The position numbers and the translations under genes were made by a program. Shown piece after piece: positions 1 through 64,000 of a stretch of DNA of 64,000 nt. The DNA is taken from assembly GCA_020851115.1 (NCBI GenBank), contig JADZDJ010000158.1, forward strand, positions 1 through 64,000, given 5' to 3'. Source of the DNA: Pirellulales bacterium (lineage in GTDB: Bacteria > Planctomycetota > Planctomycetia > Pirellulales > JADZDJ01). The notes beneath the pieces were generated by a model. That model saw nothing but the letters and a program-made list of their open reading frames with translations. It had not been told where the DNA came from and searched no databases. How positions within the stretch are numbered: the stretch's first letter is position 1; each line of letters begins with the position of its first letter.

Positions 1-176
1 ACGCCAACGGCGATGGGGCGGTGGACGGAGCCGACTTTGTCATCTGGCAAACCAACTTTCCGTTCCCGACGGGGCCTGGCGCTGCGCCGGTTCCGGAACC
101 GTGTGGATTGATGTTGTTTGGCGCCGGTTGCGTGGGACTGATCGTTGGCCTGCGTAAGCGACGCTCGGCTGTTTAA
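1..176 (+). CDS. Dockerin / PEP-CTERM secreted protein (3' end only)
   Basis: The reading frame is open from the left edge (first whole codon at base 3) to TAA at 174-176, so only the last 57 residues are in the window. They contain a dockerin type I-like calcium loop (GDGAVDGADF) followed by a PEP-CTERM sorting tail: VPEP, a hydrophobic stretch, then a basic end (RKRR). In known PEP-CTERM systems this tail is recognised by an exosortase and removed at the membrane during export. The catalytic or binding part lies upstream of the window, so the function cannot be stated. A gene of the DUF1559 type follows about 110 bases later in the same direction. Confidence 0.75.
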   Translation, partial: ANGDGAVDGADFVIWQTNFPFPTGPGAAPVPEPCGLMLFGAGCVGLIVGLRKRRSAV

Positions 177-287
177 TCGTCAAACGAGGCGCTGATGAAT
201 GCGCGGGGCCGGACAGAGAGGCACCACGCTGGTTCGTGACGAGGCATGCGGACGGTTTTTGTAGGCGCTTTCCCAAGGGAGATAGTG

Positions 288-1331
288 ATGTTCTGTTTAC
301 ATCATCGGTCGGTTCATTTCAAGAAGGCGGGATTCACCCTGGTGGAGTTGTTGGTGGTGATCGCCATCATCGGCATCCTGATTGCGCTGCTCTTGCCCGC
401 GGTGCAAGCCGCGCGCGAAGCATCGCGACGGTCGAGTTGCACCAATAATCTCAAGCAAATCGGGCTGGCCATTCTCAACCACGAATCGGCCAGGAAGTTC
501 TTTCCACCGGGGCGCAGCGGCTGCCGCGAAATGGGAGCAATGGGTTCTCCCTGCCCCTGCAAATTCCTCGGCAATTGGGTCGATACCGAAAAACAGCGCC
601 ACGGTGCCAGCGGCTTTGTGATGATGCTTCCATACCTAGAAGAATCCGCGCTCTATGCGTTGGCGCATTGGGAGTACGGAGAATTGCTCTATCGCGGCGA
701 TACCGGCGGATTGTTCAACTATTCGTCAATGTATTCGGCCAAATGGCAGGCGGATGCCGATATGATCCGCTTGGTGAAAATGCAGCCGCGCGTTTTTGTC
801 TGCCCTTCGAGCACGGCGGAACCGAATTGCGTCAAATGCCGCGAGGGAGGCGGCTGGATCCCGATCGAAGGTGAAATGGGGCTGAGTTCGTACGGGCTGT
901 GCATGGGTCGCTACGATCCAGCGTCAGCCCTCGGCTTGACTCCCCCTTTAGCCTGCGGAAACGACTCCTTGTCTGGCGCATTCGTCGCCGCGCTGCGCAA
1001 GAAGCGCAAAGATGTGCTCGATGGCACCAGCAAGACCTACGCCGTCGGTGAAGTGCGGAATCCCGACGACGTTTCCAATTGGAACCCGTGGGCGTATGCC
1101 ACCCCCTTTGAAGGCATGCGATCGACGCACAATTCGATGAACACGTTGCCGGGCAAGGGCGATGTGCTGGTTCATCCGCATCCGAATTGGGGCGACGAAA
1201 ACGGTTCGTTTGGGAGCGAACATGCCGGTGGAGCGAACATGGCCTACCTCGACGGACACGTGGAATTTGTGAACGAGAATATTGCCCTGAAGGTGTGTCG
1301 CGCAACAGGAACCATTGGGGCCTCGGATTAG
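288..1331 (+). CDS. DUF1559 domain prepilin-like protein
   Basis: A 347-residue protein with a type IV prepilin leader: a short basic N-terminus, then the methylation/cleavage motif G-FTLVELLVVIAIIG with predicted cleavage after Gly15, then one hydrophobic helix. The rest is a DUF1559 domain, including the N-terminal CTNNLKQIGLA element and the C-terminal H-x-G-x-ANMAYLDGHVEF element typical of this very large planctomycete family. An in-frame ATG lies at 246, but AAGGGAG just upstream of 288 and the usual leader length favour 288. Such proteins are thought to be exported pseudopilins; no member-specific role can be given. A small lipoprotein gene follows, the usual partner arrangement. Confidence 0.9.
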   Translation: MFCLHHRSVHFKKAGFTLVELLVVIAIIGILIALLLPAVQAAREASRRSSCTNNLKQIGLAILNHESARKFFPPGRSGCREMGAMGSPCPCKFLGNWVDTEKQRHGASGFVMMLPYLEESALYALAHWEYGELLYRGDTGGLFNYSSMYSAKWQADADMIRLVKMQPRVFVCPSSTAEPNCVKCREGGGWIPIEGEMGLSSYGLCMGRYDPASALGLTPPLACGNDSLSGAFVAALRKKRKDVLDGTSKTYAVGEVRNPDDVSNWNPWAYATPFEGMRSTHNSMNTLPGKGDVLVHPHPNWGDENGSFGSEHAGGANMAYLDGHVEFVNENIALKVCRATGTIGASD

Positions 1332-1351
1332 TTTGACCCTTCCTTGCCCCC

Positions 1352-1368
1352 TCGCGGTTGCACCGCGA
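1352..1368. repeat. Small perfect hairpin between DUF1559 gene and lipoprotein gene
   Basis: TCGCGGT (1352-1358) and ACCGCGA (1362-1368) are perfect inverted repeats around a 3-base loop. There is no T-run after it, so it is not a typical intrinsic terminator. It could stabilise the upstream transcript or weaken read-through into the next gene. Confidence 0.4.
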
Positions 1369-1426
1369 TACGAACGAAAAGCTGCAGGGTAGCACTGGTT
1401 ACGGAACACTTCTGGACTGAATTGTC

Positions 1427-1900
1427 ATGCATCGCTACGTGAATTGGAAAGCGGCCGGCTGGTTGATTTGCGCGCTTTCGCTGGCCGTCGGCTGTGGCCG
1501 TGGACGTCCTGCACGAGTGCCGGTTTCGGGGCAAGTGCTGATCGACGGCCAGCCGTTGAAGTTTGGCATCGTGCGATTTATCCCGTCGGGGGCCAGGGCG
1601 TCGGAGGGAAAATTGGACGAAACCGGACACTTCACGCTGTCGTGTTTCGAAGATCGCGACGGCGCTGTGGTCGGTCTGCACCAGGTCGAAGTGTCGGGGG
1701 TCCAGCACGTCAACTATCGGGAAAATCGCTGGCACGCACCGAAAAAATACAAAGATTCGCAAACATCGGGCTTGACTCAGGAGATTACCGGGCCGACCGA
1801 CTCGGTGAGCATTCAACTGACCTGGGACTGCAAAGGCCCGTTTTCTGAATTCGCTGACGTGGAAGCGGGTTCCGATGGTAAGAAACAAGGTTACAAGTAA
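1427..1900 (+). CDS. Small lipoprotein, DUF1559-partner type
   Basis: A 157-residue protein with an N-terminal hydrophobic signal (about residues 9-22) ending in a lipobox-like LAVGC, so it is probably lipidated at Cys23 and anchored in the outer or cytoplasmic membrane. The remainder resembles the carboxypeptidase-regulatory/transthyretin-like small proteins often found directly after DUF1559 genes in planctomycetes (VSGQVLIDGQPLKFGIVRFIP, then a later TGHFTLS strand). No enzymatic motif is seen. Same strand as the DUF1559 gene with a 95-base spacer holding a small hairpin. Function unknown. Confidence 0.75.
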   Translation: MHRYVNWKAAGWLICALSLAVGCGRGRPARVPVSGQVLIDGQPLKFGIVRFIPSGARASEGKLDETGHFTLSCFEDRDGAVVGLHQVEVSGVQHVNYRENRWHAPKKYKDSQTSGLTQEITGPTDSVSIQLTWDCKGPFSEFADVEAGSDGKKQGYK

Positions 1901-2070
1901 TTGAGGTTGAGATTGGATCGCGTCGAATTGGGTAAACGGCGGACTGTTCAGCGCTGGCCTGCGTGGGATCGGGAAGCCTGCGCACCACAAGCGAGACGAT
2001 TGAAGATGGTCGCGGAGCCGGACAGTTGGAACGACGGGTGCCGATCGGCCACGATGAATTTAGCACGAAG

Positions 2071-3462
2071 ATGAAGCACTGGACCACGCGATCATCGAAC
2101 GTCGCCCAAAGCATGACCTGGCCACACTGGCGGCTCGTGCTGCTGCTGATGACGATTTGTTATTTGGCTCATTTCAATCGTCAAAGCATGCCGGTCGCCG
2201 GGGATTTGCGGATCATGGAGACCTACGGTATCAGCCCGACGCAAATGGGGCTGGTCTATTCGGCCTTTCTGGCGACGTACACCTTGTTCATGATTCCAGG
2301 TGGCTGGTTGATCGACCGCACTGGCCCGAAGTTCGCGCTGCAGCTCATGTGCCTCGGTTCGGCGGTTTTTGTCGTCCTGACAGGATTGGTCGGCTTGGGG
2401 GCCGCAACGATGGCCGTCGCATTGCCGAGCCTGATCGTCGTGCGCGGCGCGATGGGGTTGATTAGCGCCCCGCTGCATCCAGCCGCGGCGAATGCCGTGT
2501 CGCTGGGCATCCCGGTGCTCCAACGCTCGGCCGCCAACGGCATGGTGACTGGCGCGGCACTATTAGGAATCGCCTCGACGTACGTCGTGTTTGGTGGAAT
2601 GATCGATTGGCTGACCTGGGAAGTGGCATTCGTCGCCGCCGGCGTGGCAACGATCGTGGTCGGAATGCTGTGGACCGTGTTTGCACCGCCCAGGGAAACG
2701 CCAGCCACCGCAGACGCTCGTTCGCCCGCGATGCGGCCGTCGGCTGCTCGGACCGCGGGGTTTTTCCGCCGCAATAAGAACTTAATCTTGGTGACGATCA
2801 GCTATTCCGCGGTCGGCTACTTTCAGTATCTGTTCTTTTACTGGATGCACTATTACTTCAAAGACGTGTTGAAATTGGGTGATGAACAGAGCCGCTGGTA
2901 TGCCACGATTCCACCGCTGGCGATGGCATGCGGCATGCCTCTGGGCGGTTGGCTTTCCGATCGAATTCAGTCGCTGTTTGGTTGGCGGGCGGCTCGGGGC
3001 GGCATGGCGGCAAGTGCGATGGTGGCCAGCTCGGTGCTGCTGTTGCTGGGGGTGCAAGCTCGGCAGCCGCTGTGGATCGTCGCTTGGATGTCGCTGGCGC
3101 TGGGTGTCTTGGGAATGCTCGAAGGTCCGTTTTGGGTCACGGCCGTCGAAGTCGGCGGCAACCGCGGCGGGCTGAGCGCAGGCATCTTCAACACGGGCGG
3201 AAATGTCGGCGGAATTGTCGCTCCGCTATTCACCCCCTGGATCAGCATCGATCTTGGATACGGGTGGCCCGCTGGTCTTGCCGTCGGCAGCATCGTATGC
3301 CTGATTGGCGCGGCGCTGTGGTTTTGGATCGACGCGCCGCGGCCGATCGCCTCTGCGCTGAACTTCGACGCGCCGCTATCCCCCGCTTGTTTTTCAAGGG
3401 CGGAACCGATACAAGCGAATTGCTTTTTTTCTCCAACCCATGTCATTCCTTTCACCGCCTGA
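2071..3462 (+). CDS. MFS transporter, sugar-acid/hexuronate (ACS-like) type
   Basis: About 463 residues with roughly twelve hydrophobic segments. An early helix pair is followed by the MFS loop motif GGWLIDRTGPK after helix 2, and the pattern LAHFNRQSMPVAGDLRIMETYGIS near the start resembles the anion:cation symporter group that takes up hexuronates, galactonate or glucarate. The middle loop (about residues 205-225) is Pro/Ala/Arg rich. The frame is open from 1963, but sequence before 2071 is not hydrophobic and reads like non-coding DNA; 2113 is another possible start. An enolase-superfamily dehydratase follows 32 bases downstream, which supports a sugar-acid substrate; the exact one is not known. 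Confidence 0.85.
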   Translation: MKHWTTRSSNVAQSMTWPHWRLVLLLMTICYLAHFNRQSMPVAGDLRIMETYGISPTQMGLVYSAFLATYTLFMIPGGWLIDRTGPKFALQLMCLGSAVFVVLTGLVGLGAATMAVALPSLIVVRGAMGLISAPLHPAAANAVSLGIPVLQRSAANGMVTGAALLGIASTYVVFGGMIDWLTWEVAFVAAGVATIVVGMLWTVFAPPRETPATADARSPAMRPSAARTAGFFRRNKNLILVTISYSAVGYFQYLFFYWMHYYFKDVLKLGDEQSRWYATIPPLAMACGMPLGGWLSDRIQSLFGWRAARGGMAASAMVASSVLLLLGVQARQPLWIVAWMSLALGVLGMLEGPFWVTAVEVGGNRGGLSAGIFNTGGNVGGIVAPLFTPWISIDLGYGWPAGLAVGSIVCLIGAALWFWIDAPRPIASALNFDAPLSPACFSRAEPIQANCFFSPTHVIPFTA

Positions 3463-3494
3463 GTAGGGCGAGAAGCCAAGTTGAGACGTTTCGA

Positions 3495-4763
3495 ATGAAA
3501 ATCACGAAGGTTGATTGCCACGTATTGTTGATTCCGAATTTCGACCCACTGGCCAATTCGTCGGCGCAGGACGATTTGGTGGTCGAGATTCACACCGATG
3601 AAGGGGTCACCGGAATTGGCGAAACCGACACAAACCCCTGGGTCGCCCGCGAGTGCATTCGCACGCGCGGAACGCATTGCATGGGATTGGGACTGGAAGA
3701 AATGCTCGTCGGCGCCAATCCCTTCGATATCGAGGGGCTGTGGAAAAAAATGTATAGTGGGTCGAAAATGACCGGCCGCCGGGGGGCGGTGATTTGCGCG
3801 ATCGGGGCCATCGATATGGCCCTGTGGGATTTGCGCGGCAAAGCCGCCGGGCAACCGGTGTATCGATTGCTCGGCGGCTCGAACGATCGGCCGATTGTCC
3901 CCTACGCGTCGCTGCTCCCCACGGGGCGCAGCGTCGAGCAGCAATGTCAGTCGCTCGTGGAAAAAGTTTGCGTCGCGCGGACGATGGGTTTCCGGGCCGC
4001 GAAGCTGGAAGTTTGCATTAATGGCCCGTACAGCCACCAGGGCTTGCAGGCCGACGACGAGTCGATGGTCGACATCGTGGGCGCATGCCGCCAAGCCGTC
4101 GGGCCAAATTTTACGTTGATGGTCGATGTGGCATACTGCTGGCCGAGCGCGCGGCATGCGCTGTCGGTCATTGAAAAGCTCGCGGCCTATGACCTGTTTT
4201 TTGTCGAAACCCCGATCGATATCGATGATTTGGAGGGCTATGCGTTCTTGCACCAGCATTCACCGGTAAAAATCGCCGCCGGCGAATGGCAGAATACGCA
4301 TTGGGAGTTTCTCGATCTGGCGGATCGTGGCATGCTCGATGTGCTGCAACCCGACATCGGCCGCGTGGGCGGCTTCAGCGAGGCGCGCAAAGTGTGCCAA
4401 ATCGCGGAACAGCGCAACCGCATCATCGTGCCCCATTGCTGGAAATCCGCGATTGGCATCGCCGCCAGCGCGCACATGGCCGCGGCCAGCTCCGCCTGCC
4501 GATATATCGAATTTTTGCCGTCGGAACTTTCAGAATCGCCCCTACGCCGCGAATTGGTGCTGGACGAATTGCAGATCGTCAATGGAGCCATTCAATTGCC
4601 CGAGAAACCAGGATTGGGCATCGAACTGAACCGCGATGCATTGGCGCGGTTTGCCGAAGGGAGTCCGACAAAGATCGTGGATGGCATACCCGCTCCGCAA
4701 TTTGCCCGCATTCGGGCTGGACGCAACGACGGCGCGCGGCTGGAATACTCCGCCGAATCGTAA
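3495..4763 (+). CDS. Mandelate racemase / sugar-acid dehydratase (enolase superfamily)
   Basis: 422 residues with the enolase-superfamily capping domain at the N-terminus and a modified TIM barrel. Metal ligands are visible as Asp in LMVDVAYCW, Glu in FFVETPID and Glu in IAAGEWQ. The His/Asp catalytic dyad is present as Asp in LQPDIGRVGG and His in IVPHCW, with a late Glu in YIEFLP, so it belongs to the mandelate racemase subgroup. The lysine motif that is KxK in mandelate racemase reads K-L-E here (FRAAKLEV), as in some acid-sugar dehydratases with altered second residue. Probable reaction: dehydration or epimerisation of a sugar acid brought in by the upstream MFS protein. The frame continues upstream to 2928 but that part is a shadow of the MFS gene. 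Confidence 0.85.
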   Translation: MKITKVDCHVLLIPNFDPLANSSAQDDLVVEIHTDEGVTGIGETDTNPWVARECIRTRGTHCMGLGLEEMLVGANPFDIEGLWKKMYSGSKMTGRRGAVICAIGAIDMALWDLRGKAAGQPVYRLLGGSNDRPIVPYASLLPTGRSVEQQCQSLVEKVCVARTMGFRAAKLEVCINGPYSHQGLQADDESMVDIVGACRQAVGPNFTLMVDVAYCWPSARHALSVIEKLAAYDLFFVETPIDIDDLEGYAFLHQHSPVKIAAGEWQNTHWEFLDLADRGMLDVLQPDIGRVGGFSEARKVCQIAEQRNRIIVPHCWKSAIGIAASAHMAAASSACRYIEFLPSELSESPLRRELVLDELQIVNGAIQLPEKPGLGIELNRDALARFAEGSPTKIVDGIPAPQFARIRAGRNDGARLEYSAES

Positions 4764-4918
4764 CTCATCCAGCGACTTTCGAATGGTTGGTTTGGCTGAT
4801 TTGCTGCGTCGCTGGAGAACCCTCCTGGGAAACGTCTGATTGCTTGCGGCTGCAAGTCACGCTTGATCGCCGCCGCCAGATCCTCGGTCGGCTTGTGTCG
4901 GAAACGGTTGTCGACTGA

Positions 4919-4945
4919 TTGGCGGAACGCCGGTTTGCCTACAAT
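4919..4945 (+). promoter_or_regulatory. Possible sigma-70-type promoter before DUF1080 gene
   Basis: TTGGCG (4919-4924) and TACAAT (4940-4945) are separated by 15 bases, followed by ATAATAG. The -10 is good but the spacer is short. It sits 50 bases before the ATG at 4995 in a 231-base gap, a reasonable place for a new transcription unit. Confidence 0.3.
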
Positions 4946-4994
4946 AATAGCTGGTTGACAAGCCATGAATCATTTGTCACTCCAGGAGAAACCT

Positions 4995-5846
4995 ATGCTT
5001 CCGTTTCGCACAAGAAGATTTTACGTCACTTGGGGCCTGCTGCTGATTGTGGCTTGCCCGCGGTTGGCCAGTGCCGCGGAGCCTGGCACCAGCGAACGTA
5101 ACGCTAGCGACCAGAAAATCCACCTCTTTAATGGTAAGAATCTCGACGGTTGGTACGTGTTCACGGAGCAGACAAAGTTTGAAAATCCAGGCGTCTTTCA
5201 AGTCGTCGATGGCACGATTTACGCTCCCGGAGGCAATGAGGAGACTGCCTATCTGGGCGGCTTGATTACCCGGCAGTCATACAAGAACTATCGCTTGAAG
5301 CTGGAGTATAAGTGGGGCGAGAGAACCTATGGTCATCGTCAAGGAAAAGCCCGCGATGCCGGCGTCCTGCTCCATTGTTTCGGCCCAAACGGTCCCGGTC
5401 CGTGGATGAATTCCTTCGAGTTTCAAATCATCGAAGGAGGCACGGGAGATTTGCTGGTTGTCAAAATCGACCCTCGCGATGGCGAGGATGATCGAATCGC
5501 CCTGACCTGCATCGGCGAGATTGAGAAACGCGCCGAGGCTCCCTACTTCAAGCCCGGTGGGGAACAATACACGTTCAAGAACGATGGCCGGCTGAACTGG
5601 TGGGGCCGCGATTTGAAGTGGCAAGATGTCACCGGCTTTCGCGGCCGGGAAGATCTCGCCAGCCCGCATGGCGAGTGGACGACATGCGAAATCGTCGCGC
5701 GTGGAAACTCTCTGGAATACTACGTCAATGGAAAACTGGCCAACCGCGCTGCCGGTCTGAGCGTCTCGGCCGGAAAGATATTCTTGCAGACCGAAGGGGC
5801 TGAACTCTGGTACCGCAACATCGAACTCATGCCTTTGAACGGGTGA
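4995..5846 (+). CDS. Secreted DUF1080 (3-keto-disaccharide hydrolase-like) protein
   Basis: 283 residues. An N-terminal signal peptide (basic start, hydrophobic core to about residue 25, ASA-AE cleavage) indicates export. The family hallmark LFNGKNLDGW begins near residue 44, and the domain runs to the C-terminus with conserved AGVLLHCFG, EFQIIEGG and late EYYVNGKLAN segments of a jelly-roll fold. Members of this family (PF06439) include 3-keto-glucoside hydrolases and laminin-G-like sugar-binding proteins; planctomycetes have many. The ATG at 4995 has AGGAG seven bases upstream, so it is preferred over 4965. A ceramidase-like secreted hydrolase follows 50 bases later. Confidence 0.88.
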   Translation: MLPFRTRRFYVTWGLLLIVACPRLASAAEPGTSERNASDQKIHLFNGKNLDGWYVFTEQTKFENPGVFQVVDGTIYAPGGNEETAYLGGLITRQSYKNYRLKLEYKWGERTYGHRQGKARDAGVLLHCFGPNGPGPWMNSFEFQIIEGGTGDLLVVKIDPRDGEDDRIALTCIGEIEKRAEAPYFKPGGEQYTFKNDGRLNWWGRDLKWQDVTGFRGREDLASPHGEWTTCEIVARGNSLEYYVNGKLANRAAGLSVSAGKIFLQTEGAELWYRNIELMPLNG

Positions 5847-5896
5847 AATCGAGGCGGCGGTGCGATTCTTGAATACCATCAGAATTGGAGAAAGCA

Positions 5897-7414
5897 ATGA
5901 AACGCCTGGGCTGTTTGCTCTCAATCGCGGTTGTCGTCGTTGTCGTGTCGGATCGTACCAGCGCGCAAACCTTTAAAGCTGGCTTCGCGGAGTGCGATAT
6001 CTCGCCGGAAATCGGCATGGAGCAACCGGGCAACTACTTCAAAATCTATATCGAATCGTTGCACGATCCATGCAAGGTGCGGGCGGGTGTGTTCGACGAC
6101 GGCAAGCAGCGGATTGCGCTGGTGGGCATCGATGCCCTGTCGATCGACCGCGCAGTAGTTCTGAACGTTCGTAAGGCAATTCAGGAGAAGTGCGGGATCG
6201 ACCCCGATGCCGTCTTGATCGGTGCTTCGCATTCGCACTCCTCCGGGCCTACCTCCTCGGTTCAACCTGGCGAGTACGACCATGCTTCGACGTTGGTACA
6301 AAAATTGGCTTACGAAAAATCCTCGACGGCGAATCCGAAGTACTTGAAACTCGTAGAATCGAAACTGGTGCAGGCCGTTTGCGAAGCGAACGACCGATGC
6401 GTGCCTGCCGATTGCGGCGTGGGGCGAGGGCATGAAGACCAAGTGGCCTTTAACCGCCGCTTCCACATGAAAAATGGACTAACCTGCACGCATCCGGGTC
6501 AGGGCAATCCCGACCTCATCGAACCAGCAGGTCCGGTCGATCCTGAAGTTGGCGTCATCGGCGCATGGGACAAGCAGGGCAAGTTTCTTGGCTGCGTCGT
6601 GAATTTTGCTTGTCACGGCACGGTGCCGCCGATGGCAGGCGCCAGCTCGGCGAATTACGTTTGCTACTTAGAGCGGGCGATTCGTGGTTACTACGGCCAG
6701 GATTGCACCGTCGTGTTTCTCAATGGCGCTTCGGGAGATATCACGCAGGTCGATAACCTTTCGAAATACACGCGCCGCCCTCCCAAGCTCTGGTCTGAAT
6801 TCGTCGGCGGTCGCGTCGGGGCTGAAGCATTGAAAGTGCTGTTGAGCATGGACCGAGGGGAGATGGCGCCGATCGACTACCGCACAAAAATTTTACAGAT
6901 CAAGCGTCGCGTTCCGCGTCCAGAGCGCGTCCAGCAAGCGCTTGAAATCGTGCGACAAGAGCCAAAAAAGTGGCCTGACTACCACTGGCTTTGGGCCAAA
7001 GAGATCGTTTTACTCGACGCCAAGCTACAGCGCGCGCCCACGGCCGACGTCGAAGTTCAGGCGGTCCAAGTCGGGCCTGCCGTATTCATTACCACACCGG
7101 CCGAATACTTCTGCCAGTTTGGATTAGAGATCAAAGCGGGCAGTCCGTTTCCATTCACGTTTCCCGTTTCGCTGGCGAATGGCTGCGTGGGGTACGTGCC
7201 GACGGAAGAGGCGCTCGGTCCGCGCGGCGGCGGCTACGAAACGCGGCTTACCAGCTATAGCAATTTGGAGCCATCGGCTGGCCGTCGAATGGAAGAGGCT
7301 GGCCTGGAACTGGCGCGGCAGATGACGCCCGGAATAGCACCCTGTCGGCCACCCGCACCGCCATTTACTGGCAATTCTTGGATCGACGATAACAATCCGC
7401 CAGAGTTGGATTGA
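5897..7414 (+). CDS. Neutral/alkaline ceramidase-like secreted hydrolase
   Basis: 505 residues with a signal peptide (VVVVVVSDRTSAQ). The protein matches the N-terminal domain of neutral/alkaline non-lysosomal ceramidases: AGFAECDISPEIG near the mature start, the metal-site motif GASHSHSSGP, NFACHGTVPP, and LNGASGDITQVD at the position of the nucleophile-bearing NxGDVSP motif. The classical nucleophilic serine context is altered (GDIT), so hydrolysis of ceramide itself is not assured. It is shorter than full ceramidases (about 650-750 residues), lacking the C-terminal Ig-like domain, which is normal for planctomycete homologues. GGAG lies upstream of the ATG at 5897. Probably acts outside the cytoplasm on amidated lipids or sugars. 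Confidence 0.82.
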   Translation: MKRLGCLLSIAVVVVVVSDRTSAQTFKAGFAECDISPEIGMEQPGNYFKIYIESLHDPCKVRAGVFDDGKQRIALVGIDALSIDRAVVLNVRKAIQEKCGIDPDAVLIGASHSHSSGPTSSVQPGEYDHASTLVQKLAYEKSSTANPKYLKLVESKLVQAVCEANDRCVPADCGVGRGHEDQVAFNRRFHMKNGLTCTHPGQGNPDLIEPAGPVDPEVGVIGAWDKQGKFLGCVVNFACHGTVPPMAGASSANYVCYLERAIRGYYGQDCTVVFLNGASGDITQVDNLSKYTRRPPKLWSEFVGGRVGAEALKVLLSMDRGEMAPIDYRTKILQIKRRVPRPERVQQALEIVRQEPKKWPDYHWLWAKEIVLLDAKLQRAPTADVEVQAVQVGPAVFITTPAEYFCQFGLEIKAGSPFPFTFPVSLANGCVGYVPTEEALGPRGGGYETRLTSYSNLEPSAGRRMEEAGLELARQMTPGIAPCRPPAPPFTGNSWIDDNNPPELD

Positions 7415-7439
7415 TCGGATCGGGTGCGAGTTTCATTCG

Positions 7440-10400
7440 ATGAAGTTACCTGAATTTATCAACGCCAACGTCAAAAGTATGCATCACGTCCTCAAATCAC
7501 TACTATTTGCATCCCTGACGGCCACGTGCGCTTGGTGCTTTGCCGATGCTCCATTGCAAACTTTTGCAAAACCTCTTGCACCCGACGAAGCGCTGAAGCA
7601 CTTTCACCTTCCTCCGGGTCTCAAAATCGAACTGGTTGCCGCGGAACCGGAAGTTGTCGATCCGGTTGCCGCAGCGTTCGATGAAGATGGTCGGCTGTGG
7701 GTCGTCGAGATGGGTGATTACCCGAATGGGCCGACCCCAGGACTTCCGCCGCAGTCTCGCATCAAACGACTCCAAGATCGCGATGGCGACGGCCGCTACG
7801 AGACTTCGCAGGTGTTCGCGGATGGCTTGTTGTTTTGCAACGGACTGCAACTTTGGCGTGGGGGAGCCATTGCTACGTTGTCGGGCGAGGTGGCCTATTT
7901 TCACGACGGTGATGGGAATGGGCGTGCCGACTCGCCCGAAACGTGGTTCCAAGGATTTAGGGAAGAGAATCCGCAATTGCGCGCCAACCATCCGACGTTG
8001 GCTCTCGATCATCAGGTGTACGTGGCCAATGGATTGCGCGACGGCGATATCATCGCGGCGCGGGAAGCGTGGCGCCACGAGGCCAAGCCGCTTTCGCTCA
8101 GCGGCATGGATTTTCGATTCGACCCACGCACCGGACAGTACGACACGGTGAATGGCTTTGGGCAGTTCGGCCTGAGTTTCGATGATTTCGGGAATCGGTT
8201 TATTTGCTCGAACCGAAACCCATGCATGCAAGTCGTGCTTGAGAATCGTTACATTCGCCGCAATCCGCGCCTGGCCCTATCGAGTGTCGTTCACGACGTC
8301 TCTCCGCCGGCTGAGAATTCCCGACTATTTCCCCTCACGCGCGCCTGGACAACGTCGAATTTGCATGCCCGGCAATTTACCGCCGCCTGTGGCGTGACGA
8401 TTTATCGCGGCGACGCATTGCCCGCGGAATATCGGGGAAATAGTTTCACCTGCGACCCGACTGCCAACCTCGTTCATCGCGACGTGCTGGAACTCCATGA
8501 AGTTGTATTCGATGCCAAACCGAATTCCAGCCAGGCCGATTTCCTGGCCTCTTCGGATGAGTGGTTTCGCCCAGTCGATCTGACGCATGGCCCGGATGGC
8601 GCACTGTACGTGATTGACATGTACCGAGCGGTGATTGAGCATCCTGGCTATATGCCCGACGAATTGAAAAATCGCCCGGAAAACACCTGGGGCAATGATC
8701 GCGGGCGGATCTATCGAATCGTTGCGGCCGATCATGGTCCCATTCAACCAAATCGACTCTTGCCCAAGCTCTCTTCAGCATCGCAAGACGAGTTGATCGC
8801 GCTTTTGGAACATCCGAGCAGTTGGCATCACGAAACAGCGGCGCGATTACTATTGGAACGAAACGATCCTTCGATGTGCGACAAGCTTCAACTCATGGTC
8901 TCTCAGGGGAAGTCGCCGCATGCTCGTCTACATGCGTTATGGCTGATGCAGGGTCTCGATCGGTTGACCCCCGAGTTGGTGCGCGCGGCCCTGGAGGACT
9001 GCGATCCGTGGGTGCGGTCGCATGCCGTGCGGTTGGCGGAACCCTGGCTCAACGCACACGCCGATTTACGTCGGCGCGTGCTGGCGTTGGCCCACGATGA
9101 CGCTGCCCAGGTACGATTTCAAGTGGCGCTCAGCCTGGGCGAGATCTTACCACAAGCACAGACGGCCGAAGCCGCAGCGACTTTGGCCGAGATCGCCATC
9201 CGCGATGCGGACAATTCGTGGATCCGAACGGCCGTTGCCACGTCGATTGCCGAGTCTGCGCCAGCGGTGTTGCAGATCGTGCTGCAACGTGCGGTTGAAC
9301 CCGACTGCCTGAGTCGTCCTGGCTTCTCCGATCTCGTATTGGAGCTTTCCCGCCTGGTAGGTGCCAACCAAAACATCGGTGAAATCGGCAGCGCGATTAC
9401 CACCCTTGAGCCATTCCTCAAGTCTGCCGCCGATACGGATGCCTTTCTAGCCGCACGGCGCGACTTGGTATTCAAGTGCTTGATTGGTTTGGGCCAGGGT
9501 GCGGATCGTCGAGGTAAGTCGCTGGCCGTTTATCTGCCGCAATTGAGCGATCGTCAACAGCAATTGCTCCGAGAGGTTTTTGCCACGGCCGCGAAGGCGG
9601 CGCGGAATGTGCAATTGGATTCGAGCCGCCGCAAACTAGCCATTCAAGCCTTGCGATATGCAACGTTTCCCATCGCTGGCAAACTGCTGCCATCCCTGAT
9701 CGCCGACGACCGCGATCAAACGATTCGAATCTTGGCGATCGAAACTCTCGGCGCGTTTGATGATCCTTCGATTGGCCCCACCTTGCTAGCCGGCTTTGTC
9801 CACGAGACTCAGGCGACGCGCCGTGCGATTCTCAACGCCATGCTTGAACAGCCTCAGCGAATTCGACGGCTGCTCGATGAACTTGAAGCAGAAGGAATCA
9901 CGCCTGCGGACTTGCAACCCGATCAATGGCAACGATTGGCTACTCAAAGCGACGAGGAACTACGACATCGGTCCGAACGATTGCACGCTGCCGCAACCCC
10001 GATGGATCGGCAGCCGGTGATCGATCAATATCGCCGCGTGCTGACGATGCCCGCAGATTCCGAGCGAGGTAAGCAAGTGTTTGTGAAAAATTGCGCTACT
10101 TGCCATCGTGTGGCCGAACTAGGCGTCAATGTGGGGCCCGATATTTCCGACTCGCGAACGAGGCTGGCCGAACAATTCCTCGTGGACATTCTCGATCCCA
10201 ATCGCGCTATCGACAACCGTTACTTTAGCTACTCGCTATCGCTCACCAGCGGACAAATCGTGACCGGCATCATCGCAGCCGAGACGGCTTCCTCCGTCAC
10301 GCTCCGCGAGCCAGACGATAAGACGCGGACGGTGCTCCGAGAAGACATCGACACATTTCATTCCAACGGCATCTCGCTGATGCCCACCGGTCTCGAACAA

Positions 10401-10496
10401 GCAATTTCGCTTGAGCAGATGGCCGACTTGATTTCGTTCTTGAAAAACTGGCGCTATCTCGAAAAACAAACCGCGGCCGCGCCGGCAACGAACTAG
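7440..10496 (+). CDS. PVC-type membrane-bound dehydrogenase with HEAT repeats and C-terminal heme c
   Basis: A 1018-residue exported protein. After a signal segment (about residues 14-36) comes a six-bladed-propeller dehydrogenase-like domain (to about residue 430) with FDEDGRLWVVEMGDYP, NGLQLWRGG and PDGALYVIDMYR, the marks of the putative membrane-bound dehydrogenase family. Alpha-helical HEAT-like repeats follow (about 440-860), then a small cytochrome domain with CATCH at 885-889 and a distal GVNVGPDIS. Such giant proteins occur by the dozen in planctomycetes and are thought to oxidise polysaccharide-derived substrates and pass electrons to respiration. Start is ambiguous: 7440 or the ATG at 7479 directly before the signal peptide. 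It converges with the respiratory operon. Confidence 0.85.
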   Translation: MKLPEFINANVKSMHHVLKSLLFASLTATCAWCFADAPLQTFAKPLAPDEALKHFHLPPGLKIELVAAEPEVVDPVAAAFDEDGRLWVVEMGDYPNGPTPGLPPQSRIKRLQDRDGDGRYETSQVFADGLLFCNGLQLWRGGAIATLSGEVAYFHDGDGNGRADSPETWFQGFREENPQLRANHPTLALDHQVYVANGLRDGDIIAAREAWRHEAKPLSLSGMDFRFDPRTGQYDTVNGFGQFGLSFDDFGNRFICSNRNPCMQVVLENRYIRRNPRLALSSVVHDVSPPAENSRLFPLTRAWTTSNLHARQFTAACGVTIYRGDALPAEYRGNSFTCDPTANLVHRDVLELHEVVFDAKPNSSQADFLASSDEWFRPVDLTHGPDGALYVIDMYRAVIEHPGYMPDELKNRPENTWGNDRGRIYRIVAADHGPIQPNRLLPKLSSASQDELIALLEHPSSWHHETAARLLLERNDPSMCDKLQLMVSQGKSPHARLHALWLMQGLDRLTPELVRAALEDCDPWVRSHAVRLAEPWLNAHADLRRRVLALAHDDAAQVRFQVALSLGEILPQAQTAEAAATLAEIAIRDADNSWIRTAVATSIAESAPAVLQIVLQRAVEPDCLSRPGFSDLVLELSRLVGANQNIGEIGSAITTLEPFLKSAADTDAFLAARRDLVFKCLIGLGQGADRRGKSLAVYLPQLSDRQQQLLREVFATAAKAARNVQLDSSRRKLAIQALRYATFPIAGKLLPSLIADDRDQTIRILAIETLGAFDDPSIGPTLLAGFVHETQATRRAILNAMLEQPQRIRRLLDELEAEGITPADLQPDQWQRLATQSDEELRHRSERLHAAATPMDRQPVIDQYRRVLTMPADSERGKQVFVKNCATCHRVAELGVNVGPDISDSRTRLAEQFLVDILDPNRAIDNRYFSYSLSLTSGQIVTGIIAAETASSVTLREPDDKTRTVLREDIDTFHSNGISLMPTGLEQAISLEQMADLISFLKNWRYLEKQTAAAPATN

Positions 10497-10642
10497 TTGG
10501 TCAGCACGCGGCCAACCGCACTACCACACGATTCCGGACTTGAAGCCAGCGATTGATCGGCGACTTTTTGCTCTCAAGGCACCGAACTGTTCTAGTCGGA
10601 CGCAGCGGAGAATTAGCCGGCCAGCGATGTTTCCCGATTGAT

Positions 10643-12115
10643 TCATGGAACATCCTGCGTCGGTGTCCGTGCCGGTGCAGCACCCAAAGGAACAAGTTGC
10701 GTTAAAAAATCCACCAGCGCCGTCATTTCGGCCGGTGAAATCTGTTTTCCGTACGCGGGCATGTTGCCACCGCCGGGCGTGCCGTTGCTGACTTGGTCGA
10801 TGAGTTGATCGGTCGTCATCCGCTGGCCGACGTGCGTCAAGTCGGGACCGCGCTTGCCACCGATGCTGTCGAGCGAGTGGCAATTGCGGCATTGCTTATT
10901 TTGGAAGACGACGGCTCCTTGAAGTTGAAGCGGCGAAAGCGTGCGCTCTTTTGAAGCGATCAGCTCCGTGGGAATCGGGTCGCTGCTCCAGGCCGTCATG
11001 ACCGGCGACCACGGCGCGGTATGTCCCAAATGGGTCAGTGCTCCTAAGGTGGTGTAGATGAAAATGACCAGCAGTACCGCCACGGGACGTCGGCTCGGTG
11101 CTCGCTCGCCGCGGTTAGAGATGAGCGGAACGGCCAGCAATGCCAAGATCAAGGCAACCGGCAGGATCAGCATGATGACCGTTTCAGCACTCGGTGGGCT
11201 AAGCGCAAGCAATGCGAACAGCCATAAAAACGGCCAATCGGGACGCGGATTTGCGCCGGGAAGCGTTGGATCGGGAGGGGCGCTCGGTCCTTTGGGCCCG
11301 GCGACTGCGGCAATGCCGACCACTGCGATAACCACGAGCGCCGAGAAGATAATGTCTTTCAAAATCGGTTCGGCGTTGAAGGGCACGCCGTGCTCGTGTG
11401 TGTCCCGTTCATACTCGGAATCGTACGTCGCCGGATCGACCCTTGCGCCGGCTTTTGGCGGCGCACTGATCCCCCTTTTGAGAATCAGCCACAGGTGAAT
11501 GGCCAAAAAGAACATCAAAGCGCCTGGAATCACAAACACATGCAGCGCGAAAAAACGGCTCAGAGTATCACCGCCGATGATCGCCCCCCCAAGCAATAAA
11601 TCAACGATCGTCGGCCCCGCTTCGGGCACGCGGCCCGCCATCGAAGCCCCGACGCCCACGCCCCAATAGGCATCCGGATCCCATCGCAAAACTTGCCCCG
11701 TAAAGGCCATTCCCAGCGTACAAAGCAGCAACAGTACGCCAACAAGCCAAGTTAATTCGCGCGGATACTTGTAGGAGCCGTGTAAGAACACTTGGGTCAT
11801 ATGGACCAGCACCAGTACCACCATGGCCGAACTGGACCAATAGTGGAGTGAGCGCAAGAACCAGCCCCATGGCTGCTGATAGTTCAAGTAGAGGAGGCTT
11901 TCGTAGGCCTGGTCGGCGCTAGGAACATATGTCAGCGCCAGCCCAATGCCCGTGAGGATTTGAATCAAAAACAACGTCAACGATGCGCTCCCAAACACAT
12001 ACCACCACCCCAGCGGCCCAGCGATCTCGCGCGGCACCGGATGGCGCAGCATCGGCATGAACGTCTCGCGAATGCCGAGCCGAAAATCGATCCAGTCGTA
12101 GATGCGTTTGAACAT
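10643..12115 (-). CDS. Cytochrome b (bc-type complex) with C-terminal cytochrome c domain
   Basis: 490 residues, last gene of the respiratory cluster. The N-terminal cytochrome b/b6 part carries the four heme ligands His91, His105, His192 and His207; the second pair has 14 residues between the histidines, as in cytochrome b6 rather than mitochondrial b. A PDWPFLW segment near 292 replaces the quinol-site PEWY motif. Further helices follow, then a periplasmic cytochrome c domain with CRNCH at 409-413 and a distal Met (GNMPAYG). The protein therefore seems to combine cytochrome b, subunit IV and cytochrome c1 functions: it would oxidise quinol with the Rieske protein encoded just upstream and pass electrons to the oxidase of the same operon. 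Confidence 0.92.
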   Translation of the reverse strand: MFKRIYDWIDFRLGIRETFMPMLRHPVPREIAGPLGWWYVFGSASLTLFLIQILTGIGLALTYVPSADQAYESLLYLNYQQPWGWFLRSLHYWSSSAMVVLVLVHMTQVFLHGSYKYPRELTWLVGVLLLLCTLGMAFTGQVLRWDPDAYWGVGVGASMAGRVPEAGPTIVDLLLGGAIIGGDTLSRFFALHVFVIPGALMFFLAIHLWLILKRGISAPPKAGARVDPATYDSEYERDTHEHGVPFNAEPILKDIIFSALVVIAVVGIAAVAGPKGPSAPPDPTLPGANPRPDWPFLWLFALLALSPPSAETVIMLILPVALILALLAVPLISNRGERAPSRRPVAVLLVIFIYTTLGALTHLGHTAPWSPVMTAWSSDPIPTELIASKERTLSPLQLQGAVVFQNKQCRNCHSLDSIGGKRGPDLTHVGQRMTTDQLIDQVSNGTPGGGNMPAYGKQISPAEMTALVDFLTQLVPLGAAPARTPTQDVP

Positions 12116-12154
12116 TTTCAGCCAATTCGAATCTCAATTCGTTGCTTTACCTGC

Positions 12155-12718
12155 TCACCCTCTCACCGGCTGATCTGCGCGAAGTGTTCGTTGCAGCGTC
12201 GGCAAATGCGGCGCTTGAATTTCAAGTTGATTTGCCGAATTCACGCGCCACTCGCAGTGATATAGCCCACGCGGCGGCGGGCCGCTGGCGTGATCGCCGT
12301 TCGCGTAGTACACGCCGCCGTGGCAAGGGCACATGAACAATCCTGACTGTGGAAACCATTCGACCGGGCAACCCAAATGCGTGCAATTGATCGCGAAAAC
12401 TTGAAATTGATGTTCGAAGCTCTGGCGACCGAGATAGCGAACATAAACGCCGGTATTCGCCGTGATGCCATCCCACGGTTGCCCGAGTGGATTGACAAAG
12501 GTTTTCAGCCGCGTTTCGTTTTCGGGAAACTCATCGACGGGCCCGAGATTCACCCAATCGACTTGATCTTTGAGCTTGCGGCATGCCGCAGCGGCCAAAT
12601 AACCAATACCGGGAATCGCTACGACAGTCGCGGCGGCAGCGCTTGCCAAGCCGCTGAGCAGCATGAGAAACGTTCGTCGCGGCGGTTCCGATATTCGATT
12701 TCGCCTGGAATTTGCCAT
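12155..12718 (-). CDS. Rieske iron-sulfur protein of the bc-type complex
   Basis: 187 residues. A basic RRTFL segment followed by a hydrophobic helix (about residues 13-47) gives a Tat-type signal anchor. The C-terminal domain has both [2Fe-2S] ligand boxes, CTHLGC and CPCHGG, with the usual Cys-His pairs, so the cluster should be intact. It is the quinol-oxidising partner of the cytochrome b gene 39 bases downstream. The frame also offers an ATG at 12733, but that would overlap the upstream gene; the ATG at 12718 has GGAAAG upstream and leaves a four-base gap. Translational coupling with the diheme fusion gene is likely. Confidence 0.92.
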   Translation of the reverse strand: MANSRRNRISEPPRRTFLMLLSGLASAAAATVVAIPGIGYLAAAACRKLKDQVDWVNLGPVDEFPENETRLKTFVNPLGQPWDGITANTGVYVRYLGRQSFEHQFQVFAINCTHLGCPVEWFPQSGLFMCPCHGGVYYANGDHASGPPPRGLYHCEWRVNSANQLEIQAPHLPTLQRTLRADQPVRG

Positions 12719-12722
12719 AAAA

Positions 12723-14300
12723 TCACTTTCCATTCCTTGTCATGCGCCAATGATTCAGCAGCGCCATCAAATCGTTCACATCACCGGCCGTCAGCGGTTT
12801 GAAATCGCTTTCGCGGCCGCTTCCGTCGGCAAAATCGGGCATTTGTAAATCAGGCCTGCCGGTAATGATAATCCTCCGCAGTAGCGCGTCGCTGACGAGC
12901 GTCAGGAACGCGTGGTTGTTGATTGCGCCGGCATCGTCCTCCACGCCCTCTCCGCTTTCGCCGTGACAAGTAGCGCATGCGGTCGCAAATACCTTCTTAC
13001 CGCGATCGACGCTACCATTTGGACTGTCTGCGGCAAGTAGAGGCGGGGTATTCGGCGAAACAACCTTTGCCGCCGATGTCCATTCGCCGCTCCACTTACG
13101 TCCTTTGATCCCTTCGACAAGCGAGGCAATTTGACGGTTCGTCAACGGGCCACCAGCCGACTGCGACCACGCCGGCATGAGTGTTCCCTTGCGGCCGTGA
13201 GAGATCACGTCCTGCAATTCTTCATCGCCGACGAGAGCCATGAACAAGGGATCGTTCAGCGGTGGTCCGGCCCCGAGCGTGCCATCGGCACCGTGGCACG
13301 CGGCACATCGTTGTGAATACAACTCCTGGAAATCGGTAATCTTCGAGGGCATCGCAAATTCGTTGGCCCGCACAGGCTTGCCGGGAAAATTGTCGTTGCA
13401 GCCGGCCAATCCGACGAGAATCAGCGCGAGACATCCCAACCAGCCTGGCGGCGGAGAAGGCGCATCTTGGTCGCGACCCGGCCCACGAGGTCGGATTGGA
13501 ATTTTTTCTGATCGCATAATTACCAACGATGCCGCCACGCCGTAAATAAACTGAGATACGACGAACCACAGCCAGTTGACGTAGTTGTGAAGTAGCGGAT
13601 TTACTACGCCCATCAGCGAATGGCTGGCAGCCGTCCAAAGCGCCGGCAGCACGATGCCGCCCAAGACTAGTGGTCCGCCCGGCAGCGGTGGCAACGTCGG
13701 TAGAATGACGCCATAAATCAGCCCGATACCGATGGACATGGCGACATGAATCACAATGGCAATGAAGAAGGGCCCGGGCAAGAATCGCTGGAGATGCTCG
13801 AGAACTTGTTGCGACGACCCTTCGTCAAGCCCCGGAAGCACCATGCCGGCCAGAAGATTCACCGGGAACCAGATGCCGTGGCCGCTGAGCCAGCTCCACA
13901 CGATCGCTGGAATCGGCATAATGGCGCCGCCCACGATGCCCCCTTTGAAGCCAGCCGTGACCGGATGTACTTTTTCTGGGAGTTGAAAGCGGTAGCCGAC
14001 GACGCCGGGCTTCAGTTGTTCGACAGCGCCTACGCGAGGGGCAATCGCTGTGGGCCGCTCGGCTGGGGACGCCAATTCTTCCAGTTCGTGGCCGCGGCCA
14101 GGCAAGAGTTGCGAAATCCATCCAAGCAGCGCGACAAGAAACAGCACTCCACCGACGAACGTAAACGCGATGCTGGTAGCCAGGCCGAGCATCAGCAGCG
14201 TAGTTCCTGCGGCCAGCACGATGGGCCACGCCGTCGGCGCAGGCATCATGATTTTGCCGTCGGCCTCCTCGTGTGATAGGTTTTCGTGGAAATTGCTCAT
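12723..14300 (-). CDS. Three-part fusion: two membrane domains and a diheme cytochrome c
   Basis: 525 residues from ATG 14300 (14318 is an alternative start). Residues about 19-68 form a two-helix hairpin beginning PAPTAWPIVLAAG, resembling small cytochrome oxidase accessory/subunit IV segments. Residues about 118-262 form a second membrane domain with several helices and no motif I recognise. Then comes an internal signal-like helix ending in LVGLAGC (Cys301), which looks exactly like a lipoprotein signal, followed by two cytochrome c domains with CAACH (332-336) and CATCH (442-446). It lies between coxC and the Rieske gene in one operon, so it probably shuttles electrons between the bc complex and the oxidase. 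The lipobox inside the chain suggests a fusion of formerly separate genes. Confidence 0.85.
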   Translation of the reverse strand: MSNFHENLSHEEADGKIMMPAPTAWPIVLAAGTTLLMLGLATSIAFTFVGGVLFLVALLGWISQLLPGRGHELEELASPAERPTAIAPRVGAVEQLKPGVVGYRFQLPEKVHPVTAGFKGGIVGGAIMPIPAIVWSWLSGHGIWFPVNLLAGMVLPGLDEGSSQQVLEHLQRFLPGPFFIAIVIHVAMSIGIGLIYGVILPTLPPLPGGPLVLGGIVLPALWTAASHSLMGVVNPLLHNYVNWLWFVVSQFIYGVAASLVIMRSEKIPIRPRGPGRDQDAPSPPPGWLGCLALILVGLAGCNDNFPGKPVRANEFAMPSKITDFQELYSQRCAACHGADGTLGAGPPLNDPLFMALVGDEELQDVISHGRKGTLMPAWSQSAGGPLTNRQIASLVEGIKGRKWSGEWTSAAKVVSPNTPPLLAADSPNGSVDRGKKVFATACATCHGESGEGVEDDAGAINNHAFLTLVSDALLRRIIITGRPDLQMPDFADGSGRESDFKPLTAGDVNDLMALLNHWRMTRNGK

Positions 14301-14477
14301 CGTTCGCTGCGCGGGCATTCACTGCAAAAATCGTGGGATTCGGATGCGAACTTTTACCAACCGTGCCATTGGCTCAGCGTGCGTTTCTAACATCGGTGTA
14401 CAGGGGCAGAGGAGCTTCATGGAAACCGTCACTTCGTGCAGGCATTTGCAGTATGGAGTCATCGGTTTGTCACCATG

Positions 14478-15122
14478 CTATCGCCCAATCAAATAGACGA
14501 GCGAAAATACGACGATCCACACGCTATCGACAAAATGCCAATACCAGGAAACGATTTCGACGCCGACGTGGCTGGAGTTGTCCAATCTTTTTCGCAACGC
14601 CAGTACCCAGAAAATTGAAAGTATCATCAGACCGACGGTTACGTGTGTGGCATGGAAGCCGACGAGCGTGAAATAGGTGCTGCCGAACAAATTGCGGCTG
14701 ATGGTCAGCCCCCAGCGACCGATCAAATCGCTCCACTCCTTGGCGGTGCAGGCGATAAACGTTGCCCCAAGAACAATCGTCAGCCCCCACCAGCCCAAAA
14801 AGCCCGCGCGGTTGCCGTTGCGAAAGGCACGCGCTGCAAAGTGAACGGTAGCGCTGCTAGCCACCAGACAGCCCGTTGCGGTAAGCACCAGTGGTAGATG
14901 AAACACGGTCGCCGGGCTGGGATTACTCCCTTTGGTTTGCCGCAAGAAGACAATATACGTGGTGATCAGAGTGCTAAAAAAAGCGACTTCGGAAAGCAAA
15001 AACGCGCCCATCCCGACATGGGTCGGCAGTAGGCGGCAAGCGGCAGGCGGTGTTGATAAAGTGGCCGAACCGTCGGCTTGCGCCGTTGCAAAGTTTTCTA
15101 AGCTGGATTTTGGAATGTTCAT
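14478..15122 (-). CDS. coxC: Cytochrome c oxidase subunit III
   Basis: 214 residues with five hydrophobic segments, as in the short bacterial subunit III. Recognisable features are the start THVGMGAFLLSEVAFFSTLI, the EW pair in ACTAKEW, and FTLVGFHATHVTVGLMIL with HF in SWYWHFVDSVWIVVF, all standard for the family. The subunit surrounds subunit I in the membrane and is thought to help proton entry and stability. It follows coxA by about 60 bases on the same strand. Confidence 0.93.
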   Translation of the reverse strand: MNIPKSSLENFATAQADGSATLSTPPAACRLLPTHVGMGAFLLSEVAFFSTLITTYIVFLRQTKGSNPSPATVFHLPLVLTATGCLVASSATVHFAARAFRNGNRAGFLGWWGLTIVLGATFIACTAKEWSDLIGRWGLTISRNLFGSTYFTLVGFHATHVTVGLMILSIFWVLALRKRLDNSSHVGVEIVSWYWHFVDSVWIVVFSLVYLIGR

Positions 15123-15180
15123 GGACTACTTACTACGCTGATTCCCGCTGCTGCTGACCGCATATTGCCTGCCGCTCGCG

Positions 15181-16833
15181 TCATTCATACTTCCAATCTG
15201 GATCGTCCGGGTGCTTCACATCCCAGAGAGGCCGACGGCTGCGGACCGTCGGCGTTTCTGAGAAGTTGTAACTGGGTGGCGGTGAAGTGGTGGCCCATTC
15301 AAGCGTCCAGGCATCCCACGGGTCGTCACCAGCCGGCCTGCCATATCGCAGAGACCAGCCGATGTTAATGACGAACAGTAAATAGCTGGGGGCTTGAATC
15401 ATCGCGCCCAGCGAACTGAGCTGGTTCCAAAGCTGCCAAGGGCGATCCGCTTGGTAGGTAAAAATCCGCCGCGGCATGCCGAGCAAGCCAGAGACGTGCA
15501 TTGGTCCGAAGGTAAGAATAAATCCGATCAGCAGCAACCAGAACTGCCACTTTGCCAATCGTTCGGACAGCATCCGCCCAGTGACTTTGGGAAACCAATA
15601 ATGGATTCCCGCAAACACGCCGAACACGGTGCCGCCGATCAGTACCCAATGAAAATGTCCGACGACAAAATAGCTGTCGCTGACCTGAAGGTCGAACGGC
15701 GCTGAGGCCAACATGATGCCCGTAAGTCCGCCGAGCACAAACATCGCTAAAAAACCGACGGCAAACAGCATGGGTGAGGCCATCCACAATCGGCCGCCAT
15801 ACATCGTCGCGAGCCAGTTGAAGAATTTGATCCCGGTAGGAATGGAAACGAGCAAACTCGCGGCCGCGAAATACATATCGAGCGTGCGGCTCATCCCGGC
15901 GGCAAACATGTGATGCGCCCAGACGCCCATGCTGATGAATACGATACCCATGGTGGCGGCGGCCATAAACTCGTAACCGAACAGAACTTTTCGCGAAAAC
16001 ACGGGCACGACTTCGGTAATCATTCCAAACGCCGGCAAGATAAGAATATAGACCTCAGGATGTCCAAAGAACCAAAACAAGTGCTGCCATAGATAGGCCG
16101 AGCCGCCGTTTTGTGGATTGAAAAATTGAGCGCCAAGCACGCGGTCGAACTCGACCATAATGAGCGCCGCCGTCAAAGGAGGTATGGCGACGAGTATCTG
16201 CAGCGATGTCCAGAGCATCGTCCAGCAAAAGAAGGGCAATTTGGTCAACGTCATGCCAGGACAGCGCATCGTAAGAATCGTGGCGACGAAATTCACGCCG
16301 GCCGCAATCGTGCCGACGCCACTGACAAGCAGGCCCAGTGCCCAAAAATCGACGCCGGACTTTGGTGAAAAAGTCGTTTCCGTCAGCGGCGCGTACGCGA
16401 ACCAACCGACCGCTGGCGGCCCACCCGGCACAAAAAAGCTGAAATATGCGAGGCAGCCGCCGAAGAGTGTCGTCCAAAAGCCAAAGGCGTTGACGCGGGG
16501 AAAAGCCATGTCATGTGCCCCAAGTTGCAACGGCACAACATAGTTGGCAATCCCAATCAAAATTGGCATGCCCATGAAGAAGACCATCGTGGTGCCATGC
16601 ATCGTAAAAAACTTATTGAACGTATCGGGATTGAGAAAATCATTGCCCGGCTTGATGAGCTGCCAGCGAATCGCGAGCGCCTCACAGCCCGCCACCACTA
16701 GAAAAAATATGGCCATCAGCACATACATCACTCCGATCCGCTTGTGATCGACCGTGACGACCCACTCGTGGAGCACGGAAGTCCACGAAGGGCGGCCAAG
16801 TGTGGCGGCAGTGGTTGGAGAGATGGTTGCCAA
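15181..16833 (-). CDS. coxA: Cytochrome c oxidase subunit I
   Basis: 550 residues, twelve hydrophobic segments. The catalytic core of an aa3-type oxidase is intact: heme a ligand His in FTMHGTTMVFF, CuB ligands in WFFGHPEVYI and WAHHMF, and heme a3/a ligands in VGHFHWVLIGG. Proton pathways look like A-family enzymes: Asp in GAHDMAFPRVNAFGFW (D channel), Glu in GHPEVY, and Lys in PTGIKFFNW (K channel). It reduces oxygen to water and pumps protons. It lies downstream of coxB with about 100 bases between, and upstream of coxC. The C-terminus is extended by about 50 hydrophilic residues. Confidence 0.96.
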   Translation of the reverse strand: MATISPTTAATLGRPSWTSVLHEWVVTVDHKRIGVMYVLMAIFFLVVAGCEALAIRWQLIKPGNDFLNPDTFNKFFTMHGTTMVFFMGMPILIGIANYVVPLQLGAHDMAFPRVNAFGFWTTLFGGCLAYFSFFVPGGPPAVGWFAYAPLTETTFSPKSGVDFWALGLLVSGVGTIAAGVNFVATILTMRCPGMTLTKLPFFCWTMLWTSLQILVAIPPLTAALIMVEFDRVLGAQFFNPQNGGSAYLWQHLFWFFGHPEVYILILPAFGMITEVVPVFSRKVLFGYEFMAAATMGIVFISMGVWAHHMFAAGMSRTLDMYFAAASLLVSIPTGIKFFNWLATMYGGRLWMASPMLFAVGFLAMFVLGGLTGIMLASAPFDLQVSDSYFVVGHFHWVLIGGTVFGVFAGIHYWFPKVTGRMLSERLAKWQFWLLLIGFILTFGPMHVSGLLGMPRRIFTYQADRPWQLWNQLSSLGAMIQAPSYLLFVINIGWSLRYGRPAGDDPWDAWTLEWATTSPPPSYNFSETPTVRSRRPLWDVKHPDDPDWKYE

Positions 16834-16934
16834 GGAATGTTAGTGGAGAATAAGGATCGGGGAGTGGGGAATGAACGGGTAACCAACGATGACGTTGATT
16901 GCGATACGGTTGATCGAAAATGCGGCCGTCGGCA

Positions 16935-17969
16935 TTACTTCAAACTCATCAAGTAGTCGGTGATCCAATCGATCTTTTGTTCGCTTAATCCGAACGCCGG
17001 CATCAGGCAGCCGACTTTGATTTCCTGCGGATCGCGAATCCACTTGCGCAAATTGTCGCGCGTCAGTGGGATCATGCAGCCGGCAAACGTTTCACGCGCG
17101 GCAAGATGCGTTAGGTTGGGGCCGAAAGCACCCTGCGCGGGTGTGCCGCGAATCGTGTGGCATTTCACACACGATTCGGTGAGAAATATCTGCTTGCCGT
17201 TGCGCACCGAAGGATCATCAACGGCCGGCTTGGTTTCATTGGCCAACCACGCTTGAAACTCAGCTTCCGACTCGACGTACACGCGAAGCAGCATATGGGC
17301 ATGTTGAGTGCCACAATATTCGGCGCATTGTCCTACATACAGTCCAGTCTCGCGAGTGGCAAACCACATCTCGTTCTTGTTGCGGCCTGGAATCAGATCG
17401 GTTTTTCCCGCCAGCCGCGGAATCCAAAAGCTGTGACAAACGTCGGCCGATCGCAGGTTCAAGTAAATCGGCCTCGGCTGTTCGGCCGTGCTTGCAGGAA
17501 TGTGCAGCTCATTGGCTGTTACCACGCCAGGCTTCCGCTGACCGTCCCGTTCAATCACGTATTCCCACCACCACTGGTGACCAATGACGGTCACATTCAG
17601 GATCTTCGCCGATTCGGGCTGCTGTTGTTCGCGCACATGTACCTGAAACTCGGTGCGCACGATAACCAGGGTTAGCAAAAACACGATCAACCCAGGTGCG
17701 ACCGTCCAGGCGACTTCGATCGGCAAACTACCGTAGACCTGCGGTGGTTCGGTTGTGGGCAGACCGTCTTTAAGGAGCCGCGGGCGTCGAAATTTCAACA
17801 GTGAATAAAACAGTACGCCCCAAACGATCGCCAAGATAAATGCCGCGGCGGCCGTTACGACAATGAAGAGAAACCGAATCGATTCGGCCGGCGGCGACGC
17901 TGGACTCAACGTCGATACATCCAGCGCTTGGCTGGCTGCGGCGGCCAATAAAATCAATTTGGGCATCAT
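16935..17969 (-). CDS. coxB: Cytochrome c oxidase subunit II with fused heme c (caa3 type)
   Basis: 344 residues. A signal peptide and two transmembrane helices precede the cupredoxin domain, whose CuA site is complete (GHQWWWEY, late CAEYCGTQHAHM). A C-terminal cytochrome c domain follows with CVKCH and a distal Met, so this is a caa3-type subunit that accepts electrons directly on its own heme. The frame is open to 18122, but ATG 17969 is preceded by AAGGGG and begins a proper signal peptide, whereas the upstream residues do not. First gene of the respiratory operon; the 420 bases upstream separate it from the divergent pgl gene. Confidence 0.93.
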   Translation of the reverse strand: MMPKLILLAAAASQALDVSTLSPASPPAESIRFLFIVVTAAAAFILAIVWGVLFYSLLKFRRPRLLKDGLPTTEPPQVYGSLPIEVAWTVAPGLIVFLLTLVIVRTEFQVHVREQQQPESAKILNVTVIGHQWWWEYVIERDGQRKPGVVTANELHIPASTAEQPRPIYLNLRSADVCHSFWIPRLAGKTDLIPGRNKNEMWFATRETGLYVGQCAEYCGTQHAHMLLRVYVESEAEFQAWLANETKPAVDDPSVRNGKQIFLTESCVKCHTIRGTPAQGAFGPNLTHLAARETFAGCMIPLTRDNLRKWIRDPQEIKVGCLMPAFGLSEQKIDWITDYLMSLK

Positions 17970-18390
17970 CGGCCCCTTGGTTAGACGACACGCCTTCGTC
18001 GCCAGCTTCCATGAATCCGTCGAAATATCCGCGATGGGGGGCGAAGCACTCGATCGAAATGCGGAGTTGAAGTCGCATTCCCTTTGCCGCAACAATCGTC
18101 GAACGGCTCGGCAATCGACCAAGAGCTTCGCTTACTACGTCCAGCGGCGCGCCGATTTTCGCCAGCCAATCGTAGACGGCTACCTGCATAATGTATAAAA
18201 CTAAGTGGCGGCGGTAAAGCGAAACTTGGCTAGAAGTTTAGTTTCGTTCCCCAGGTCGCGCTCTTCATCCTCCGCCGTGATACAGCGGCGGAGGAATCAT
18301 AAGAAATCGGTTGAATGGATCGCTCGCTGCCTCACTTCCTCAAGTTGGAGAGCGAAGAGTGCGGTAGCGGCGATCGGAGCGGTTCTCGCC
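17970..18390. other. Divergent intergenic region between cox operon and pentose phosphate operon
   Basis: About 420 bases between coxB (minus) and pgl (plus). It should hold the promoters of both operons. I see no convincing -35/-10 pair. A perfect 10-bp hairpin lies at 18268-18295. Open frames here are extensions of coxB and pgl and do not look coding. Confidence 0.5.
18268..18295. repeat. Perfect 10-bp inverted repeat upstream of pgl
   Basis: TCCTCCGCCG (18268-18277) and CGGCGGAGGA (18286-18295) flank an 8-base loop. In the plus-strand transcript this would be a very stable hairpin about 95 bases before the pgl start. It has no T-run and could be an operator, a leader hairpin or a repeat-family member. 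Confidence 0.45.
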
Positions 18391-19155
18391 ATGCATGATG
18401 CTCAACAGCGCGAAATCGTGATGGTTGCGGACGCCGATGCGCTCGCCGCGGAAGCGGCGCGGCGAATCGTTGTCGCGGCAAATTCCGCGATCGCGGCTCG
18501 CGGCAGGTTCTCCATGGCCCTCTCAGGAGGCTCGACGCCCGAGCGAACGTACAAGTTGCTTGCCCAACCCGATTGGAGGTCGCGCATCGACTGGATGCGC
18601 ACCTGGTTGTTTTTTGGCGACGAGCGATGCGTGCCGCACAATGATTCGCGGAGCAATTATCATTTAGCGCGTGAATCGCTGCTGAAGCCAGCCAAAATTG
18701 CGGCCGACCGCGTCGAGGCTGTTCGCACGGACCTTGCGACGCCAGCTCTGTGTGCAGCCGACTACGAATTGCGGCTCAAAAGGCTTTTCGAAGAGCCCAA
18801 TCGCCAGCCGGCGCGATTGGACTTAATTTTGCTCGGGCTGGGGGACGACGGTCACACGGCCTCGCTGTTTCCTGGTAAGCCGTCGCTCGCCGAAACGAAA
18901 GCCTGGGTCACCTGGAGTCCCCCGGGCGTTCTCCCGCCGCCGGTCGATCGCGTTACGCTAACGTTTCCTGTGATAAACTCAGCCCGTGAAGCGATGTTTT
19001 TGGTCAGCGGTGCAAGAAAAGCTACGATTGTCCATGAAGTACTGAAAGGTCGGAGCGACATTGAGAAACTTCCATCCATGGGCGTCCGCCCCATCAACGG
19101 AAAACTAGTCTGGCTACTCGACAAGCCCGCCGCCAGCAAGCTTGCCGACCCCTAA
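18391..19155 (+). CDS. pgl: 6-phosphogluconolactonase
   Basis: 254 residues. Family motifs are ALSGGSTPERTYKLLA (sugar phosphate loop), WLFFGDERCVPHND and LGLGDDGHTASLFPG, all typical of the DevB/Pgl type. It hydrolyses 6-phosphogluconolactone, the product of Zwf encoded next. The frame opens at 18205, but ATG 18391 gives the usual family length and the 62 extra residues have no similarity pattern. First gene of the pgl-zwf-gnd-glk cluster, all plus strand. Confidence 0.92.
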   Translation: MHDAQQREIVMVADADALAAEAARRIVVAANSAIAARGRFSMALSGGSTPERTYKLLAQPDWRSRIDWMRTWLFFGDERCVPHNDSRSNYHLARESLLKPAKIAADRVEAVRTDLATPALCAADYELRLKRLFEEPNRQPARLDLILLGLGDDGHTASLFPGKPSLAETKAWVTWSPPGVLPPPVDRVTLTFPVINSAREAMFLVSGARKATIVHEVLKGRSDIEKLPSMGVRPINGKLVWLLDKPAASKLADP

Positions 19156-19206
19156 ATTGCAGATCCCTGGCTTCCGAATTCCGACCTCTGAACTCCAAAT
19201 CCCTCC

Positions 19207-20796
19207 ATGCCCGATCCTCAAGTCATTCGCGCTCAAGCCGCTGCCGCCCAAGTTGCCACCAGCGCCACTGCGGCGGCGGCCCGTGAGCCCTTGGTAATGG
19301 TGCTGTTCGGCGCGACGGGCGACCTTGCCGGCCGAAAAATCTTGCCGGCACTGTTCGCGCTTTGGAAGGGCAACTTTCTGCCGTCACAGATGTGCATTTT
19401 GGGCGTGGCGATCGAGAAGTATTCCGACGATCAATTTCGCGAAGTCGCTCGTCAAGCAGTGCGCGAGCACGGCCGGCTGCAGGCCGATCGTGACGAGCAA
19501 TGGGCGCAGTTTGCCTCGCTGCTCTCCTATCAGTCGGTCGATTTTTCGAACGCGGCGAGCTTTGAGGCGTTAGGAAAACGCATTTCCACTATCGAATCGC
19601 AGCGTCAATTACCGGGAAATCGGTTGTTCTATTTGGCGATTGCACCGTCGTTTTTCGCTCCAGTGATCGATCAGTTGTCGGGCCACGGCTTGATTCATCA
19701 CGACACGCCGGGCCGGCCCTGGTATCGCGTGGTGATCGAGAAACCGTTTGGCCACGACTTATCGAGCGCCCGCGCGCTCAATGCCGACATTCATCGATTT
19801 CTGCACGAAGGCCAGATCTATCGCATCGATCACTATCTCGGCAAAGAAACGGTGCTTAATCTAATGGCATTTCGATTTGCCAACGCGATATTCGAGCCGC
19901 TGCTAAACGCGCAATTCGTCGATCATGTTCAGATTACGGTGGCGGAAACCGTCGGCATGGAAGGACACCGTGGTTCGTACTACGACCATGCCGGCGCGAT
20001 GCGCGACGTGATGCAAAACCATATGCTGCAACTGCTGGCATATGCCGCAATGAACGCGCCAGGCGGTTTGAAAGCGGCCAATGTTCGCAATGAAAAGCTG
20101 CGCGTGCTGAGCAATCTAGTGCCAATCACCAACCACAATGTCGAGCAGTGCGTGGTTCGCGGCCAATATTCCGGCGGCACCGTCCAAGGGCAGCGCGTGC
20201 TGGCGTATCGCGACGAATTTGGCGTGGCGAAGGATTCGAACACAGAGACCTATGTAGCCGCTCGCGTGAATGTCGATCTCTGGCGCTGGGCCGATGTGCC
20301 GTTCGTACTGCGCACGGGCAAGCGGCTGCCAAAACGGCTGACCGAAATTGCGATTCGCTTCAAAGACCGTCCGCTGCGACATGCGGTGGAAATGGATTTC
20401 GAGATGGACGGTGTCGGCGCCATGTCGTCCGAGCCGAATGTGCTGGTGTTTCGAATTCAGCCCGACGAAGGAATCAGTCTGTCGTTTGTCACAAAGCAGC
20501 CGGGGCTTGGTTTTTCGATTCAACCAGTGCGGATGGATTTTGATTACGAGCAAACATTCCACGACGGATTGCCGGAAGCCTACGAACGGCTAGTGCTCGA
20601 CGCAATCAAGGGCGTGCCTCTCTTGTTCATGTCTTCGGACGAGGTCGATGCACAGTGGGAATTTATCACGCCGATCTTAGACGCCTGGCAAAATGCGCCG
20701 CCGCCGAAATTTCCCAATTACGAAGCCGGCACATGGGGGTCGAAGGAAGCCGACCAACTGTTGGCCGACCGGCAAGGGGGCTGGCGAAAACCCTAA
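19207..20796 (+). CDS. zwf: Glucose-6-phosphate 1-dehydrogenase
   Basis: 529 residues. The dinucleotide motif [17 protein letters not shown] is near residue 38, and the active-site signature RIDHYLGKE carries the catalytic His. EKPFGHD and the C-terminal FVTKQPGLG region are also conserved. It oxidises glucose 6-phosphate to the lactone with NAD(P)+. An alanine-rich N-terminal extension of about 28 residues precedes the Rossmann fold. It starts 51 bases after pgl and is followed by gnd. Confidence 0.96.
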
Positions 20797-20848
20797 GTGT
20801 CGGTTGCCAGCAGCCAGGCTTCAGTCGTTGAATCATCACTCGTCGTGG

Positions 20849-20876
20849 CAACCTAACAACGAACAACCTAACAACG
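20849..20876 (+). repeat. Short tandem direct repeat before gnd
   Basis: A 13-base unit, CAACCTAACAACG, occurs at 20849-20861 and again at 20864-20876. It lies in the 118-base zwf-gnd spacer. No function is suggested. Confidence 0.5.
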
Positions 20877-20914
20877 GATCGCTGACTTCCGACTACCAAC
20901 CTACGAGGATTCCT

Positions 20915-21928
20915 ATGCAACTCGGAATGATTGGACTTGGACGCATGGGCGCGAACATGGTGCGCCGGCTCATGAAAAACGGCCATTCATGTGTCGTTTA
21001 TGACGTGAATCCAGCCGCAGCCGACGCCCTCGGCAAAGAAGGAGCGACTCCGGCGCACACGATGGACGACTTCCTTGTCAGGCTTACGAAGCCGCGGGCT
21101 GTGTGGCTGATGGTACCGGCCGGCGTTGTCGATAAAACACTTGCCAATATCGTGCCGAAACTCGAGCGGAACGACATCGTTATCGACGGCGGCAACTCGT
21201 ACTATATCGACGATTTGCGCCGCTCTGGTGAATTGGCGGGGAAAGGCCTGCGGTATGTGGACGTTGGTACCAGCGGCGGCGTATGGGGCCTCGAACGCGG
21301 CTACTGCATGATGATCGGTGGGCCGAAAGATGCCGTCGAACATCTTGACCCGATTTTCAAAACACTGGCCCCCGGAATCGGCAACGTTCCGCGAACGCCT
21401 GGACGCGAAAAGCTCGGTGGTACAAGTGAATTAGGCTATCTGCATTGTGGCTCCAGTGGCGCAGGGCATTTTGTGAAGATGGTCCACAACGGCATCGAAT
21501 ACGGCGTCATGGCTGCGTATGCCGAAGGACTCAACATTTTGCAGCATGCGAACGTCGGCAAGCGCCATCGCGATACCGACGCCGAAACCACGCCGCTGCG
21601 GAATCCCGAGCACTATCAATATGACTTAAACTTGCCCGACGTGGCCGAGGTTTGGCGTCGCGGCAGCGTCATCGCTTCGTGGCTGCTCGATTTAACGGCT
21701 GAGGCGCTGGCAAAGGATCCGAAGCTGGAGCAGTTTGCCGGTCGCGTTTCCGATTCCGGCGAAGGACGCTGGACGATTCAAGCCGCAATCGAGCAAGGCG
21801 CACCGGCGCCGGTGCTCAGTACGGCGCTCTATCAGCGGTTCGACTCGCGCGGCGAAGACGAATTCGCGGACAAAGTTCTTTCTGCGATGCGGTTCGGCTT
21901 TGGCGGACATTTGGAGAAAAAGTCGTGA
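20915..21928 (+). CDS. gnd: 6-phosphogluconate dehydrogenase, short NAD-type
   Basis: 337 residues, shorter than the 470-residue NADP enzyme of E. coli and matching the short GndA class. It has an N-terminal Rossmann fold ([13 protein letters not shown]), the DGGNSYY substrate segment, [19 protein letters not shown], and the catalytic lysine in [11 protein letters not shown]. The second strand ends in YDVN, an acidic residue where NADP enzymes have Arg/Thr, so NAD+ is the predicted cofactor. ATG 20915 has GAGG upstream; the frame extends to 20693 only because zwf DNA is open in this frame. The stop overlaps the glk start by four bases (GTGA). Confidence 0.93.
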
Positions 21929-22956
21929 TCCTGGCAGGCGATATCGGCGGCACCTCAACCCGCTTGGCACTCGTCGAGGCAAAGGGGGGAAAATTGAATG
22001 TCGTCGTTCAGACGAAATACAAGAGTCGCGAGCACCAAGGGCTTGACGAAATCGTTACCGCATTCATCGCCACGCATCAAGCCGCTGGGCATCGCGAAAA
22101 GATCGAACACGCCGCGTTTGGAATTGCCGGGCCGGTTCGCGGCAAGCGAGTCCACACGCCGAATTTGCCATGGGTGGTCGATGCCTCGCAGCTTGCGGCC
22201 AAATTGCAGGTCGCCGACGTCCATCTGCTGAACGATCTGGAGGCCAACGCCAGCGGCATTCCCGTTCTAGAGTCCAGCGACTTCGTCACGTTGAACATCG
22301 GCCAGCCCGATCCACTTGGGAATGCCGCAATCATCTCCGCGGGCACTGGTCTGGGCGAAGCGGGAATCAATTTCGATGGCAAATACTTGCACCCGTTTGC
22401 CTGCGAAGGAGGACACAGCGATTTCGCCCCGCGCGACGCGATGGAATCCGAGCTATTGCTTTATTTACGCGAAAAATTCCGCGACGTCAGCCACGGCCAC
22501 GTCAGCTACGAGCGAGTCCTTTCTGGGCCGGGACTGGTGAACATCTACGAATTCCTGATTTACTCCGGCCAGGGCAAAGCATCGCCCGAAGTCGCCGCGG
22601 CGATGAAGTCTGGCGATCCCGCCGCGGCGATTTCGATCGCCGCAGCCCGCCAAAGCTGCCAAATTTGCGTCCGCGCGATGGAGATATTCGTTTCATTTTA
22701 CGGAGCCGAAGCAGGCAATCTCGCGCTAAAGATCATGGCCACCAGAGCCATTTACATCGGCGGCGGCATTGCTCCAAAGATTATCGCCAAGCTGAAAGAG
22801 CCGCAGTTTATGGAAGCATTTTGCGCGAAAGGGCGAATGCGACCCTTGATGGCGGCGATGCCGATTCACGTGCTGATGAATGAGTATACCGCGTTGTTCG
22901 GAGCCGCCCGATATGCGGCGCAGCTTGCGCGGTTGGTTCCTGAATGGTGTGGTTAA
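21925..22956 (+). CDS. glk: Glucokinase (hexokinase-like bacterial type)
   Basis: 343 residues, GTG start overlapping the gnd stop. Motifs of bacterial glucokinases: [12 protein letters not shown] (phosphate loop), [30 protein letters not shown] and [11 protein letters not shown], with [11 protein letters not shown] near the C-terminus. It lacks the ROK zinc motif, so it is the Glk family rather than ROK. It supplies glucose 6-phosphate to Zwf, so the four-gene cluster converts glucose to ribulose 5-phosphate. Confidence 0.93.
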
Positions 22957-22996
22957 ATCACAGGTTCTACGAGCCGAACCAAAACCATTTCTCGAA

Positions 22997-23024
22997 CTTG
23001 TACTCTCGCAAGGTCTGGTACAAG
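22997..23024. terminator. Possible bidirectional terminator hairpin
   Basis: CTTGTAC (22997-23003) and GTACAAG (23018-23024) are a perfect inverted repeat around 14 bases, placed in the 106-base gap between the convergent glk and membrane-protein genes. The T-run is poor, so the call is tentative. Confidence 0.3.
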
Positions 23025-23062
23025 ATTTCGGAGCAGGTCAGCGGATTGAATCGTCGATCATT

Positions 23063-24640
23063 CTAGGGCAATGCCTCCGTCTCTGGAACGAGCAATATTC
23101 CGCTTCGATATTTGTAGACTTCCTCGATGCCATTGGCATCCCACGATTTCCAGGTGCCATCAGGTTGGCCGTTCTTGAAGCTACCCTCTTGCGCTTTTTT
23201 TCCATCGGGATCCCAGAAAATCCAGTGTCCTGCTTCGATGCCTTCGTCGTAATTGCCTTCCTTGGCTTTTGCTCCGTTGTCGTGAAAACGAACCCAGTGC
23301 CCTTGCTTCGCGCCGTCGATCATCACGCCTTGCTCGGCGACCTTGCCGTTGGTGTGATAACTGATCCACAAGCCGCGAAAAACCCCATCCACGGTGTCGC
23401 CTTCGGCGGCAAGGCTACCACCTTTTTCGTACCGCTGCTGCCAGTGAACTCCGCGGGGAAAACTACCCAGATCGGTGATCTGATGACCGTTCAGTCCGCG
23501 CGATTCCGCCCACGGTCGCGGGTCGTGAATAATCAAGACGTCGCCTGGCTTGCGGATCTTATCGAACCATTGCTGGGATATTGCATGGCTCGGTGGCAAG
23601 GGAAAATTGACTTCGCGCCTGCGTCCGTCGAATTTCGGATCTTTCGCGCCCACCGGCATCATCGGGACGAATTTCGGCGATTCTCCGGGACGATACAAAA
23701 TCGCGAATGGCGAATTGGGCACATAAAGGCAGTACGCTAAGTAGCCGTTCACCAGATTGATATAATGCAGCGCCGGGTAAACCAGCAACAGAATCGTCCC
23801 CACTCGAATTGGCCAATTGCAATGCCGCCAGGTGACCCACGGCCACTCTTTCCAGGGCGCAATTAGCGCAAACCCAGCCAGCGCCAGGGCGGTATTGAGA
23901 CCAATCAAATTGCAGCCCCACTGCCAGCAGTTCCACCACAGAATGACCGAATGCATCATCAGCGCTAGCACTGCGGCAACCCAACGCGTGCGCGGAATGA
24001 CACACATTACGGCCAGCGATGTTTCCGTGAGGCCGATCAGCCAGCCGACACCCTGACCCAGCAGCGGCGTATTCCAAAGGTATTTGTCCGGCGGAAAGAA
24101 CCTGATCAGATCGCCGGGAATGATGTCGCCGGCGAAGCCAACCATGCCGTCCGGCTTAATGAAGTCGATGAGCAATTTGTGAAAGCCAACCCAAAACCAG
24201 ATCGTAATCAGGCTCATCCGACCGAAAAAACGCGCATTCACTCCCGGCAGCGTCGCCCACAGCAAAAACACAATCTGGTAGTGCGGCTGCAAACGCATCT
24301 GGTCGCACAGCACACTCAGCACGAGCATCGCGCTGAGGATCGTCATCCCCGTGCGCGGCAGCACCAGAATCAGGAGCAGCGAACCGATCAAAGCCCAACC
24401 GAAATCGATCGGCGGAATGCCGCCCCATACCGGCAGCATCGGTGAAAATTCAAATTGTGGGCCGCTACGAACTTGCCAGACATTCCAGGTCGACCAAATC
24501 GTATAGATTCCTGCCGCCACGAGAAACCAGCGGTACAACACGAGATACCACTGGGGGCCAATCGGGAGTCGCGGCACATCGAAGCCGTTTTTCGCAAGCG
24601 TTGGTGTTACGGGTTCAGTTGTAGTTTGAAGTTCGTTCAT
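23063..24640 (-). CDS. Multi-pass membrane protein fused to YwqK/MORN-like repeats
   Basis: 525 residues. The N-terminal ~300 residues contain about eight to ten hydrophobic helices in the style of HTTM/DoxX-like membrane proteins (WFWVGFHKLLIDF, and a later LNTALALAGFALIAPW). The C-terminal ~110 residues hold about four tandem repeats of roughly 23 residues with the pattern G-x-W-x-x-(Y/F/W)-x-x-(D/N)-G, as in GLWISYHTNGK, GHWVRFHDNGA and GHWIFWDPDGK. This is the YwqK antitoxin/MORN_2 type. I do not know the function; the repeats may bind a partner at the membrane face. It lies last in a minus-strand run after yajC, secDF and a DUF1624 protein. Confidence 0.75.
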   Translation of the reverse strand: MNELQTTTEPVTPTLAKNGFDVPRLPIGPQWYLVLYRWFLVAAGIYTIWSTWNVWQVRSGPQFEFSPMLPVWGGIPPIDFGWALIGSLLLILVLPRTGMTILSAMLVLSVLCDQMRLQPHYQIVFLLWATLPGVNARFFGRMSLITIWFWVGFHKLLIDFIKPDGMVGFAGDIIPGDLIRFFPPDKYLWNTPLLGQGVGWLIGLTETSLAVMCVIPRTRWVAAVLALMMHSVILWWNCWQWGCNLIGLNTALALAGFALIAPWKEWPWVTWRHCNWPIRVGTILLLVYPALHYINLVNGYLAYCLYVPNSPFAILYRPGESPKFVPMMPVGAKDPKFDGRRREVNFPLPPSHAISQQWFDKIRKPGDVLIIHDPRPWAESRGLNGHQITDLGSFPRGVHWQQRYEKGGSLAAEGDTVDGVFRGLWISYHTNGKVAEQGVMIDGAKQGHWVRFHDNGAKAKEGNYDEGIEAGHWIFWDPDGKKAQEGSFKNGQPDGTWKSWDANGIEEVYKYRSGILLVPETEALP

Positions 24641-24749
24641 GGCATGAACATCCAACAGTGGTCACCGCGCGCGGCAGGTGTTGCAGGCTGGTTCAAGGCT
24701 CGCTGGCGGGCACGGAGTTTGCGAGTCTCGAAGCGGATTGCCTTGATAT

Positions 24750-25970
24750 TCAAAAATAGCTTATCCAGCGCGGACCGCGGAGGAACTTGAGCTGCGCATA
24801 GCGACGGGCCGAAAAATACAATACCACCATCGCCGCCAAGCCAAGTAGCATTGCGATGGTCAATTCTACGCCAAATGCAGGCTGCCAGTTGAACCCGCGC
24901 CCGGTGGGTTTTTCGGGAACTTGAAATAGCCATAAGGTGGGCTGCCCTCGCATGACCGCAAGGCCGATGGCTAGCGCATGCAACATCAGCCAATGGGCCA
25001 GATAGCAGTAAAGCGGCACGCAGCCTAAAGCGGCCAAACCATCCAAGCGCCACGAACGACGCCCCTCGAACCACGCCAAGAACAGAACTGCCGGACCAAG
25101 AGTCATCAACAAATAGCATGCCGACGGCGGTTGCGCCGTGCAGTTGACAAACGACATCACGCTGCGGAGCAGTGTGGCTTGTCGTGACCAACCGGCCGGA
25201 TCGCCATAGAAATTGAAACTGCGCAAAATCAAGAACATCAAGAGTAAGTTCGAACCGACGCCGGCCAGCATCATCCGGCGCTGATCGCCTGGGATCCGAT
25301 ACAGTTCTCCCAGGCCGTATCCACAAGCCATCACGCCCAACCACGGCAGCAGCGGCCAAGTGACTTCCAGCGCCAGCCATTCGCCGACCCGCACCGTCCC
25401 CGGCTCGTGCAGCACGGTCCACAGACCGCTCAAGGCACCCAGCGAACCGGCGTGAATTCCGTCAAGCGCATTGTGCGATGCCACGATCAGCAAGCCGGCG
25501 ACGGCCACTGTGCCCACGCGCAGCCAGATCAGACATCCCAGCGCTACCATCGACCAGCCCAGCGCCCAAAGCGGCCCAGTGCTGAGGCGCTGCAAATCGA
25601 AGTGAAACCACTTCAATAGCGGAACGATGAACAGGTCGATCACGACTAGGATCAAACCGCGCGTGGCCAAAAATCCGGACACGGTGCGTTTCGAGCGTTC
25701 CGCCGCCAATCGCAAATATGCTCCGGTTCCGGCCAACAGCGCAAAGATCGGTGGGCAAAACAGCAGCAACCATTGCGTGAAGAACAGCGTCGGCCGAATC
25801 TTAGCGATCTCCATCGGACCGATCGGCGTGTCGTCGAGATAATACAGCGTCGTATCGAAAATCATCAGCACCACCGCCCACCCGCGCAGCATGTCGATGG
25901 CGGCGATTCGGCGCGCGGCCGAGACCGTGCCGACCGGCGAGCTTGCGAATTTGAGCGGCAAAGAATTCAC
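24750..25970 (-). CDS. DUF1624 (HGSNAT-like) membrane protein
   Basis: 406 residues with about ten hydrophobic helices. The start IDMLRGWAVVLMIFD fits the DUF1624/heparan-alpha-glucosaminide N-acetyltransferase-like group, whose members move acyl groups across membranes onto sugars. The family often has a His just after this Asp (DH); here it reads DTT, so acyl transfer is doubtful. A late LYCYLAHWLMLHA helix holds two histidines. Between secDF (112 bases upstream) and the membrane/YwqK fusion gene on the same strand. Confidence 0.7.
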   Translation of the reverse strand: MNSLPLKFASSPVGTVSAARRIAAIDMLRGWAVVLMIFDTTLYYLDDTPIGPMEIAKIRPTLFFTQWLLLFCPPIFALLAGTGAYLRLAAERSKRTVSGFLATRGLILVVIDLFIVPLLKWFHFDLQRLSTGPLWALGWSMVALGCLIWLRVGTVAVAGLLIVASHNALDGIHAGSLGALSGLWTVLHEPGTVRVGEWLALEVTWPLLPWLGVMACGYGLGELYRIPGDQRRMMLAGVGSNLLLMFLILRSFNFYGDPAGWSRQATLLRSVMSFVNCTAQPPSACYLLMTLGPAVLFLAWFEGRRSWRLDGLAALGCVPLYCYLAHWLMLHALAIGLAVMRGQPTLWLFQVPEKPTGRGFNWQPAFGVELTIAMLLGLAAMVVLYFSARRYAQLKFLRGPRWISYF

Positions 25971-26082
25971 GGCAGGTCAGTGGCGCAGATGGGGTCGCGG
26001 AGCGGCGAGCGTTCCAATCGAACCAACCATTCGGTGCGATCCGCTCGCGTCATGCGTTGCACCACGCACAGCGTCGATCAAC

Positions 26083-29000
26083 CTATGTTGTGCCCGATGC
26101 CGTGACCGCGCCGGTGGCGACCTTACGACTGGCCGACGCCGGCTTTTTCTTCTGCATCCACAATGCCAGCGGCGCAGCGATGAACAGCGAGCTGTACGAA
26201 CCCGCAATCACTCCGATCAACATGGTGAATGCAAACGGGTGAATGCCCTCGCCTCCGGCAGCAAAGAGGATCAGCGTGACGATCAATACCGTTCCTGACG
26301 TGAGGACCGTTCGCGATAGCGTTTCGTTCAGCGCGCGGTTAACGATCGCTGCAGTCAGTCCTGGGCTTTTACCGCACACTTCGCGGATGCGGTCGAAAAT
26401 GACAATCGTATCGTTGATCGAAAAACCGACGATCGTGAGCAGCGCCGCCACCACATCAAGGCTGATCTTGAATTGATCGACTTGCAAAAACCCCAAATAA
26501 GGCGCGAGCCAAAAACTTAGCGCAAGCGCGGCTGCCGCCACCAACACATCGTGAATCAGTGCGACGACAGCCGCCAACCCAAACACCAAATTCTGAAACC
26601 GCACCCACACGTAAATGATGATCAGCAGGTTGCTCATGAACAGGGCATATCCGGCCAGCACCTTTGTGTCTCCGGCCACCTTGCCGCCGATTTGGTTGGC
26701 CGAAGGGAATACGGCCGTGTCGGCAAGCTTTGTTTGTACGCTTTTCAGCAGCGTCTGCATCTGCTCGGCTGAGAGCGCCGCTTTGACCGTCCACTTCTCG
26801 ATCGGGCGGCTGCTGCCCTGCACGAATTCGGGGTCATCGGTGGCTTCCGTCTGAAACGCAGTGTCGAATTGCAACTCTTTCGCTGCAGAGCGAAGCTCGT
26901 CCTCCAAGCCCGCCTGGCTGATTCCAGCGGGGAAAGTCAGCATGGCCGTCATCAAGTTCTCTTCGTTCTCGGCACTGACCGCTGGCTCCGTGTCTTGCGC
27001 ATTCTTATTCTCCGCGAGCGTCTGGTTGCCCGGCTCCGTGGAAGGAGCCGCTTGCGGTTCATCGTTCGGCACGGCTGGTTTGGCCGGCTCGGTTGCTGCA
27101 GATGCCGACGTGGTAGCCGTCTTGTCGGCCGACGTTGCCTTTTCCGCCGCGGTGTCTGCCGCCTCCGCTTGCGCAAGCTCAATCGATTCCGGCGCAATCG
27201 CGGCGACCAAGTCGGCCGCATCGCTCAAACGGCTCGTCTTGCCAGAATCGGACTTCGGCGGTTCGTTTGCTTTCTTTCCCGATTCACTCGCGGAAGGTTC
27301 TTCGGTCTTTTTGTTGCCGGATTTCGCACCCTCTTCTGGAGGTCTGGCGTCGCTTGCGCCCGTCGATGGCGTAGTTGCGGTTCCGGCCGCGGCAATCTCG
27401 TAGGTCATCGACTGTGTTTCCAGTTGATTAGGAAACAGCGATTGTAGCTTCGCTTTGACGTCTTCAATGTCTGCATTCGACGTCGCAATGCTGAACTGTT
27501 TGTTGCGCTCCTCCCGATCGCCGCTGATAATCGAACTGACCGACGCATCGGGGAATGCATCGGGCGCGCCGGCGATCACGCTACGTATATCCGCGATATC
27601 GGTCGTCTGCTTAAACACCGCCTGCACGGAGGTTCCGCCGGTGAAATCGATGCCATAGAGCCCCTGCCCGCGAAATACCGCCGCGACCAGCCCGGCGAAA
27701 ATAATGACCGCCGAACAGACGATCGCCGGCATCGCCATTTTCACAAAATCGAAGTTCGGACGGCCAAACAGTTTGAGCATTTTCAAGTCGGTGATCCAGC
27801 GGCGACGCTCAGCCACGTCGAAAACTAGATGGGCACAGTACACCGCGGTAAACAGGTTGAGAATCAACCCCAGGATCAGCGTGGTCGCAAACCCTCGAAG
27901 TTGCTCGGTGCCGATCGCGTAGAGCACGACGCCGGCAATCAGCGTCGTCAAGTTTGAATCGACAATCGTACTCATCGCCCGGCTGAAGCCGTTGCGAATA
28001 GCCATCCGCAGCGCGGCCCCGCGCTCCATTTCTTCGCGCATACGCTCGTAAATCAGCACGTTCGCATCGACCGACATACCCACGCTGAGCACCAACCCCG
28101 CCACGCCCGCCAGCGTCAGGTGCGCCTTGATGAGCATCAGCAGCGCCATCACGAGCACCAGGTTCAGCACCACCGCCAAATCGGCGACCACGCCGGCAAA
28201 GCGATAGTAGAAGATCATGAAGACCAAGATTGCCGCCGTGGATATCCCCATCGCATAGGCGCCGGCTTTGATCGTGTCTTGGCCAAGCTGGGCGCTCAAG
28301 TTCTGTTGGGCGACGGGAACCTTGCTCAGCGCCGCCGGCAAACTGCCAGCGTTGAGGATATCAACGAGAAACTTGACGTCTTCGGGCGAAAAATTCCCCG
28401 TAATTTGGCCCTGCGACGAAATGCGGTCGCGAATCGTCGGCGCCGATTTAAGTTTCTCGTCCAGGATGATCCCCAAGCCGTACTCGACTCCATTTTGCTC
28501 GTCAGGCAAGTTCAATCCCGTCAGTTCTCCGAACAGGGTCGCGCCCGCAGGTTTGAGCGAAAATCGCACCATCGGCCTGCCGGAATTCGGATCAAAATCG
28601 CTGGCGGCCTGAGCCAAATACTCGCCGCTTACGTCCAGCGGGCTTTTGAGCACCAGGGCTTCTTTAATGCCTTTCTTATTCGTCCGGATTTCGACATGTC
28701 CGGCAAGCTTGTCGACTCCGCCGGCCGACTCCAAATCGATTGGCAGCCATTCGGCAATCACTTGGCCATTTGCCTTGACCTGGCGAGCATCGGACTGCCG
28801 GGCCACTTCGATAATATCGCGGTGCTTTGGCGCGCGCGGATTGGCGACGATGCGGAAACTCAGAGCGCCGGCCGTGCTGATCTTCTGCTTAATGACTTCG
28901 ATTTCCGCTGGTTCGACGCGGGGAATGATGACCTCAATCCGATCGCGTCCTGCCGAGCGAACCGTGACTTCCTTTTGCCCGCCCGGATTGATCCGCTTAC

Positions 29001-29595
29001 CGATCGCGCCGACCAGCTTGTCCATCTGCTCCTTGTCGAGTTCTTTGACTTGGTGCGTTCGATAACGCAGCAAGTGCTTGCCGTCGGTGGCGGTGCTGGT
29101 TTCCAGCGCCATGGTGACGCCGATTTTCGACAGATCGAGATTGGCAATCGCTTGCTCGACGCGCCGCGTCGTCGCTGCATTGTCGTCGGGATACGTAATT
29201 TCAATCTTGTCTTCCTCGACGCGAGCGACGGTCGCGTTCAGCCCTGCGATGCCTTGAAGTTGCGCGCGAACGCTGTCTTCGACGCTGCTGATATAATCGC
29301 TGGCCTTCGACGGATCGACTTCGTAAATCAAATTTACGCCACCGGACAGGTCGATTCCCAGCCGCGGCGGCCAGCCGAACCAGCAAACCACGCTACCAGC
29401 AATCACGCTGAACAGCACCAGTCCCATCCGCCAGCCGTCGTCGTACATTCGCCATTTTCTGGCCAACCAATGGCCGATGAGAAATGGCACAATCAGGACC
29501 AGCACGGCCAGGGTGGCCAGAAACGCTGGTTGCTGATACCATGGCGCAGACGCCGCTTGAGCGAACATTGCAAATCGTGAAATGATCGATGGCAT
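26083..29595 (-). CDS. secDF: SecD-SecF fusion protein translocase subunit
   Basis: About 1170 residues. The SecD half has LGIDLSGGVNLIYEVD, a long periplasmic P1 region and the membrane motif GVAGLVLSVGMSVDANVLI. The SecF half follows from FDFVKMAMPAIV, has GIDFTGGTSVQAVFKQ, and ends with GFSINDTIVIFDRIRE and SSLFIAAPLALWM. It uses the proton gradient to help complete SecYEG export. About 150 residues of Ala/Ser/Glu/Pro/Lys-rich sequence (encoded about 26955-27400) are inserted in the SecF periplasmic loop. The frame opens at 29709 but overlaps yajC; ATG 29595 or 29568 is likely. yajC lies 80 bases upstream. Confidence 0.95.
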   Translation of the reverse strand: MPSIISRFAMFAQAASAPWYQQPAFLATLAVLVLIVPFLIGHWLARKWRMYDDGWRMGLVLFSVIAGSVVCWFGWPPRLGIDLSGGVNLIYEVDPSKASDYISSVEDSVRAQLQGIAGLNATVARVEEDKIEITYPDDNAATTRRVEQAIANLDLSKIGVTMALETSTATDGKHLLRYRTHQVKELDKEQMDKLVGAIGKRINPGGQKEVTVRSAGRDRIEVIIPRVEPAEIEVIKQKISTAGALSFRIVANPRAPKHRDIIEVARQSDARQVKANGQVIAEWLPIDLESAGGVDKLAGHVEIRTNKKGIKEALVLKSPLDVSGEYLAQAASDFDPNSGRPMVRFSLKPAGATLFGELTGLNLPDEQNGVEYGLGIILDEKLKSAPTIRDRISSQGQITGNFSPEDVKFLVDILNAGSLPAALSKVPVAQQNLSAQLGQDTIKAGAYAMGISTAAILVFMIFYYRFAGVVADLAVVLNLVLVMALLMLIKAHLTLAGVAGLVLSVGMSVDANVLIYERMREEMERGAALRMAIRNGFSRAMSTIVDSNLTTLIAGVVLYAIGTEQLRGFATTLILGLILNLFTAVYCAHLVFDVAERRRWITDLKMLKLFGRPNFDFVKMAMPAIVCSAVIIFAGLVAAVFRGQGLYGIDFTGGTSVQAVFKQTTDIADIRSVIAGAPDAFPDASVSSIISGDREERNKQFSIATSNADIEDVKAKLQSLFPNQLETQSMTYEIAAAGTATTPSTGASDARPPEEGAKSGNKKTEEPSASESGKKANEPPKSDSGKTSRLSDAADLVAAIAPESIELAQAEAADTAAEKATSADKTATTSASAATEPAKPAVPNDEPQAAPSTEPGNQTLAENKNAQDTEPAVSAENEENLMTAMLTFPAGISQAGLEDELRSAAKELQFDTAFQTEATDDPEFVQGSSRPIEKWTVKAALSAEQMQTLLKSVQTKLADTAVFPSANQIGGKVAGDTKVLAGYALFMSNLLIIIYVWVRFQNLVFGLAAVVALIHDVLVAAAALALSFWLAPYLGFLQVDQFKISLDVVAALLTIVGFSINDTIVIFDRIREVCGKSPGLTAAIVNRALNETLSRTVLTSGTVLIVTLILFAAGGEGIHPFAFTMLIGVIAGSYSSLFIAAPLALWMQKKKPASASRKVATGAVTASGTT

Positions 29596-29674
29596 GTGAA
29601 TAGATGTCGGATGTCTGGCCGTCTGGCGGTTTGTCGGGTGCGCCGGACACCAGACCACCTGACGCATTCTCCCT

Positions 29675-30070
29675 TTACTTGCTGTCGGTCGTCTTCTGCT
29701 CTTCGACAATCACCCGTGCGATCGCGTTAAAGGTGACATCAATCTTGGTATTATTGGCTTCGTCAATTTTTAGGGTCACTCGATCGGCGTCGCGCTGCAC
29801 GTTGGTCACCACGCCGTGGATGCCACCAATGGTGACGACCCGGTCGTTCTTCTTAACCGCTTCGAGCAGTGATTTGTGCTCCGCTTGCTTACGCTTCTCC
29901 GGCCGCACAATGAGAAAGTAGAACAAGCCGATCATCGCGATCAGCGGCGGCAAAAACTGCAATAATCCGCCGGTAGGGGTCGCGCCGCCATTGCCTGCCG
30001 CCGGCGCATCGGGCGCAGCCTCGGCAAATAGCCAGATCACGCCAACTAAATTGGATGGGACCATAAACAA
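29675..30070 (-). CDS. yajC: Preprotein translocase subunit YajC
   Basis: 131 residues. A single transmembrane helix in FLPPLIAMIGLFYFLIVRP is followed by the diagnostic RPEKRKQAEH and the cytoplasmic GDRVVTIGGI-like segment (NDRVVTIGGIHGVV). A Pro/Ala/Gly-rich stretch precedes the helix, and another hydrophobic segment starts the protein. YajC associates with SecDF, which is the next gene. ATG 30064 is an equally good start. Confidence 0.93.
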   Translation of the reverse strand: MFMVPSNLVGVIWLFAEAAPDAPAAGNGGATPTGGLLQFLPPLIAMIGLFYFLIVRPEKRKQAEHKSLLEAVKKNDRVVTIGGIHGVVTNVQRDADRVTLKIDEANNTKIDVTFNAIARVIVEEQKTTDSK

Positions 30071-30514
30071 ACCGCTTCAACCAAGCCAGCCATGCGCCAA
30101 GCTCCCCCGAAGTTGGAGAAGCTTCGCCGAGTTTTCCGCCGTCGCACCGTCGCCGCCCCAGGCCGAAAACTCTGCCGCCGACAGGCTTTTTAGCACTGCC
30201 AGGCGTAGTGTAATCGCGCATCATAAACTCTTATGCCACAAAGCGGAAGGGCAGCGTCGAGAGTGCCCAAAGGCAGGCCGACGTGGGTGGACGGAGTCAG
30301 AAAACATTCATTCCGATTATTTTGGTTGTGCAGCAATTGCCGATAGTCCATTTGATGGGTACGAACCAGCTTGAATCGCGTTCGTACCACAATTAGGGTT
30401 AATTTAGCGGATCCTGCGGGCCAGTTGCTTGTCGCTGTAGCGCAATTCTCGATGGTACGACCATTTGTCGTTCAGCCCTATTTTGCTTTGCCATTTCTAT
30501 TCTGGAGACAATCT
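30071..30514. other. Divergent intergenic region yajC / FG-GAP gene
   Basis: About 440 bases without a convincing gene. It contains a perfect 9-bp inverted repeat (30358-30388). The FG-GAP frame is open from 30371, but the residues before 30515 do not look like a signal peptide of that family. Confidence 0.45.
30358..30388. repeat. Perfect 9-bp inverted repeat in divergent region
   Basis: GGTACGAAC (30358-30366) and GTTCGTACC (30380-30388) are separated by 13 bases. Position in a divergent promoter region fits an operator for a dimeric regulator or a leader hairpin. Confidence 0.4.
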
Positions 30515-32134
30515 GTGCCATTCCAGCAATCGTTTCGCCGCATCTTCCAACGAGCTTCGCGCAGCACCTTCAGCGTAGCCAAACGCCGCAAGCGCAATTG
30601 GGCTGGGTTTGAGCAACTCGAAACGCGCAAGCTGCTCACCGACGCAACGGGCGATTTTAATGGCGACGGTTTCGACGATTTGGCCGTCGGATCGCCATTC
30701 GACAATGTCGCCGGCAAAGCCGATTCGGGTTCGGTGCAAATCCTCTACGGCTCGGTACCGGGGCTCGCGTCGGATAACAATCGGCGCTTTACGCTCGAAT
30801 CCAACGGGTTGCAAGGCTCGGCCGTCGGCGGCGAACATTTTGGCGCTGCCCTCGCTGTCGGCGACTTTGACGGCGACGGCTACGACGATCTGGCCATCGG
30901 CGCGCCCAACGAAAGCGTGGGCGGCATCGATGCCGGCGCCGTGCATATCTTATACGGCTCGCGTTTCGGATTGCGTACGACCGACAATCAAATCTTTCAT
31001 CAAGATAAGTCCGGTATCAATGGCAACGCCGCGGATGGCGACCAGTTCGGCTGGGCGCTGGCATCGGGCGATTTCAATCGCGATGGGCGCGACGATTTAG
31101 CCGTCGGCATACCTGGCGAAGACGTATCGGCAATGAACAACGCCGGCGCGGTAAGCATCATCTATGGACGAAAGAGCGGACTGACGGCGCACGGCGATCA
31201 GTTGTGGAATCAGGCCTCGCCCGGCGTCGACGGCAATCCGGACGTCGACGATCAGTTCGGCTACGCGTTGGCCGCTGGCAATTTCAATGCCGATGCAAGC
31301 GACGATCTGGCGATCGGCATTATCGGCGAAACGGTCAGCGGTCTCGACAATGCCGGCGAAGTCTACATCATGTACGGCAGAAAGAATTCGGGCCTTTCCG
31401 AGATCGGAGACCAGCGGCGTAACTCGCAGCAGACCAAAACCAGCGTCGCCGCGGACGACGGCGCCTTTGCCAATGGGCAATTCGGCTTCGCCCTGGCGAC
31501 GGGTGATTTTAACGACGATAGCCACGCCGATCTGGCCGTCGGTGCACCGGGCGAAGAGGGCACGAACAACAACATCGCCGGCGGCGCTGTTCACGTTTAC
31601 TACGGCGGCGGAGGCGGCTTGAAAACGAGCGACCATCAAAAGTGGGACAAGGGCGTTGCTGGCATTGCCGAGTTGCCCGACGCCGATGACCGATTTGGCT
31701 CTGCGTTGACCGTCGGACAAATCAATCGCAATCGACCGCACGACCTGATTATTGGCATCCCGGGCAATACGATCAGTACTACTTCCGGCGCTGGCTCGAT
31801 TCGCGTCCTCTTTGGCACGGCGACTGGCTTGGCCCCCACCGGCACCGTGAGCATGACGCAATCGTCCGCGGCAGGTCTTGGCACGAATCAGACGGACGAT
31901 TTCTTCGGCAAGGCGCTCGCCGTCGGCGATTTCAACGGCGACGAACTGTACGACGTTGCGGTCGGAACGCCGGGCGATCAAACTAGTCTGGGCGTCAAGT
32001 CGGGCGGCGTCTATGTGTTTTATGCGACGACGAACACGCTCGGTACGACTGGTGCGCAACTTTGGCTCCCCGGCGCAGGCGGCCTGACCAATTCGGCCAA
32101 CGACGGCGACCAATTCGGCGGCGCACTCGCTTAA
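30515..32134 (+). CDS. LEPR-XLL surface protein with seven FG-GAP (integrin-like) repeats
   Basis: 539 residues from a GTG start with GGAGA six bases upstream. A basic N-terminus leads into FEQLETRKLL, the planctomycete LEPR-XLL export signal. Seven FG-GAP repeats follow, each with a Ca-binding D-x-(D/N)-x-D-G-type loop and DLAVG-like strand (DFNGDGFDDLAVG, DFDGDGYDDLAIG and so on), which is the number needed for one closed beta-propeller. The chain begins in mid-blade (GDFNGDG) and ends with the missing half blade (DGDQFGGALA), so the first and last strands can close the ring; the abrupt end is therefore probably natural. Likely an extracellular adhesion or binding protein. Confidence 0.8.
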   Translation: MPFQQSFRRIFQRASRSTFSVAKRRKRNWAGFEQLETRKLLTDATGDFNGDGFDDLAVGSPFDNVAGKADSGSVQILYGSVPGLASDNNRRFTLESNGLQGSAVGGEHFGAALAVGDFDGDGYDDLAIGAPNESVGGIDAGAVHILYGSRFGLRTTDNQIFHQDKSGINGNAADGDQFGWALASGDFNRDGRDDLAVGIPGEDVSAMNNAGAVSIIYGRKSGLTAHGDQLWNQASPGVDGNPDVDDQFGYALAAGNFNADASDDLAIGIIGETVSGLDNAGEVYIMYGRKNSGLSEIGDQRRNSQQTKTSVAADDGAFANGQFGFALATGDFNDDSHADLAVGAPGEEGTNNNIAGGAVHVYYGGGGGLKTSDHQKWDKGVAGIAELPDADDRFGSALTVGQINRNRPHDLIIGIPGNTISTTSGAGSIRVLFGTATGLAPTGTVSMTQSSAAGLGTNQTDDFFGKALAVGDFNGDELYDVAVGTPGDQTSLGVKSGGVYVFYATTNTLGTTGAQLWLPGAGGLTNSANDGDQFGGALA

Positions 32135-32226
32135 AAAGCCTGTTGAAAAAGCATCTGATCGAGGCTGCCCGGATGTCTCAGGTCGTCGGCCGGGCGCACT
32201 CGCTTAAAACCCTGTTGAAAAAGCAT
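32121..32226 (+). repeat. Direct repeat of the FG-GAP gene's 3' end
   Basis: A 34-base stretch covering the last codons, the stop and the following CCTGTTGAAAAAGCAT (32121-32154) recurs at 32194-32226 with one mismatch and one missing base. The 39 bases between are unique. It looks like a partial tandem duplication. A related inverted copy, ATTGCTTTTTCGGCAG, lies near 32304. Confidence 0.7.
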
Positions 32227-32351
32227 CCGTTCGCGCGGCTTCGGCAAATGGCTTCCGCCGCCGTCGGTGATTACCATCACAGGGTAATGTCGCTTTGCCG
32301 AGATTGCTTTTTCGGCAGTCTCCCTCTGACAACTAGGCGAGTGCTCACTGA

Positions 32352-32669
32352 TTGGTTAACGTTGGCACGGTGTTCGCTTCGAGGTCTCTGCGAAATGTTG
32401 ACTCGCCAAGGCGCGGCCACATCAATCGCTGGAACTTCGAGCCATTGGAACTGCGCACGATGCTCGCCGCCCACGGCGAATTCAACGGCGACGAGTTCGA
32501 CGAACTGGCCGTCGGCTCGCCCGGCGACGCCAGCATCGGCACGGCCCAAGAGATCTTTGGCTTCTTCACCCATCTCGCCGACACGGGCAATCAGCTTTGG
32601 CATCAGGGCCTGCTTAACTCGTCCGACAGTTACGAAGCAGGGGACGATTTCGGCGCTGCGCTGGTGTAA
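32352..32669 (+). CDS. Miniature LEPR-XLL protein with a single FG-GAP blade
   Basis: About 105 residues (TTG 32352; GTG 32370 is another start; neither has a clear ribosome binding site). An N-terminal basic stretch leads to FEPLELRTMLA, the LEPR-XLL signal, then one FG-GAP unit GEFNGDEFDELAVGSPGD and, at the end, GDDFGAALV. It starts and stops at the same points of the blade as the seven-blade gene upstream, so it corresponds to exactly one circularly permuted blade. It may be a remnant of a paralogue that lost its inner repeats by recombination, or a real one-blade protein. Expression is uncertain. Confidence 0.5.
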   Translation: MVNVGTVFASRSLRNVDSPRRGHINRWNFEPLELRTMLAAHGEFNGDEFDELAVGSPGDASIGTAQEIFGFFTHLADTGNQLWHQGLLNSSDSYEAGDDFGAALV

Positions 32670-32774
32670 ACGGTGTATCGATAGTTTCTCGGTTGCAGGG
32701 CGACTTCATCTCGCCGCATCTTCCCCGGTGATGTGCATCTCATCTATACTTGGCACATCAAAAGGGTGAAACCA

Positions 32775-34127
32775 ATGCCAAAATCGACCGAGATTCGTCC
32801 CCGAGAATTTCGTACGAGCACGCAACACATTCAGTACCGCGCGCCGATGAAATTTGGCGGGCGCGTCGTTACGGAAATCACCTTGCTCAATGTGGAAGCG
32901 ATCGTCGAAACTCGCGATGGCCGCCGCGGAGTTGGCCAAGGTTCGATGCCGATGAGCCCTGCGTGGTCGTGGCCGGGAGGCCAGTTTGATCCGGAAAAGA
33001 CGCTGGCCGCAATGCTCCAGTTCGGTCGGCTGGCGGCCGACGCTGCGGGCCAATATGCGGACCACGCTCATCCGCTCGCGATTGCGCACGATCTGACGCG
33101 CGACTACGACGCGCTCGCCCAGCAAGCGGCTAAAACGGCCGGGCTGGATGCTCCCATGCCGAAATTGGCGCAGCTTAACGCGGCCAGCCCGATCGATGCC
33201 GCGATTCACGATGCCTACGGCCAGACCTTGGGGGGCAATAGCTACAATTTGCTCGGACCCGAATTTGTTGACCGCGATCTGTCGGCATACTTATCGGACG
33301 AGTTCGCTGGCGAATTTCTCGACCGCTATACGCTCCGCTCGCCGAAGCCCGCCATGCCGCTTTATCACCTGATCGGAGCGCTTGATCCACTCACCGATGC
33401 CGATCTCCCCACGCGCTTGAACGACGGAGCGCCTGAGACGCTCGGCGAGTGGATTGCGGGCGACGAATTGACGCATCTGAAAATCAAGCTTAACGGCGAT
33501 CACTTGGAGTGGGACGTCGATCGGGTCGTCGGCATCGAAAAGGTTGCCGTCCAGTCTCAGGCGAAACGCGGCTGTCCGCAGTGGTGGTATAGTCTCGATT
33601 TCAACGAGCGCTGCGCCAACGTCGATTACGTGCTCGAATTCTTGCGGCAGCTCGAAGTTCGTTCGCCCGCGGCATTTCGCCGCGTTCAGTATATCGAGCA
33701 GCCGACGCACCGCGATCTGCGCGCACATCCGGAAAATCGCATGCATGCCGCGGCCAAAATCAAGCCGGTGGTTATCGACGAATCGCTGATCGATTTTTCA
33801 TCGCTGCTGCTTGCGCGCGAGATGGGCTATTCCGGCGTAGCGTTGAAAGCCTGCAAAGGTCATAGCGAAGCCTTGTTGATGGGTGCGGCCGCCCAAAAAT
33901 TTGGCATGTTCTTGTGCGTGCAAGATTTGACCTGCCCGGGCGCTTCGTTCCTGCATTCCGTCACTCTTGCCGCGCGCATTCCCACCATCGCGGCAATCGA
34001 AGGCAACGCTCGGCAATACTGCCCGGCCGGCAACCGCGGCTGGGCCGAGCGATTTCCCGGCGTTTTCCATCCTCGAGACGGCGTTGTCGAATCTGGATTG
34101 CTCGACGGCCCAGGGCTTGGATTTTGA
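32775..34127 (+). CDS. Enolase-superfamily enzyme, muconate-lactonizing-type active site
   Basis: 450 residues from ATG 32775 (32733 also possible). The active-site order is that of the muconate lactonizing/OSBS subgroup: K-x-K in THLKIKLNG, metal ligands Asp in SLDFNE, Glu in YIEQPT and acidic DE in VVIDESL, and a final catalytic Lys in ALKACKGHSEALL. Relative to known members the N-terminal part is long (about 180 residues before the barrel). Substrate is not evident and there is no pathway partner next to it. It is not closely similar to the enzyme at 3495, which uses a His/Asp dyad. Confidence 0.8.
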   Translation: MPKSTEIRPREFRTSTQHIQYRAPMKFGGRVVTEITLLNVEAIVETRDGRRGVGQGSMPMSPAWSWPGGQFDPEKTLAAMLQFGRLAADAAGQYADHAHPLAIAHDLTRDYDALAQQAAKTAGLDAPMPKLAQLNAASPIDAAIHDAYGQTLGGNSYNLLGPEFVDRDLSAYLSDEFAGEFLDRYTLRSPKPAMPLYHLIGALDPLTDADLPTRLNDGAPETLGEWIAGDELTHLKIKLNGDHLEWDVDRVVGIEKVAVQSQAKRGCPQWWYSLDFNERCANVDYVLEFLRQLEVRSPAAFRRVQYIEQPTHRDLRAHPENRMHAAAKIKPVVIDESLIDFSSLLLAREMGYSGVALKACKGHSEALLMGAAAQKFGMFLCVQDLTCPGASFLHSVTLAARIPTIAAIEGNARQYCPAGNRGWAERFPGVFHPRDGVVESGLLDGPGLGF

Positions 34128-34242
34128 CGCTCCAAAAATACGGACTGCCATGGTAGAGTGGTAGATCGATAAGCCACCAGCGAAGCGTCGGCGGCGTTTC
34201 CAATTTCCCACCAAGGTTTTTGTCGAACTTCAGAAATCCTGC

Positions 34243-34271
34243 TTGGGATAACCGCTTCGTTCGTCTACAAT
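34243..34271 (+). promoter_or_regulatory. Likely sigma-70-type promoter of the ECF sigma gene
   Basis: TTGGGA (34243-34248) and TACAAT (34266-34271) are separated by exactly 17 bases, 85 bases before the ATG at 34356. Housekeeping-type spacing and sequence. Confidence 0.5.
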
Positions 34272-34355
34272 TCCCTCGTTCGCCCTCATTGTGATTTTGC
34301 TTCTACTGCAAGGCTGCGATCCAGGTCAAAGCGCTCGCCCACAGCGAACTCAGTC

Positions 34356-34982
34356 ATGAAAGTTTCGACGTCGTCCGACTCAGCGCCCGAGAGCAATCAA
34401 GAATTCGCTGCGCTGTTGCACCGCGTGAAATCAGGCTCGTCCGATGCCGCCTGGGAACTCATCGATCGCTACGGCCCACACGTGCAGCGCGTCGTCCGCC
34501 GCTTATTGCATCGGCGCCTGCGGCCGCAATTTGATTCCGTCGATTTTGTGCAAGCAGTGTGGGCGTCGTTCTTTCAAGACCCATCCCAGATCCACTCGTT
34601 TGATTCGCCCGACGGCGTTATTGGCTATCTAGCTCGCATGGCGCGCAACAAGGTCATCGAAGAAAATCGTCGGCAACTGGGAACGGAAAAAAACGATCTT
34701 CGCCGAGTGAAATCGTTGGAAGACTGCCAAGCCGACGACGGCAATCTCGTCGATCATCAGCCACGCCCATCACAAGTGGCAGTCGCGAAAGAACGGTGGA
34801 ATCGCCTGATCGAGGAGCAGCCAGATCGCAATCGCGAAGTCATTCGCATGCGATTCATGGGCATGTCGTTTGCTGAAATCGGCCGGCGACTCGGGATTGA
34901 TGAAAGTCGCGTGCGGCAGATCGTTGCGCGGTTGCTGATATTGCAAAACGGCCCAGCGGACCACCACCACAGCGCAAGCTGA
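34356..34982 (+). CDS. RNA polymerase ECF-type sigma factor
   Basis: 208 residues. Region 2 is visible around residues 15-105, with DSVDFVQAVWASFF as the core-binding segment and GYLARMARNKVIEENRR as the -10 recognition part. Region 4 (about 150-195) has the helix-turn-helix MSFAEIGRRLGIDESRVRQIV. This is the planctomycete ECF type with a long linker. No anti-sigma gene is adjacent; the next gene, 430 bases on, is a sigma-54 activator. The C-terminal tail is His-rich (DHHHS). Confidence 0.9.
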   Translation: MKVSTSSDSAPESNQEFAALLHRVKSGSSDAAWELIDRYGPHVQRVVRRLLHRRLRPQFDSVDFVQAVWASFFQDPSQIHSFDSPDGVIGYLARMARNKVIEENRRQLGTEKNDLRRVKSLEDCQADDGNLVDHQPRPSQVAVAKERWNRLIEEQPDRNREVIRMRFMGMSFAEIGRRLGIDESRVRQIVARLLILQNGPADHHHSAS

Positions 34983-35412
34983 CCCCTCGACCAATCGCCC
35001 CCATGTCCCTAGGCAGCGCATTCTCAGGGGCTTTTTGTCGAAATTCTATATTTTCTCTAGTTTTTCTGACAATTTGATTGAACTCGATGCAGGCCGTGAT
35101 ATAGTCGCGGAAAGATGACGAATTTCCGATCTGCGCCCACTAGAGAGCGGGGGCGACCCAATCGCTTTCTCGCCAGCGCACTGGAAATGTTCGGCATGGC
35201 GTCACTGTCGGCTAAACAGCATTGAGCCGATTCGTGGCCGAGCCTTCCTGGCCAACCAGCGCCGGTAGTTCGCGACAGCCACCACAGAGTTTAAATCATC
35301 GATTTGCGGCATCGCGCTTTGGGCCGTTTCATGGCCTGGATCAGCCATCGCTGACGCGCTGCGATAATCGCTCGTCGGTTTTGGTCAATTCCTGCTAGGG
35401 AAGGAGGCCGCG
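34983..35412 (+). other. Gene-free region before the sigma-54 activator
   Basis: About 430 bases without a plausible gene. It is AT-richer near 35040-35080. A promoter-like pair is at 35078-35105. An excellent ribosome binding site, AAGGAGG, lies at its end. Confidence 0.5.
35078..35105 (+). promoter_or_regulatory. Possible promoter upstream of the sigma-54 activator
   Basis: TTGAAC (35078-35083) and TATAGT (35100-35105) with a 16-base spacer, about 300 bases before the start at 35413. The long leader makes this tentative. Confidence 0.3.
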
Positions 35413-36471
35413 ATGAGTGTCGTCCAATTCATCGGCCAAACGGCCTGGGCGCGGTCGTTGCGCGAGAACGTTGCGCAAGTCGCTCGCTATGGTTCCACGG
35501 TGCTGGTCGCCGGCCCCAGCGGGACCGGCAAAGAGCTCATTGCACGTGCGATTCACGAGCACAGCCCCCGAGCGCATGGGCCGTTTGTGCCGGTCGATTG
35601 CACATCACTCACGGGCGAGCTATTTGCCAGTCATCTATTCGGTCATGTCAAGGGCGCCTTTACCGGCGCCAATTGCGAGCGTCTTGGCTGTTTCCGCGCG
35701 GCCGAAGGGGGCACGGTCTTACTGGACGAAGTGGGCGAAATCAGCCTCGAACTGCAAGCCAAACTCTTACGCACGCTGCAAGAACGTACCGTCGTTCCGG
35801 TCGGCAGCGACGATCCAGCGCCGGTCGATGTGCGGATCATTGCCGCCACCAATCGCGATCTGGCGGCGGAAGTGCGCTGCGGACGCTTCCGGCTCGATTT
35901 ATACTACCGATTGAATGTGGTCCTGCTCAAGACGCTACCACTGTGCGAACGATTGGAAGAAATCGCGCCACTGGCGGAGCATTTCCTGGCGAAGATCGCT
36001 CGCGAGCAAGGATTTCCACATAAGCGATTGTCGGCAGCAGCGCTTGCCGCCCTGAAAGCCTACTCGTGGCCAGGAAACGTGCGCGAGTTGCAGAATTCAT
36101 TGGAACGGGCCGCAATTTTCTCGGCTGGAGAATGGATTGAAGCGTCCGACATTCCGCAAGAAGTACTGTCGGCGGCAGTGGAGCGATCGCTGCATCGATT
36201 GTCGCCCACTCCGCACAACGCTATCGGCCCGATGGGTCCGACCAGCGTTGACCCCAGCATGCGCTGGTCTACTCTAGCCGACATCGAACGCCAGCACATC
36301 CGCGCGACCCTTGAGCATACCTTCTACAATCAAACCGCCGCCGCCGAACTCTTGAACATCGACCGAGCGAGCCTAGCTCGCAAAATCGAACGCTTCGGCA
36401 TCGCGTTGCCTCACGCTCGCCGCGGCCGGCCGCGAAAATTTCCCTTGCCAGAAATTGTGCCGCCAAATTAA
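35413..36471 (+). CDS. Sigma-54-dependent transcriptional activator without sensor domain
   Basis: 352 residues. The AAA+ domain begins almost at residue 1: Walker A GPSGTGKE (34-41), the sigma-54 contact loop GAFTGA (81-86), Walker B VLLDEVGE (102-109), then the arginine-containing NVRELQNSLERA. A Fis-type helix-turn-helix follows (NQTAAAELLNIDRASLARKIERF). There is no receiver, GAF, PAS or other input domain, so activity must be set by amount or by a partner. The tail has RRGRPRK (336-342), an AT-hook-like minor-groove motif. The start has AAGGAGG upstream. Target genes are not indicated. Confidence 0.9.
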   Translation: MSVVQFIGQTAWARSLRENVAQVARYGSTVLVAGPSGTGKELIARAIHEHSPRAHGPFVPVDCTSLTGELFASHLFGHVKGAFTGANCERLGCFRAAEGGTVLLDEVGEISLELQAKLLRTLQERTVVPVGSDDPAPVDVRIIAATNRDLAAEVRCGRFRLDLYYRLNVVLLKTLPLCERLEEIAPLAEHFLAKIAREQGFPHKRLSAAALAALKAYSWPGNVRELQNSLERAAIFSAGEWIEASDIPQEVLSAAVERSLHRLSPTPHNAIGPMGPTSVDPSMRWSTLADIERQHIRATLEHTFYNQTAAAELLNIDRASLARKIERFGIALPHARRGRPRKFPLPEIVPPN

Positions 36472-36824
36472 TTGCAGACTTTTCATCGCTGACCCATTCA
36501 GAGGTGGCGCATTTTCAAACATGGCCAGCGACCCATCGGGGCCAAACCAACCGGCTCTGCGGCACCACTAAAAATTCGCAGTTCCGACCAAGGCCAATAC
36601 GCGGCGTGACGGCAGGATGAATGCCCCTGGCCAAGTCGCCGCGGCTTTGCTAACTTGTCGATTGAAGTTGAATGGCAGCCAAGCATTCCGATGGTTCGTC
36701 TAATCGCCCCACGTTGGCGTTACCTCCACCGTGGATGGTATGGTTAGTTCGTGGCTAATTGACGACAGACGCCGCATTTCCAAGCCGGCCGACGACCGAC
36801 CAGTTCCTTATTTTCTATCCCCCC
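36472..36824. other. Gene-free region
   Basis: About 350 bases between the activator and the PH-domain gene. I see no gene, terminator or clear promoter in it. Confidence 0.45.
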
Positions 36825-37322
36825 ATGAGACAAGCCATTGCCGGGATTGCTCCCAGTCAAACCAGTGAAGTGACCGTGACCGTCGAATGGCCGACGATTG
36901 CCGCCACGGGGCTTGGACGATTTCTCGGCCGGCTCTACGCGATCAAGTGTGGCTTTTGGATATTCACTCTCGGTCGGCTCTTGATGGGAATGACGATTCC
37001 TGTCGGCTTATTCCTCTATTTTTGGATGCTGGCGCCGTGGAATTTGCAGCGGTATCGGCTGACCAACCGCCGCGTCATTTTGGAGAAAGGGCTGAAATTT
37101 CGACCGGAAATGTTTGTCGATTTAGACCGCTTCGACAGCATCGATATCGACATTCGCCCTGGGCAAGGTTGGTATCCAGCCGGTGACTTGATCTTCAAAC
37201 TTGGCCCGGTCCAAACATTTCGGCTGGAAGGCGTGGGATATCCCGATACCTTCCGCGCCATCTGCCTGAAATCACGCCAAGCTTATGTCGGCGTGCGAAA
37301 ATTGGTTGTCGCCACGTCATAA
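36825..37322 (+). CDS. PH-domain (bPH2-like) membrane protein
   Basis: 165 residues from ATG 36825 (a TTG at 36759 would add 22). One or two hydrophobic helices (about residues 43-75) precede a bacterial PH domain whose YRLTNRRVILEKGL strand is the family hallmark, continuing with FDSIDIDIRPGQGWYPAGDLIF. Such proteins sit in the membrane with the PH domain in the cytoplasm; their roles are mostly unknown. No ribosome binding site is visible. It converges with the ResB-CcsA gene 20 bases away. Confidence 0.75.
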   Translation: MRQAIAGIAPSQTSEVTVTVEWPTIAATGLGRFLGRLYAIKCGFWIFTLGRLLMGMTIPVGLFLYFWMLAPWNLQRYRLTNRRVILEKGLKFRPEMFVDLDRFDSIDIDIRPGQGWYPAGDLIFKLGPVQTFRLEGVGYPDTFRAICLKSRQAYVGVRKLVVATS

Positions 37323-37342
37323 TCTGCGTGAGCGCGACATAT

Positions 37343-40300
37343 TCATGCGACTGCGGTCGCGCGGCGAAAGCTCGCCCAAAATCTCAGCGGCAACAGGCCA
37401 ATGCCAATCATGGCCAATTGGCTGAGGCAGAATATGCCCAGCGCCACCAGCACCCCTTCGGTAAAACCGTAGGAGTGCAACCCGACGCCAAGTTGATTGA
37501 CGCCGAATAGCGACCAACCAGTGATGATGTTTCCACCGATGGCAAGCACCGCCATGCCGCGGTCCTTGACCAGCCCATCCCAGCGGGCGTGCAGAATAAG
37601 TGCATTCCAGAGCACGATAATCAGCGCGCCATTTTCTTTCGGATCCCAGCCCCAAAATCTGCCCCAAGAATCGTCGGCCCACAGCCCACCTAGTACGGTG
37701 CCGACGAAGCTGAAGAAGATGCCGAAGCACACCGTGCCATAAATCATCCGCGCCAAGCTCTTGCTCTCCTCGGCACTGAGCGATCGCGTGAAGACACCGC
37801 GGATCACATAAATCAAGCCGAGAATTCCTGCGATGAAGGTGGTCGAGTTGCCTAGGGTAATACACGTCACATGGGTGGCCAACCAAAACTGGGTATCGAG
37901 TACGGCCTGCATCACGCCCACCGTATCGCCCCGGGTCATGTCGTACACCAGCGAAAGCCTGTCGGCGATGATCAGCGAAGCGAAGCCGGCGACCGCAGCC
38001 AAAATGTTGCCGAATCCCAACCGGTACACTCGCTCTAAAACCAATCCCGCCAGTACGCCTGCCCAGCCGATGAAGATCGACGCCGAATAAAGATTGGTCA
38101 CGGGCGGTCGACCGGATATGTGCATTCGCGCACACAACGCGAAGGTGTGGGCCAAAAACGTCACAGCGATCAACCAAAACGCCGTGCGGTTCAGCGTCCG
38201 GCTCCACCCCAACCAGGCCAAAGCCGCAAAACAAAACGCTGCAAAATACAACCATTGGCACTTGAGGAACGGCCCCCATGTGTTGAACCAAAATTCAAAT
38301 CCAGGATGTGCGTGGTTCAACTGCGCCGGCGAGAGCTTGTCTGTCAGCCGCGCATAGTCGTGAACGGCTTGGTTGAACCTGGCGGCGTCTTGGCTGCGGT
38401 ACGCGTCGAGAATCGAGTCCCAGGCCACTAGCGCCGGATTGATCGGTGCCGGCGGCTCGTTGGGCATCAGTTCGTTCTTGATGCGCGGCTGGTACGCTTT
38501 CAGCCAGGCGATTGAATAAGGCTCCCACTTGATGGGAGTATTGAGGTCCAGGCCGTTGCCAGCGTCGGATTCATCGAGTCGAGGAATCGCACACGGTGGA
38601 GAAGATTCCGCCATCTCGGCTTCCAGCCGCGGAATAGCCGCCAGCACTTTTTTGATCGTTTCCAGCCTCGATTTCAAATTGGCAGGATCTTTTTTCAATA
38701 CATCGAGCGAGGGCAACGGCAGGTGGTTGAATGCTTCGTTTTGAAACAAATACAAATCGAGCCGGCTCCGTAGCTCCATTAATTTCTTGTCGAATATCGT
38801 ATGCTTTGCCTCGTCTCTTACTTCTCGGACGCGTTTGACTTCGTCGTCGAATTTTTCGCCCTGCTGTTGCAGCTCGGCTAGCGAGTAGCGGAAGTACTTG
38901 CGACGATCGAGGCCGAACGTGGCCAGCACATCGGGGTTTTCGATGCGAAAAACTCGGTGCTGCTGGGCAACCTCTGGACGAGCGATCGCGTCGAGAAACC
39001 AGCGCGTGGCCGGTTGATATTCATCGAGACCCATGATCCGTTTCAAGGCCGAAGGATGATTGTCGCTGGCATCGACATAGACCTCCCGTGAGGAAATCAT
39101 TCGCAGCGTGTTCCGCGCCAATGAATCGATGGGCTGAATTCGACCACCGGTGTTGATGCGAATTCGGCCGAATGCGTCAAAATCCATCTGCTCCAGCGGA
39201 GCCGAACGAGGAATCGCCGCGGATAAAAGAACCGCGGCGGCCAGCGACGCGGCCATCCACGGCAGCCAGCGCCCAAATTTGGATGCAGGGTGGATCGCAG
39301 GCCCAAGCAACGTCGCCGCGCCCGGCACGACCGGCGCTTCTCGGCGGCGAACGAATCGCGTGAGCACCAAGCTAAACTGAGCGAGCATTCCCGTCGCCAC
39401 GATCATGCACGCCAGGTACGGAATCATCCAACCGAAATTGGAAACCACCGAGATTCCGGTCAGCACAGGAATCGGATTGCTTGATTGATAGAAGGTCTCG
39501 CCGCCATACCGTAGCGGCTCGTTCATTCTGATTTTGGCGCGCCGATCCACGCCAGCCTTGGCGTCGACGAGTTGGAATTCCGACGAGTAACTCTTGGGAA
39601 CCTGCGTTCCTGGATAATTCTCGCGCTCGACATCGTAGAGGTGGATGGAGTACGGTTTGTAATCGCGCTCGAACCGCAACACAACCTGATACGTCTTGTC
39701 TCCTATGCCGACCGACTGCTCGTCGCTTCCCAATCCCACCAACGCAAGCTGCGTGGTATTTAGCAAGTACGTTCCCAAAGAGTGCCCACTGGAATGCTCG
39801 AAGAACTCCACATAAGCAGCAGGCATGTTCTGTTCGCCCCCGTCCGCGCCGGTGACGGTTCGCAGGGGAACCAGGACTGCCCCCTTGTTGCTGCCGGCGG
39901 TTACTTCGATCTCGTCCTCGGGCTTGGCATTTCGAACGGCCCCATTGTCGGCGAGCGACTTGACTTGAATATCCACGGGTAACCCGCCGGGCCGGGAAAT
40001 CCGATGTCCTGTGGCGGCGCTGTCGCGCAGAAGCTGCTCTGGAACAACCACGACGTCCTGCTCCGCTTCGCTGTAGCCTCGATTGATTATCGCCAATTCA
40101 AACGAGCGAAGATCGGTGCCGTAGTTGGTGGATTGGCCCTCGGAAACGTACAGCATCGTCTCCTTATGCAGCGAATAGACGAGTAGTTCGTTCAGCATGA
40201 GCAGCAACACGCCGGCATGCAGCAGCACGATCCCAGCTCGCTTGCGAAACACCAATAGACAGCCGGCCAGCAGGACGGCGGCGGCAAAGGCTCCTTCAAT

Positions 40301-41038
40301 GACCTGCCATAAGATCCGCATTGAGCTGAGCATCGAATCCGAGTCGATATTGCTCGTATCGACGATCAGCAACAGCGCTGCCAGCACGGCCAACAGCAGC
40401 GCGCCCACGCCCGTTAGAATCAACCGTTCCGCCTTGCGGCTCTGGTTGATAAAAAATAGCGCTCCGGCAATGCCAACGCAAGAGATTGCCAAGCCCATCA
40501 GAAACACCTGCCACATGGTTTTCCAACGAAACGGCATCGTGGCCTGCAAGCCATCTTTGTCCGGTCCAGCGGCCACAATGAACCAGGTGAGCAAACAGCC
40601 CAAACCGATGACCGCCAACCCGCTCCACAATCGCAGGCCGCGGGCTTGAAACTTGAATCGCAAGCCGTGCGCGGCTAATAGATTGAGGACCATCAAGCCG
40701 CCAATCAAAAAGCCACCCGGAAACCAAATGCCGCCACCGACATCTTGCCAATGGGGGAACCATGCCGGCGGCAGAAATACCTGAAAATCGATCCACACGA
40801 AGAGCGAGCGGAAATAGTGGCTCATCACCCACCACACATCGTACCGCGATTGAGCCAAGGTGCCGGCGAAGATCAGGAAGATCGACAGGCCAAACAGCGC
40901 CACCGTCAGCTTCAGCGAAGCCAATGGACGCAAAGTTCGTTCCAGCTTCGAGCGAAACGTCTTCGGCTGCTTGCTGCGCCGAGGCAATCCCGGTGAAGTC
41001 GCTTTGTCAAAATCGGTGGGCAACAAATCGGTCGCCAT
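37343..41038 (-). CDS. Cytochrome c biogenesis fusion protein ResB-CcsA (System II)
   Basis: 1231 residues. The N-terminal half is ResB-like: helices near residues 45-65 and 105-125 and a long periplasmic domain with a typical FYQSSNPIPV segment. A long periplasmic stretch (about 620-870) follows, then the CcsA half with eight or so helices, heme-handling motif GRFWGWDPKENGAL and flanking histidines in WLATHVTCI and GVGLHSYGF. The protein exports heme and ligates it to CxxCH proteins. Many substrates are encoded in this window. ResB-CcsA fusions are known in several phyla. It starts three bases after a lipoprotein gene, so the two are co-transcribed. Confidence 0.93.
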   Translation of the reverse strand: MATDLLPTDFDKATSPGLPRRSKQPKTFRSKLERTLRPLASLKLTVALFGLSIFLIFAGTLAQSRYDVWWVMSHYFRSLFVWIDFQVFLPPAWFPHWQDVGGGIWFPGGFLIGGLMVLNLLAAHGLRFKFQARGLRLWSGLAVIGLGCLLTWFIVAAGPDKDGLQATMPFRWKTMWQVFLMGLAISCVGIAGALFFINQSRKAERLILTGVGALLLAVLAALLLIVDTSNIDSDSMLSSMRILWQVIEGAFAAAVLLAGCLLVFRKRAGIVLLHAGVLLLMLNELLVYSLHKETMLYVSEGQSTNYGTDLRSFELAIINRGYSEAEQDVVVVPEQLLRDSAATGHRISRPGGLPVDIQVKSLADNGAVRNAKPEDEIEVTAGSNKGAVLVPLRTVTGADGGEQNMPAAYVEFFEHSSGHSLGTYLLNTTQLALVGLGSDEQSVGIGDKTYQVVLRFERDYKPYSIHLYDVERENYPGTQVPKSYSSEFQLVDAKAGVDRRAKIRMNEPLRYGGETFYQSSNPIPVLTGISVVSNFGWMIPYLACMIVATGMLAQFSLVLTRFVRRREAPVVPGAATLLGPAIHPASKFGRWLPWMAASLAAAVLLSAAIPRSAPLEQMDFDAFGRIRINTGGRIQPIDSLARNTLRMISSREVYVDASDNHPSALKRIMGLDEYQPATRWFLDAIARPEVAQQHRVFRIENPDVLATFGLDRRKYFRYSLAELQQQGEKFDDEVKRVREVRDEAKHTIFDKKLMELRSRLDLYLFQNEAFNHLPLPSLDVLKKDPANLKSRLETIKKVLAAIPRLEAEMAESSPPCAIPRLDESDAGNGLDLNTPIKWEPYSIAWLKAYQPRIKNELMPNEPPAPINPALVAWDSILDAYRSQDAARFNQAVHDYARLTDKLSPAQLNHAHPGFEFWFNTWGPFLKCQWLYFAAFCFAALAWLGWSRTLNRTAFWLIAVTFLAHTFALCARMHISGRPPVTNLYSASIFIGWAGVLAGLVLERVYRLGFGNILAAVAGFASLIIADRLSLVYDMTRGDTVGVMQAVLDTQFWLATHVTCITLGNSTTFIAGILGLIYVIRGVFTRSLSAEESKSLARMIYGTVCFGIFFSFVGTVLGGLWADDSWGRFWGWDPKENGALIIVLWNALILHARWDGLVKDRGMAVLAIGGNIITGWSLFGVNQLGVGLHSYGFTEGVLVALGIFCLSQLAMIGIGLLPLRFWASFRRATAVA

Positions 41039-41041
41039 ATC

Positions 41042-41734
41042 TTAATTCTCCGGACCGCCAGGTGGGTTTGCAAATGGCGGGCGCATCCCTTCTGTATAGG
41101 TTCCCTTGAGATCGGCGAAAATCGCTTCGCCACCCGCCAGCTTTTCCCGTTGAGTTTCGCTGTCGAGTTGGTCCGCCGTCAGCGGCTGAAGCTGCATTTG
41201 GTTGCGCCAGCGGTTGACATTAGAAAGAATCGCGGCACGCTCGTCAGCCGCGTTCCACGGCAATGTAATCACGCTCAATTCCAGCGGCTTGGCATCCCCT
41301 TTACGAGGAATCAACATCGTGGCATAGCGAATGCCCTGGCTGGGCTGGCGCTGCCAATCTTCGGGCGACTTCCACTCAGGCTTACCACCGGCGGATTCGG
41401 GAAATGTGACCGACTTGACAAGCGACCCGAAGGCCGCGGCATGTTGATCAACCGCGGTGGTCTCTCCGGCTAGCTTGAAGAACCATGCCTCGTCGTCGTG
41501 CGGCACGATGGCTGCCAGCATGCGGTCTTGGCCGGCAGGCTTCGTGGTACGTCGAGGTTGATTTGTGTTGGCTGACAGGCTGGTTGTGGGCGTCGCCAGA
41601 GTCTCTTTGGGAACCTGGTAGCGGGTGATTTCGGGTTGCTTCTTGCAGCCGCTTAGAAAGAACGATGCCAAGATCGCCAACGTGAAACAGGACGCCCAGC
41701 ATCGACAGGTCGAGATTCGCAACCGACAACACAT
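41042..41734 (-). CDS. Lipoprotein cotranscribed with ResB-CcsA
   Basis: 230 residues. A signal peptide ends in FFLSGC, a clear lipobox, with KKQPE after it, so the protein is probably membrane-anchored. The middle contains MLAAIVPHDDEAWFFKLAG and KSVTFPE segments that recur in planctomycete proteins next to ccsA genes, but no named domain is recognised. The gene is three bases upstream of the ResB-CcsA gene, which suggests an accessory role in cytochrome c assembly. Function otherwise unknown. Confidence 0.75.
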   Translation of the reverse strand: MCCRLRISTCRCWASCFTLAILASFFLSGCKKQPEITRYQVPKETLATPTTSLSANTNQPRRTTKPAGQDRMLAAIVPHDDEAWFFKLAGETTAVDQHAAAFGSLVKSVTFPESAGGKPEWKSPEDWQRQPSQGIRYATMLIPRKGDAKPLELSVITLPWNAADERAAILSNVNRWRNQMQLQPLTADQLDSETQREKLAGGEAIFADLKGTYTEGMRPPFANPPGGPEN

Positions 41735-42053
41735 GACGCCTTACCCCCCTCTAGCGACGGATCTGAAAGTCGTACCTCGATGCCCCTTACGTTCCGCCGC
41801 GATGGCTTGCGACCGAGCCAGGCCCAACCCATTCGATCAATTTCGGAAAACAGCGTTTTTTGCCGCGCCAAAATTTGTTAATCGTCGCTCGCCATCGCTG
41901 CTTTACGGCGGAGAACAAAGAGCATTTTTGGGCGTTCGACGGCCATCGGAAATGCGGCTCAGGTGGGATGCGAGCCGGCCTTCCGCACCGCGAGAAAATA
42001 GGATCAAACTGACAACTTTTCGATTATAGGTGTTCGGGCCGCCACCGGACAGG

Positions 42054-42092
42054 CCGTGCGGAGCGGTTTTGAGCCGTCAAAAAGCCGCACGG
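42054..42092 (+). repeat. Inverted repeat in the RmlD-like gene leader
   Basis: CCGTGCGG (42054-42061) and CCGCACGG (42085-42092) with 23 bases between, which themselves contain a shorter CGG/CCG stem. It precedes the hairpin at 42165. Confidence 0.4.
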
Positions 42093-42164
42093 TCGCCAAA
42101 TCGAAAAAATCAAGCCGCGGCCGACGCTGTGCGTAACAAGAATCACAACTACGGCCATGATTCG

Positions 42165-42194
42165 AAAAAGGCGGCCTCGAGAGATCGCCTTTTT
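42165..42194 (+). terminator. Terminator-like hairpin in the leader of the RmlD-like gene
   Basis: AAAAAGGCG (42165-42173) and CGCCTTTTT (42186-42194) are a perfect 9-bp stem with a 12-base loop. The run of A on one side and T on the other makes it terminator-like in both directions. It lies 33 bases before the ATG at 42228, where a terminator would act as an attenuator. Confidence 0.45.
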
Positions 42195-42227
42195 CAGGAC
42201 GGCCACCATCGGTTACAACAAACCACG

Positions 42228-43259
42228 ATGAACACTAGTCGCGTTACCCGCCCAAGTTGTCGTGCCGATTCGCCCTTGCCGCTCTTGATTACCGGCATTT
42301 CGGGTGTCGCCGGATATAACGCCCTGCCGTATTTCTTGCGGCGATACCCCGGCCAGGTCGTCGGCATTCGGCAGCAAGACAATTGGCGGCTGACGGGGAC
42401 TGGTGTGGAAGTCTGTAACGCCGAAGATCGTCGGCGGCTGTCCGCGTTGTTCGAGCAATATCAATTTGCCGCGGTACTCGATTGCGCGGGAAACTGCGCG
42501 CTGAAATCGTGCGAACTCGACCCAGCAATGGCGTGGCGGATTAACGTCGAAGGGGTTCGCAACTTGGTCGAACTATGCCAGCCGCGCGGCATTCGGTTCG
42601 TCCATCTGTCGATCGACCTGGTGTTCTCCGGAACCAACGGCGGCGGTCACATTGAGGGCGACCCGACCGATCCAGTGACGGTCTACGGCAAGACGATGGT
42701 GGCTGCGGAAGAATTGATCGCATCGGCCGATCCCGCTGCGTGCATGTTGCGCATCTCCTTGCCGATGGGTGTCAGCTTCAACGGTCATGCTGGGGCGATC
42801 GACTGGATTCAATCTCGCTTTAAAAAATCGAAGCCCGCCACACTCTATGTCGACGAAATCCGCACGCCTACCTATACCGATTGCTTGAACGAACTGTGCG
42901 ATACCGTGCTGGCGAGCAACCTCACCGGGTTATTTCACGCTGGCGGGCCGCGGCGACTGAGTTTGTTTAACATTGCTCAAATCATCAACCGCGTCGGTGG
43001 ATACGATCCCAAGCTTCTGATTGGCTGTCCCCGAAAATTGGCCGGCCCGATTCCGCCGCGTGCGGGAAATGTATCGCTCGATTCAAGCAAGCTAGCCGTC
43101 GCACTTGGCTATGAACCGTTCGACCCCTGGCCATTGAAGGATGAATTCGTACCCACGCATCCAGCGTGGCATCACGAGCGCGGCGACTTTCGCGGTTCTC
43201 CGGAGTTATTGGCCGATGTGCTGTATCGGAATCCCAGAAAAATTTCGCAGATCTTGTAA
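42228..43259 (+). CDS. RmlD-like NAD(P)-dependent sugar nucleotide reductase
   Basis: 343 residues from ATG 42228. The Rossmann motif LLITGISGVAGYNALPYF starts near residue 18, and the extended SDR elements are present: LDCAGNCALKSCELDP, the Ser in VHLSIDLVFSG and the YGKTMVAAEE active-site Tyr-x-x-x-Lys. This matches the RmlD family, which reduces dTDP-4-keto sugars or similar. The rest of a dTDP-rhamnose set is not nearby, so the substrate is unknown. The frame opens at 42030 but upstream residues are part of a structured leader. Confidence 0.82.
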   Translation: MNTSRVTRPSCRADSPLPLLITGISGVAGYNALPYFLRRYPGQVVGIRQQDNWRLTGTGVEVCNAEDRRRLSALFEQYQFAAVLDCAGNCALKSCELDPAMAWRINVEGVRNLVELCQPRGIRFVHLSIDLVFSGTNGGGHIEGDPTDPVTVYGKTMVAAEELIASADPAACMLRISLPMGVSFNGHAGAIDWIQSRFKKSKPATLYVDEIRTPTYTDCLNELCDTVLASNLTGLFHAGGPRRLSLFNIAQIINRVGGYDPKLLIGCPRKLAGPIPPRAGNVSLDSSKLAVALGYEPFDPWPLKDEFVPTHPAWHHERGDFRGSPELLADVLYRNPRKISQIL

Positions 43260-43272
43260 CCCAGCGCTGGAT

Positions 43273-43322
43273 CGCCGGCAACAATTGGTGTTGCGCAGAT
43301 AAGCCAGACGAGCTTGCCGGCG
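43273..43322. repeat. Nested inverted repeats after the RmlD-like gene
   Basis: CGCCGGCAA (43273-43281) pairs with TTGCCGGCG (43314-43322); inside, GCAACA and TGTTGC form a second stem around ATTGG. No T-run. It may end the transcript of the preceding gene. Confidence 0.4.
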
Positions 43323-43335
43323 CGACGGATTGCTA

Positions 43336-44183
43336 ACCCAAGTTAAAGAGTTTGGGGTCGATTTCCAGAATTTTGAGACTCGAATCGAACGTAAGTCCAA
43401 TGGTGCTGGGGCGTGAAACGTCGAAAGGCGATGTAGTGAAGACCTCCTTCGTTGGCTTCTCTCCAAGCCGTGGCCTGCTGATGCACAGTCATGAAACGCA
43501 CGGAGGAAGCCGGCATGTTTCTGCGAAGGTATCAACGGCGGAAGTATGGCAAGCCGCATCCGTACTGGGCCCTGGCGGAGTCGTATCGCCCTGCGAAAGG
43601 CTCGCGCCAGTGGATCGTGGCCTATCTCGGCGAGTTGACTTCCGATGAGCAAGTCGGTTGGGCCAGGCTGGGCGCGCATCTGAACGGCGAACCTCAGCGG
43701 CGACCGAAGCGTTCGTTGTTCGACCCTCCGAAACGAGACATCCGGCGCGACGATGAACCGCTGTTGGTGAAGCTCAGTAGCATTCGCCTGGAACCGACGC
43801 GAGACTTTGGCGACGCCTGGCTAGCGTGGGGCCTGTGGCGGATGCTGGGCCTCGATTGCCTGCTCGATGAGTGGATCGAGCCGGGCGCGAATCCGTGTCC
43901 TGGAACGCAATGGCAGCGATTCTTACGATCGCCCGATTCGGTGAACCCTCGAGCGAACGGCATCTTGCCGACCCCTGGTATCGTCGCACGGCGCTCGAGG
44001 AACTGCTGGACGTGACCTCGGAGCAAGTCCATACCGATCGATGGTCCAAGGCGTTCGATCCACGGCTGCCGCACCAGGAGGCCCTGGAAAAACATCGGCG
44101 TGAGCGGTTGGAAGAACGGTTCGAACTCCAGTGCGATCTTTTGCTCTACGACACGACGAACGACCAAACACTTTAACTTGGGG
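43336..44183 (+). mobile_element. Internally deleted IS1634-family element with both terminal repeats
   Basis: Terminal inverted repeats are visible: ACCCAAGTTAAAGAGTTTGG at 43336-43355 and its reverse complement with 18 of 20 matches at 44164-44183. Between them is the first part of an IS1634-type transposase gene that is frameshifted and then joined directly to the right end. The 848-base element is about half the usual length. A clear target site duplication was not found. It can be mobile only if a full transposase acts in trans. Confidence 0.75.
43515..44176 (+). pseudogene. IS1634-family transposase, frameshifted and 3'-truncated
   Basis: The start MFLRRYQRRKYGKPHPYWAL is typical of IS1634 transposases, followed by GSRQWIVAYLGEL and DFGDAWLAWGLWRMLGLD. 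Near 43881-43890 the coding frame shifts: the first frame ends in EPG and the next frame resumes with GRESVSWNAMAAILTIARF, which fits loss of a single G. The second frame continues (WYRRTALEELL, QVHTDRW) to LLYDTT and then stops at 44176 within the right terminal repeat. The catalytic C-terminal two thirds are gone, so no active enzyme can be made. Confidence 0.8.
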
Positions 44184-44311
44184 TAATTGTGCGTCGCGAG
44201 CGTCAGCAGCGACACACATCGCCGTGCAATTCTGCAATTCGGATTACGCTCGGCACACGGAGACAATCACCTTTTGATTGAGCCGATAAATGCGACGAAG
44301 TTTCAGGCGGC

Positions 44312-45307
44312 TCATCCGCCGACTCTCACAACAGTTCGGCCAAGGATCTTGCCGGCCAAAATATCGTGAATCTTCGGCTCGAGTTGGGCGAGCATAACTT
44401 CGGTCGCCAGCGACTCGATGTCGGTCAGCTTCGACGCGGCCAAGTTCGACCAAATTGCTGCTCGGCGCTGGGCAGGATACGAAACCGAATCGATCCCTGC
44501 CAGTGTAACGCCGCGCAGAATAAATGGATAAACGGTGAGAGGCAAATCGGTGCCGCCAACCAGCCCGCAAGCGGCCACACAACCCCGCGGCTGTGTCGAG
44601 CGAATCACCGTTGCCAGCGTTTCACCGCCAACGGTATCCGCCACAGCAGCCCAGCGCGCATTCAACAGCGGCTTATCCGAACGATCAACAATGGCTTTTC
44701 GTGGGAGAATCTCGGATGCTCCAAGCCGCATCAGCAATTCGGCACTCTGCGGTTTACCGCTGACGGCGCTGACGCGGTAGCCGCGCTTCGCTAGCAAACC
44801 GACCGCCAGCGATCCTACGCCGCCGCTCGCACCAGTGACGAGAATAGGCCCAGAATCGGGAGATACACCTTGTCGCTCGATCGATTCGAGGCATATTGCC
44901 GCAGTAAACCCTGCAGTCCCATAGATCATGCTTTCTCGGAGCGTCATGCCCGAAGGAAGCACCACGGCCCACTCGGCCGGAATACGAACCATTTCCGCAA
45001 AGCCACCCCAACGATCGGCTCCCAGTTCAAATCCGGTAACAATGACCTCGTCTCCCGTCAGAAATCTCGGCGACGCACTCTGAACAACGATTCCGGCCGC
45101 GTCGATGCCTGGTACGTGCGGAAACCGACGCACGACTCCCGGATGTCCGGTGGCCGACAGTGCGTCTTTGTAGTTGAGCGACGAAAAATGCACCCGAACG
45201 AGTAGGTCGCCTGCGGGCAACTCGCTGACGAGCCGCTTTTCAAGGGATCGAGTGATCTGACCGCTATCCGATTTTGTCACCAACAGGCAATCAAATGTTT
45301 CGCCCAT
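44312..45307 (-). CDS. acuI: Acrylyl-CoA reductase / quinone oxidoreductase, YhdH-AcuI type
   Basis: 331 residues of the zinc-free MDR superfamily. Diagnostic segments are VHFSSLNYKDALSATG, the early PHVPGIDAAGIV, GTAGFTAAICLESIE and the NADPH motif GASGGVGSLAVGLLAKRGY with VSGKPQ. GCVAACGLVGG and LPLTVYPFILRGVTLAGIDSV near the end match YhdH/AcuI. Such enzymes reduce acrylyl-CoA to propionyl-CoA with NADPH, protecting against acrylate. No dddP/prp gene is adjacent. The neighbour on the left is the deleted IS, and the gene itself appears intact. Confidence 0.88.
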   Translation of the reverse strand: MGETFDCLLVTKSDSGQITRSLEKRLVSELPAGDLLVRVHFSSLNYKDALSATGHPGVVRRFPHVPGIDAAGIVVQSASPRFLTGDEVIVTGFELGADRWGGFAEMVRIPAEWAVVLPSGMTLRESMIYGTAGFTAAICLESIERQGVSPDSGPILVTGASGGVGSLAVGLLAKRGYRVSAVSGKPQSAELLMRLGASEILPRKAIVDRSDKPLLNARWAAVADTVGGETLATVIRSTQPRGCVAACGLVGGTDLPLTVYPFILRGVTLAGIDSVSYPAQRRAAIWSNLAASKLTDIESLATEVMLAQLEPKIHDILAGKILGRTVVRVGG

Positions 45308-45682
45308 AGCACTACGTCGGTAGGAAAGTTTCCGTGGCGGCGCTCTTCACGGGGGGGTGCAAGAAGCGAATGTTTTGGCGCTGGTATATCGTAGCTGACC
45401 GCTGCGTTTTCTCACACCAGCGATGAAATGTTGCATCAAACTTTGACCGGCTTCGCGCACCGAACTGGTAGCTACATTGAACTTCGTGACGATTTTCACA
45501 AGCTTCAACGTTCGATTTTCCAATGGGATTTCAAGCAATTTCAATCTACCTTCGCTGTAAATCTTTCAAGAACCCGGTGAACCTGAAACCCGAAAGGGCT
45601 GTCGTTCGTAATACTGGTACGGTGTTTGCTCCAATTTGCCTGCCAGAACAGGAAGATCACCCTTGAGGTGAAGGAGAAAGCG
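45308..45682. other. Gene-free region
   Basis: About 375 bases between divergent genes. A 65-residue minus-strand frame (45347-45544) has no recognisable features and no ribosome binding site, so it was not called. No clear promoter was seen. Confidence 0.4.
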
Positions 45683-45940
45683 ATGGCAAAGCGATCCCGC
45701 TCGCGAAAAAGGGCTGACGGAATGCAAGCTGCAGATCACCGATTGCCTGCGGTGTTGGCGGACGAAGCGCAATGGACCGTCGATGGCCCAGCTTATGCCG
45801 AGTTCTGCATCCGCATTGATCGCAAATTGGAAACGCTAGTTTCACATTGGATTCACTTCGCGACACCTGGATCGACCAATGTCCGTCGCGTCGTTCGCCA
45901 GAAGGGCCACGAGCAACGTCGCAAAGATGTTGCCACATAA
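45683..45940 (+). CDS. Small basic hypothetical protein
   Basis: 85 residues from ATG 45683 with GGAG upstream. The N-terminus is very basic (AKRSRSRKRADG) and the middle has FCIRIDRKLETLVSHWIHFA. I do not recognise the family. The good ribosome binding site and sensible composition favour it over the antisense frame at 45853-46161. It may be a DNA-associated or mobile-element-linked protein; this is only a guess from charge and position near an IS remnant. Confidence 0.45.
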   Translation: MAKRSRSRKRADGMQAADHRLPAVLADEAQWTVDGPAYAEFCIRIDRKLETLVSHWIHFATPGSTNVRRVVRQKGHEQRRKDVAT

Positions 45941-46362
45941 GCAACGGTATGGATGCCGAATAGAATCGTCGGTTGGGTTTTGAGTGCGTGGCTAAACTTG
46001 ATGCCACATTTAATACCTTGGTACGTATTGGTTTGCCCAGCGTGACCTGCCGGCAACTTCGGAAGAAATCTTGAGGTCACACTCTTCCAGGTGCAGCGGC
46101 CAGTCGCATCGTCGTGCAATCCTGGTGGCTTGTTGAGCTGTCCACGGCAGCCATATTCCAACGCACAGCCGAGATCATCGAGACCACCAGCATCGCAATG
46201 CCGTCGCGCGTAAAAGCCAACCCGAAAACGCGAAACTCAAACTGCTGAATCTCGGCATCTGCCTCAGTGACCTCAAAAAATGCGATTTAGAATCGAGTTA
46301 GCACTGTAGTACTTCGTGCGAGGGCGAACAGGACAGTCCTTGCAAATTGGCGATGCGGTGGA
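45941..46362. other. Gene-free region, uncertain
   Basis: About 420 bases. A 102-residue minus-strand frame (45853-46161) overlaps the small gene above; it shows no domain I know. The rest holds nothing recognisable. Confidence 0.35.
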
Positions 46363-47823
46363 CTATGCCGCTAGCCGCGGTTTACGTTTTGCAAACGTCC
46401 ATTCTCCCAGCACCGACAATGCTATGCGGTCTTCCAAATTCGGCCGAAACACCGTGAGTAGCATCAGCGGCAAGTACCAAGCCATGTGGATGCCGCCGCC
46501 GAGTGGATGCCAAAACTGAGTGCCGATCATCACCGCAGCCGAACAGCTCATCAAGGTTCCCAGATTCTTTTGCGCGGGCCAGATTGCCAGCGTGACGCAC
46601 ATCACCACGAATGCGGCGAGCACGGGAATGCGATAGACCGGATCGTTGTAGGGCAGACCCCAAAAGCCGTGTAATTGATCTTGCTTAATCCGCGGAAAGA
46701 TCCAGCCGAACATCTGCCGCAAGTCGGCCATGAACGAGCCGCTTTCTGGATTGAAATAAAGTACAACGACCATGATGCCCAGCACCGCCAATACGCCGCC
46801 GACAAACCGCCAAATTCCGCGTTGGGCGTAGAAACCGCACCACAGCGGCAACAAAAACACCGCGTAATAGGTGGTACCCACCGCGACGCCCATCAAGATG
46901 CCCGCCACGAGCGGGCGGCGATACATGACGACCGTCCAAATGAGCAGCGCTGCAGGCAGCACATCGTAAGCACGGTCGGTAAACATTGCCGTGTAAGGCA
47001 CGAGTAAGTAGAGGACTGCGGCGGCAATGCCGGTCTTGATATTGTCAAAATGCCGGTAGCCAATCACGATCATGCCGACAATGATTGCCAAATGCGAAAG
47101 GATGGCAATCGCGTGGGCGGCATACAAGCTGGCTTGGTCGAACGCCGTGGATTCACCCGGCGGAAGGGTCGTTTGGTCGGAATCGGTCGTGAAAAACAAT
47201 CGCACAGGAGCGCGCCACAAGCGGATAAACCAAGGATATCCAGGGCCGTATCGCAACAGCGGCTCGTCGGCCGCCGCCGACTGGCCAGCGCTAGCCGCCG
47301 CCTCGGCCTTCTCAGGGGCAGGATCTGCAGCGGCTGGTACTCCCGTGGAATCGGTCTTAGCCAGGTTTGGGTTTGCGTTTGCCTCGCCGGCAGCCGCCGG
47401 GTCAATCACAACCTGCGCAGTCGCGCCGATGCTTCCAGGGCTGGGAGTTTTCTCGGTCAACACGTTGGCCATCAAAAAGACCAGTAGCGAGACGCCCAGA
47501 AATGTCAGTCCCCCGACCGACAAGTTCGGCTCCAGCAACGGCCGGCGGACCATCAATGGATCGAGCAGCATCCGAACGACGAACAGCCCGCCTACCACAA
47601 ACAGCCAGATATACCCGGTCTGTTCAAAAGCAGGGATGCCCTTTTCGTGCCCAGAAATGACAAATATCAATCCAGGCGTGAGCAAAATTAGGCCGATCAG
47701 GTCGAGATTTCGCACACTCCAAACACGACTGAACTTGAAATACAGCGTGATAATCAGCAGCGATGCGAGATAGGCCCATGAGCCGGACTTTACTCGCTCG
47801 TAATGAAGAAGTATGTCGTGCAT
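46363..47823 (-). CDS. Multi-pass membrane protein (glycosyltransferase-like architecture)
   Basis: 486 residues with about ten to twelve hydrophobic helices and an Ala/Pro/Glu-rich extracytoplasmic loop (about residues 125-190). The alternation of long helices with DRAYDVLPAALLIW and a mid WGLPYNDPVYRIPVL loop recalls GT-C/GT87-type polyprenol-dependent glycosyltransferases, but I do not see the early DxD/ED catalytic loop clearly, so the activity is not claimed. No signal peptide. It stands alone between the deleted IS region and ettA. Confidence 0.65.
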   Translation of the reverse strand: MHDILLHYERVKSGSWAYLASLLIITLYFKFSRVWSVRNLDLIGLILLTPGLIFVISGHEKGIPAFEQTGYIWLFVVGGLFVVRMLLDPLMVRRPLLEPNLSVGGLTFLGVSLLVFLMANVLTEKTPSPGSIGATAQVVIDPAAAGEANANPNLAKTDSTGVPAAADPAPEKAEAAASAGQSAAADEPLLRYGPGYPWFIRLWRAPVRLFFTTDSDQTTLPPGESTAFDQASLYAAHAIAILSHLAIIVGMIVIGYRHFDNIKTGIAAAVLYLLVPYTAMFTDRAYDVLPAALLIWTVVMYRRPLVAGILMGVAVGTTYYAVFLLPLWCGFYAQRGIWRFVGGVLAVLGIMVVVLYFNPESGSFMADLRQMFGWIFPRIKQDQLHGFWGLPYNDPVYRIPVLAAFVVMCVTLAIWPAQKNLGTLMSCSAAVMIGTQFWHPLGGGIHMAWYLPLMLLTVFRPNLEDRIALSVLGEWTFAKRKPRLAA

Positions 47824-48302
47824 TACTTAATCGTCAGTCGAAGGGGGCGCATCCTTTCGCCGCTATTGGTGTTCGAATCGACTTCCCGTCGGGGAATGGG
47901 TTCCCGTCCTACAACCGAGCAAACATCCGTTGCACCGTGGTCAAGCCGAAAATGTCGGAACTTGCGTGAGAATCTGCGTGGGAGGGGACGAATTGATTCG
48001 TCCGATTGGCACAGCCAACGACAACATCCCGATATCCAACTAGCCAAGATACGCGGATTCCGGCGATTTGCAATATGTTGATCATTACCCAAGAAACCCA
48101 CTGCCGCCCGCATCTCGACGTGCCGGTCACCAATTGCCAAGGCAATTGAGCGATCTCGCCCCCCCTTTTTTGCATGTTCCCTTGATCTTGGAAGGTATTT
48201 GTTGGCACGCCATCGACGTCTTCACGCGCGGAAATGCCGATGGTTTGGTTGGAACGGTTGTCGGCGACTTGCAAATCGACTTCACGGTTTACTTCGTCGC
48301 GG
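47824..48302. other. Gene-free region with two perfect palindromes
   Basis: About 480 bases between two minus-strand genes. It contains hairpins GGACGAA-TTGA-TTCGTCC at 47986-48003 and CAATTGCC-AA-GGCAATTG at 48131-48148. A 121-residue minus frame (47909-48274) has no family features and was not called. Confidence 0.45.
48131..48148. repeat. 18-base near-perfect palindrome
   Basis: CAATTGCC (48131-48138), AA, GGCAATTG (48141-48148): perfect 8-bp arms around two bases. It could be an operator-like site or an mRNA hairpin ending ettA transcripts. Confidence 0.4.
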
Positions 48303-49982
<1,680 letters not shown>

Positions 49983-50292
49983 TGCGAGACGGGCTGGAGG
50001 TTCAAATTAAGAGGTTAGAGGTTGCAGGTAGTGGGGGCTAGCGACGAAGTTGGCTGCATGGAGCATTCTTTCTAGCCGCTAACCTCTTGCGAGGGTTGTA
50101 ACGATCATATCGCCACATTGAGCCGCGCGATAAGGGGTTCCAGAGGCTGACGGCGGCAAGCGACGAAAAATATCCCATAGTTTGAGTAGCAATTCGCTGG
50201 CCGGGGCAGGCTTGGCCAGTTCCAGATTGCACGCGAACGCGCGCCCACGAGCGCACGTCCGCAGGATTCTTCGTCGATGAGGGGCATATACG
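49983..50292. other. Divergent region ettA / PilZ gene
   Basis: About 310 bases holding the ettA leader with a nested inverted repeat (50009-50088). No other gene is seen; no clear promoter could be chosen. Confidence 0.45.
50009..50088 (-). promoter_or_regulatory. Nested long-range hairpin in the ettA leader
   Basis: AAGAGGTTAG (50009-50018) is a perfect inverted repeat of CTAACCTCTT (50079-50088), and inside it GGCTAG (50036-50041) pairs with CTAGCC (50072-50077). In the minus-strand transcript this gives a branched stem ending about 25 bases before the ettA start, just ahead of AATTT. It may affect translation or termination. Confidence 0.45.
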
Positions 50293-50691
50293 ATGGAGAC
50301 GATGAATGTCGAGCAGCCGGCTGCGCAGGAGCTGGCCAAACCGTTGCCAGATCGGCTTGTGAAGTTTATTCGTCGCGTGATTCGCGGCGAGAAGTTCTAT
50401 TCTGGCCCAGAGCGGCGAATAAGCCTGCGATATCCGATCACGATGCCGGTGCGCGTCACTCCGCTCGACGACCATCAGCAGCCGACGAATGAGCCGTTCT
50501 TGGCCGTGACTCGCGATATTTCCGTGACGGGCTTGTGCTTTTATCACACGCATCCGGTGAAGCAAACCTATCTGCAAATGGAGTTGACAGGCCCTTCGCT
50601 CGAACAATGCACGGTGCTGCTTAAGGCGGCGCGCTGCCGGCCGGCCGGACCATTCTACGAGATTGGCGGCCGATTCTTGGGCGAAGCATAG
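50293..50691 (+). CDS. PilZ domain protein (c-di-GMP binding)
   Basis: 132 residues. The two PilZ ligand motifs are present: RRISLR (41-46, fitting RxxxR) and DISVTG (75-80, fitting DxSxxG), with a beta-barrel pattern after them. About 35 N-terminal residues precede the domain. The protein is therefore likely to bind cyclic di-GMP and act as an adaptor on motility, adhesion or polysaccharide output; no partner gene is adjacent. ATG 50302 is a possible alternative start. Confidence 0.82.
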   Translation: METMNVEQPAAQELAKPLPDRLVKFIRRVIRGEKFYSGPERRISLRYPITMPVRVTPLDDHQQPTNEPFLAVTRDISVTGLCFYHTHPVKQTYLQMELTGPSLEQCTVLLKAARCRPAGPFYEIGGRFLGEA

Positions 50692-51818
50692 ACGGACAAC
50701 CAGACAGGAAAGGTATGTCGTGTCGCTGCTAGCGACCGGCTGTCAGGCCAAGCTGCCTGCAAATCATTCGCCCAGCATGTCCGCGAGCTTCAGGGGGCAT
50801 GCCGGCCTCTCTGTTTTGGTTGTCACGGCTGTTTTACCCCTTGTGTTTACGTTACATATACCGATGTATGCTACCAGTGATTCGCGAGGTGTCAACTGGC
50901 GGAGGTCGCATACTTTGGAACAAGAAGCGAAACCGGGGACCGTTCGCTCTTCCGCAGATTTACCGCGGAATTCGATGATGGGGTCATGACGCGATTTTCA
51001 AATAAATTTTTTGTGGTGGAAATGAAGGATTCGGAAACGTGCGTTTTTCCCAATCGCCACGAAGGTTTTCGCGGCATTCATTTCCGGTTCATTTCCGGGG
51101 GGGTGCGCAAAATACTGGCCGGCGGAAGCAAAATGGATCGGGAATTTACGAGTGTTTTCGAGGTTTGAGGCGTGGCGAGGGTCGATGGAAAATAAGGGGG
51201 TGAATGCTCAATGCTGGTTGTTTTATGCATCGTGCGGGCGTCTATAGGCAACATCATGCAGCGGCGCAGAGCGGGCATGGAAGCCGTCGAGTGATAAGCC
51301 TTGAGCGAACTGCGACACGGCCGGGCGGTGGCCGTGGGTGGAGGTGTGAAGGATCAATTGTCAAAGATCGTCGACCGCGACATGCCGTTTAGCACGGCGG
51401 GCCGCACCAGCGATAGTGCTGGCCTGTCCATGTTATCGCATGTATAGGTTCCTGTCAAGGGGCGAGGGATTGGATATTTGGGATTAGGGCTGCCGGGCGG
51501 AGATGGGACCGCAAAAGCACGAAAACACGAACGAAAGCAGAGACCACTTGCCCAGTTCACTCGTGATTTACCAAGGCCGGTATGCAGGAGGATGATTTCG
51601 GGGTTCGATGGCTGGCCTGCGTGGGCCACGGGCCAATCTACCACAGCCAATTTGCTTAGCGCGAAGATGTCCAAAATGGCAAGCCTACCCCTGCGCTCAA
51701 GTCCAGCAAGGAGTCGCTGGGACCGCTCCGATGCATCGAACCGCTCGATGGCCGTCCAATTGCAATCTCTGGCGAAAGCGGCTTGGCAAAGGAGGCAACG
51801 ACAGGTTCGCCACGAATT
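50692..51818. other. 1.1-kb gene-free region with possible ncRNA promoter
   Basis: The largest stretch without a recognisable gene. Open frames (for example 50663-50989, 50986-51168, 51354-51674) have no domain, no good start signals and odd composition. It contains a minus-strand promoter-like pair at 51430-51458 and downstream hairpins CCAGC/GCTGG near 51397-51412 and CACGGCC/GGCCGTG near 51318-51340. Confidence 0.45.
51430..51458 (-). promoter_or_regulatory. Strong promoter-like sequence without a downstream gene
   Basis: On the minus strand TTGACA (51458-51453) and TAACAT (51435-51430) are separated by exactly 17 bases. The -35 is a perfect consensus. No protein gene follows for about 700 bases on that strand, so a small RNA is possible. 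Confidence 0.4.
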
Positions 51819-52274
51819 TCACCGCTGACGCCGATGCAGCGTACATGCGTTGTCATCGCAATCCTCGACTTTGCCGAAGCGATAGCGACGTCGAGCAATT
51901 TGCTGATACATCCATTGCCAGAGCGGCAAACTGCCGGGAATGTGTAAGATCGGGGCCAGCCACCACAACCGCCGTAGCCGTCGGGTGAGGTAGCGAATGG
52001 CAGCCGCGCCACCGTAGCGAGTGCCGCAGCGATCAACGACATAGATTTGCTCCATCAGCATGTCGTGCGTCAGATCGGAATATCGCTCATGCACGGCTGG
52101 GTCGTGCAGCGAAAGATACGACAGTTTGCCCTGGCAATCCCACCACGCCAGCTTGCGCACTTGTGCCGTGCAAATGCGGCAGTTGCCATCATAAATGACG
52201 ACGTCGGAGTCGCGACGTTCCTCGGGCGTCGGCAAACGATCGCATGTCGATGGTGTTTCGCAAACGGCAGCCAT
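51819..52274 (-). CDS. Thiol-disulfide oxidoreductase-like DCC family protein (DUF393)
   Basis: 151 residues from ATG 52274 (52292 also possible). The hallmark is the N-terminal VVIYDGNCRICTAQVRKL, where the DxxCxxC pair gives the family its name; the following YVVDRCGTRYGGAAAIRYL and WLAPILHIPG segments fit DUF393. These small proteins are predicted thioredoxin-like disulfide enzymes with little experimental characterisation. It is transcribed away from its neighbour on the right, with a Gfo/Idh/MocA gene ending 160 bases upstream. Confidence 0.85.
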   Translation of the reverse strand: MAAVCETPSTCDRLPTPEERRDSDVVIYDGNCRICTAQVRKLAWWDCQGKLSYLSLHDPAVHERYSDLTHDMLMEQIYVVDRCGTRYGGAAAIRYLTRRLRRLWWLAPILHIPGSLPLWQWMYQQIARRRYRFGKVEDCDDNACTLHRRQR

Positions 52275-52450
52275 AGTGGAAATCGCGAGCATCGCACGGT
52301 GGAAGTCGCCGCGGAATTATACGCCGCCCCGCGAACCGCGGCGCAATATCGAGCCGCGCCCGTCAGGAAGCCGTCAAACGGGCGCAGCTCGGATTTGGCA
52401 ACGTGGATGAGCGGCACGGCTCATTCCAGCAAAACCCGCAAAGCCTGCGA

Positions 52451-53803
52451 TTAGATTACTTTTGTGATGCCCGGCATTGGCACTGCGTACATGCCGTCCG
52501 CGCCAGGAGTCACGGGTGGCTGGGCCTGGAAGTCGAGCTCCGTTGGCAAATAACTCACCGTGCTCGCCAGCGCATCGTCCCACGAGAGCACTTGCCCGCT
52601 GTAGGTACACATGCGGCCGAGAATGGCGGTCATCGTGCTTTTTGCGCCGTATTCGCCTTCGTTCAGGGGTGAGCCGGCGCGAATGCTGGCGATCAGATCC
52701 GCGTGCTCCTGTTCATAATCACGCTGCCTGCGTCCGCGCGGAAATTGCCAACTCGGCTTCGAGCCATCGGCAAAGATCTCGTGCCCGCTGATGTCGGCAT
52801 AGCCTTTCGAACCGTGGGCGTGCTCGGAGATACTGCTCCAGCAGCCCTCGGTTTGTCGGCACTGGCTGAACATTCGGGTGCCGTCGGCATATTCGAATTC
52901 CACGCAGTGATGATCGTAGATTTGACCGTAATCTGGCCCGCGACGGACCTGACTCCCCCCCATGCCGTTGGCTTTGACAGGGTAGGCGCCCTTGAGCCAA
53001 TTGATGACGTCCAGGTTGTGAATGTGCTGCTCGACGATATTGTCGCCGCAGAGCCACACGAAATAATACCAGTTGCGCAATTGGTATTCCATTTCGGACA
53101 GGTCGCGGCCGTATTGTTGCTTTAGCTCCGAGCGGCGATGCACCCACGGCGGGCCGCCGTTCCAATAGACGCGGGCGGCAATGATGTCGCCGATCGCGCC
53201 ATCTTGCAATCGCTTGATGGTTTCGATGTAACCGCCGTGATGACGGCGCTGCAGGCCGACGCCGACGCCCAGATTCTTCTTCTTCGATTCTTCGACGGCC
53301 GCCAGCACGCGCCGGACGCCGGGGGCATCGGTCGCCACGGGCTTTTCCATGAAGACATGTTTATTTGCGCTCACGGCGGCCTCGAAATGAATCGGTCGAA
53401 AACCTGGCGGTGTGGCCAAGATCACCAGATCGCAGTCGGTAGCTAGCGCTTTTTGATAAGCGTCAAGTCCGACAAAGCGCCGATCCTCTGGAACGTCGAT
53501 CATCGGGGCAATTTTCCCATTCCGCATCAACTGATCGAGCGACGAATTCAATCGATCGCCAAAGGCGTCGGCCATCGCAATCAATTTGACCCGTTGATTG
53601 GCCTGAAGTGAGTCTTGGATGGCGCCGGTTCCGCGACCCCCGCAGCCCACCAGGGCGATGCGAATGGTGTCGTCGTTTTCCGCCGCGTGGGCTTGGCGGG
53701 CCAGTGAAAACTGAGCGGCCAACCCCACGCCGACGGCGGCAGCGCTGGATGTCTTGAGAAATTCGCGGCGGTTGGCATTCTTGACAGGCGATGTGCCTGG
53801 CAT
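52451..53803 (-). CDS. Tat-exported Gfo/Idh/MocA family oxidoreductase
   Basis: 450 residues from ATG 53803 (53818 is five codons longer). A twin-arginine signal (ANRREFLKTSSAAAVGVGLA) predicts export of the folded protein. The NAD(P)-binding Rossmann fold has VGCGGRGTGAIQ and the conserved EKP in VFMEKPVA, and the C-terminal domain has WYYFVWLCGDNIVEQHIHNLD with the HxxD-type active-site residues. Such secreted GFO/IDH/MocA proteins are numerous in planctomycetes and act on sugars or their derivatives, possibly with a tightly bound cofactor. The SUMF-type gene lies immediately upstream, 85 bases away, on the same strand. Confidence 0.88.
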   Translation of the reverse strand: MPGTSPVKNANRREFLKTSSAAAVGVGLAAQFSLARQAHAAENDDTIRIALVGCGGRGTGAIQDSLQANQRVKLIAMADAFGDRLNSSLDQLMRNGKIAPMIDVPEDRRFVGLDAYQKALATDCDLVILATPPGFRPIHFEAAVSANKHVFMEKPVATDAPGVRRVLAAVEESKKKNLGVGVGLQRRHHGGYIETIKRLQDGAIGDIIAARVYWNGGPPWVHRRSELKQQYGRDLSEMEYQLRNWYYFVWLCGDNIVEQHIHNLDVINWLKGAYPVKANGMGGSQVRRGPDYGQIYDHHCVEFEYADGTRMFSQCRQTEGCWSSISEHAHGSKGYADISGHEIFADGSKPSWQFPRGRRQRDYEQEHADLIASIRAGSPLNEGEYGAKSTMTAILGRMCTYSGQVLSWDDALASTVSYLPTELDFQAQPPVTPGADGMYAVPMPGITKVI

Positions 53804-53887
53804 GGATCCTTCGTGCATGGTTAATTACTCCAATGAGAGAATGCGCGGCCGGCGAGCGTGACGATCTCGCCGGACACGAATTGATGG

Positions 53888-55024
53888 CTATTTTTCGACA
53901 ACGGCCTCCGGATAAGCAATTCTTGCCCCTTCCCCTTCAGCATCCAGGCCCTCGTCCCAGATTTTCTGTTTTTCCTCCGCGGTCGGCTCTCGCAAGGGTC
54001 GCACGACGCGGAAGCCTACCCACGGCGCATCGGTGTAATACCACACGCTTTGCGGCAATTGTGGATCTTGCTGCTTCCATTCTTGATCCGAACTGCGTCG
54101 AGCGGCGCAGCGCAGCATGGCCGGGTCGTCATCGTCCCAATGTCCACCCCGGGCGACGTGCGGGTACATCTTCGACGTGGCCGCAAACGGATTATTACTT
54201 ACCTTTCCAGCGAATTTCTGATAATAATCGGGATCGTACTGATCGAGCACCCATTCGCAGACATTGCCGTGCATGTCGTACAAGCCCCAGGGGTTGGGCT
54301 TCTTCGCGCCGAGCTTGTGATACTTGCCGTCGGCATTCTCGAAGTACCAGGCATATTCACCCAGTTTCGCCGGATCGTCGCCGAACGAATACGCGGTTTT
54401 CGTACCGGCGCGGCAGGCGTATTCCCACTCGGCCTCGGTCGGCAGCCGATAGTAGCGACCCGTTTTGGTGCTCAGCCACTTGCAATACATGCGAGCGGCA
54501 TAATGCGTCATCGCAATCGCGGGCCGTCCGTCTTTGCCCATGTCGAACGACATATCGGTATATGGGGGCGTCGGATGCGCGATGGCGTCAGCCAGTTTAT
54601 CATTCGGAGTCGCTGGCTGACTGAGCACTTTGCGGCGGTGCGCGTTCATTTTCATGGTGTATTCTTCGAACGCGTCCCAGGCGACTTCGTACTTGCCCAT
54701 CCAAAACGGCTCGACCGCGACTTCATGCTGCGGGCCTTCGTCCGGCTTTCGGCCGGGTTCGCTCTCTGGGCTACCCATCGTGAACTTGCCGCCAGGAATG
54801 GGGAGCATGTCGAATTTAGCCTCTGCGCCGACAACAATTTCCGTGTAGGGCGTCATCTCCTGCTCACTGGCCGCCGACGAATGGGGAACGGGAACCAGGG
54901 GAACCGGTGGTGTTGTCGCAGCGGTAGACGCAGTCTCGGCAACGATGGTGCCGGGTAGCGCAAACAAGAAAAAGCCGATTGCCAACAGAAAATATTGCGA
55001 CCGTGAATCTACGTTTGAATTCAT
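53888..55024 (-). CDS. Secreted SUMF1/FGE-domain protein
   Basis: 378 residues with a signal peptide (FLLAIGFFLFALPGTIVAE). The FGE-sulfatase domain starts at MLPIPGGKFTMGSPESEPGRKPDEGPQHEV and continues with MGKYEV, RLPTEAEWEYACRAGT, GLYDMHGNVCEWVLD and a late WVGFRVVR, all family standards. True formylglycine-generating enzymes need a pair of cysteines in the C-terminal part; here the NVCEW Cys is present but a second one in the right place is not obvious (RCAARR is the only later Cys), so it may be a non-catalytic or lectin-like SUMF protein. Residues 30-60 are a linker rich in Pro/Ala/Thr. Confidence 0.85.
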   Translation of the reverse strand: MNSNVDSRSQYFLLAIGFFLFALPGTIVAETASTAATTPPVPLVPVPHSSAASEQEMTPYTEIVVGAEAKFDMLPIPGGKFTMGSPESEPGRKPDEGPQHEVAVEPFWMGKYEVAWDAFEEYTMKMNAHRRKVLSQPATPNDKLADAIAHPTPPYTDMSFDMGKDGRPAIAMTHYAARMYCKWLSTKTGRYYRLPTEAEWEYACRAGTKTAYSFGDDPAKLGEYAWYFENADGKYHKLGAKKPNPWGLYDMHGNVCEWVLDQYDPDYYQKFAGKVSNNPFAATSKMYPHVARGGHWDDDDPAMLRCAARRSSDQEWKQQDPQLPQSVWYYTDAPWVGFRVVRPLREPTAEEKQKIWDEGLDAEGEGARIAYPEAVVEK

Positions 55025-55208
55025 TCAGAAAGGCCTGGTTTGGTGTAAAATTGGAAGGCGATGCTGGTCACCGCCACTGAGGTTGCCGATTCATCGGATT
55101 GATGCCTTACAGCCGCCGATCGATTCGGATTTCCTACCTCTTTGCTGGCGGCAGGGAGCAGCCAGTATGGCACACGGTCAAACAATTCACTACCACTCAG
55201 CCGTCGCA

Positions 55209-56249
55209 ATGTCCATATTACGCAGGAAATTCATCGCCGCACTCGTGGGATTGGCTTCCATGGCAGGCGGAGCATTCGCGGCGCCAAATGCGGTGGAAAC
55301 GCCGACACGCTACTCCTTCTCCGAAGTTCAGATGGGGGCGTCGTGGCGAATTTCATTGTACGCCGACGATCAAGACACTGCAAATCGGGCAGCCAGCGCT
55401 GTGTTCGCACGGGTGGCCGAGCTCAATGGCATCCTCAGCGACTACGATCCACAGAGCGAATTGAGCCGACTCAGTTCGACGGGGGGGATCGGAAAAGCCG
55501 TGCCCCTGGGCGAGGATCTCTGGAACGTGCTGTGGCATTCGCAGCAGCTTGCCGCCAACAGCGGCGGAGCATTTGATGTGACGGTGGGGCCGCTAACCAA
55601 GTTATGGCGACGGGCGCGACGACAACAGGAAATGCCGCGGCCCGAGCTGCTCTCTGCCGCTAGAGACGCCACCGGCTACCGTGCATTGCGACTCGATTCC
55701 GATCGGCGAACCGCGGAATTGCAAAAACCAAACATGCGCCTCGATCTGGGCGGCATCGGCATGGGCTATGCCGTCGACGAAGCATTGAAAGTGCTCAAGC
55801 GAGCGGGGGTCGCTTCGGCAATGATCGACGCCAGCGGCGATATTGGCACGCTGGATGCGCCACCAGGAAATCGAGGCTGGCGAATTGGCATCGCCCCACT
55901 TTCAGGAGACGGGCCTCCGAGCCGATACGTGTCGCTGGCAAACATGGCGCTGACCAATTCCGGCGATGCGTTTCAGGCCGTCGAACTCGGCGGCCAACGA
56001 TTTTCGCATATTGTCGATCCGCATACAGGATTGGGACTCGTCAATCGCAGTTCCGTGGTTGTGATCGCGCCCGATTGCACGACCGCCGACAGCTATGCCA
56101 CCGCGGTCGCCGTGCTTGGTCCGGCACAAGGAATGAAATTGATCGACGCAACGCCGGGAGCGGAAGCATTCGTCGTGCGGCAAGCAGATTCTGGCCAGAT
56201 CGAGACGAGCGAAAGCACGGGCTTCAAGAAATTTGTGGAGGACGATTGA
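55209..56249 (+). CDS. apbE: FAD:protein FMN transferase
   Basis: 346 residues from ATG 55209 (longer starts at 55167 and 54945 exist). A signal peptide (ALVGLASMAGGAFAAP) indicates export. ApbE motifs: SDYDPQSELSRLS, FDVTVGPLTKLWR, DLGGIGMGYAVDEALKVL, DASGDIGTLD and late TTADSYATAVAVLG containing the catalytic/metal Asp. It attaches FMN covalently to threonines of periplasmic flavoproteins such as Rnf or Nqr subunits. Those genes are not in the window. It is divergent from the SUMF gene. Confidence 0.9.
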   Translation: MSILRRKFIAALVGLASMAGGAFAAPNAVETPTRYSFSEVQMGASWRISLYADDQDTANRAASAVFARVAELNGILSDYDPQSELSRLSSTGGIGKAVPLGEDLWNVLWHSQQLAANSGGAFDVTVGPLTKLWRRARRQQEMPRPELLSAARDATGYRALRLDSDRRTAELQKPNMRLDLGGIGMGYAVDEALKVLKRAGVASAMIDASGDIGTLDAPPGNRGWRIGIAPLSGDGPPSRYVSLANMALTNSGDAFQAVELGGQRFSHIVDPHTGLGLVNRSSVVVIAPDCTTADSYATAVAVLGPAQGMKLIDATPGAEAFVVRQADSGQIETSESTGFKKFVEDD

Positions 56250-56595
56250 ATTGACTCGCACTCCGCGGCGCTTCTCGATGCTGAACCAAGCCATCGCGGA
56301 GAGTGGAGCAATGAACCATCGCGGCTGAATCGGAGCATTTTCCAGCAGCAGCGCGGCAATGGATGCCGTTCAACCGGCGGAGCGGAACGTGGCGACGCTG
56401 CGAGAGGGTCACTCGCGGCATGGTCGATTCGATCGCACGAATCGCTATCGAAAAGCGAGGCCATGCCTCAAAATCGGCTTGACCAGAGTCGCTTGGGGGG
56501 ATAGGTTTATTTGGATTCGACGCAAACCATCCTGGGCTTTGGCGTTGTGCCGATTTTCAGGCCCGGGGCAGTCCATCGACCAAAGGAAACCAATC
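56250..56595 (+). other. Leader region before the Bax inhibitor-1 gene
   Basis: About 345 bases without a gene; the frame open from 56359 is the extension of the next gene. A promoter-like pair is at 56479-56507. Confidence 0.4.
56479..56507 (+). promoter_or_regulatory. Possible promoter of the Bax inhibitor-1 gene
   Basis: TTGACC (56479-56484) and TAGGTT (56502-56507) with a 17-base spacer, about 89 bases before the ATG at 56596. Confidence 0.4.
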
Positions 56596-57318
56596 ATGAG
56601 TTACGGTGACAGTCAGTTTTCGGCTGACTCATGGGGAATGACAGCCGAACAGGCCAGCGCCAACGAGCGCGTTGATTTTATCAAGAAGACGTATTTGCAC
56701 CTCTTTGGTGCGGTGCTGTTGTTCTGCGGTTTGGAAGTGGTGTATTTCCAAACCGGAATCGCGGAAAACCTCTTTTCGATGCTCTTTAGCAATGGTCGAG
56801 TAACCTGGCTGGTGGTGTTGGCTGCCTTTATGGCGATTGGCTGGCTCGCCGACTATTGGGCAAAATCGTCCACTTCGGTTGCGATGCAATACGCAGGATT
56901 GGGATTATCCGTGGCGGCATGGTCCGTGATGTTCGCTCCGCTCCTGCTATTGGCGGATCAATTTGGCAACGATGTTATTCCGACGGCCGGCGTGATTACT
57001 TTATTGGCGTTTGGCGGGCTGACGGCAGCAGTGTTCATCACGGGGCACGACTTTTCGTTCCTTCGCGTGGGTTTGATGTTCGGCGGCTTTGCCGCAATGG
57101 CGGCGATTGCTTGCGCCATGCTGTTTGGGTTTCAATTGGGCAATCTATTTGTCATTGCCATGATCGTGCTGTCGTGCGGCTATATTTTGTATGACACATC
57201 CAATGTGCTGCACTATTACCGCATCGGTCAGCACGTCGCCGCAGCGCTGGCGTTATTTGCGTCGCTGGCCCTGCTGTTCTGGTATATCCTGCAATTGGTG
57301 ATGTCATCGCGTCGGTAA
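56596..57318 (+). CDS. Bax inhibitor-1 / YccA family membrane protein
   Basis: 240 residues, start supported by AAAGGA. After about 25 hydrophilic residues come seven hydrophobic helices typical of the BI-1/TMBIM family, including GVITLLAFGGLTAAVFITGHDFSFL and the late SCGYILYDTSNVLHYYR segment whose acidic residues line the predicted channel or sensor site. Bacterial YccA binds the FtsH protease; others conduct calcium. Its exact role here is not known. No operon partner. Confidence 0.88.
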   Translation: MSYGDSQFSADSWGMTAEQASANERVDFIKKTYLHLFGAVLLFCGLEVVYFQTGIAENLFSMLFSNGRVTWLVVLAAFMAIGWLADYWAKSSTSVAMQYAGLGLSVAAWSVMFAPLLLLADQFGNDVIPTAGVITLLAFGGLTAAVFITGHDFSFLRVGLMFGGFAAMAAIACAMLFGFQLGNLFVIAMIVLSCGYILYDTSNVLHYYRIGQHVAAALALFASLALLFWYILQLVMSSRR

Positions 57319-57486
57319 TGTCCGTTGGGCGGTGACCAGTAATCGCGCGACTGACGCATCGAATGCTTGACGCCAGAGCTTGAATTCGATGGTGCTGCGC
57401 GTCCTTGATCGAATCGCAATCCTTGCTATCGCGCGTCGCCGCTGCGCTGGAAAATCTCGGAAGAGTGCCAATCAGTCGTAGCAGTC

Positions 57487-58236
57487 ATGGATGCCGTCGA
57501 GATCATCGCCCATCGAGGTTCCTCCTATCTTGCGCCTGAAAATACTCATGCCGCCATCGAGCTTGCCTGGCAAGAAGGCGCGGATGCGGCCGAAGGAGAT
57601 TTTCGCCTGACGGCCGACGGCAAAATCGTCTCGATGCACGACGACGATTTGCGCCGCACGGCAGGCATCAATCGCCGCGTGGCCGATTGCACGCTCGCTG
57701 AGTTGCAATCTTTCGATGTCGGCGCTTGGAAAAGCCTGCAATACGCCGGCGAAAGGGTTCCCACGCTCGACGAACTGCTCGGCACCGTTCCTGGCGGGAA
57801 GCGATTCTACGTTGAAATTAAATGTGGCGTCGAAATCATCGAACCGCTGCGTCTGGTCATCGCTAGATGCTCCTTAGACCCGCGACAGATCATTCCAATT
57901 GGTCTGCAATTCGACACCATCGCGGCCATCAAACAGGCTATTCCTCAATGCCCGGCCTATTGGGTTGTCGAATTCCAGCGCAATTCTCCAAACGCTTGGC
58001 GGCCGACGCCCGCCGACGTTCTCTGCTCAGCGCAAGCCGCGGGGCTGGATGGACTCGATCTGATGGCCACCGGTCCCATCGATGCCGAATTCGCGCGGCA
58101 AATCCACTCCGCTGGTCTTGGCCTGTGCGTCTGGACCGTGGACGACCCTAAGCTAGCTCGCCATCTCATCGGCCTGGGAGTTCAAGGCATCACGACCAAC
58201 CGACCGGGCTGGCTTCGCGAGCGATTGCGTGGATAA
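57487..58236 (+). CDS. ugpQ: Glycerophosphodiester phosphodiesterase (cytoplasmic type)
   Basis: 249 residues without a signal peptide. The catalytic signature is present: HRG (9-11) and PENT (17-20), metal ligands Glu36 and Asp38 in EGDFRLTADG and the catalytic HD at 51-52 in SMHDDD. YVEIKCG and the final CVWTVDD strand complete the TIM barrel. It releases glycerol 3-phosphate from glycerophosphodiesters, which fits the glpD gene 149 bases downstream. Confidence 0.9.
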   Translation: MDAVEIIAHRGSSYLAPENTHAAIELAWQEGADAAEGDFRLTADGKIVSMHDDDLRRTAGINRRVADCTLAELQSFDVGAWKSLQYAGERVPTLDELLGTVPGGKRFYVEIKCGVEIIEPLRLVIARCSLDPRQIIPIGLQFDTIAAIKQAIPQCPAYWVVEFQRNSPNAWRPTPADVLCSAQAAGLDGLDLMATGPIDAEFARQIHSAGLGLCVWTVDDPKLARHLIGLGVQGITTNRPGWLRERLRG

Positions 58237-58385
58237 TCGGTCTGCCGACGAACCGATGCAAATTGAAAGCCTGGCAACAATCATTCGAGTGACATTCGCC
58301 AGCACTTTCGCAACTTGCAGCTTACGATTGACGCCGCACCGATTGTATTCATCGTTCATCGTTCAGCATTTACATTTTCTACCTC

Positions 58386-60116
58386 GTGCCCAATTCCGTC
58401 CTCATCCTTGGTGCCGGCATCAATGGCGCTGCCCTTGCGCGCGAGCTGGCTCTCAACGGCGTCGATGTGGTCATCGTCGAACGTCGCGACATCGCTTGCG
58501 GGGCCACCGCTTATTCGTCGCGGCTCATTCATGGCGGCTTGCGGTATCTCGAATATGGCGAATTCGCACTGGTCCGCGAATCGCTCGGCGAACGGACGCG
58601 GCTGCTAACTCTTGCGCCGCACTTTGTCCATCCCCTGCGACTGTTTATCCCCGTACATCACCGCTTCGGCGGCTTGATGGCCGCCGCTAGGCGATTTTTC
58701 GGTCTGAAAGACCGCCCGAGCAAAAAGCCGCTGCATCGTGGGCTATGGACCGTGCGATTGGGGCTCTGGTTGTACGATCATTACGCCCGCGATCCGACGC
58801 TGCCAAAGCGAAAATCGCATTGCACCACGGAATCGGGCATCGTACCGATCGACCCGGCGAAATATCCCTGGACGTGCGAATTCTCCGACGCGCAAGTCGT
58901 ATTTCCCGAACGATTCACCCTTGCGCTGCTCGAAGACGCCCGCCAGCTTGCCGCCAAGCAAGGCAGCCGCTTCTCCATTCACACCTATAGCGAAGCCGCC
59001 TGGGATGGCCGCACGGCAACCATCCGCCAATCGGCAACGCACGAGGCGCTCGAAACCATCGAACCTTCGGCCGTCGTCAACGCCACCGGCGCATGGGTCG
59101 ATCGCACCTTGCAATCGCTCGGCATGATTCAAAATCGCTTGCTGGGAGGCACAAAAGGCAGCCACTTCATCACCGGCCACGCGCGGCTGCAAGCACTGCT
59201 CGACGGCCGCGCGGTTTACACGGAAGCCACCGACGGCCGGCCGGTCTTCATTCTGCCGTTCGTCAAGGGCACACTCGTCGGCACGACCGACGTACCCTTC
59301 GATGGCGATCCCGAAACGGCCGTCGCCACGCCGCAAGAACTCGATTACTTGATTGCCGCCGTCAACGAAGTCTTTCCGAATCTCGGCCTGACGACTGCCG
59401 ACATCGAACTCCACTACGCCGGCGTTCGGCCACTGCCATTTACCGACGCCAAAACCACGGCCGCCATCACGCGCCGGCATTGGATGGAAGAACATCGTGG
59501 CAGCCCTGTGCCGTGCTTCTCGATCATCGGCGGAAAGCTTACGACCTGCCGCTCATTGGCCGAAGAAGCGGCCAACACGATTCTCGAACGTCTGCATCTG
59601 CCGCACACGGCCAATTCACGCCAGCGGCCGCTCCCTGGCGGCGAAAACTATCCTGCCGACGAGGAAGCGTTGCATTGGTCGTGGCAGCAACTTGCCGCTC
59701 GCTGCCAACTCCCGGTCGAATCGGTCGAAGCCGTGTGGAAACTCTGCGGCACGCGCGCGATCGCAATTCTCACGCAGTTATGCGGAAGATCATCCAATGC
59801 AGGCGTCTCGCTCCGCGAGGCGCAACCTGTCGCGGAGGGAGAGTCGCGTCACTCTCACCCCTTGCTGGCCGGAACCTCGCTGCCGATCGTCTACTCTCGC
59901 TGGCTGATCGACCACGAATGGGTTACTACGCTCGGCGATTTCGTTGAACGCCGCCTGATGCTGCTCTATCAACCGTCGCTGCGCCGAGAGTGTCTCGAAC
60001 AACTTGCGGATCTATTGATCGAAGCTGGCAAACTATCCGTCACCGAAAAGCAATCCGCAATCAATGCCGTTGTCCGGCGACTGCAAACTCATTTTGGCAA
60101 AAGAGTCGTCGCCTGA
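58386..60116 (+). CDS. glpD: Glycerol-3-phosphate dehydrogenase, FAD-dependent
   Basis: 576 residues, GTG start. The N-terminal FAD motif LGAGINGAALARELALNG is followed by SSRLIHGGLRYLEYGEF, the GlpD/GlpA hallmark. VVNATGAWVD, GGTKGSHFI and PFVKGTLVGTTDVPFDGD also fit, and the DAO C-terminal domain (about 400-560) is present. It oxidises glycerol 3-phosphate to dihydroxyacetone phosphate and donates electrons to quinone at the membrane. The C-terminal region contains a 10-20 residue Arg/Glu-rich insertion (SLREAQPVAEGESR). With ugpQ it forms a glycerophosphodiester use module. Confidence 0.93.
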   Translation: MPNSVLILGAGINGAALARELALNGVDVVIVERRDIACGATAYSSRLIHGGLRYLEYGEFALVRESLGERTRLLTLAPHFVHPLRLFIPVHHRFGGLMAAARRFFGLKDRPSKKPLHRGLWTVRLGLWLYDHYARDPTLPKRKSHCTTESGIVPIDPAKYPWTCEFSDAQVVFPERFTLALLEDARQLAAKQGSRFSIHTYSEAAWDGRTATIRQSATHEALETIEPSAVVNATGAWVDRTLQSLGMIQNRLLGGTKGSHFITGHARLQALLDGRAVYTEATDGRPVFILPFVKGTLVGTTDVPFDGDPETAVATPQELDYLIAAVNEVFPNLGLTTADIELHYAGVRPLPFTDAKTTAAITRRHWMEEHRGSPVPCFSIIGGKLTTCRSLAEEAANTILERLHLPHTANSRQRPLPGGENYPADEEALHWSWQQLAARCQLPVESVEAVWKLCGTRAIAILTQLCGRSSNAGVSLREAQPVAEGESRHSHPLLAGTSLPIVYSRWLIDHEWVTTLGDFVERRLMLLYQPSLRRECLEQLADLLIEAGKLSVTEKQSAINAVVRRLQTHFGKRVVA

Positions 60117-60165
60117 GGCAATCGCCATGCGCCGCCAAATGCGAGCCTGACCATCGACAACCGTC

Positions 60166-61002
60166 TTGCTTCATCAAGCTCAAAAAATCACCGCCGCCGC
60201 CAATTTCATCCGCGACCGGTGGAACGGTGCCCCGCGCGCCGGAGTCATCCTCGGGACCGGACTGGGGAACCTCGCGTCGTTCATTGAAAATCCCACAAAC
60301 ATTCCCTACGAGGAAATCCCACATTTTCCGCGTTCGACCGCCATCGGCCATCGGGGGCAACTCGTTTGCGGCACGCTGGCCGGGCTGCCGGTCGTGACGA
60401 TGGAAGGCCGCTTCCACGTCTATGAAGGCTATCCGCAGTGGCAAATCACACTGCCGGTGCGCGTGATGAAATCGCTGGGCATCGATCTACTCGTCGTCTC
60501 CAATGCCAGCGGCGGCCTGAACCCTCGGTACCGCAGCGGCGAAGTCATGGTCCTCGACGACCACATCAACCTGATGCACGCTAGTCCACTCATGGGCATC
60601 AACGACGACCAGCTCGGCCCGCGTTTTCCCGACATGAGCAGCCCCTACGACCGCAACCTTGTCGAACGAGCGCTGGAAATTGCCCGCCAAGAAAACTTCG
60701 TCGCCCACCGCGGCGTTTATGTCGCGCTGAGCGGCCCGAATTACGAAACCCGGGCCGAATACCGCTTGCTGCGAAAAATCGGCGGCGACGTTGTCGGTAT
60801 GTCCACCGTGCCGGAAGTGATCGTCGCCGTCCACTGCGGCTTGCGGGTGCTGGCCATCTCGACGGTCACGAATGTCTGCCAGCCCGATACGCTCGCAGCC
60901 ACCAGCGGCGAAGAAATCGTCGCTGCCGCCGCCGCCGCGGAGTACAAGGTCCGCACGATGGTGCTAGGAGTCCTCGCCCAAGAGACAAATGGTCAGGGCT
61001 AA
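60166..61002 (+). CDS. punA: Purine nucleoside phosphorylase I
   Basis: 278 residues from a TTG start. Family motifs of the trimeric PNP/MTAP class: GVILGTGLGNLASFIE, the phosphate loop GHRGQLVCG, MEGRFHVYEGY, VSNASGGLNP, LSGPNYETRAEYR and MSTVPEVIVA, then TNVCQ. It phosphorolyses inosine and guanosine. The N-terminus starts HQAQKITAAANFIRDRW, in keeping with family length. The spacing to glpD is only about 50 bases, so co-transcription is possible although the pathways differ. Confidence 0.92.
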   Translation: MLHQAQKITAAANFIRDRWNGAPRAGVILGTGLGNLASFIENPTNIPYEEIPHFPRSTAIGHRGQLVCGTLAGLPVVTMEGRFHVYEGYPQWQITLPVRVMKSLGIDLLVVSNASGGLNPRYRSGEVMVLDDHINLMHASPLMGINDDQLGPRFPDMSSPYDRNLVERALEIARQENFVAHRGVYVALSGPNYETRAEYRLLRKIGGDVVGMSTVPEVIVAVHCGLRVLAISTVTNVCQPDTLAATSGEEIVAAAAAAEYKVRTMVLGVLAQETNGQG

Positions 61003-61113
61003 TTGAACCGTCATGAATTTAGCCGTTGAGCAACAGGATTCTGACGCTTGCGAGAACGATTGACCGCTTACTGATCCCCGAATCCGCGAAATCGGCGACT
61101 CGCGGCGCGACAT

Positions 61114-61977
61114 CTACAACAATTTTCCAATTTCGTAGATTTCTTCCGCGTCGAGGACCAAGCCGTTGGTTTCAAACATCCGCTGAATTGCTGCTTTGTG
61201 AATTTTCATCTTGGTGCCGCCGACGCCCAACGCTCCGTAGCAGATGAGACGATCGCGCTGTTTCGCTTTGTCCATCACGTCAACACCTTCGATGCCCAAC
61301 GGCGGCACGGCGTTCAGGTCGATGGCGACGGCCAGCGATTGGCAGCCACGAAGCACGTCGGCGGGCAGCAGTGTTACTCCCGCTGCCCCGGCCGCAATCA
61401 CCACGGCGACTCCCTCCAACGCGGCCCGTAGTTCGCCGGCCGAATTCGTGGCGATCGGGGAAATCACAGCATCCGTTGCCCGCTGCTCAATGGAACGGCA
61501 GACCGCCTCTGCCTTGCGCAAGTCGCGAGAACCGACGCGCACTGTGGCTCCTTCTCGCGCCAGTAGCCGGGCCGCGCGATTACCGACCGGACCGGTTCCG
61601 CCGAGCACCAAGGTCGTCTTGCCGCGCAACTCGCAGTGCTTGGCGGCCGCCAAGACGGCGGCCGCCGCAGTGGTGTTCGAGCCGTTGGGATCGAGCATCG
61701 CCGAAACGCGCATCGGACCGAAGAACGTCTGGCGAACTTCGTCGAACAGCGCTTCGCTGGCCTTCACGTCCGACCCGCCGACAAAAATTGCCGTTGCTTT
61801 TAAGTCCTCTGGACCGCGAGTAAAAATCGCGCCATGCACCAGGGCGCGCACCTGAGCGGCCGACACGCCTCCATGGCGAAAGAGCTGATTGACGCCTGCG
61901 TCTACGGCCACCACCGAGTCGAACACGCTCGGCTGCGGGTCGGGATCGAGTTGCAAAAGAATTTTCGACTTGGACAT
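61114..61977 (-). CDS. mtdB: Methylenetetrahydromethanopterin dehydrogenase (NAD(P)-dependent)
   Basis: 287 residues. The NAD(P)-binding region is LVLGGTGPVGNRAARLLAREGATV with GSRDLRKAE just after; the N-terminal VVAVDAGVNQLFRHGGV, LDPNGSNTTAAAAVLAA and the late ALGVGGTKMKIHKAAI match MtdB of methylotrophs. It oxidises methylene-H4MPT formed by Fae, encoded 160 bases upstream on the same strand, so the pair catalyse consecutive steps of formaldehyde oxidation. Planctomycetes are known to carry these C1 genes. A long imperfect hairpin lies between the two genes. Confidence 0.92.
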   Translation of the reverse strand: MSKSKILLQLDPDPQPSVFDSVVAVDAGVNQLFRHGGVSAAQVRALVHGAIFTRGPEDLKATAIFVGGSDVKASEALFDEVRQTFFGPMRVSAMLDPNGSNTTAAAAVLAAAKHCELRGKTTLVLGGTGPVGNRAARLLAREGATVRVGSRDLRKAEAVCRSIEQRATDAVISPIATNSAGELRAALEGVAVVIAAGAAGVTLLPADVLRGCQSLAVAIDLNAVPPLGIEGVDVMDKAKQRDRLICYGALGVGGTKMKIHKAAIQRMFETNGLVLDAEEIYEIGKLL

Positions 61978-62008
61978 TCACACACCGTCGTGATCCATTG
62001 AAACAAGC

Positions 62009-62085
62009 AGCGGGTGAAGGGGTGAGCGGGTGAAGGGGCGAGAATGCACCTCTCGCCTGGTCACCATTTCACCTCTTCACCCGCT
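62009..62085. repeat. Long imperfect hairpin between fae and mtdB
   Basis: Arms 62009-62043 and 62051-62085 are 35 bases each and complementary at 28 positions, around a 7-base loop. The left arm repeats CGGGTGAAGGGG-like units internally. It would fold into a long stem in the transcript. Confidence 0.6.
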
Positions 62086-62138
62086 CTTGCCGTACATTTG
62101 ACTCCACCGACCATACGAGGCCGAGGCCGTCGAGCGAC

Positions 62139-62636
62139 TTAGAATCCGCGGAACGGATGCACGGCTTTTTCCTTGCCGGCAATCATTTCCTCGGCCGACG
62201 GCTTGCCCTTCATCGCGTTGGCAATCGATTCCTTGGTGGCTTCGTAATTGTAGTTGTAGATTTTCTTGTCGTCGGCCGCATCCCAATGAATGAACACGCC
62301 GCAGACGATACAGAGTTTTTCGGCGTCGGCCTTGGGAATGACGCCAGCTTCGACGCTGTCGGCGACGGCCTTGGCGACGGCAGCCTGCGCAGGGCCGAAC
62401 ATCTGCACGGCTTGCTTGGCACCCTTGATGGTAACCTTGGTAATGAGCACGGTCGCGGGCTTGACGGCCAAATTCGGCGTCAGCACGGCAAGCAAGTTCG
62501 AGTGCCCTTCGCTTTGACGCGCCAAGGCGTTGGCGAATGCGTGGCCGACGGGGCCTTCCTTGTCGCCAATCAACAGGTCGATGTGAGCTACTTCGTTGCC
62601 TTCTCCTTTGAGCGACTCGCCGATGAACATGGACAT
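62139..62636 (-). CDS. fae: Formaldehyde-activating enzyme
   Basis: 165 residues from ATG 62636, which has AGGAGA eight bases upstream; the frame open to 62765 is not used. The start MSMFIGESLKGEGNEVAHIDLLIGD includes the catalytic His (residue 18) and the rest matches Fae closely (HAFANALARQSEGHSNLL, KPATVLITKVTIK, GPAQAAVAKAVADSVE). It condenses formaldehyde with tetrahydromethanopterin to methylene-H4MPT. The C-terminal lysine-rich part is normal for the family. Its leader carries a terminator-like hairpin. Confidence 0.95.
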   Translation of the reverse strand: MSMFIGESLKGEGNEVAHIDLLIGDKEGPVGHAFANALARQSEGHSNLLAVLTPNLAVKPATVLITKVTIKGAKQAVQMFGPAQAAVAKAVADSVEAGVIPKADAEKLCIVCGVFIHWDAADDKKIYNYNYEATKESIANAMKGKPSAEEMIAGKEKAVHPFRGF

Positions 62637-63097
62637 GCTACGTTCTCCTAAAATATTGTGGGTGTCAAACAAAACGGCCGACGATTTACTCGGCCGCCAA
62701 CAAGCAAAGGTCGAACCGAGGAGCATAACATAGTTGCGTCGCTTTTCAAGGGAAAGGGGTAGCAAGGCAGGGCGAATGCAGTGGCCGGAAAATTATTTCG
62801 AGAACAAGGAGACAGGGGCAGCGGGAGAAGGCAAGGAGGAGAGAAGCTTTTCGTGGGCTGTTTTCGCGGTTTCCCTTCCTTGCACAGCCCTCTTCTGCTG
62901 ATAGCTCGTCTTGGCTTTCCATGATCGTTGGTCGCGTTCCAATAGAGCCGAACAGTGACGCCGTGGTATTCCCACCCTGCTCGGTGAAATAAACAGCCAC
63001 GCCTGTTTCACATCCATCGTGGGAATGGCGTCGATCCGCCGTCCAATCGATTGCGTGGAATTTCTGCCGCCGTTTGGCATGCAACATCGGCATCGAT
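62637..63097 (-). other. Intergenic region selA-fae
   Basis: About 460 bases on the minus strand between selA and fae. Only the hairpin at 62675-62696 is notable. The open frame at 62746-63408 overlaps selA antisense-wise in another frame and is not convincing. Confidence 0.45.
62675..62696 (-). terminator. Terminator-like hairpin upstream of fae
   Basis: Read on the minus strand: CGGCCGA, 8-base loop, TCGGCCG, then TTTTGTTTG. The stem is a perfect 7 bp. It could terminate selA transcripts or act as an attenuator about 40 bases before the fae start. Confidence 0.5.
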
Positions 63098-64000
63098 TCA
63101 TTCGAGACTGCACTGCACCATTCGGTTGAGCAGTGCTTCATCGTCGCTCGCATCCACGGTTCGCAAATCGATGAGAGTGCATTTTTCCTGGACCCTTGCG
63201 AAGACTGCAGGATTGCCCAGTCGCAATTGACGCGAAACTTGATCGGGACTTCCGCTAGCGATGGCGATCGCCCAACTTGGCACGGTTTGGTCCGGAAGCG
63301 CACCACCGCCCGGCGCTGAATCGACTTCGCAAATCGAGAGTGCTTTCGCTGACGCAGATTTTTCGTGCAGTAGTGCCAACAACCGTTCAGCGCGTGAGTG
63401 AAGCTCATCCGCGGACTGCGTTAATTGACGCAACACTGGAATTTCCGCAAAGGCACGACCTGCGCGGTGAATTTCGAGCGTTGCTTCGAGTGCTGCCAAC
63501 GTCAGCTTATCGACGCGCAGCGCCCGCGCAAGCGGATTCGACCGCATCTTGGCCACCAGTTCGGCGCATCCAACGATGATGCCACACTGGGGGCCCCCAA
63601 GGAGCTTATCGCCGCTAAACAGGACCGCGTCCGCTCCCAACCTGACGCTGTCGCGCACGACGGGTTCCTCCGAAAGTCCGCAGCGTGTGAGATCGTAAAG
63701 GCAGCCGCTACCGACATCGTCGATCACCGGCAGCCCCGCGCGCTTCCCCAAGTTCACCAACTCAGCAATCGACACCGATTCAGAATACCCCGAGATCCGA
63801 TAATTGCTCGGATGCACTCGCAACAAAGCCGCCGTCTCAGGGCCAATGGCTTCTGCATAATCCGCCAAGCGAGTGCGATTCGTTGTGCCGACTTCGTGCA
63901 ATTCGACTCCCGCCTGCCGAAACACATCGGGCAACCGAAAAGAGCCGCCGATTTCGATCAATTGGCCGCGTGAAATGATCACTCGTCGACCGACGGCTAG
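63098..64000 (-). CDS. selA: L-seryl-tRNA(Sec) selenium transferase (N-terminus beyond edge)
   Basis: The last ~300 residues of SelA; the reading frame runs unbroken to the right edge, so about a third of the protein is missing there. Motifs: VIISRGQLIEIGGSFRLPDV, GTTNRTRLADY, VHPSNYRISGYSE, IDDVGSGCL and the PLP lysine in FSGDKLLGGPQCGIIVG. It converts seryl-tRNA(Sec) to selenocysteinyl-tRNA(Sec) with selenophosphate. The cell therefore likely makes selenoproteins. selB and selC are not in view. fae and mtdB follow on the same strand. Confidence 0.93.
   Translation of the reverse strand, partial: LAVGRRVIISRGQLIEIGGSFRLPDVFRQAGVELHEVGTTNRTRLADYAEAIGPETAALLRVHPSNYRISGYSESVSIAELVNLGKRAGLPVIDDVGSGCLYDLTRCGLSEEPVVRDSVRLGADAVLFSGDKLLGGPQCGIIVGCAELVAKMRSNPLARALRVDKLTLAALEATLEIHRAGRAFAEIPVLRQLTQSADELHSRAERLLALLHEKSASAKALSICEVDSAPGGGALPDQTVPSWAIAIASGSPDQVSRQLRLGNPAVFARVQEKCTLIDLRTVDASDDEALLNRMVQCSLE

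Follow-up and report, generated by a model that had tools for sequence, protein, structure and literature searches.

Why should one gene, lying between a caa3 oxidase and a bc complex, encode membrane helices, a lipoprotein signal and a dihaem cytochrome c in a single chain? The question is posed by a 531-aa reading frame in the window, by which we mean the whole 64,000-nt stretch of Pirellulales DNA analyzed here. A first-pass annotation had read the frame as a hairpin resembling an oxidase accessory subunit, an unfamiliar membrane domain, a lipobox and two CxxCH domains. The frame itself, Pfam searches and hydropathy all agree with that description. We term the parts HP (hairpin), MD (membrane domain) and CC (the dihaem cytochrome c, aa 325–525), and collect their positions, with those of the neighboring genes, in Table 1.

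Table 1. The fusion gene, its parts and its operon neighbors, in window coordinates
Feature	Position	Strand	Evidence or remark
coxB (caa3-type subunit II bearing a cytochrome c at its C-terminus)	16935..18122	-	PF00116, PF00034; TIGR02866 above cut-off
coxA (oxidase subunit I)	15181..16833	-	PF00115; TIGR02891 above cut-off
coxC (oxidase subunit III), 5' neighbor of the fusion gene	14478..15122	-	PF00510, 1.4e-22
Fusion gene HP-MD-CC, 531 aa	12723..14318	-	Single frame, stop-free; same fusion in genome G001
HP, two-helix hairpin, COX IV-like, aa 25-75	14094..14246	-	PF12270, sub-threshold
MD, four-helix membrane domain, aa 110-275	13494..13991	-	Alignments A1/A2
K/R-rich cytosolic linker (predicted) where the join sits, aa 269-288	13455..13514	-	Hydropathy and charge; purifying selection over junction
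TM7, putative retained lipoprotein signal, lipobox LAGC	13398..13454	-	Cys307 codon at 13398-13400
Cytochrome c domain 1 (CAACH at aa 338-342; Met381 the likely axial ligand)	13089..13346	-	PF13442; alignment A3
Cytochrome c domain 2 (CATCH at aa 448-452; Met493 the likely axial ligand)	12744..13016	-	PF00034; alignment A3
Rieske iron-sulphur protein	12155..12733	-	PF00355
Cytochrome b with fused C-terminal cytochrome c	10643..12115	-	PF00033, PF13442

The gene does sit where the annotation had put it, at the junction of the two complexes. Gene order is coxB-coxA-coxC-fusion-Rieske-cyt b/c, all on the minus strand, with coxC upstream and the Rieske gene downstream, the latter overlapping the fusion gene by 11 nt. 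The oxidase is of caa3 type, on the strength of CoxA and CoxB scores above the TIGR02891 and TIGR02866 cut-offs and of the PF00034 cytochrome c domain on CoxB. What links bc complex and oxidase here is a shared operon. Four more COX1 homologs are encoded elsewhere in this genome, so this bc-caa3 branch may be one of several. Other genes of the window include one for a PVC-type haem protein (7440-10496; TIGR02604, above cut-off), itself suggestive of planctomycete or verrucomicrobial DNA, one for a 1231-aa System II fusion protein of cytochrome c maturation with ResB-like and CcsB/Cytochrom_C_asm parts (37343-41038), and one for a methylene-tetrahydromethanopterin dehydrogenase-like protein (61114-61977; Mpt_N, 6.5e-33).

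Reality of the join was examined in other genomes. All three genomes examined of one family have it: that of the window (G000) and two (G001 and G002) that share a second genus. The G001 fusion is complete, with 59% identity to the window protein over aa 9–526; the G002 contig starts inside the gene, cutting off the HP part, and holds MD and CC in one frame. Identity of the two to the window protein is 59–60%, and both are free of stops. Relatives have two genes at this position, often overlapping by a few bases, which would suit an assembly or frameshift artefact; against this, the same MD-CC join recurs in three different genomes drawn from two genera. Moreover, codons over the junction have a pN/pS of 0.27–0.44 and zero indels among the three fusions, indicating purifying selection across the join. 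An artefact has a negligible probability on this evidence, and the frame error that the annotation had named as its own refutation is ruled out by the two further genomes. Nor is the layout common by chance: of 1560 TM-like windows in the neighboring subunits, just 10 are closed by a lipobox-like motif. The fusion is confirmed as a true gene, neither chance nor assembly error.

Its parts are unequally familiar. Both cytochrome c domains of CC score above their Pfam cut-offs (PF13442 and PF00034), and in alignment A3 the CxxCH and Met-Pro motifs are invariant or nearly so. HP matches Cyt_c_ox_IV (PF12270) over aa 27–69 with E=0.0009 and 19.8 bits, below the gathering cut-off of 26.9, so the accessory-like character claimed for the hairpin is borne out as a resemblance short of family membership. 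The membrane domain proved as unfamiliar as had been said: aa 70–320 have zero Pfam matches, and MD of the window protein matched nothing in Pfam, NCBIfam or PDB. PDB sequence searches with HP-MD likewise returned nothing. AlphaFold2 gave low-confidence models of the window protein alone and of MD with one distant relative (pLDDT 43.6 and 56.7), and Foldseek on these models found chance matches only. The most conserved loops of MD are SGxGIWxPVNLL and an NP..W stretch, both predicted to be periplasmic, on the same side as CC. Its alignment lacks any conserved motif of the Cys, His-pair or Met-rich kind. We rejected MD as a haem-b binder for want of a conserved His pair, which makes it unlikely that this domain holds haem.

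Hydropathy gives seven hydrophobic segments. The seventh (TM7) begins near aa 289, behind six predicted TM helices, and is closed by the lipobox LAGC (aa 304–307), in agreement with the mid-chain placement first noticed. K/R-rich loops at aa 69–125 and 269–288 predict an N-in topology with CC outside; TM7 would then take CC to the periplasm, the orientation required of a lipoprotein signal. The segment has a lipoprotein signal's hydrophobic stretch ending in a lipobox and its positive cytosolic flank (269–288), and is located mid-chain rather than N-terminally in the encoded protein.

We compared HP-MD loci from the same order, from the rest of the class and from more distant members of the phylum, including six loci outside the class. 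Within contig limits, the other loci examined read coxB-coxA-coxC-HP-MD(-MD)-CC-Rieske-cyt b. Across the class and in the six outside loci, HP-MD or HP-MD-MD is a single gene, and CC is the next gene, encoding a separate lipoprotein; the parts are thus next-door neighbors in relatives, the check that the annotation had proposed. Its claim of a fusion of separate genes stands for two genes and not for three: HP and MD are already one gene in every relative having MD in a cox-bc operon, and what has been joined anew is HP-MD to CC. In another clade HP lies directly upstream of the Rieske gene with MD and CC jointly absent, in the order coxB-coxAC-ctaG-HP-Rieske-cyt b. There HP is mostly a stand-alone gene of about 71–77 aa, matching the HP HMM at E 1e-12 to 1e-14. 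Members of that clade (L098, 5866-8097; L096, L097, L099-L104) have coxA and coxC fused into a gene for a protein of about 743 aa; in those checked, ctaG lies between coxAC and the Rieske-adjacent HP gene. Taken together, the single HP-MD gene of relatives and the solitary HP of the other clade indicate that HP-MD is old and that its joining to CC is new and family-specific. The simplest reading of these gene arrangements is stepwise, HP and MD having joined early and CC solely in the fused family.

MD also occurs without HP, in Thermoflexus (L051), L105 and L106, where the examined stretches contain neither cox nor bc genes. A scan of genome contigs with the window protein alone yielded solely a Thermoflexus MD. 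In L106 the lone MD-like protein (1029-1574) has as its neighbor a small protein (328-969) that bears a CxxCH-like motif. In one clade MD is tandem within one gene of about 430 aa (HP-MD-MD: L033-L037, L039, L040, L084-L087, L115, L116), apparently from one duplication with one subsequent loss (L110). In a quick tree of the other operon proteins, with SH-aLRT support only, the fused family falls outside this MD-MD clade. Given this placement, we reject an origin of the fusion by collapse of tandem MD copies; a single MD is probably older, and the fusion did not come about through repeat loss. In L087 (9353-10900) the first half of CC shares a frame with Rieske and its second half is in another frame (9807-10277), likely a frameshift or assembly error. 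L050 encodes a 960-aa protein with several tandem CC-like cytochrome c repeats (2530-5412), in a genome without an HP-MD match.

How closely are the two joined genes associated where they remain separate? Profile searches of the same 398 genomes of the class (CC threshold E<=1e-30) found HP-MD in 37 and CC in 37, the identical set; these genomes are related and do not amount to 37 independent events. Shared distribution, adjacency and fusion suggest that MD and CC are working partners. In the reading that we consider probable, the gene combines two ancestral neighbors from a bc-caa3 superoperon, HP-MD and CC, in a fusion particular to this family, and its product forms a dock plus a dihaem relay. 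HP would sit with the oxidase and MD would dock CC at the membrane. Electrons would then pass from Rieske to the cytochrome c on cytochrome b, on to CC, and from there by way of CoxB's own cytochrome c to CuA, and the relay would dispense with a free soluble carrier between bc complex and caa3 oxidase. Encoding in one fused gene would provide for 1:1 synthesis and co-insertion of MD and CC.

MD might instead serve assembly, aiding cofactor insertion or CC, rather than act as a structural dock. The presence of ctaG between coxAC and HP in the HP-only operons implies that this operon position tolerates assembly genes, and PDB sequence searches give MD no solved relative. Yet it has none of the conserved Cys, His-pair or Met-rich motifs just discussed, and its strict pairing with CC in 37/37 genomes, together with the fusion, argues against such a role; we regard an assembly role as unlikely. 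The gene draws attention to HP-MD, a probable membrane subunit of planctomycete bc-caa3 operons for which we found no name, tied to a dihaem cytochrome by co-occurrence and natural fusion, which suggests an electron route between the complexes.

Whether the dock and relay stay in one chain depends on the lipobox. Among 52 CC sequences, the three fusions included, a script found the lipobox Cys in 49. The three exceptions are L114, where the start was mis-picked and the motif is actually AAGC; L110, which has the Cys in a weaker context; and L039, which has no Cys. All three fusions keep the Cys while the preceding helix has diverged (LALILVGLAGC, LLMFCVLFSGC and FVLVAVLLVGC), a conservation that rests on three related genomes. 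Lgt and LspA are both encoded in the window's genome. TM7 is best read as the old lipoprotein signal; Cys307 may therefore still be lipidated, and LspA may cut the chain there, restoring the same pair of subunits that the ancestor had and relatives have.

The annotation's fixed electron bridge is thus one of two options, the conserved lipobox and the two enzymes allowing cleavage. In the bridge option the lipobox is a relic, TM7 is a signal anchor and the product is a permanent seven-helix dihaem subunit. TM7 is plausible as a TM helix with a K/R-rich cytosolic flank, and the linker is conserved. The separate CC of L039 (5177-6040) offers a parallel: its signal, which ends in TAGA, has no lipidation site and presumably stays on as an anchor, so lipidation is dispensable in L039. 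Such an uncut tether is a real possibility, if somewhat short of an even one, in view of the retention of Cys307 and its lipobox in 3/3 fusions despite helix divergence, and of the genome's Lgt and LspA. We lean slightly toward Cys307 being lipidated and the chain being cut. We found no precedent for signal peptidase II cleavage behind six TM helices.

Two products might also come from one frame by an internal start ahead of the lipobox. At aa 268 the window gene carries an in-frame ATG, and a start there would yield a K/R-rich n-region; this codon is Ile in G001 and G002, however, and no start is common to the three fusions. Shine-Dalgarno-like motifs are also lacking at the candidate starts in the three genomes, a weak argument because the operon's true starts lack one too. 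Internal initiation is very improbable. To return to cleavage, we tentatively suggest a respiratory polyprotein, perhaps no less possible than the tether: a six-helix membrane subunit and a dihaem lipoprotein would be translated as a single chain, which Lgt/LspA would split at the internal lipobox after co-insertion. With its lipobox in mid-chain, the protein is well suited to asking whether these enzymes recognize a signal placed inside a chain, after six TM helices.

Consistent with the annotation's remark that no described protein has exactly this order, we found no named respiratory subunit with the HP-MD-CC arrangement in Pfam, NCBIfam or the papers searched. Partial resemblances do exist. 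For HP, the likeness to Cyt_c_ox_IV is to its last two helices, about 45 aa only, and MD has no counterpart in that family. Relatives of MD show weak similarity only to DUF1440, DUF6789 and YqhR, all below the curated cut-offs of these functionally uncharacterized membrane families.

For CC, the best NCBIfam match is CcoP of cbb3 oxidases (TIGR00782), which likewise places a pair of CBB3-type cytochrome c domains after a TM segment; the score is 46.4 bits against a cut-off of 179.95. The neighbors here are coxB, coxA, coxC, Rieske and cyt b, not ccoN/ccoO, and the oxidase is caa3, not cbb3. In Actinobacteria, complexes III and IV are joined by the dihaem cyt cc, QcrC (PMC8361435). Like QcrC, the fusion protein is a membrane-anchored dihaem cytochrome c, with two CxxCH domains, encoded in a bc operon. 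It scores 43.6 bits against the QcrC model NF050122 (curated cut-off 200), which places it outside that family, and it differs in that CC is preceded by HP, MD and a lipobox and that cytochrome b and CoxB each bear a cytochrome c of their own. By analogy, it may be QcrC-like in working at most, without being a QcrC family member.

A precedent for one chain giving two respiratory subunits is FbcH of Bradyrhizobium japonicum, in which cytochromes b and c1 are made as one chain and then cut in two. Both proteins combine a respiratory membrane protein and a cytochrome in one chain with a mid-chain signal sequence. They differ in the subunits joined and in the signal, which in FbcH has no lipobox and here is of the lipoprotein type.
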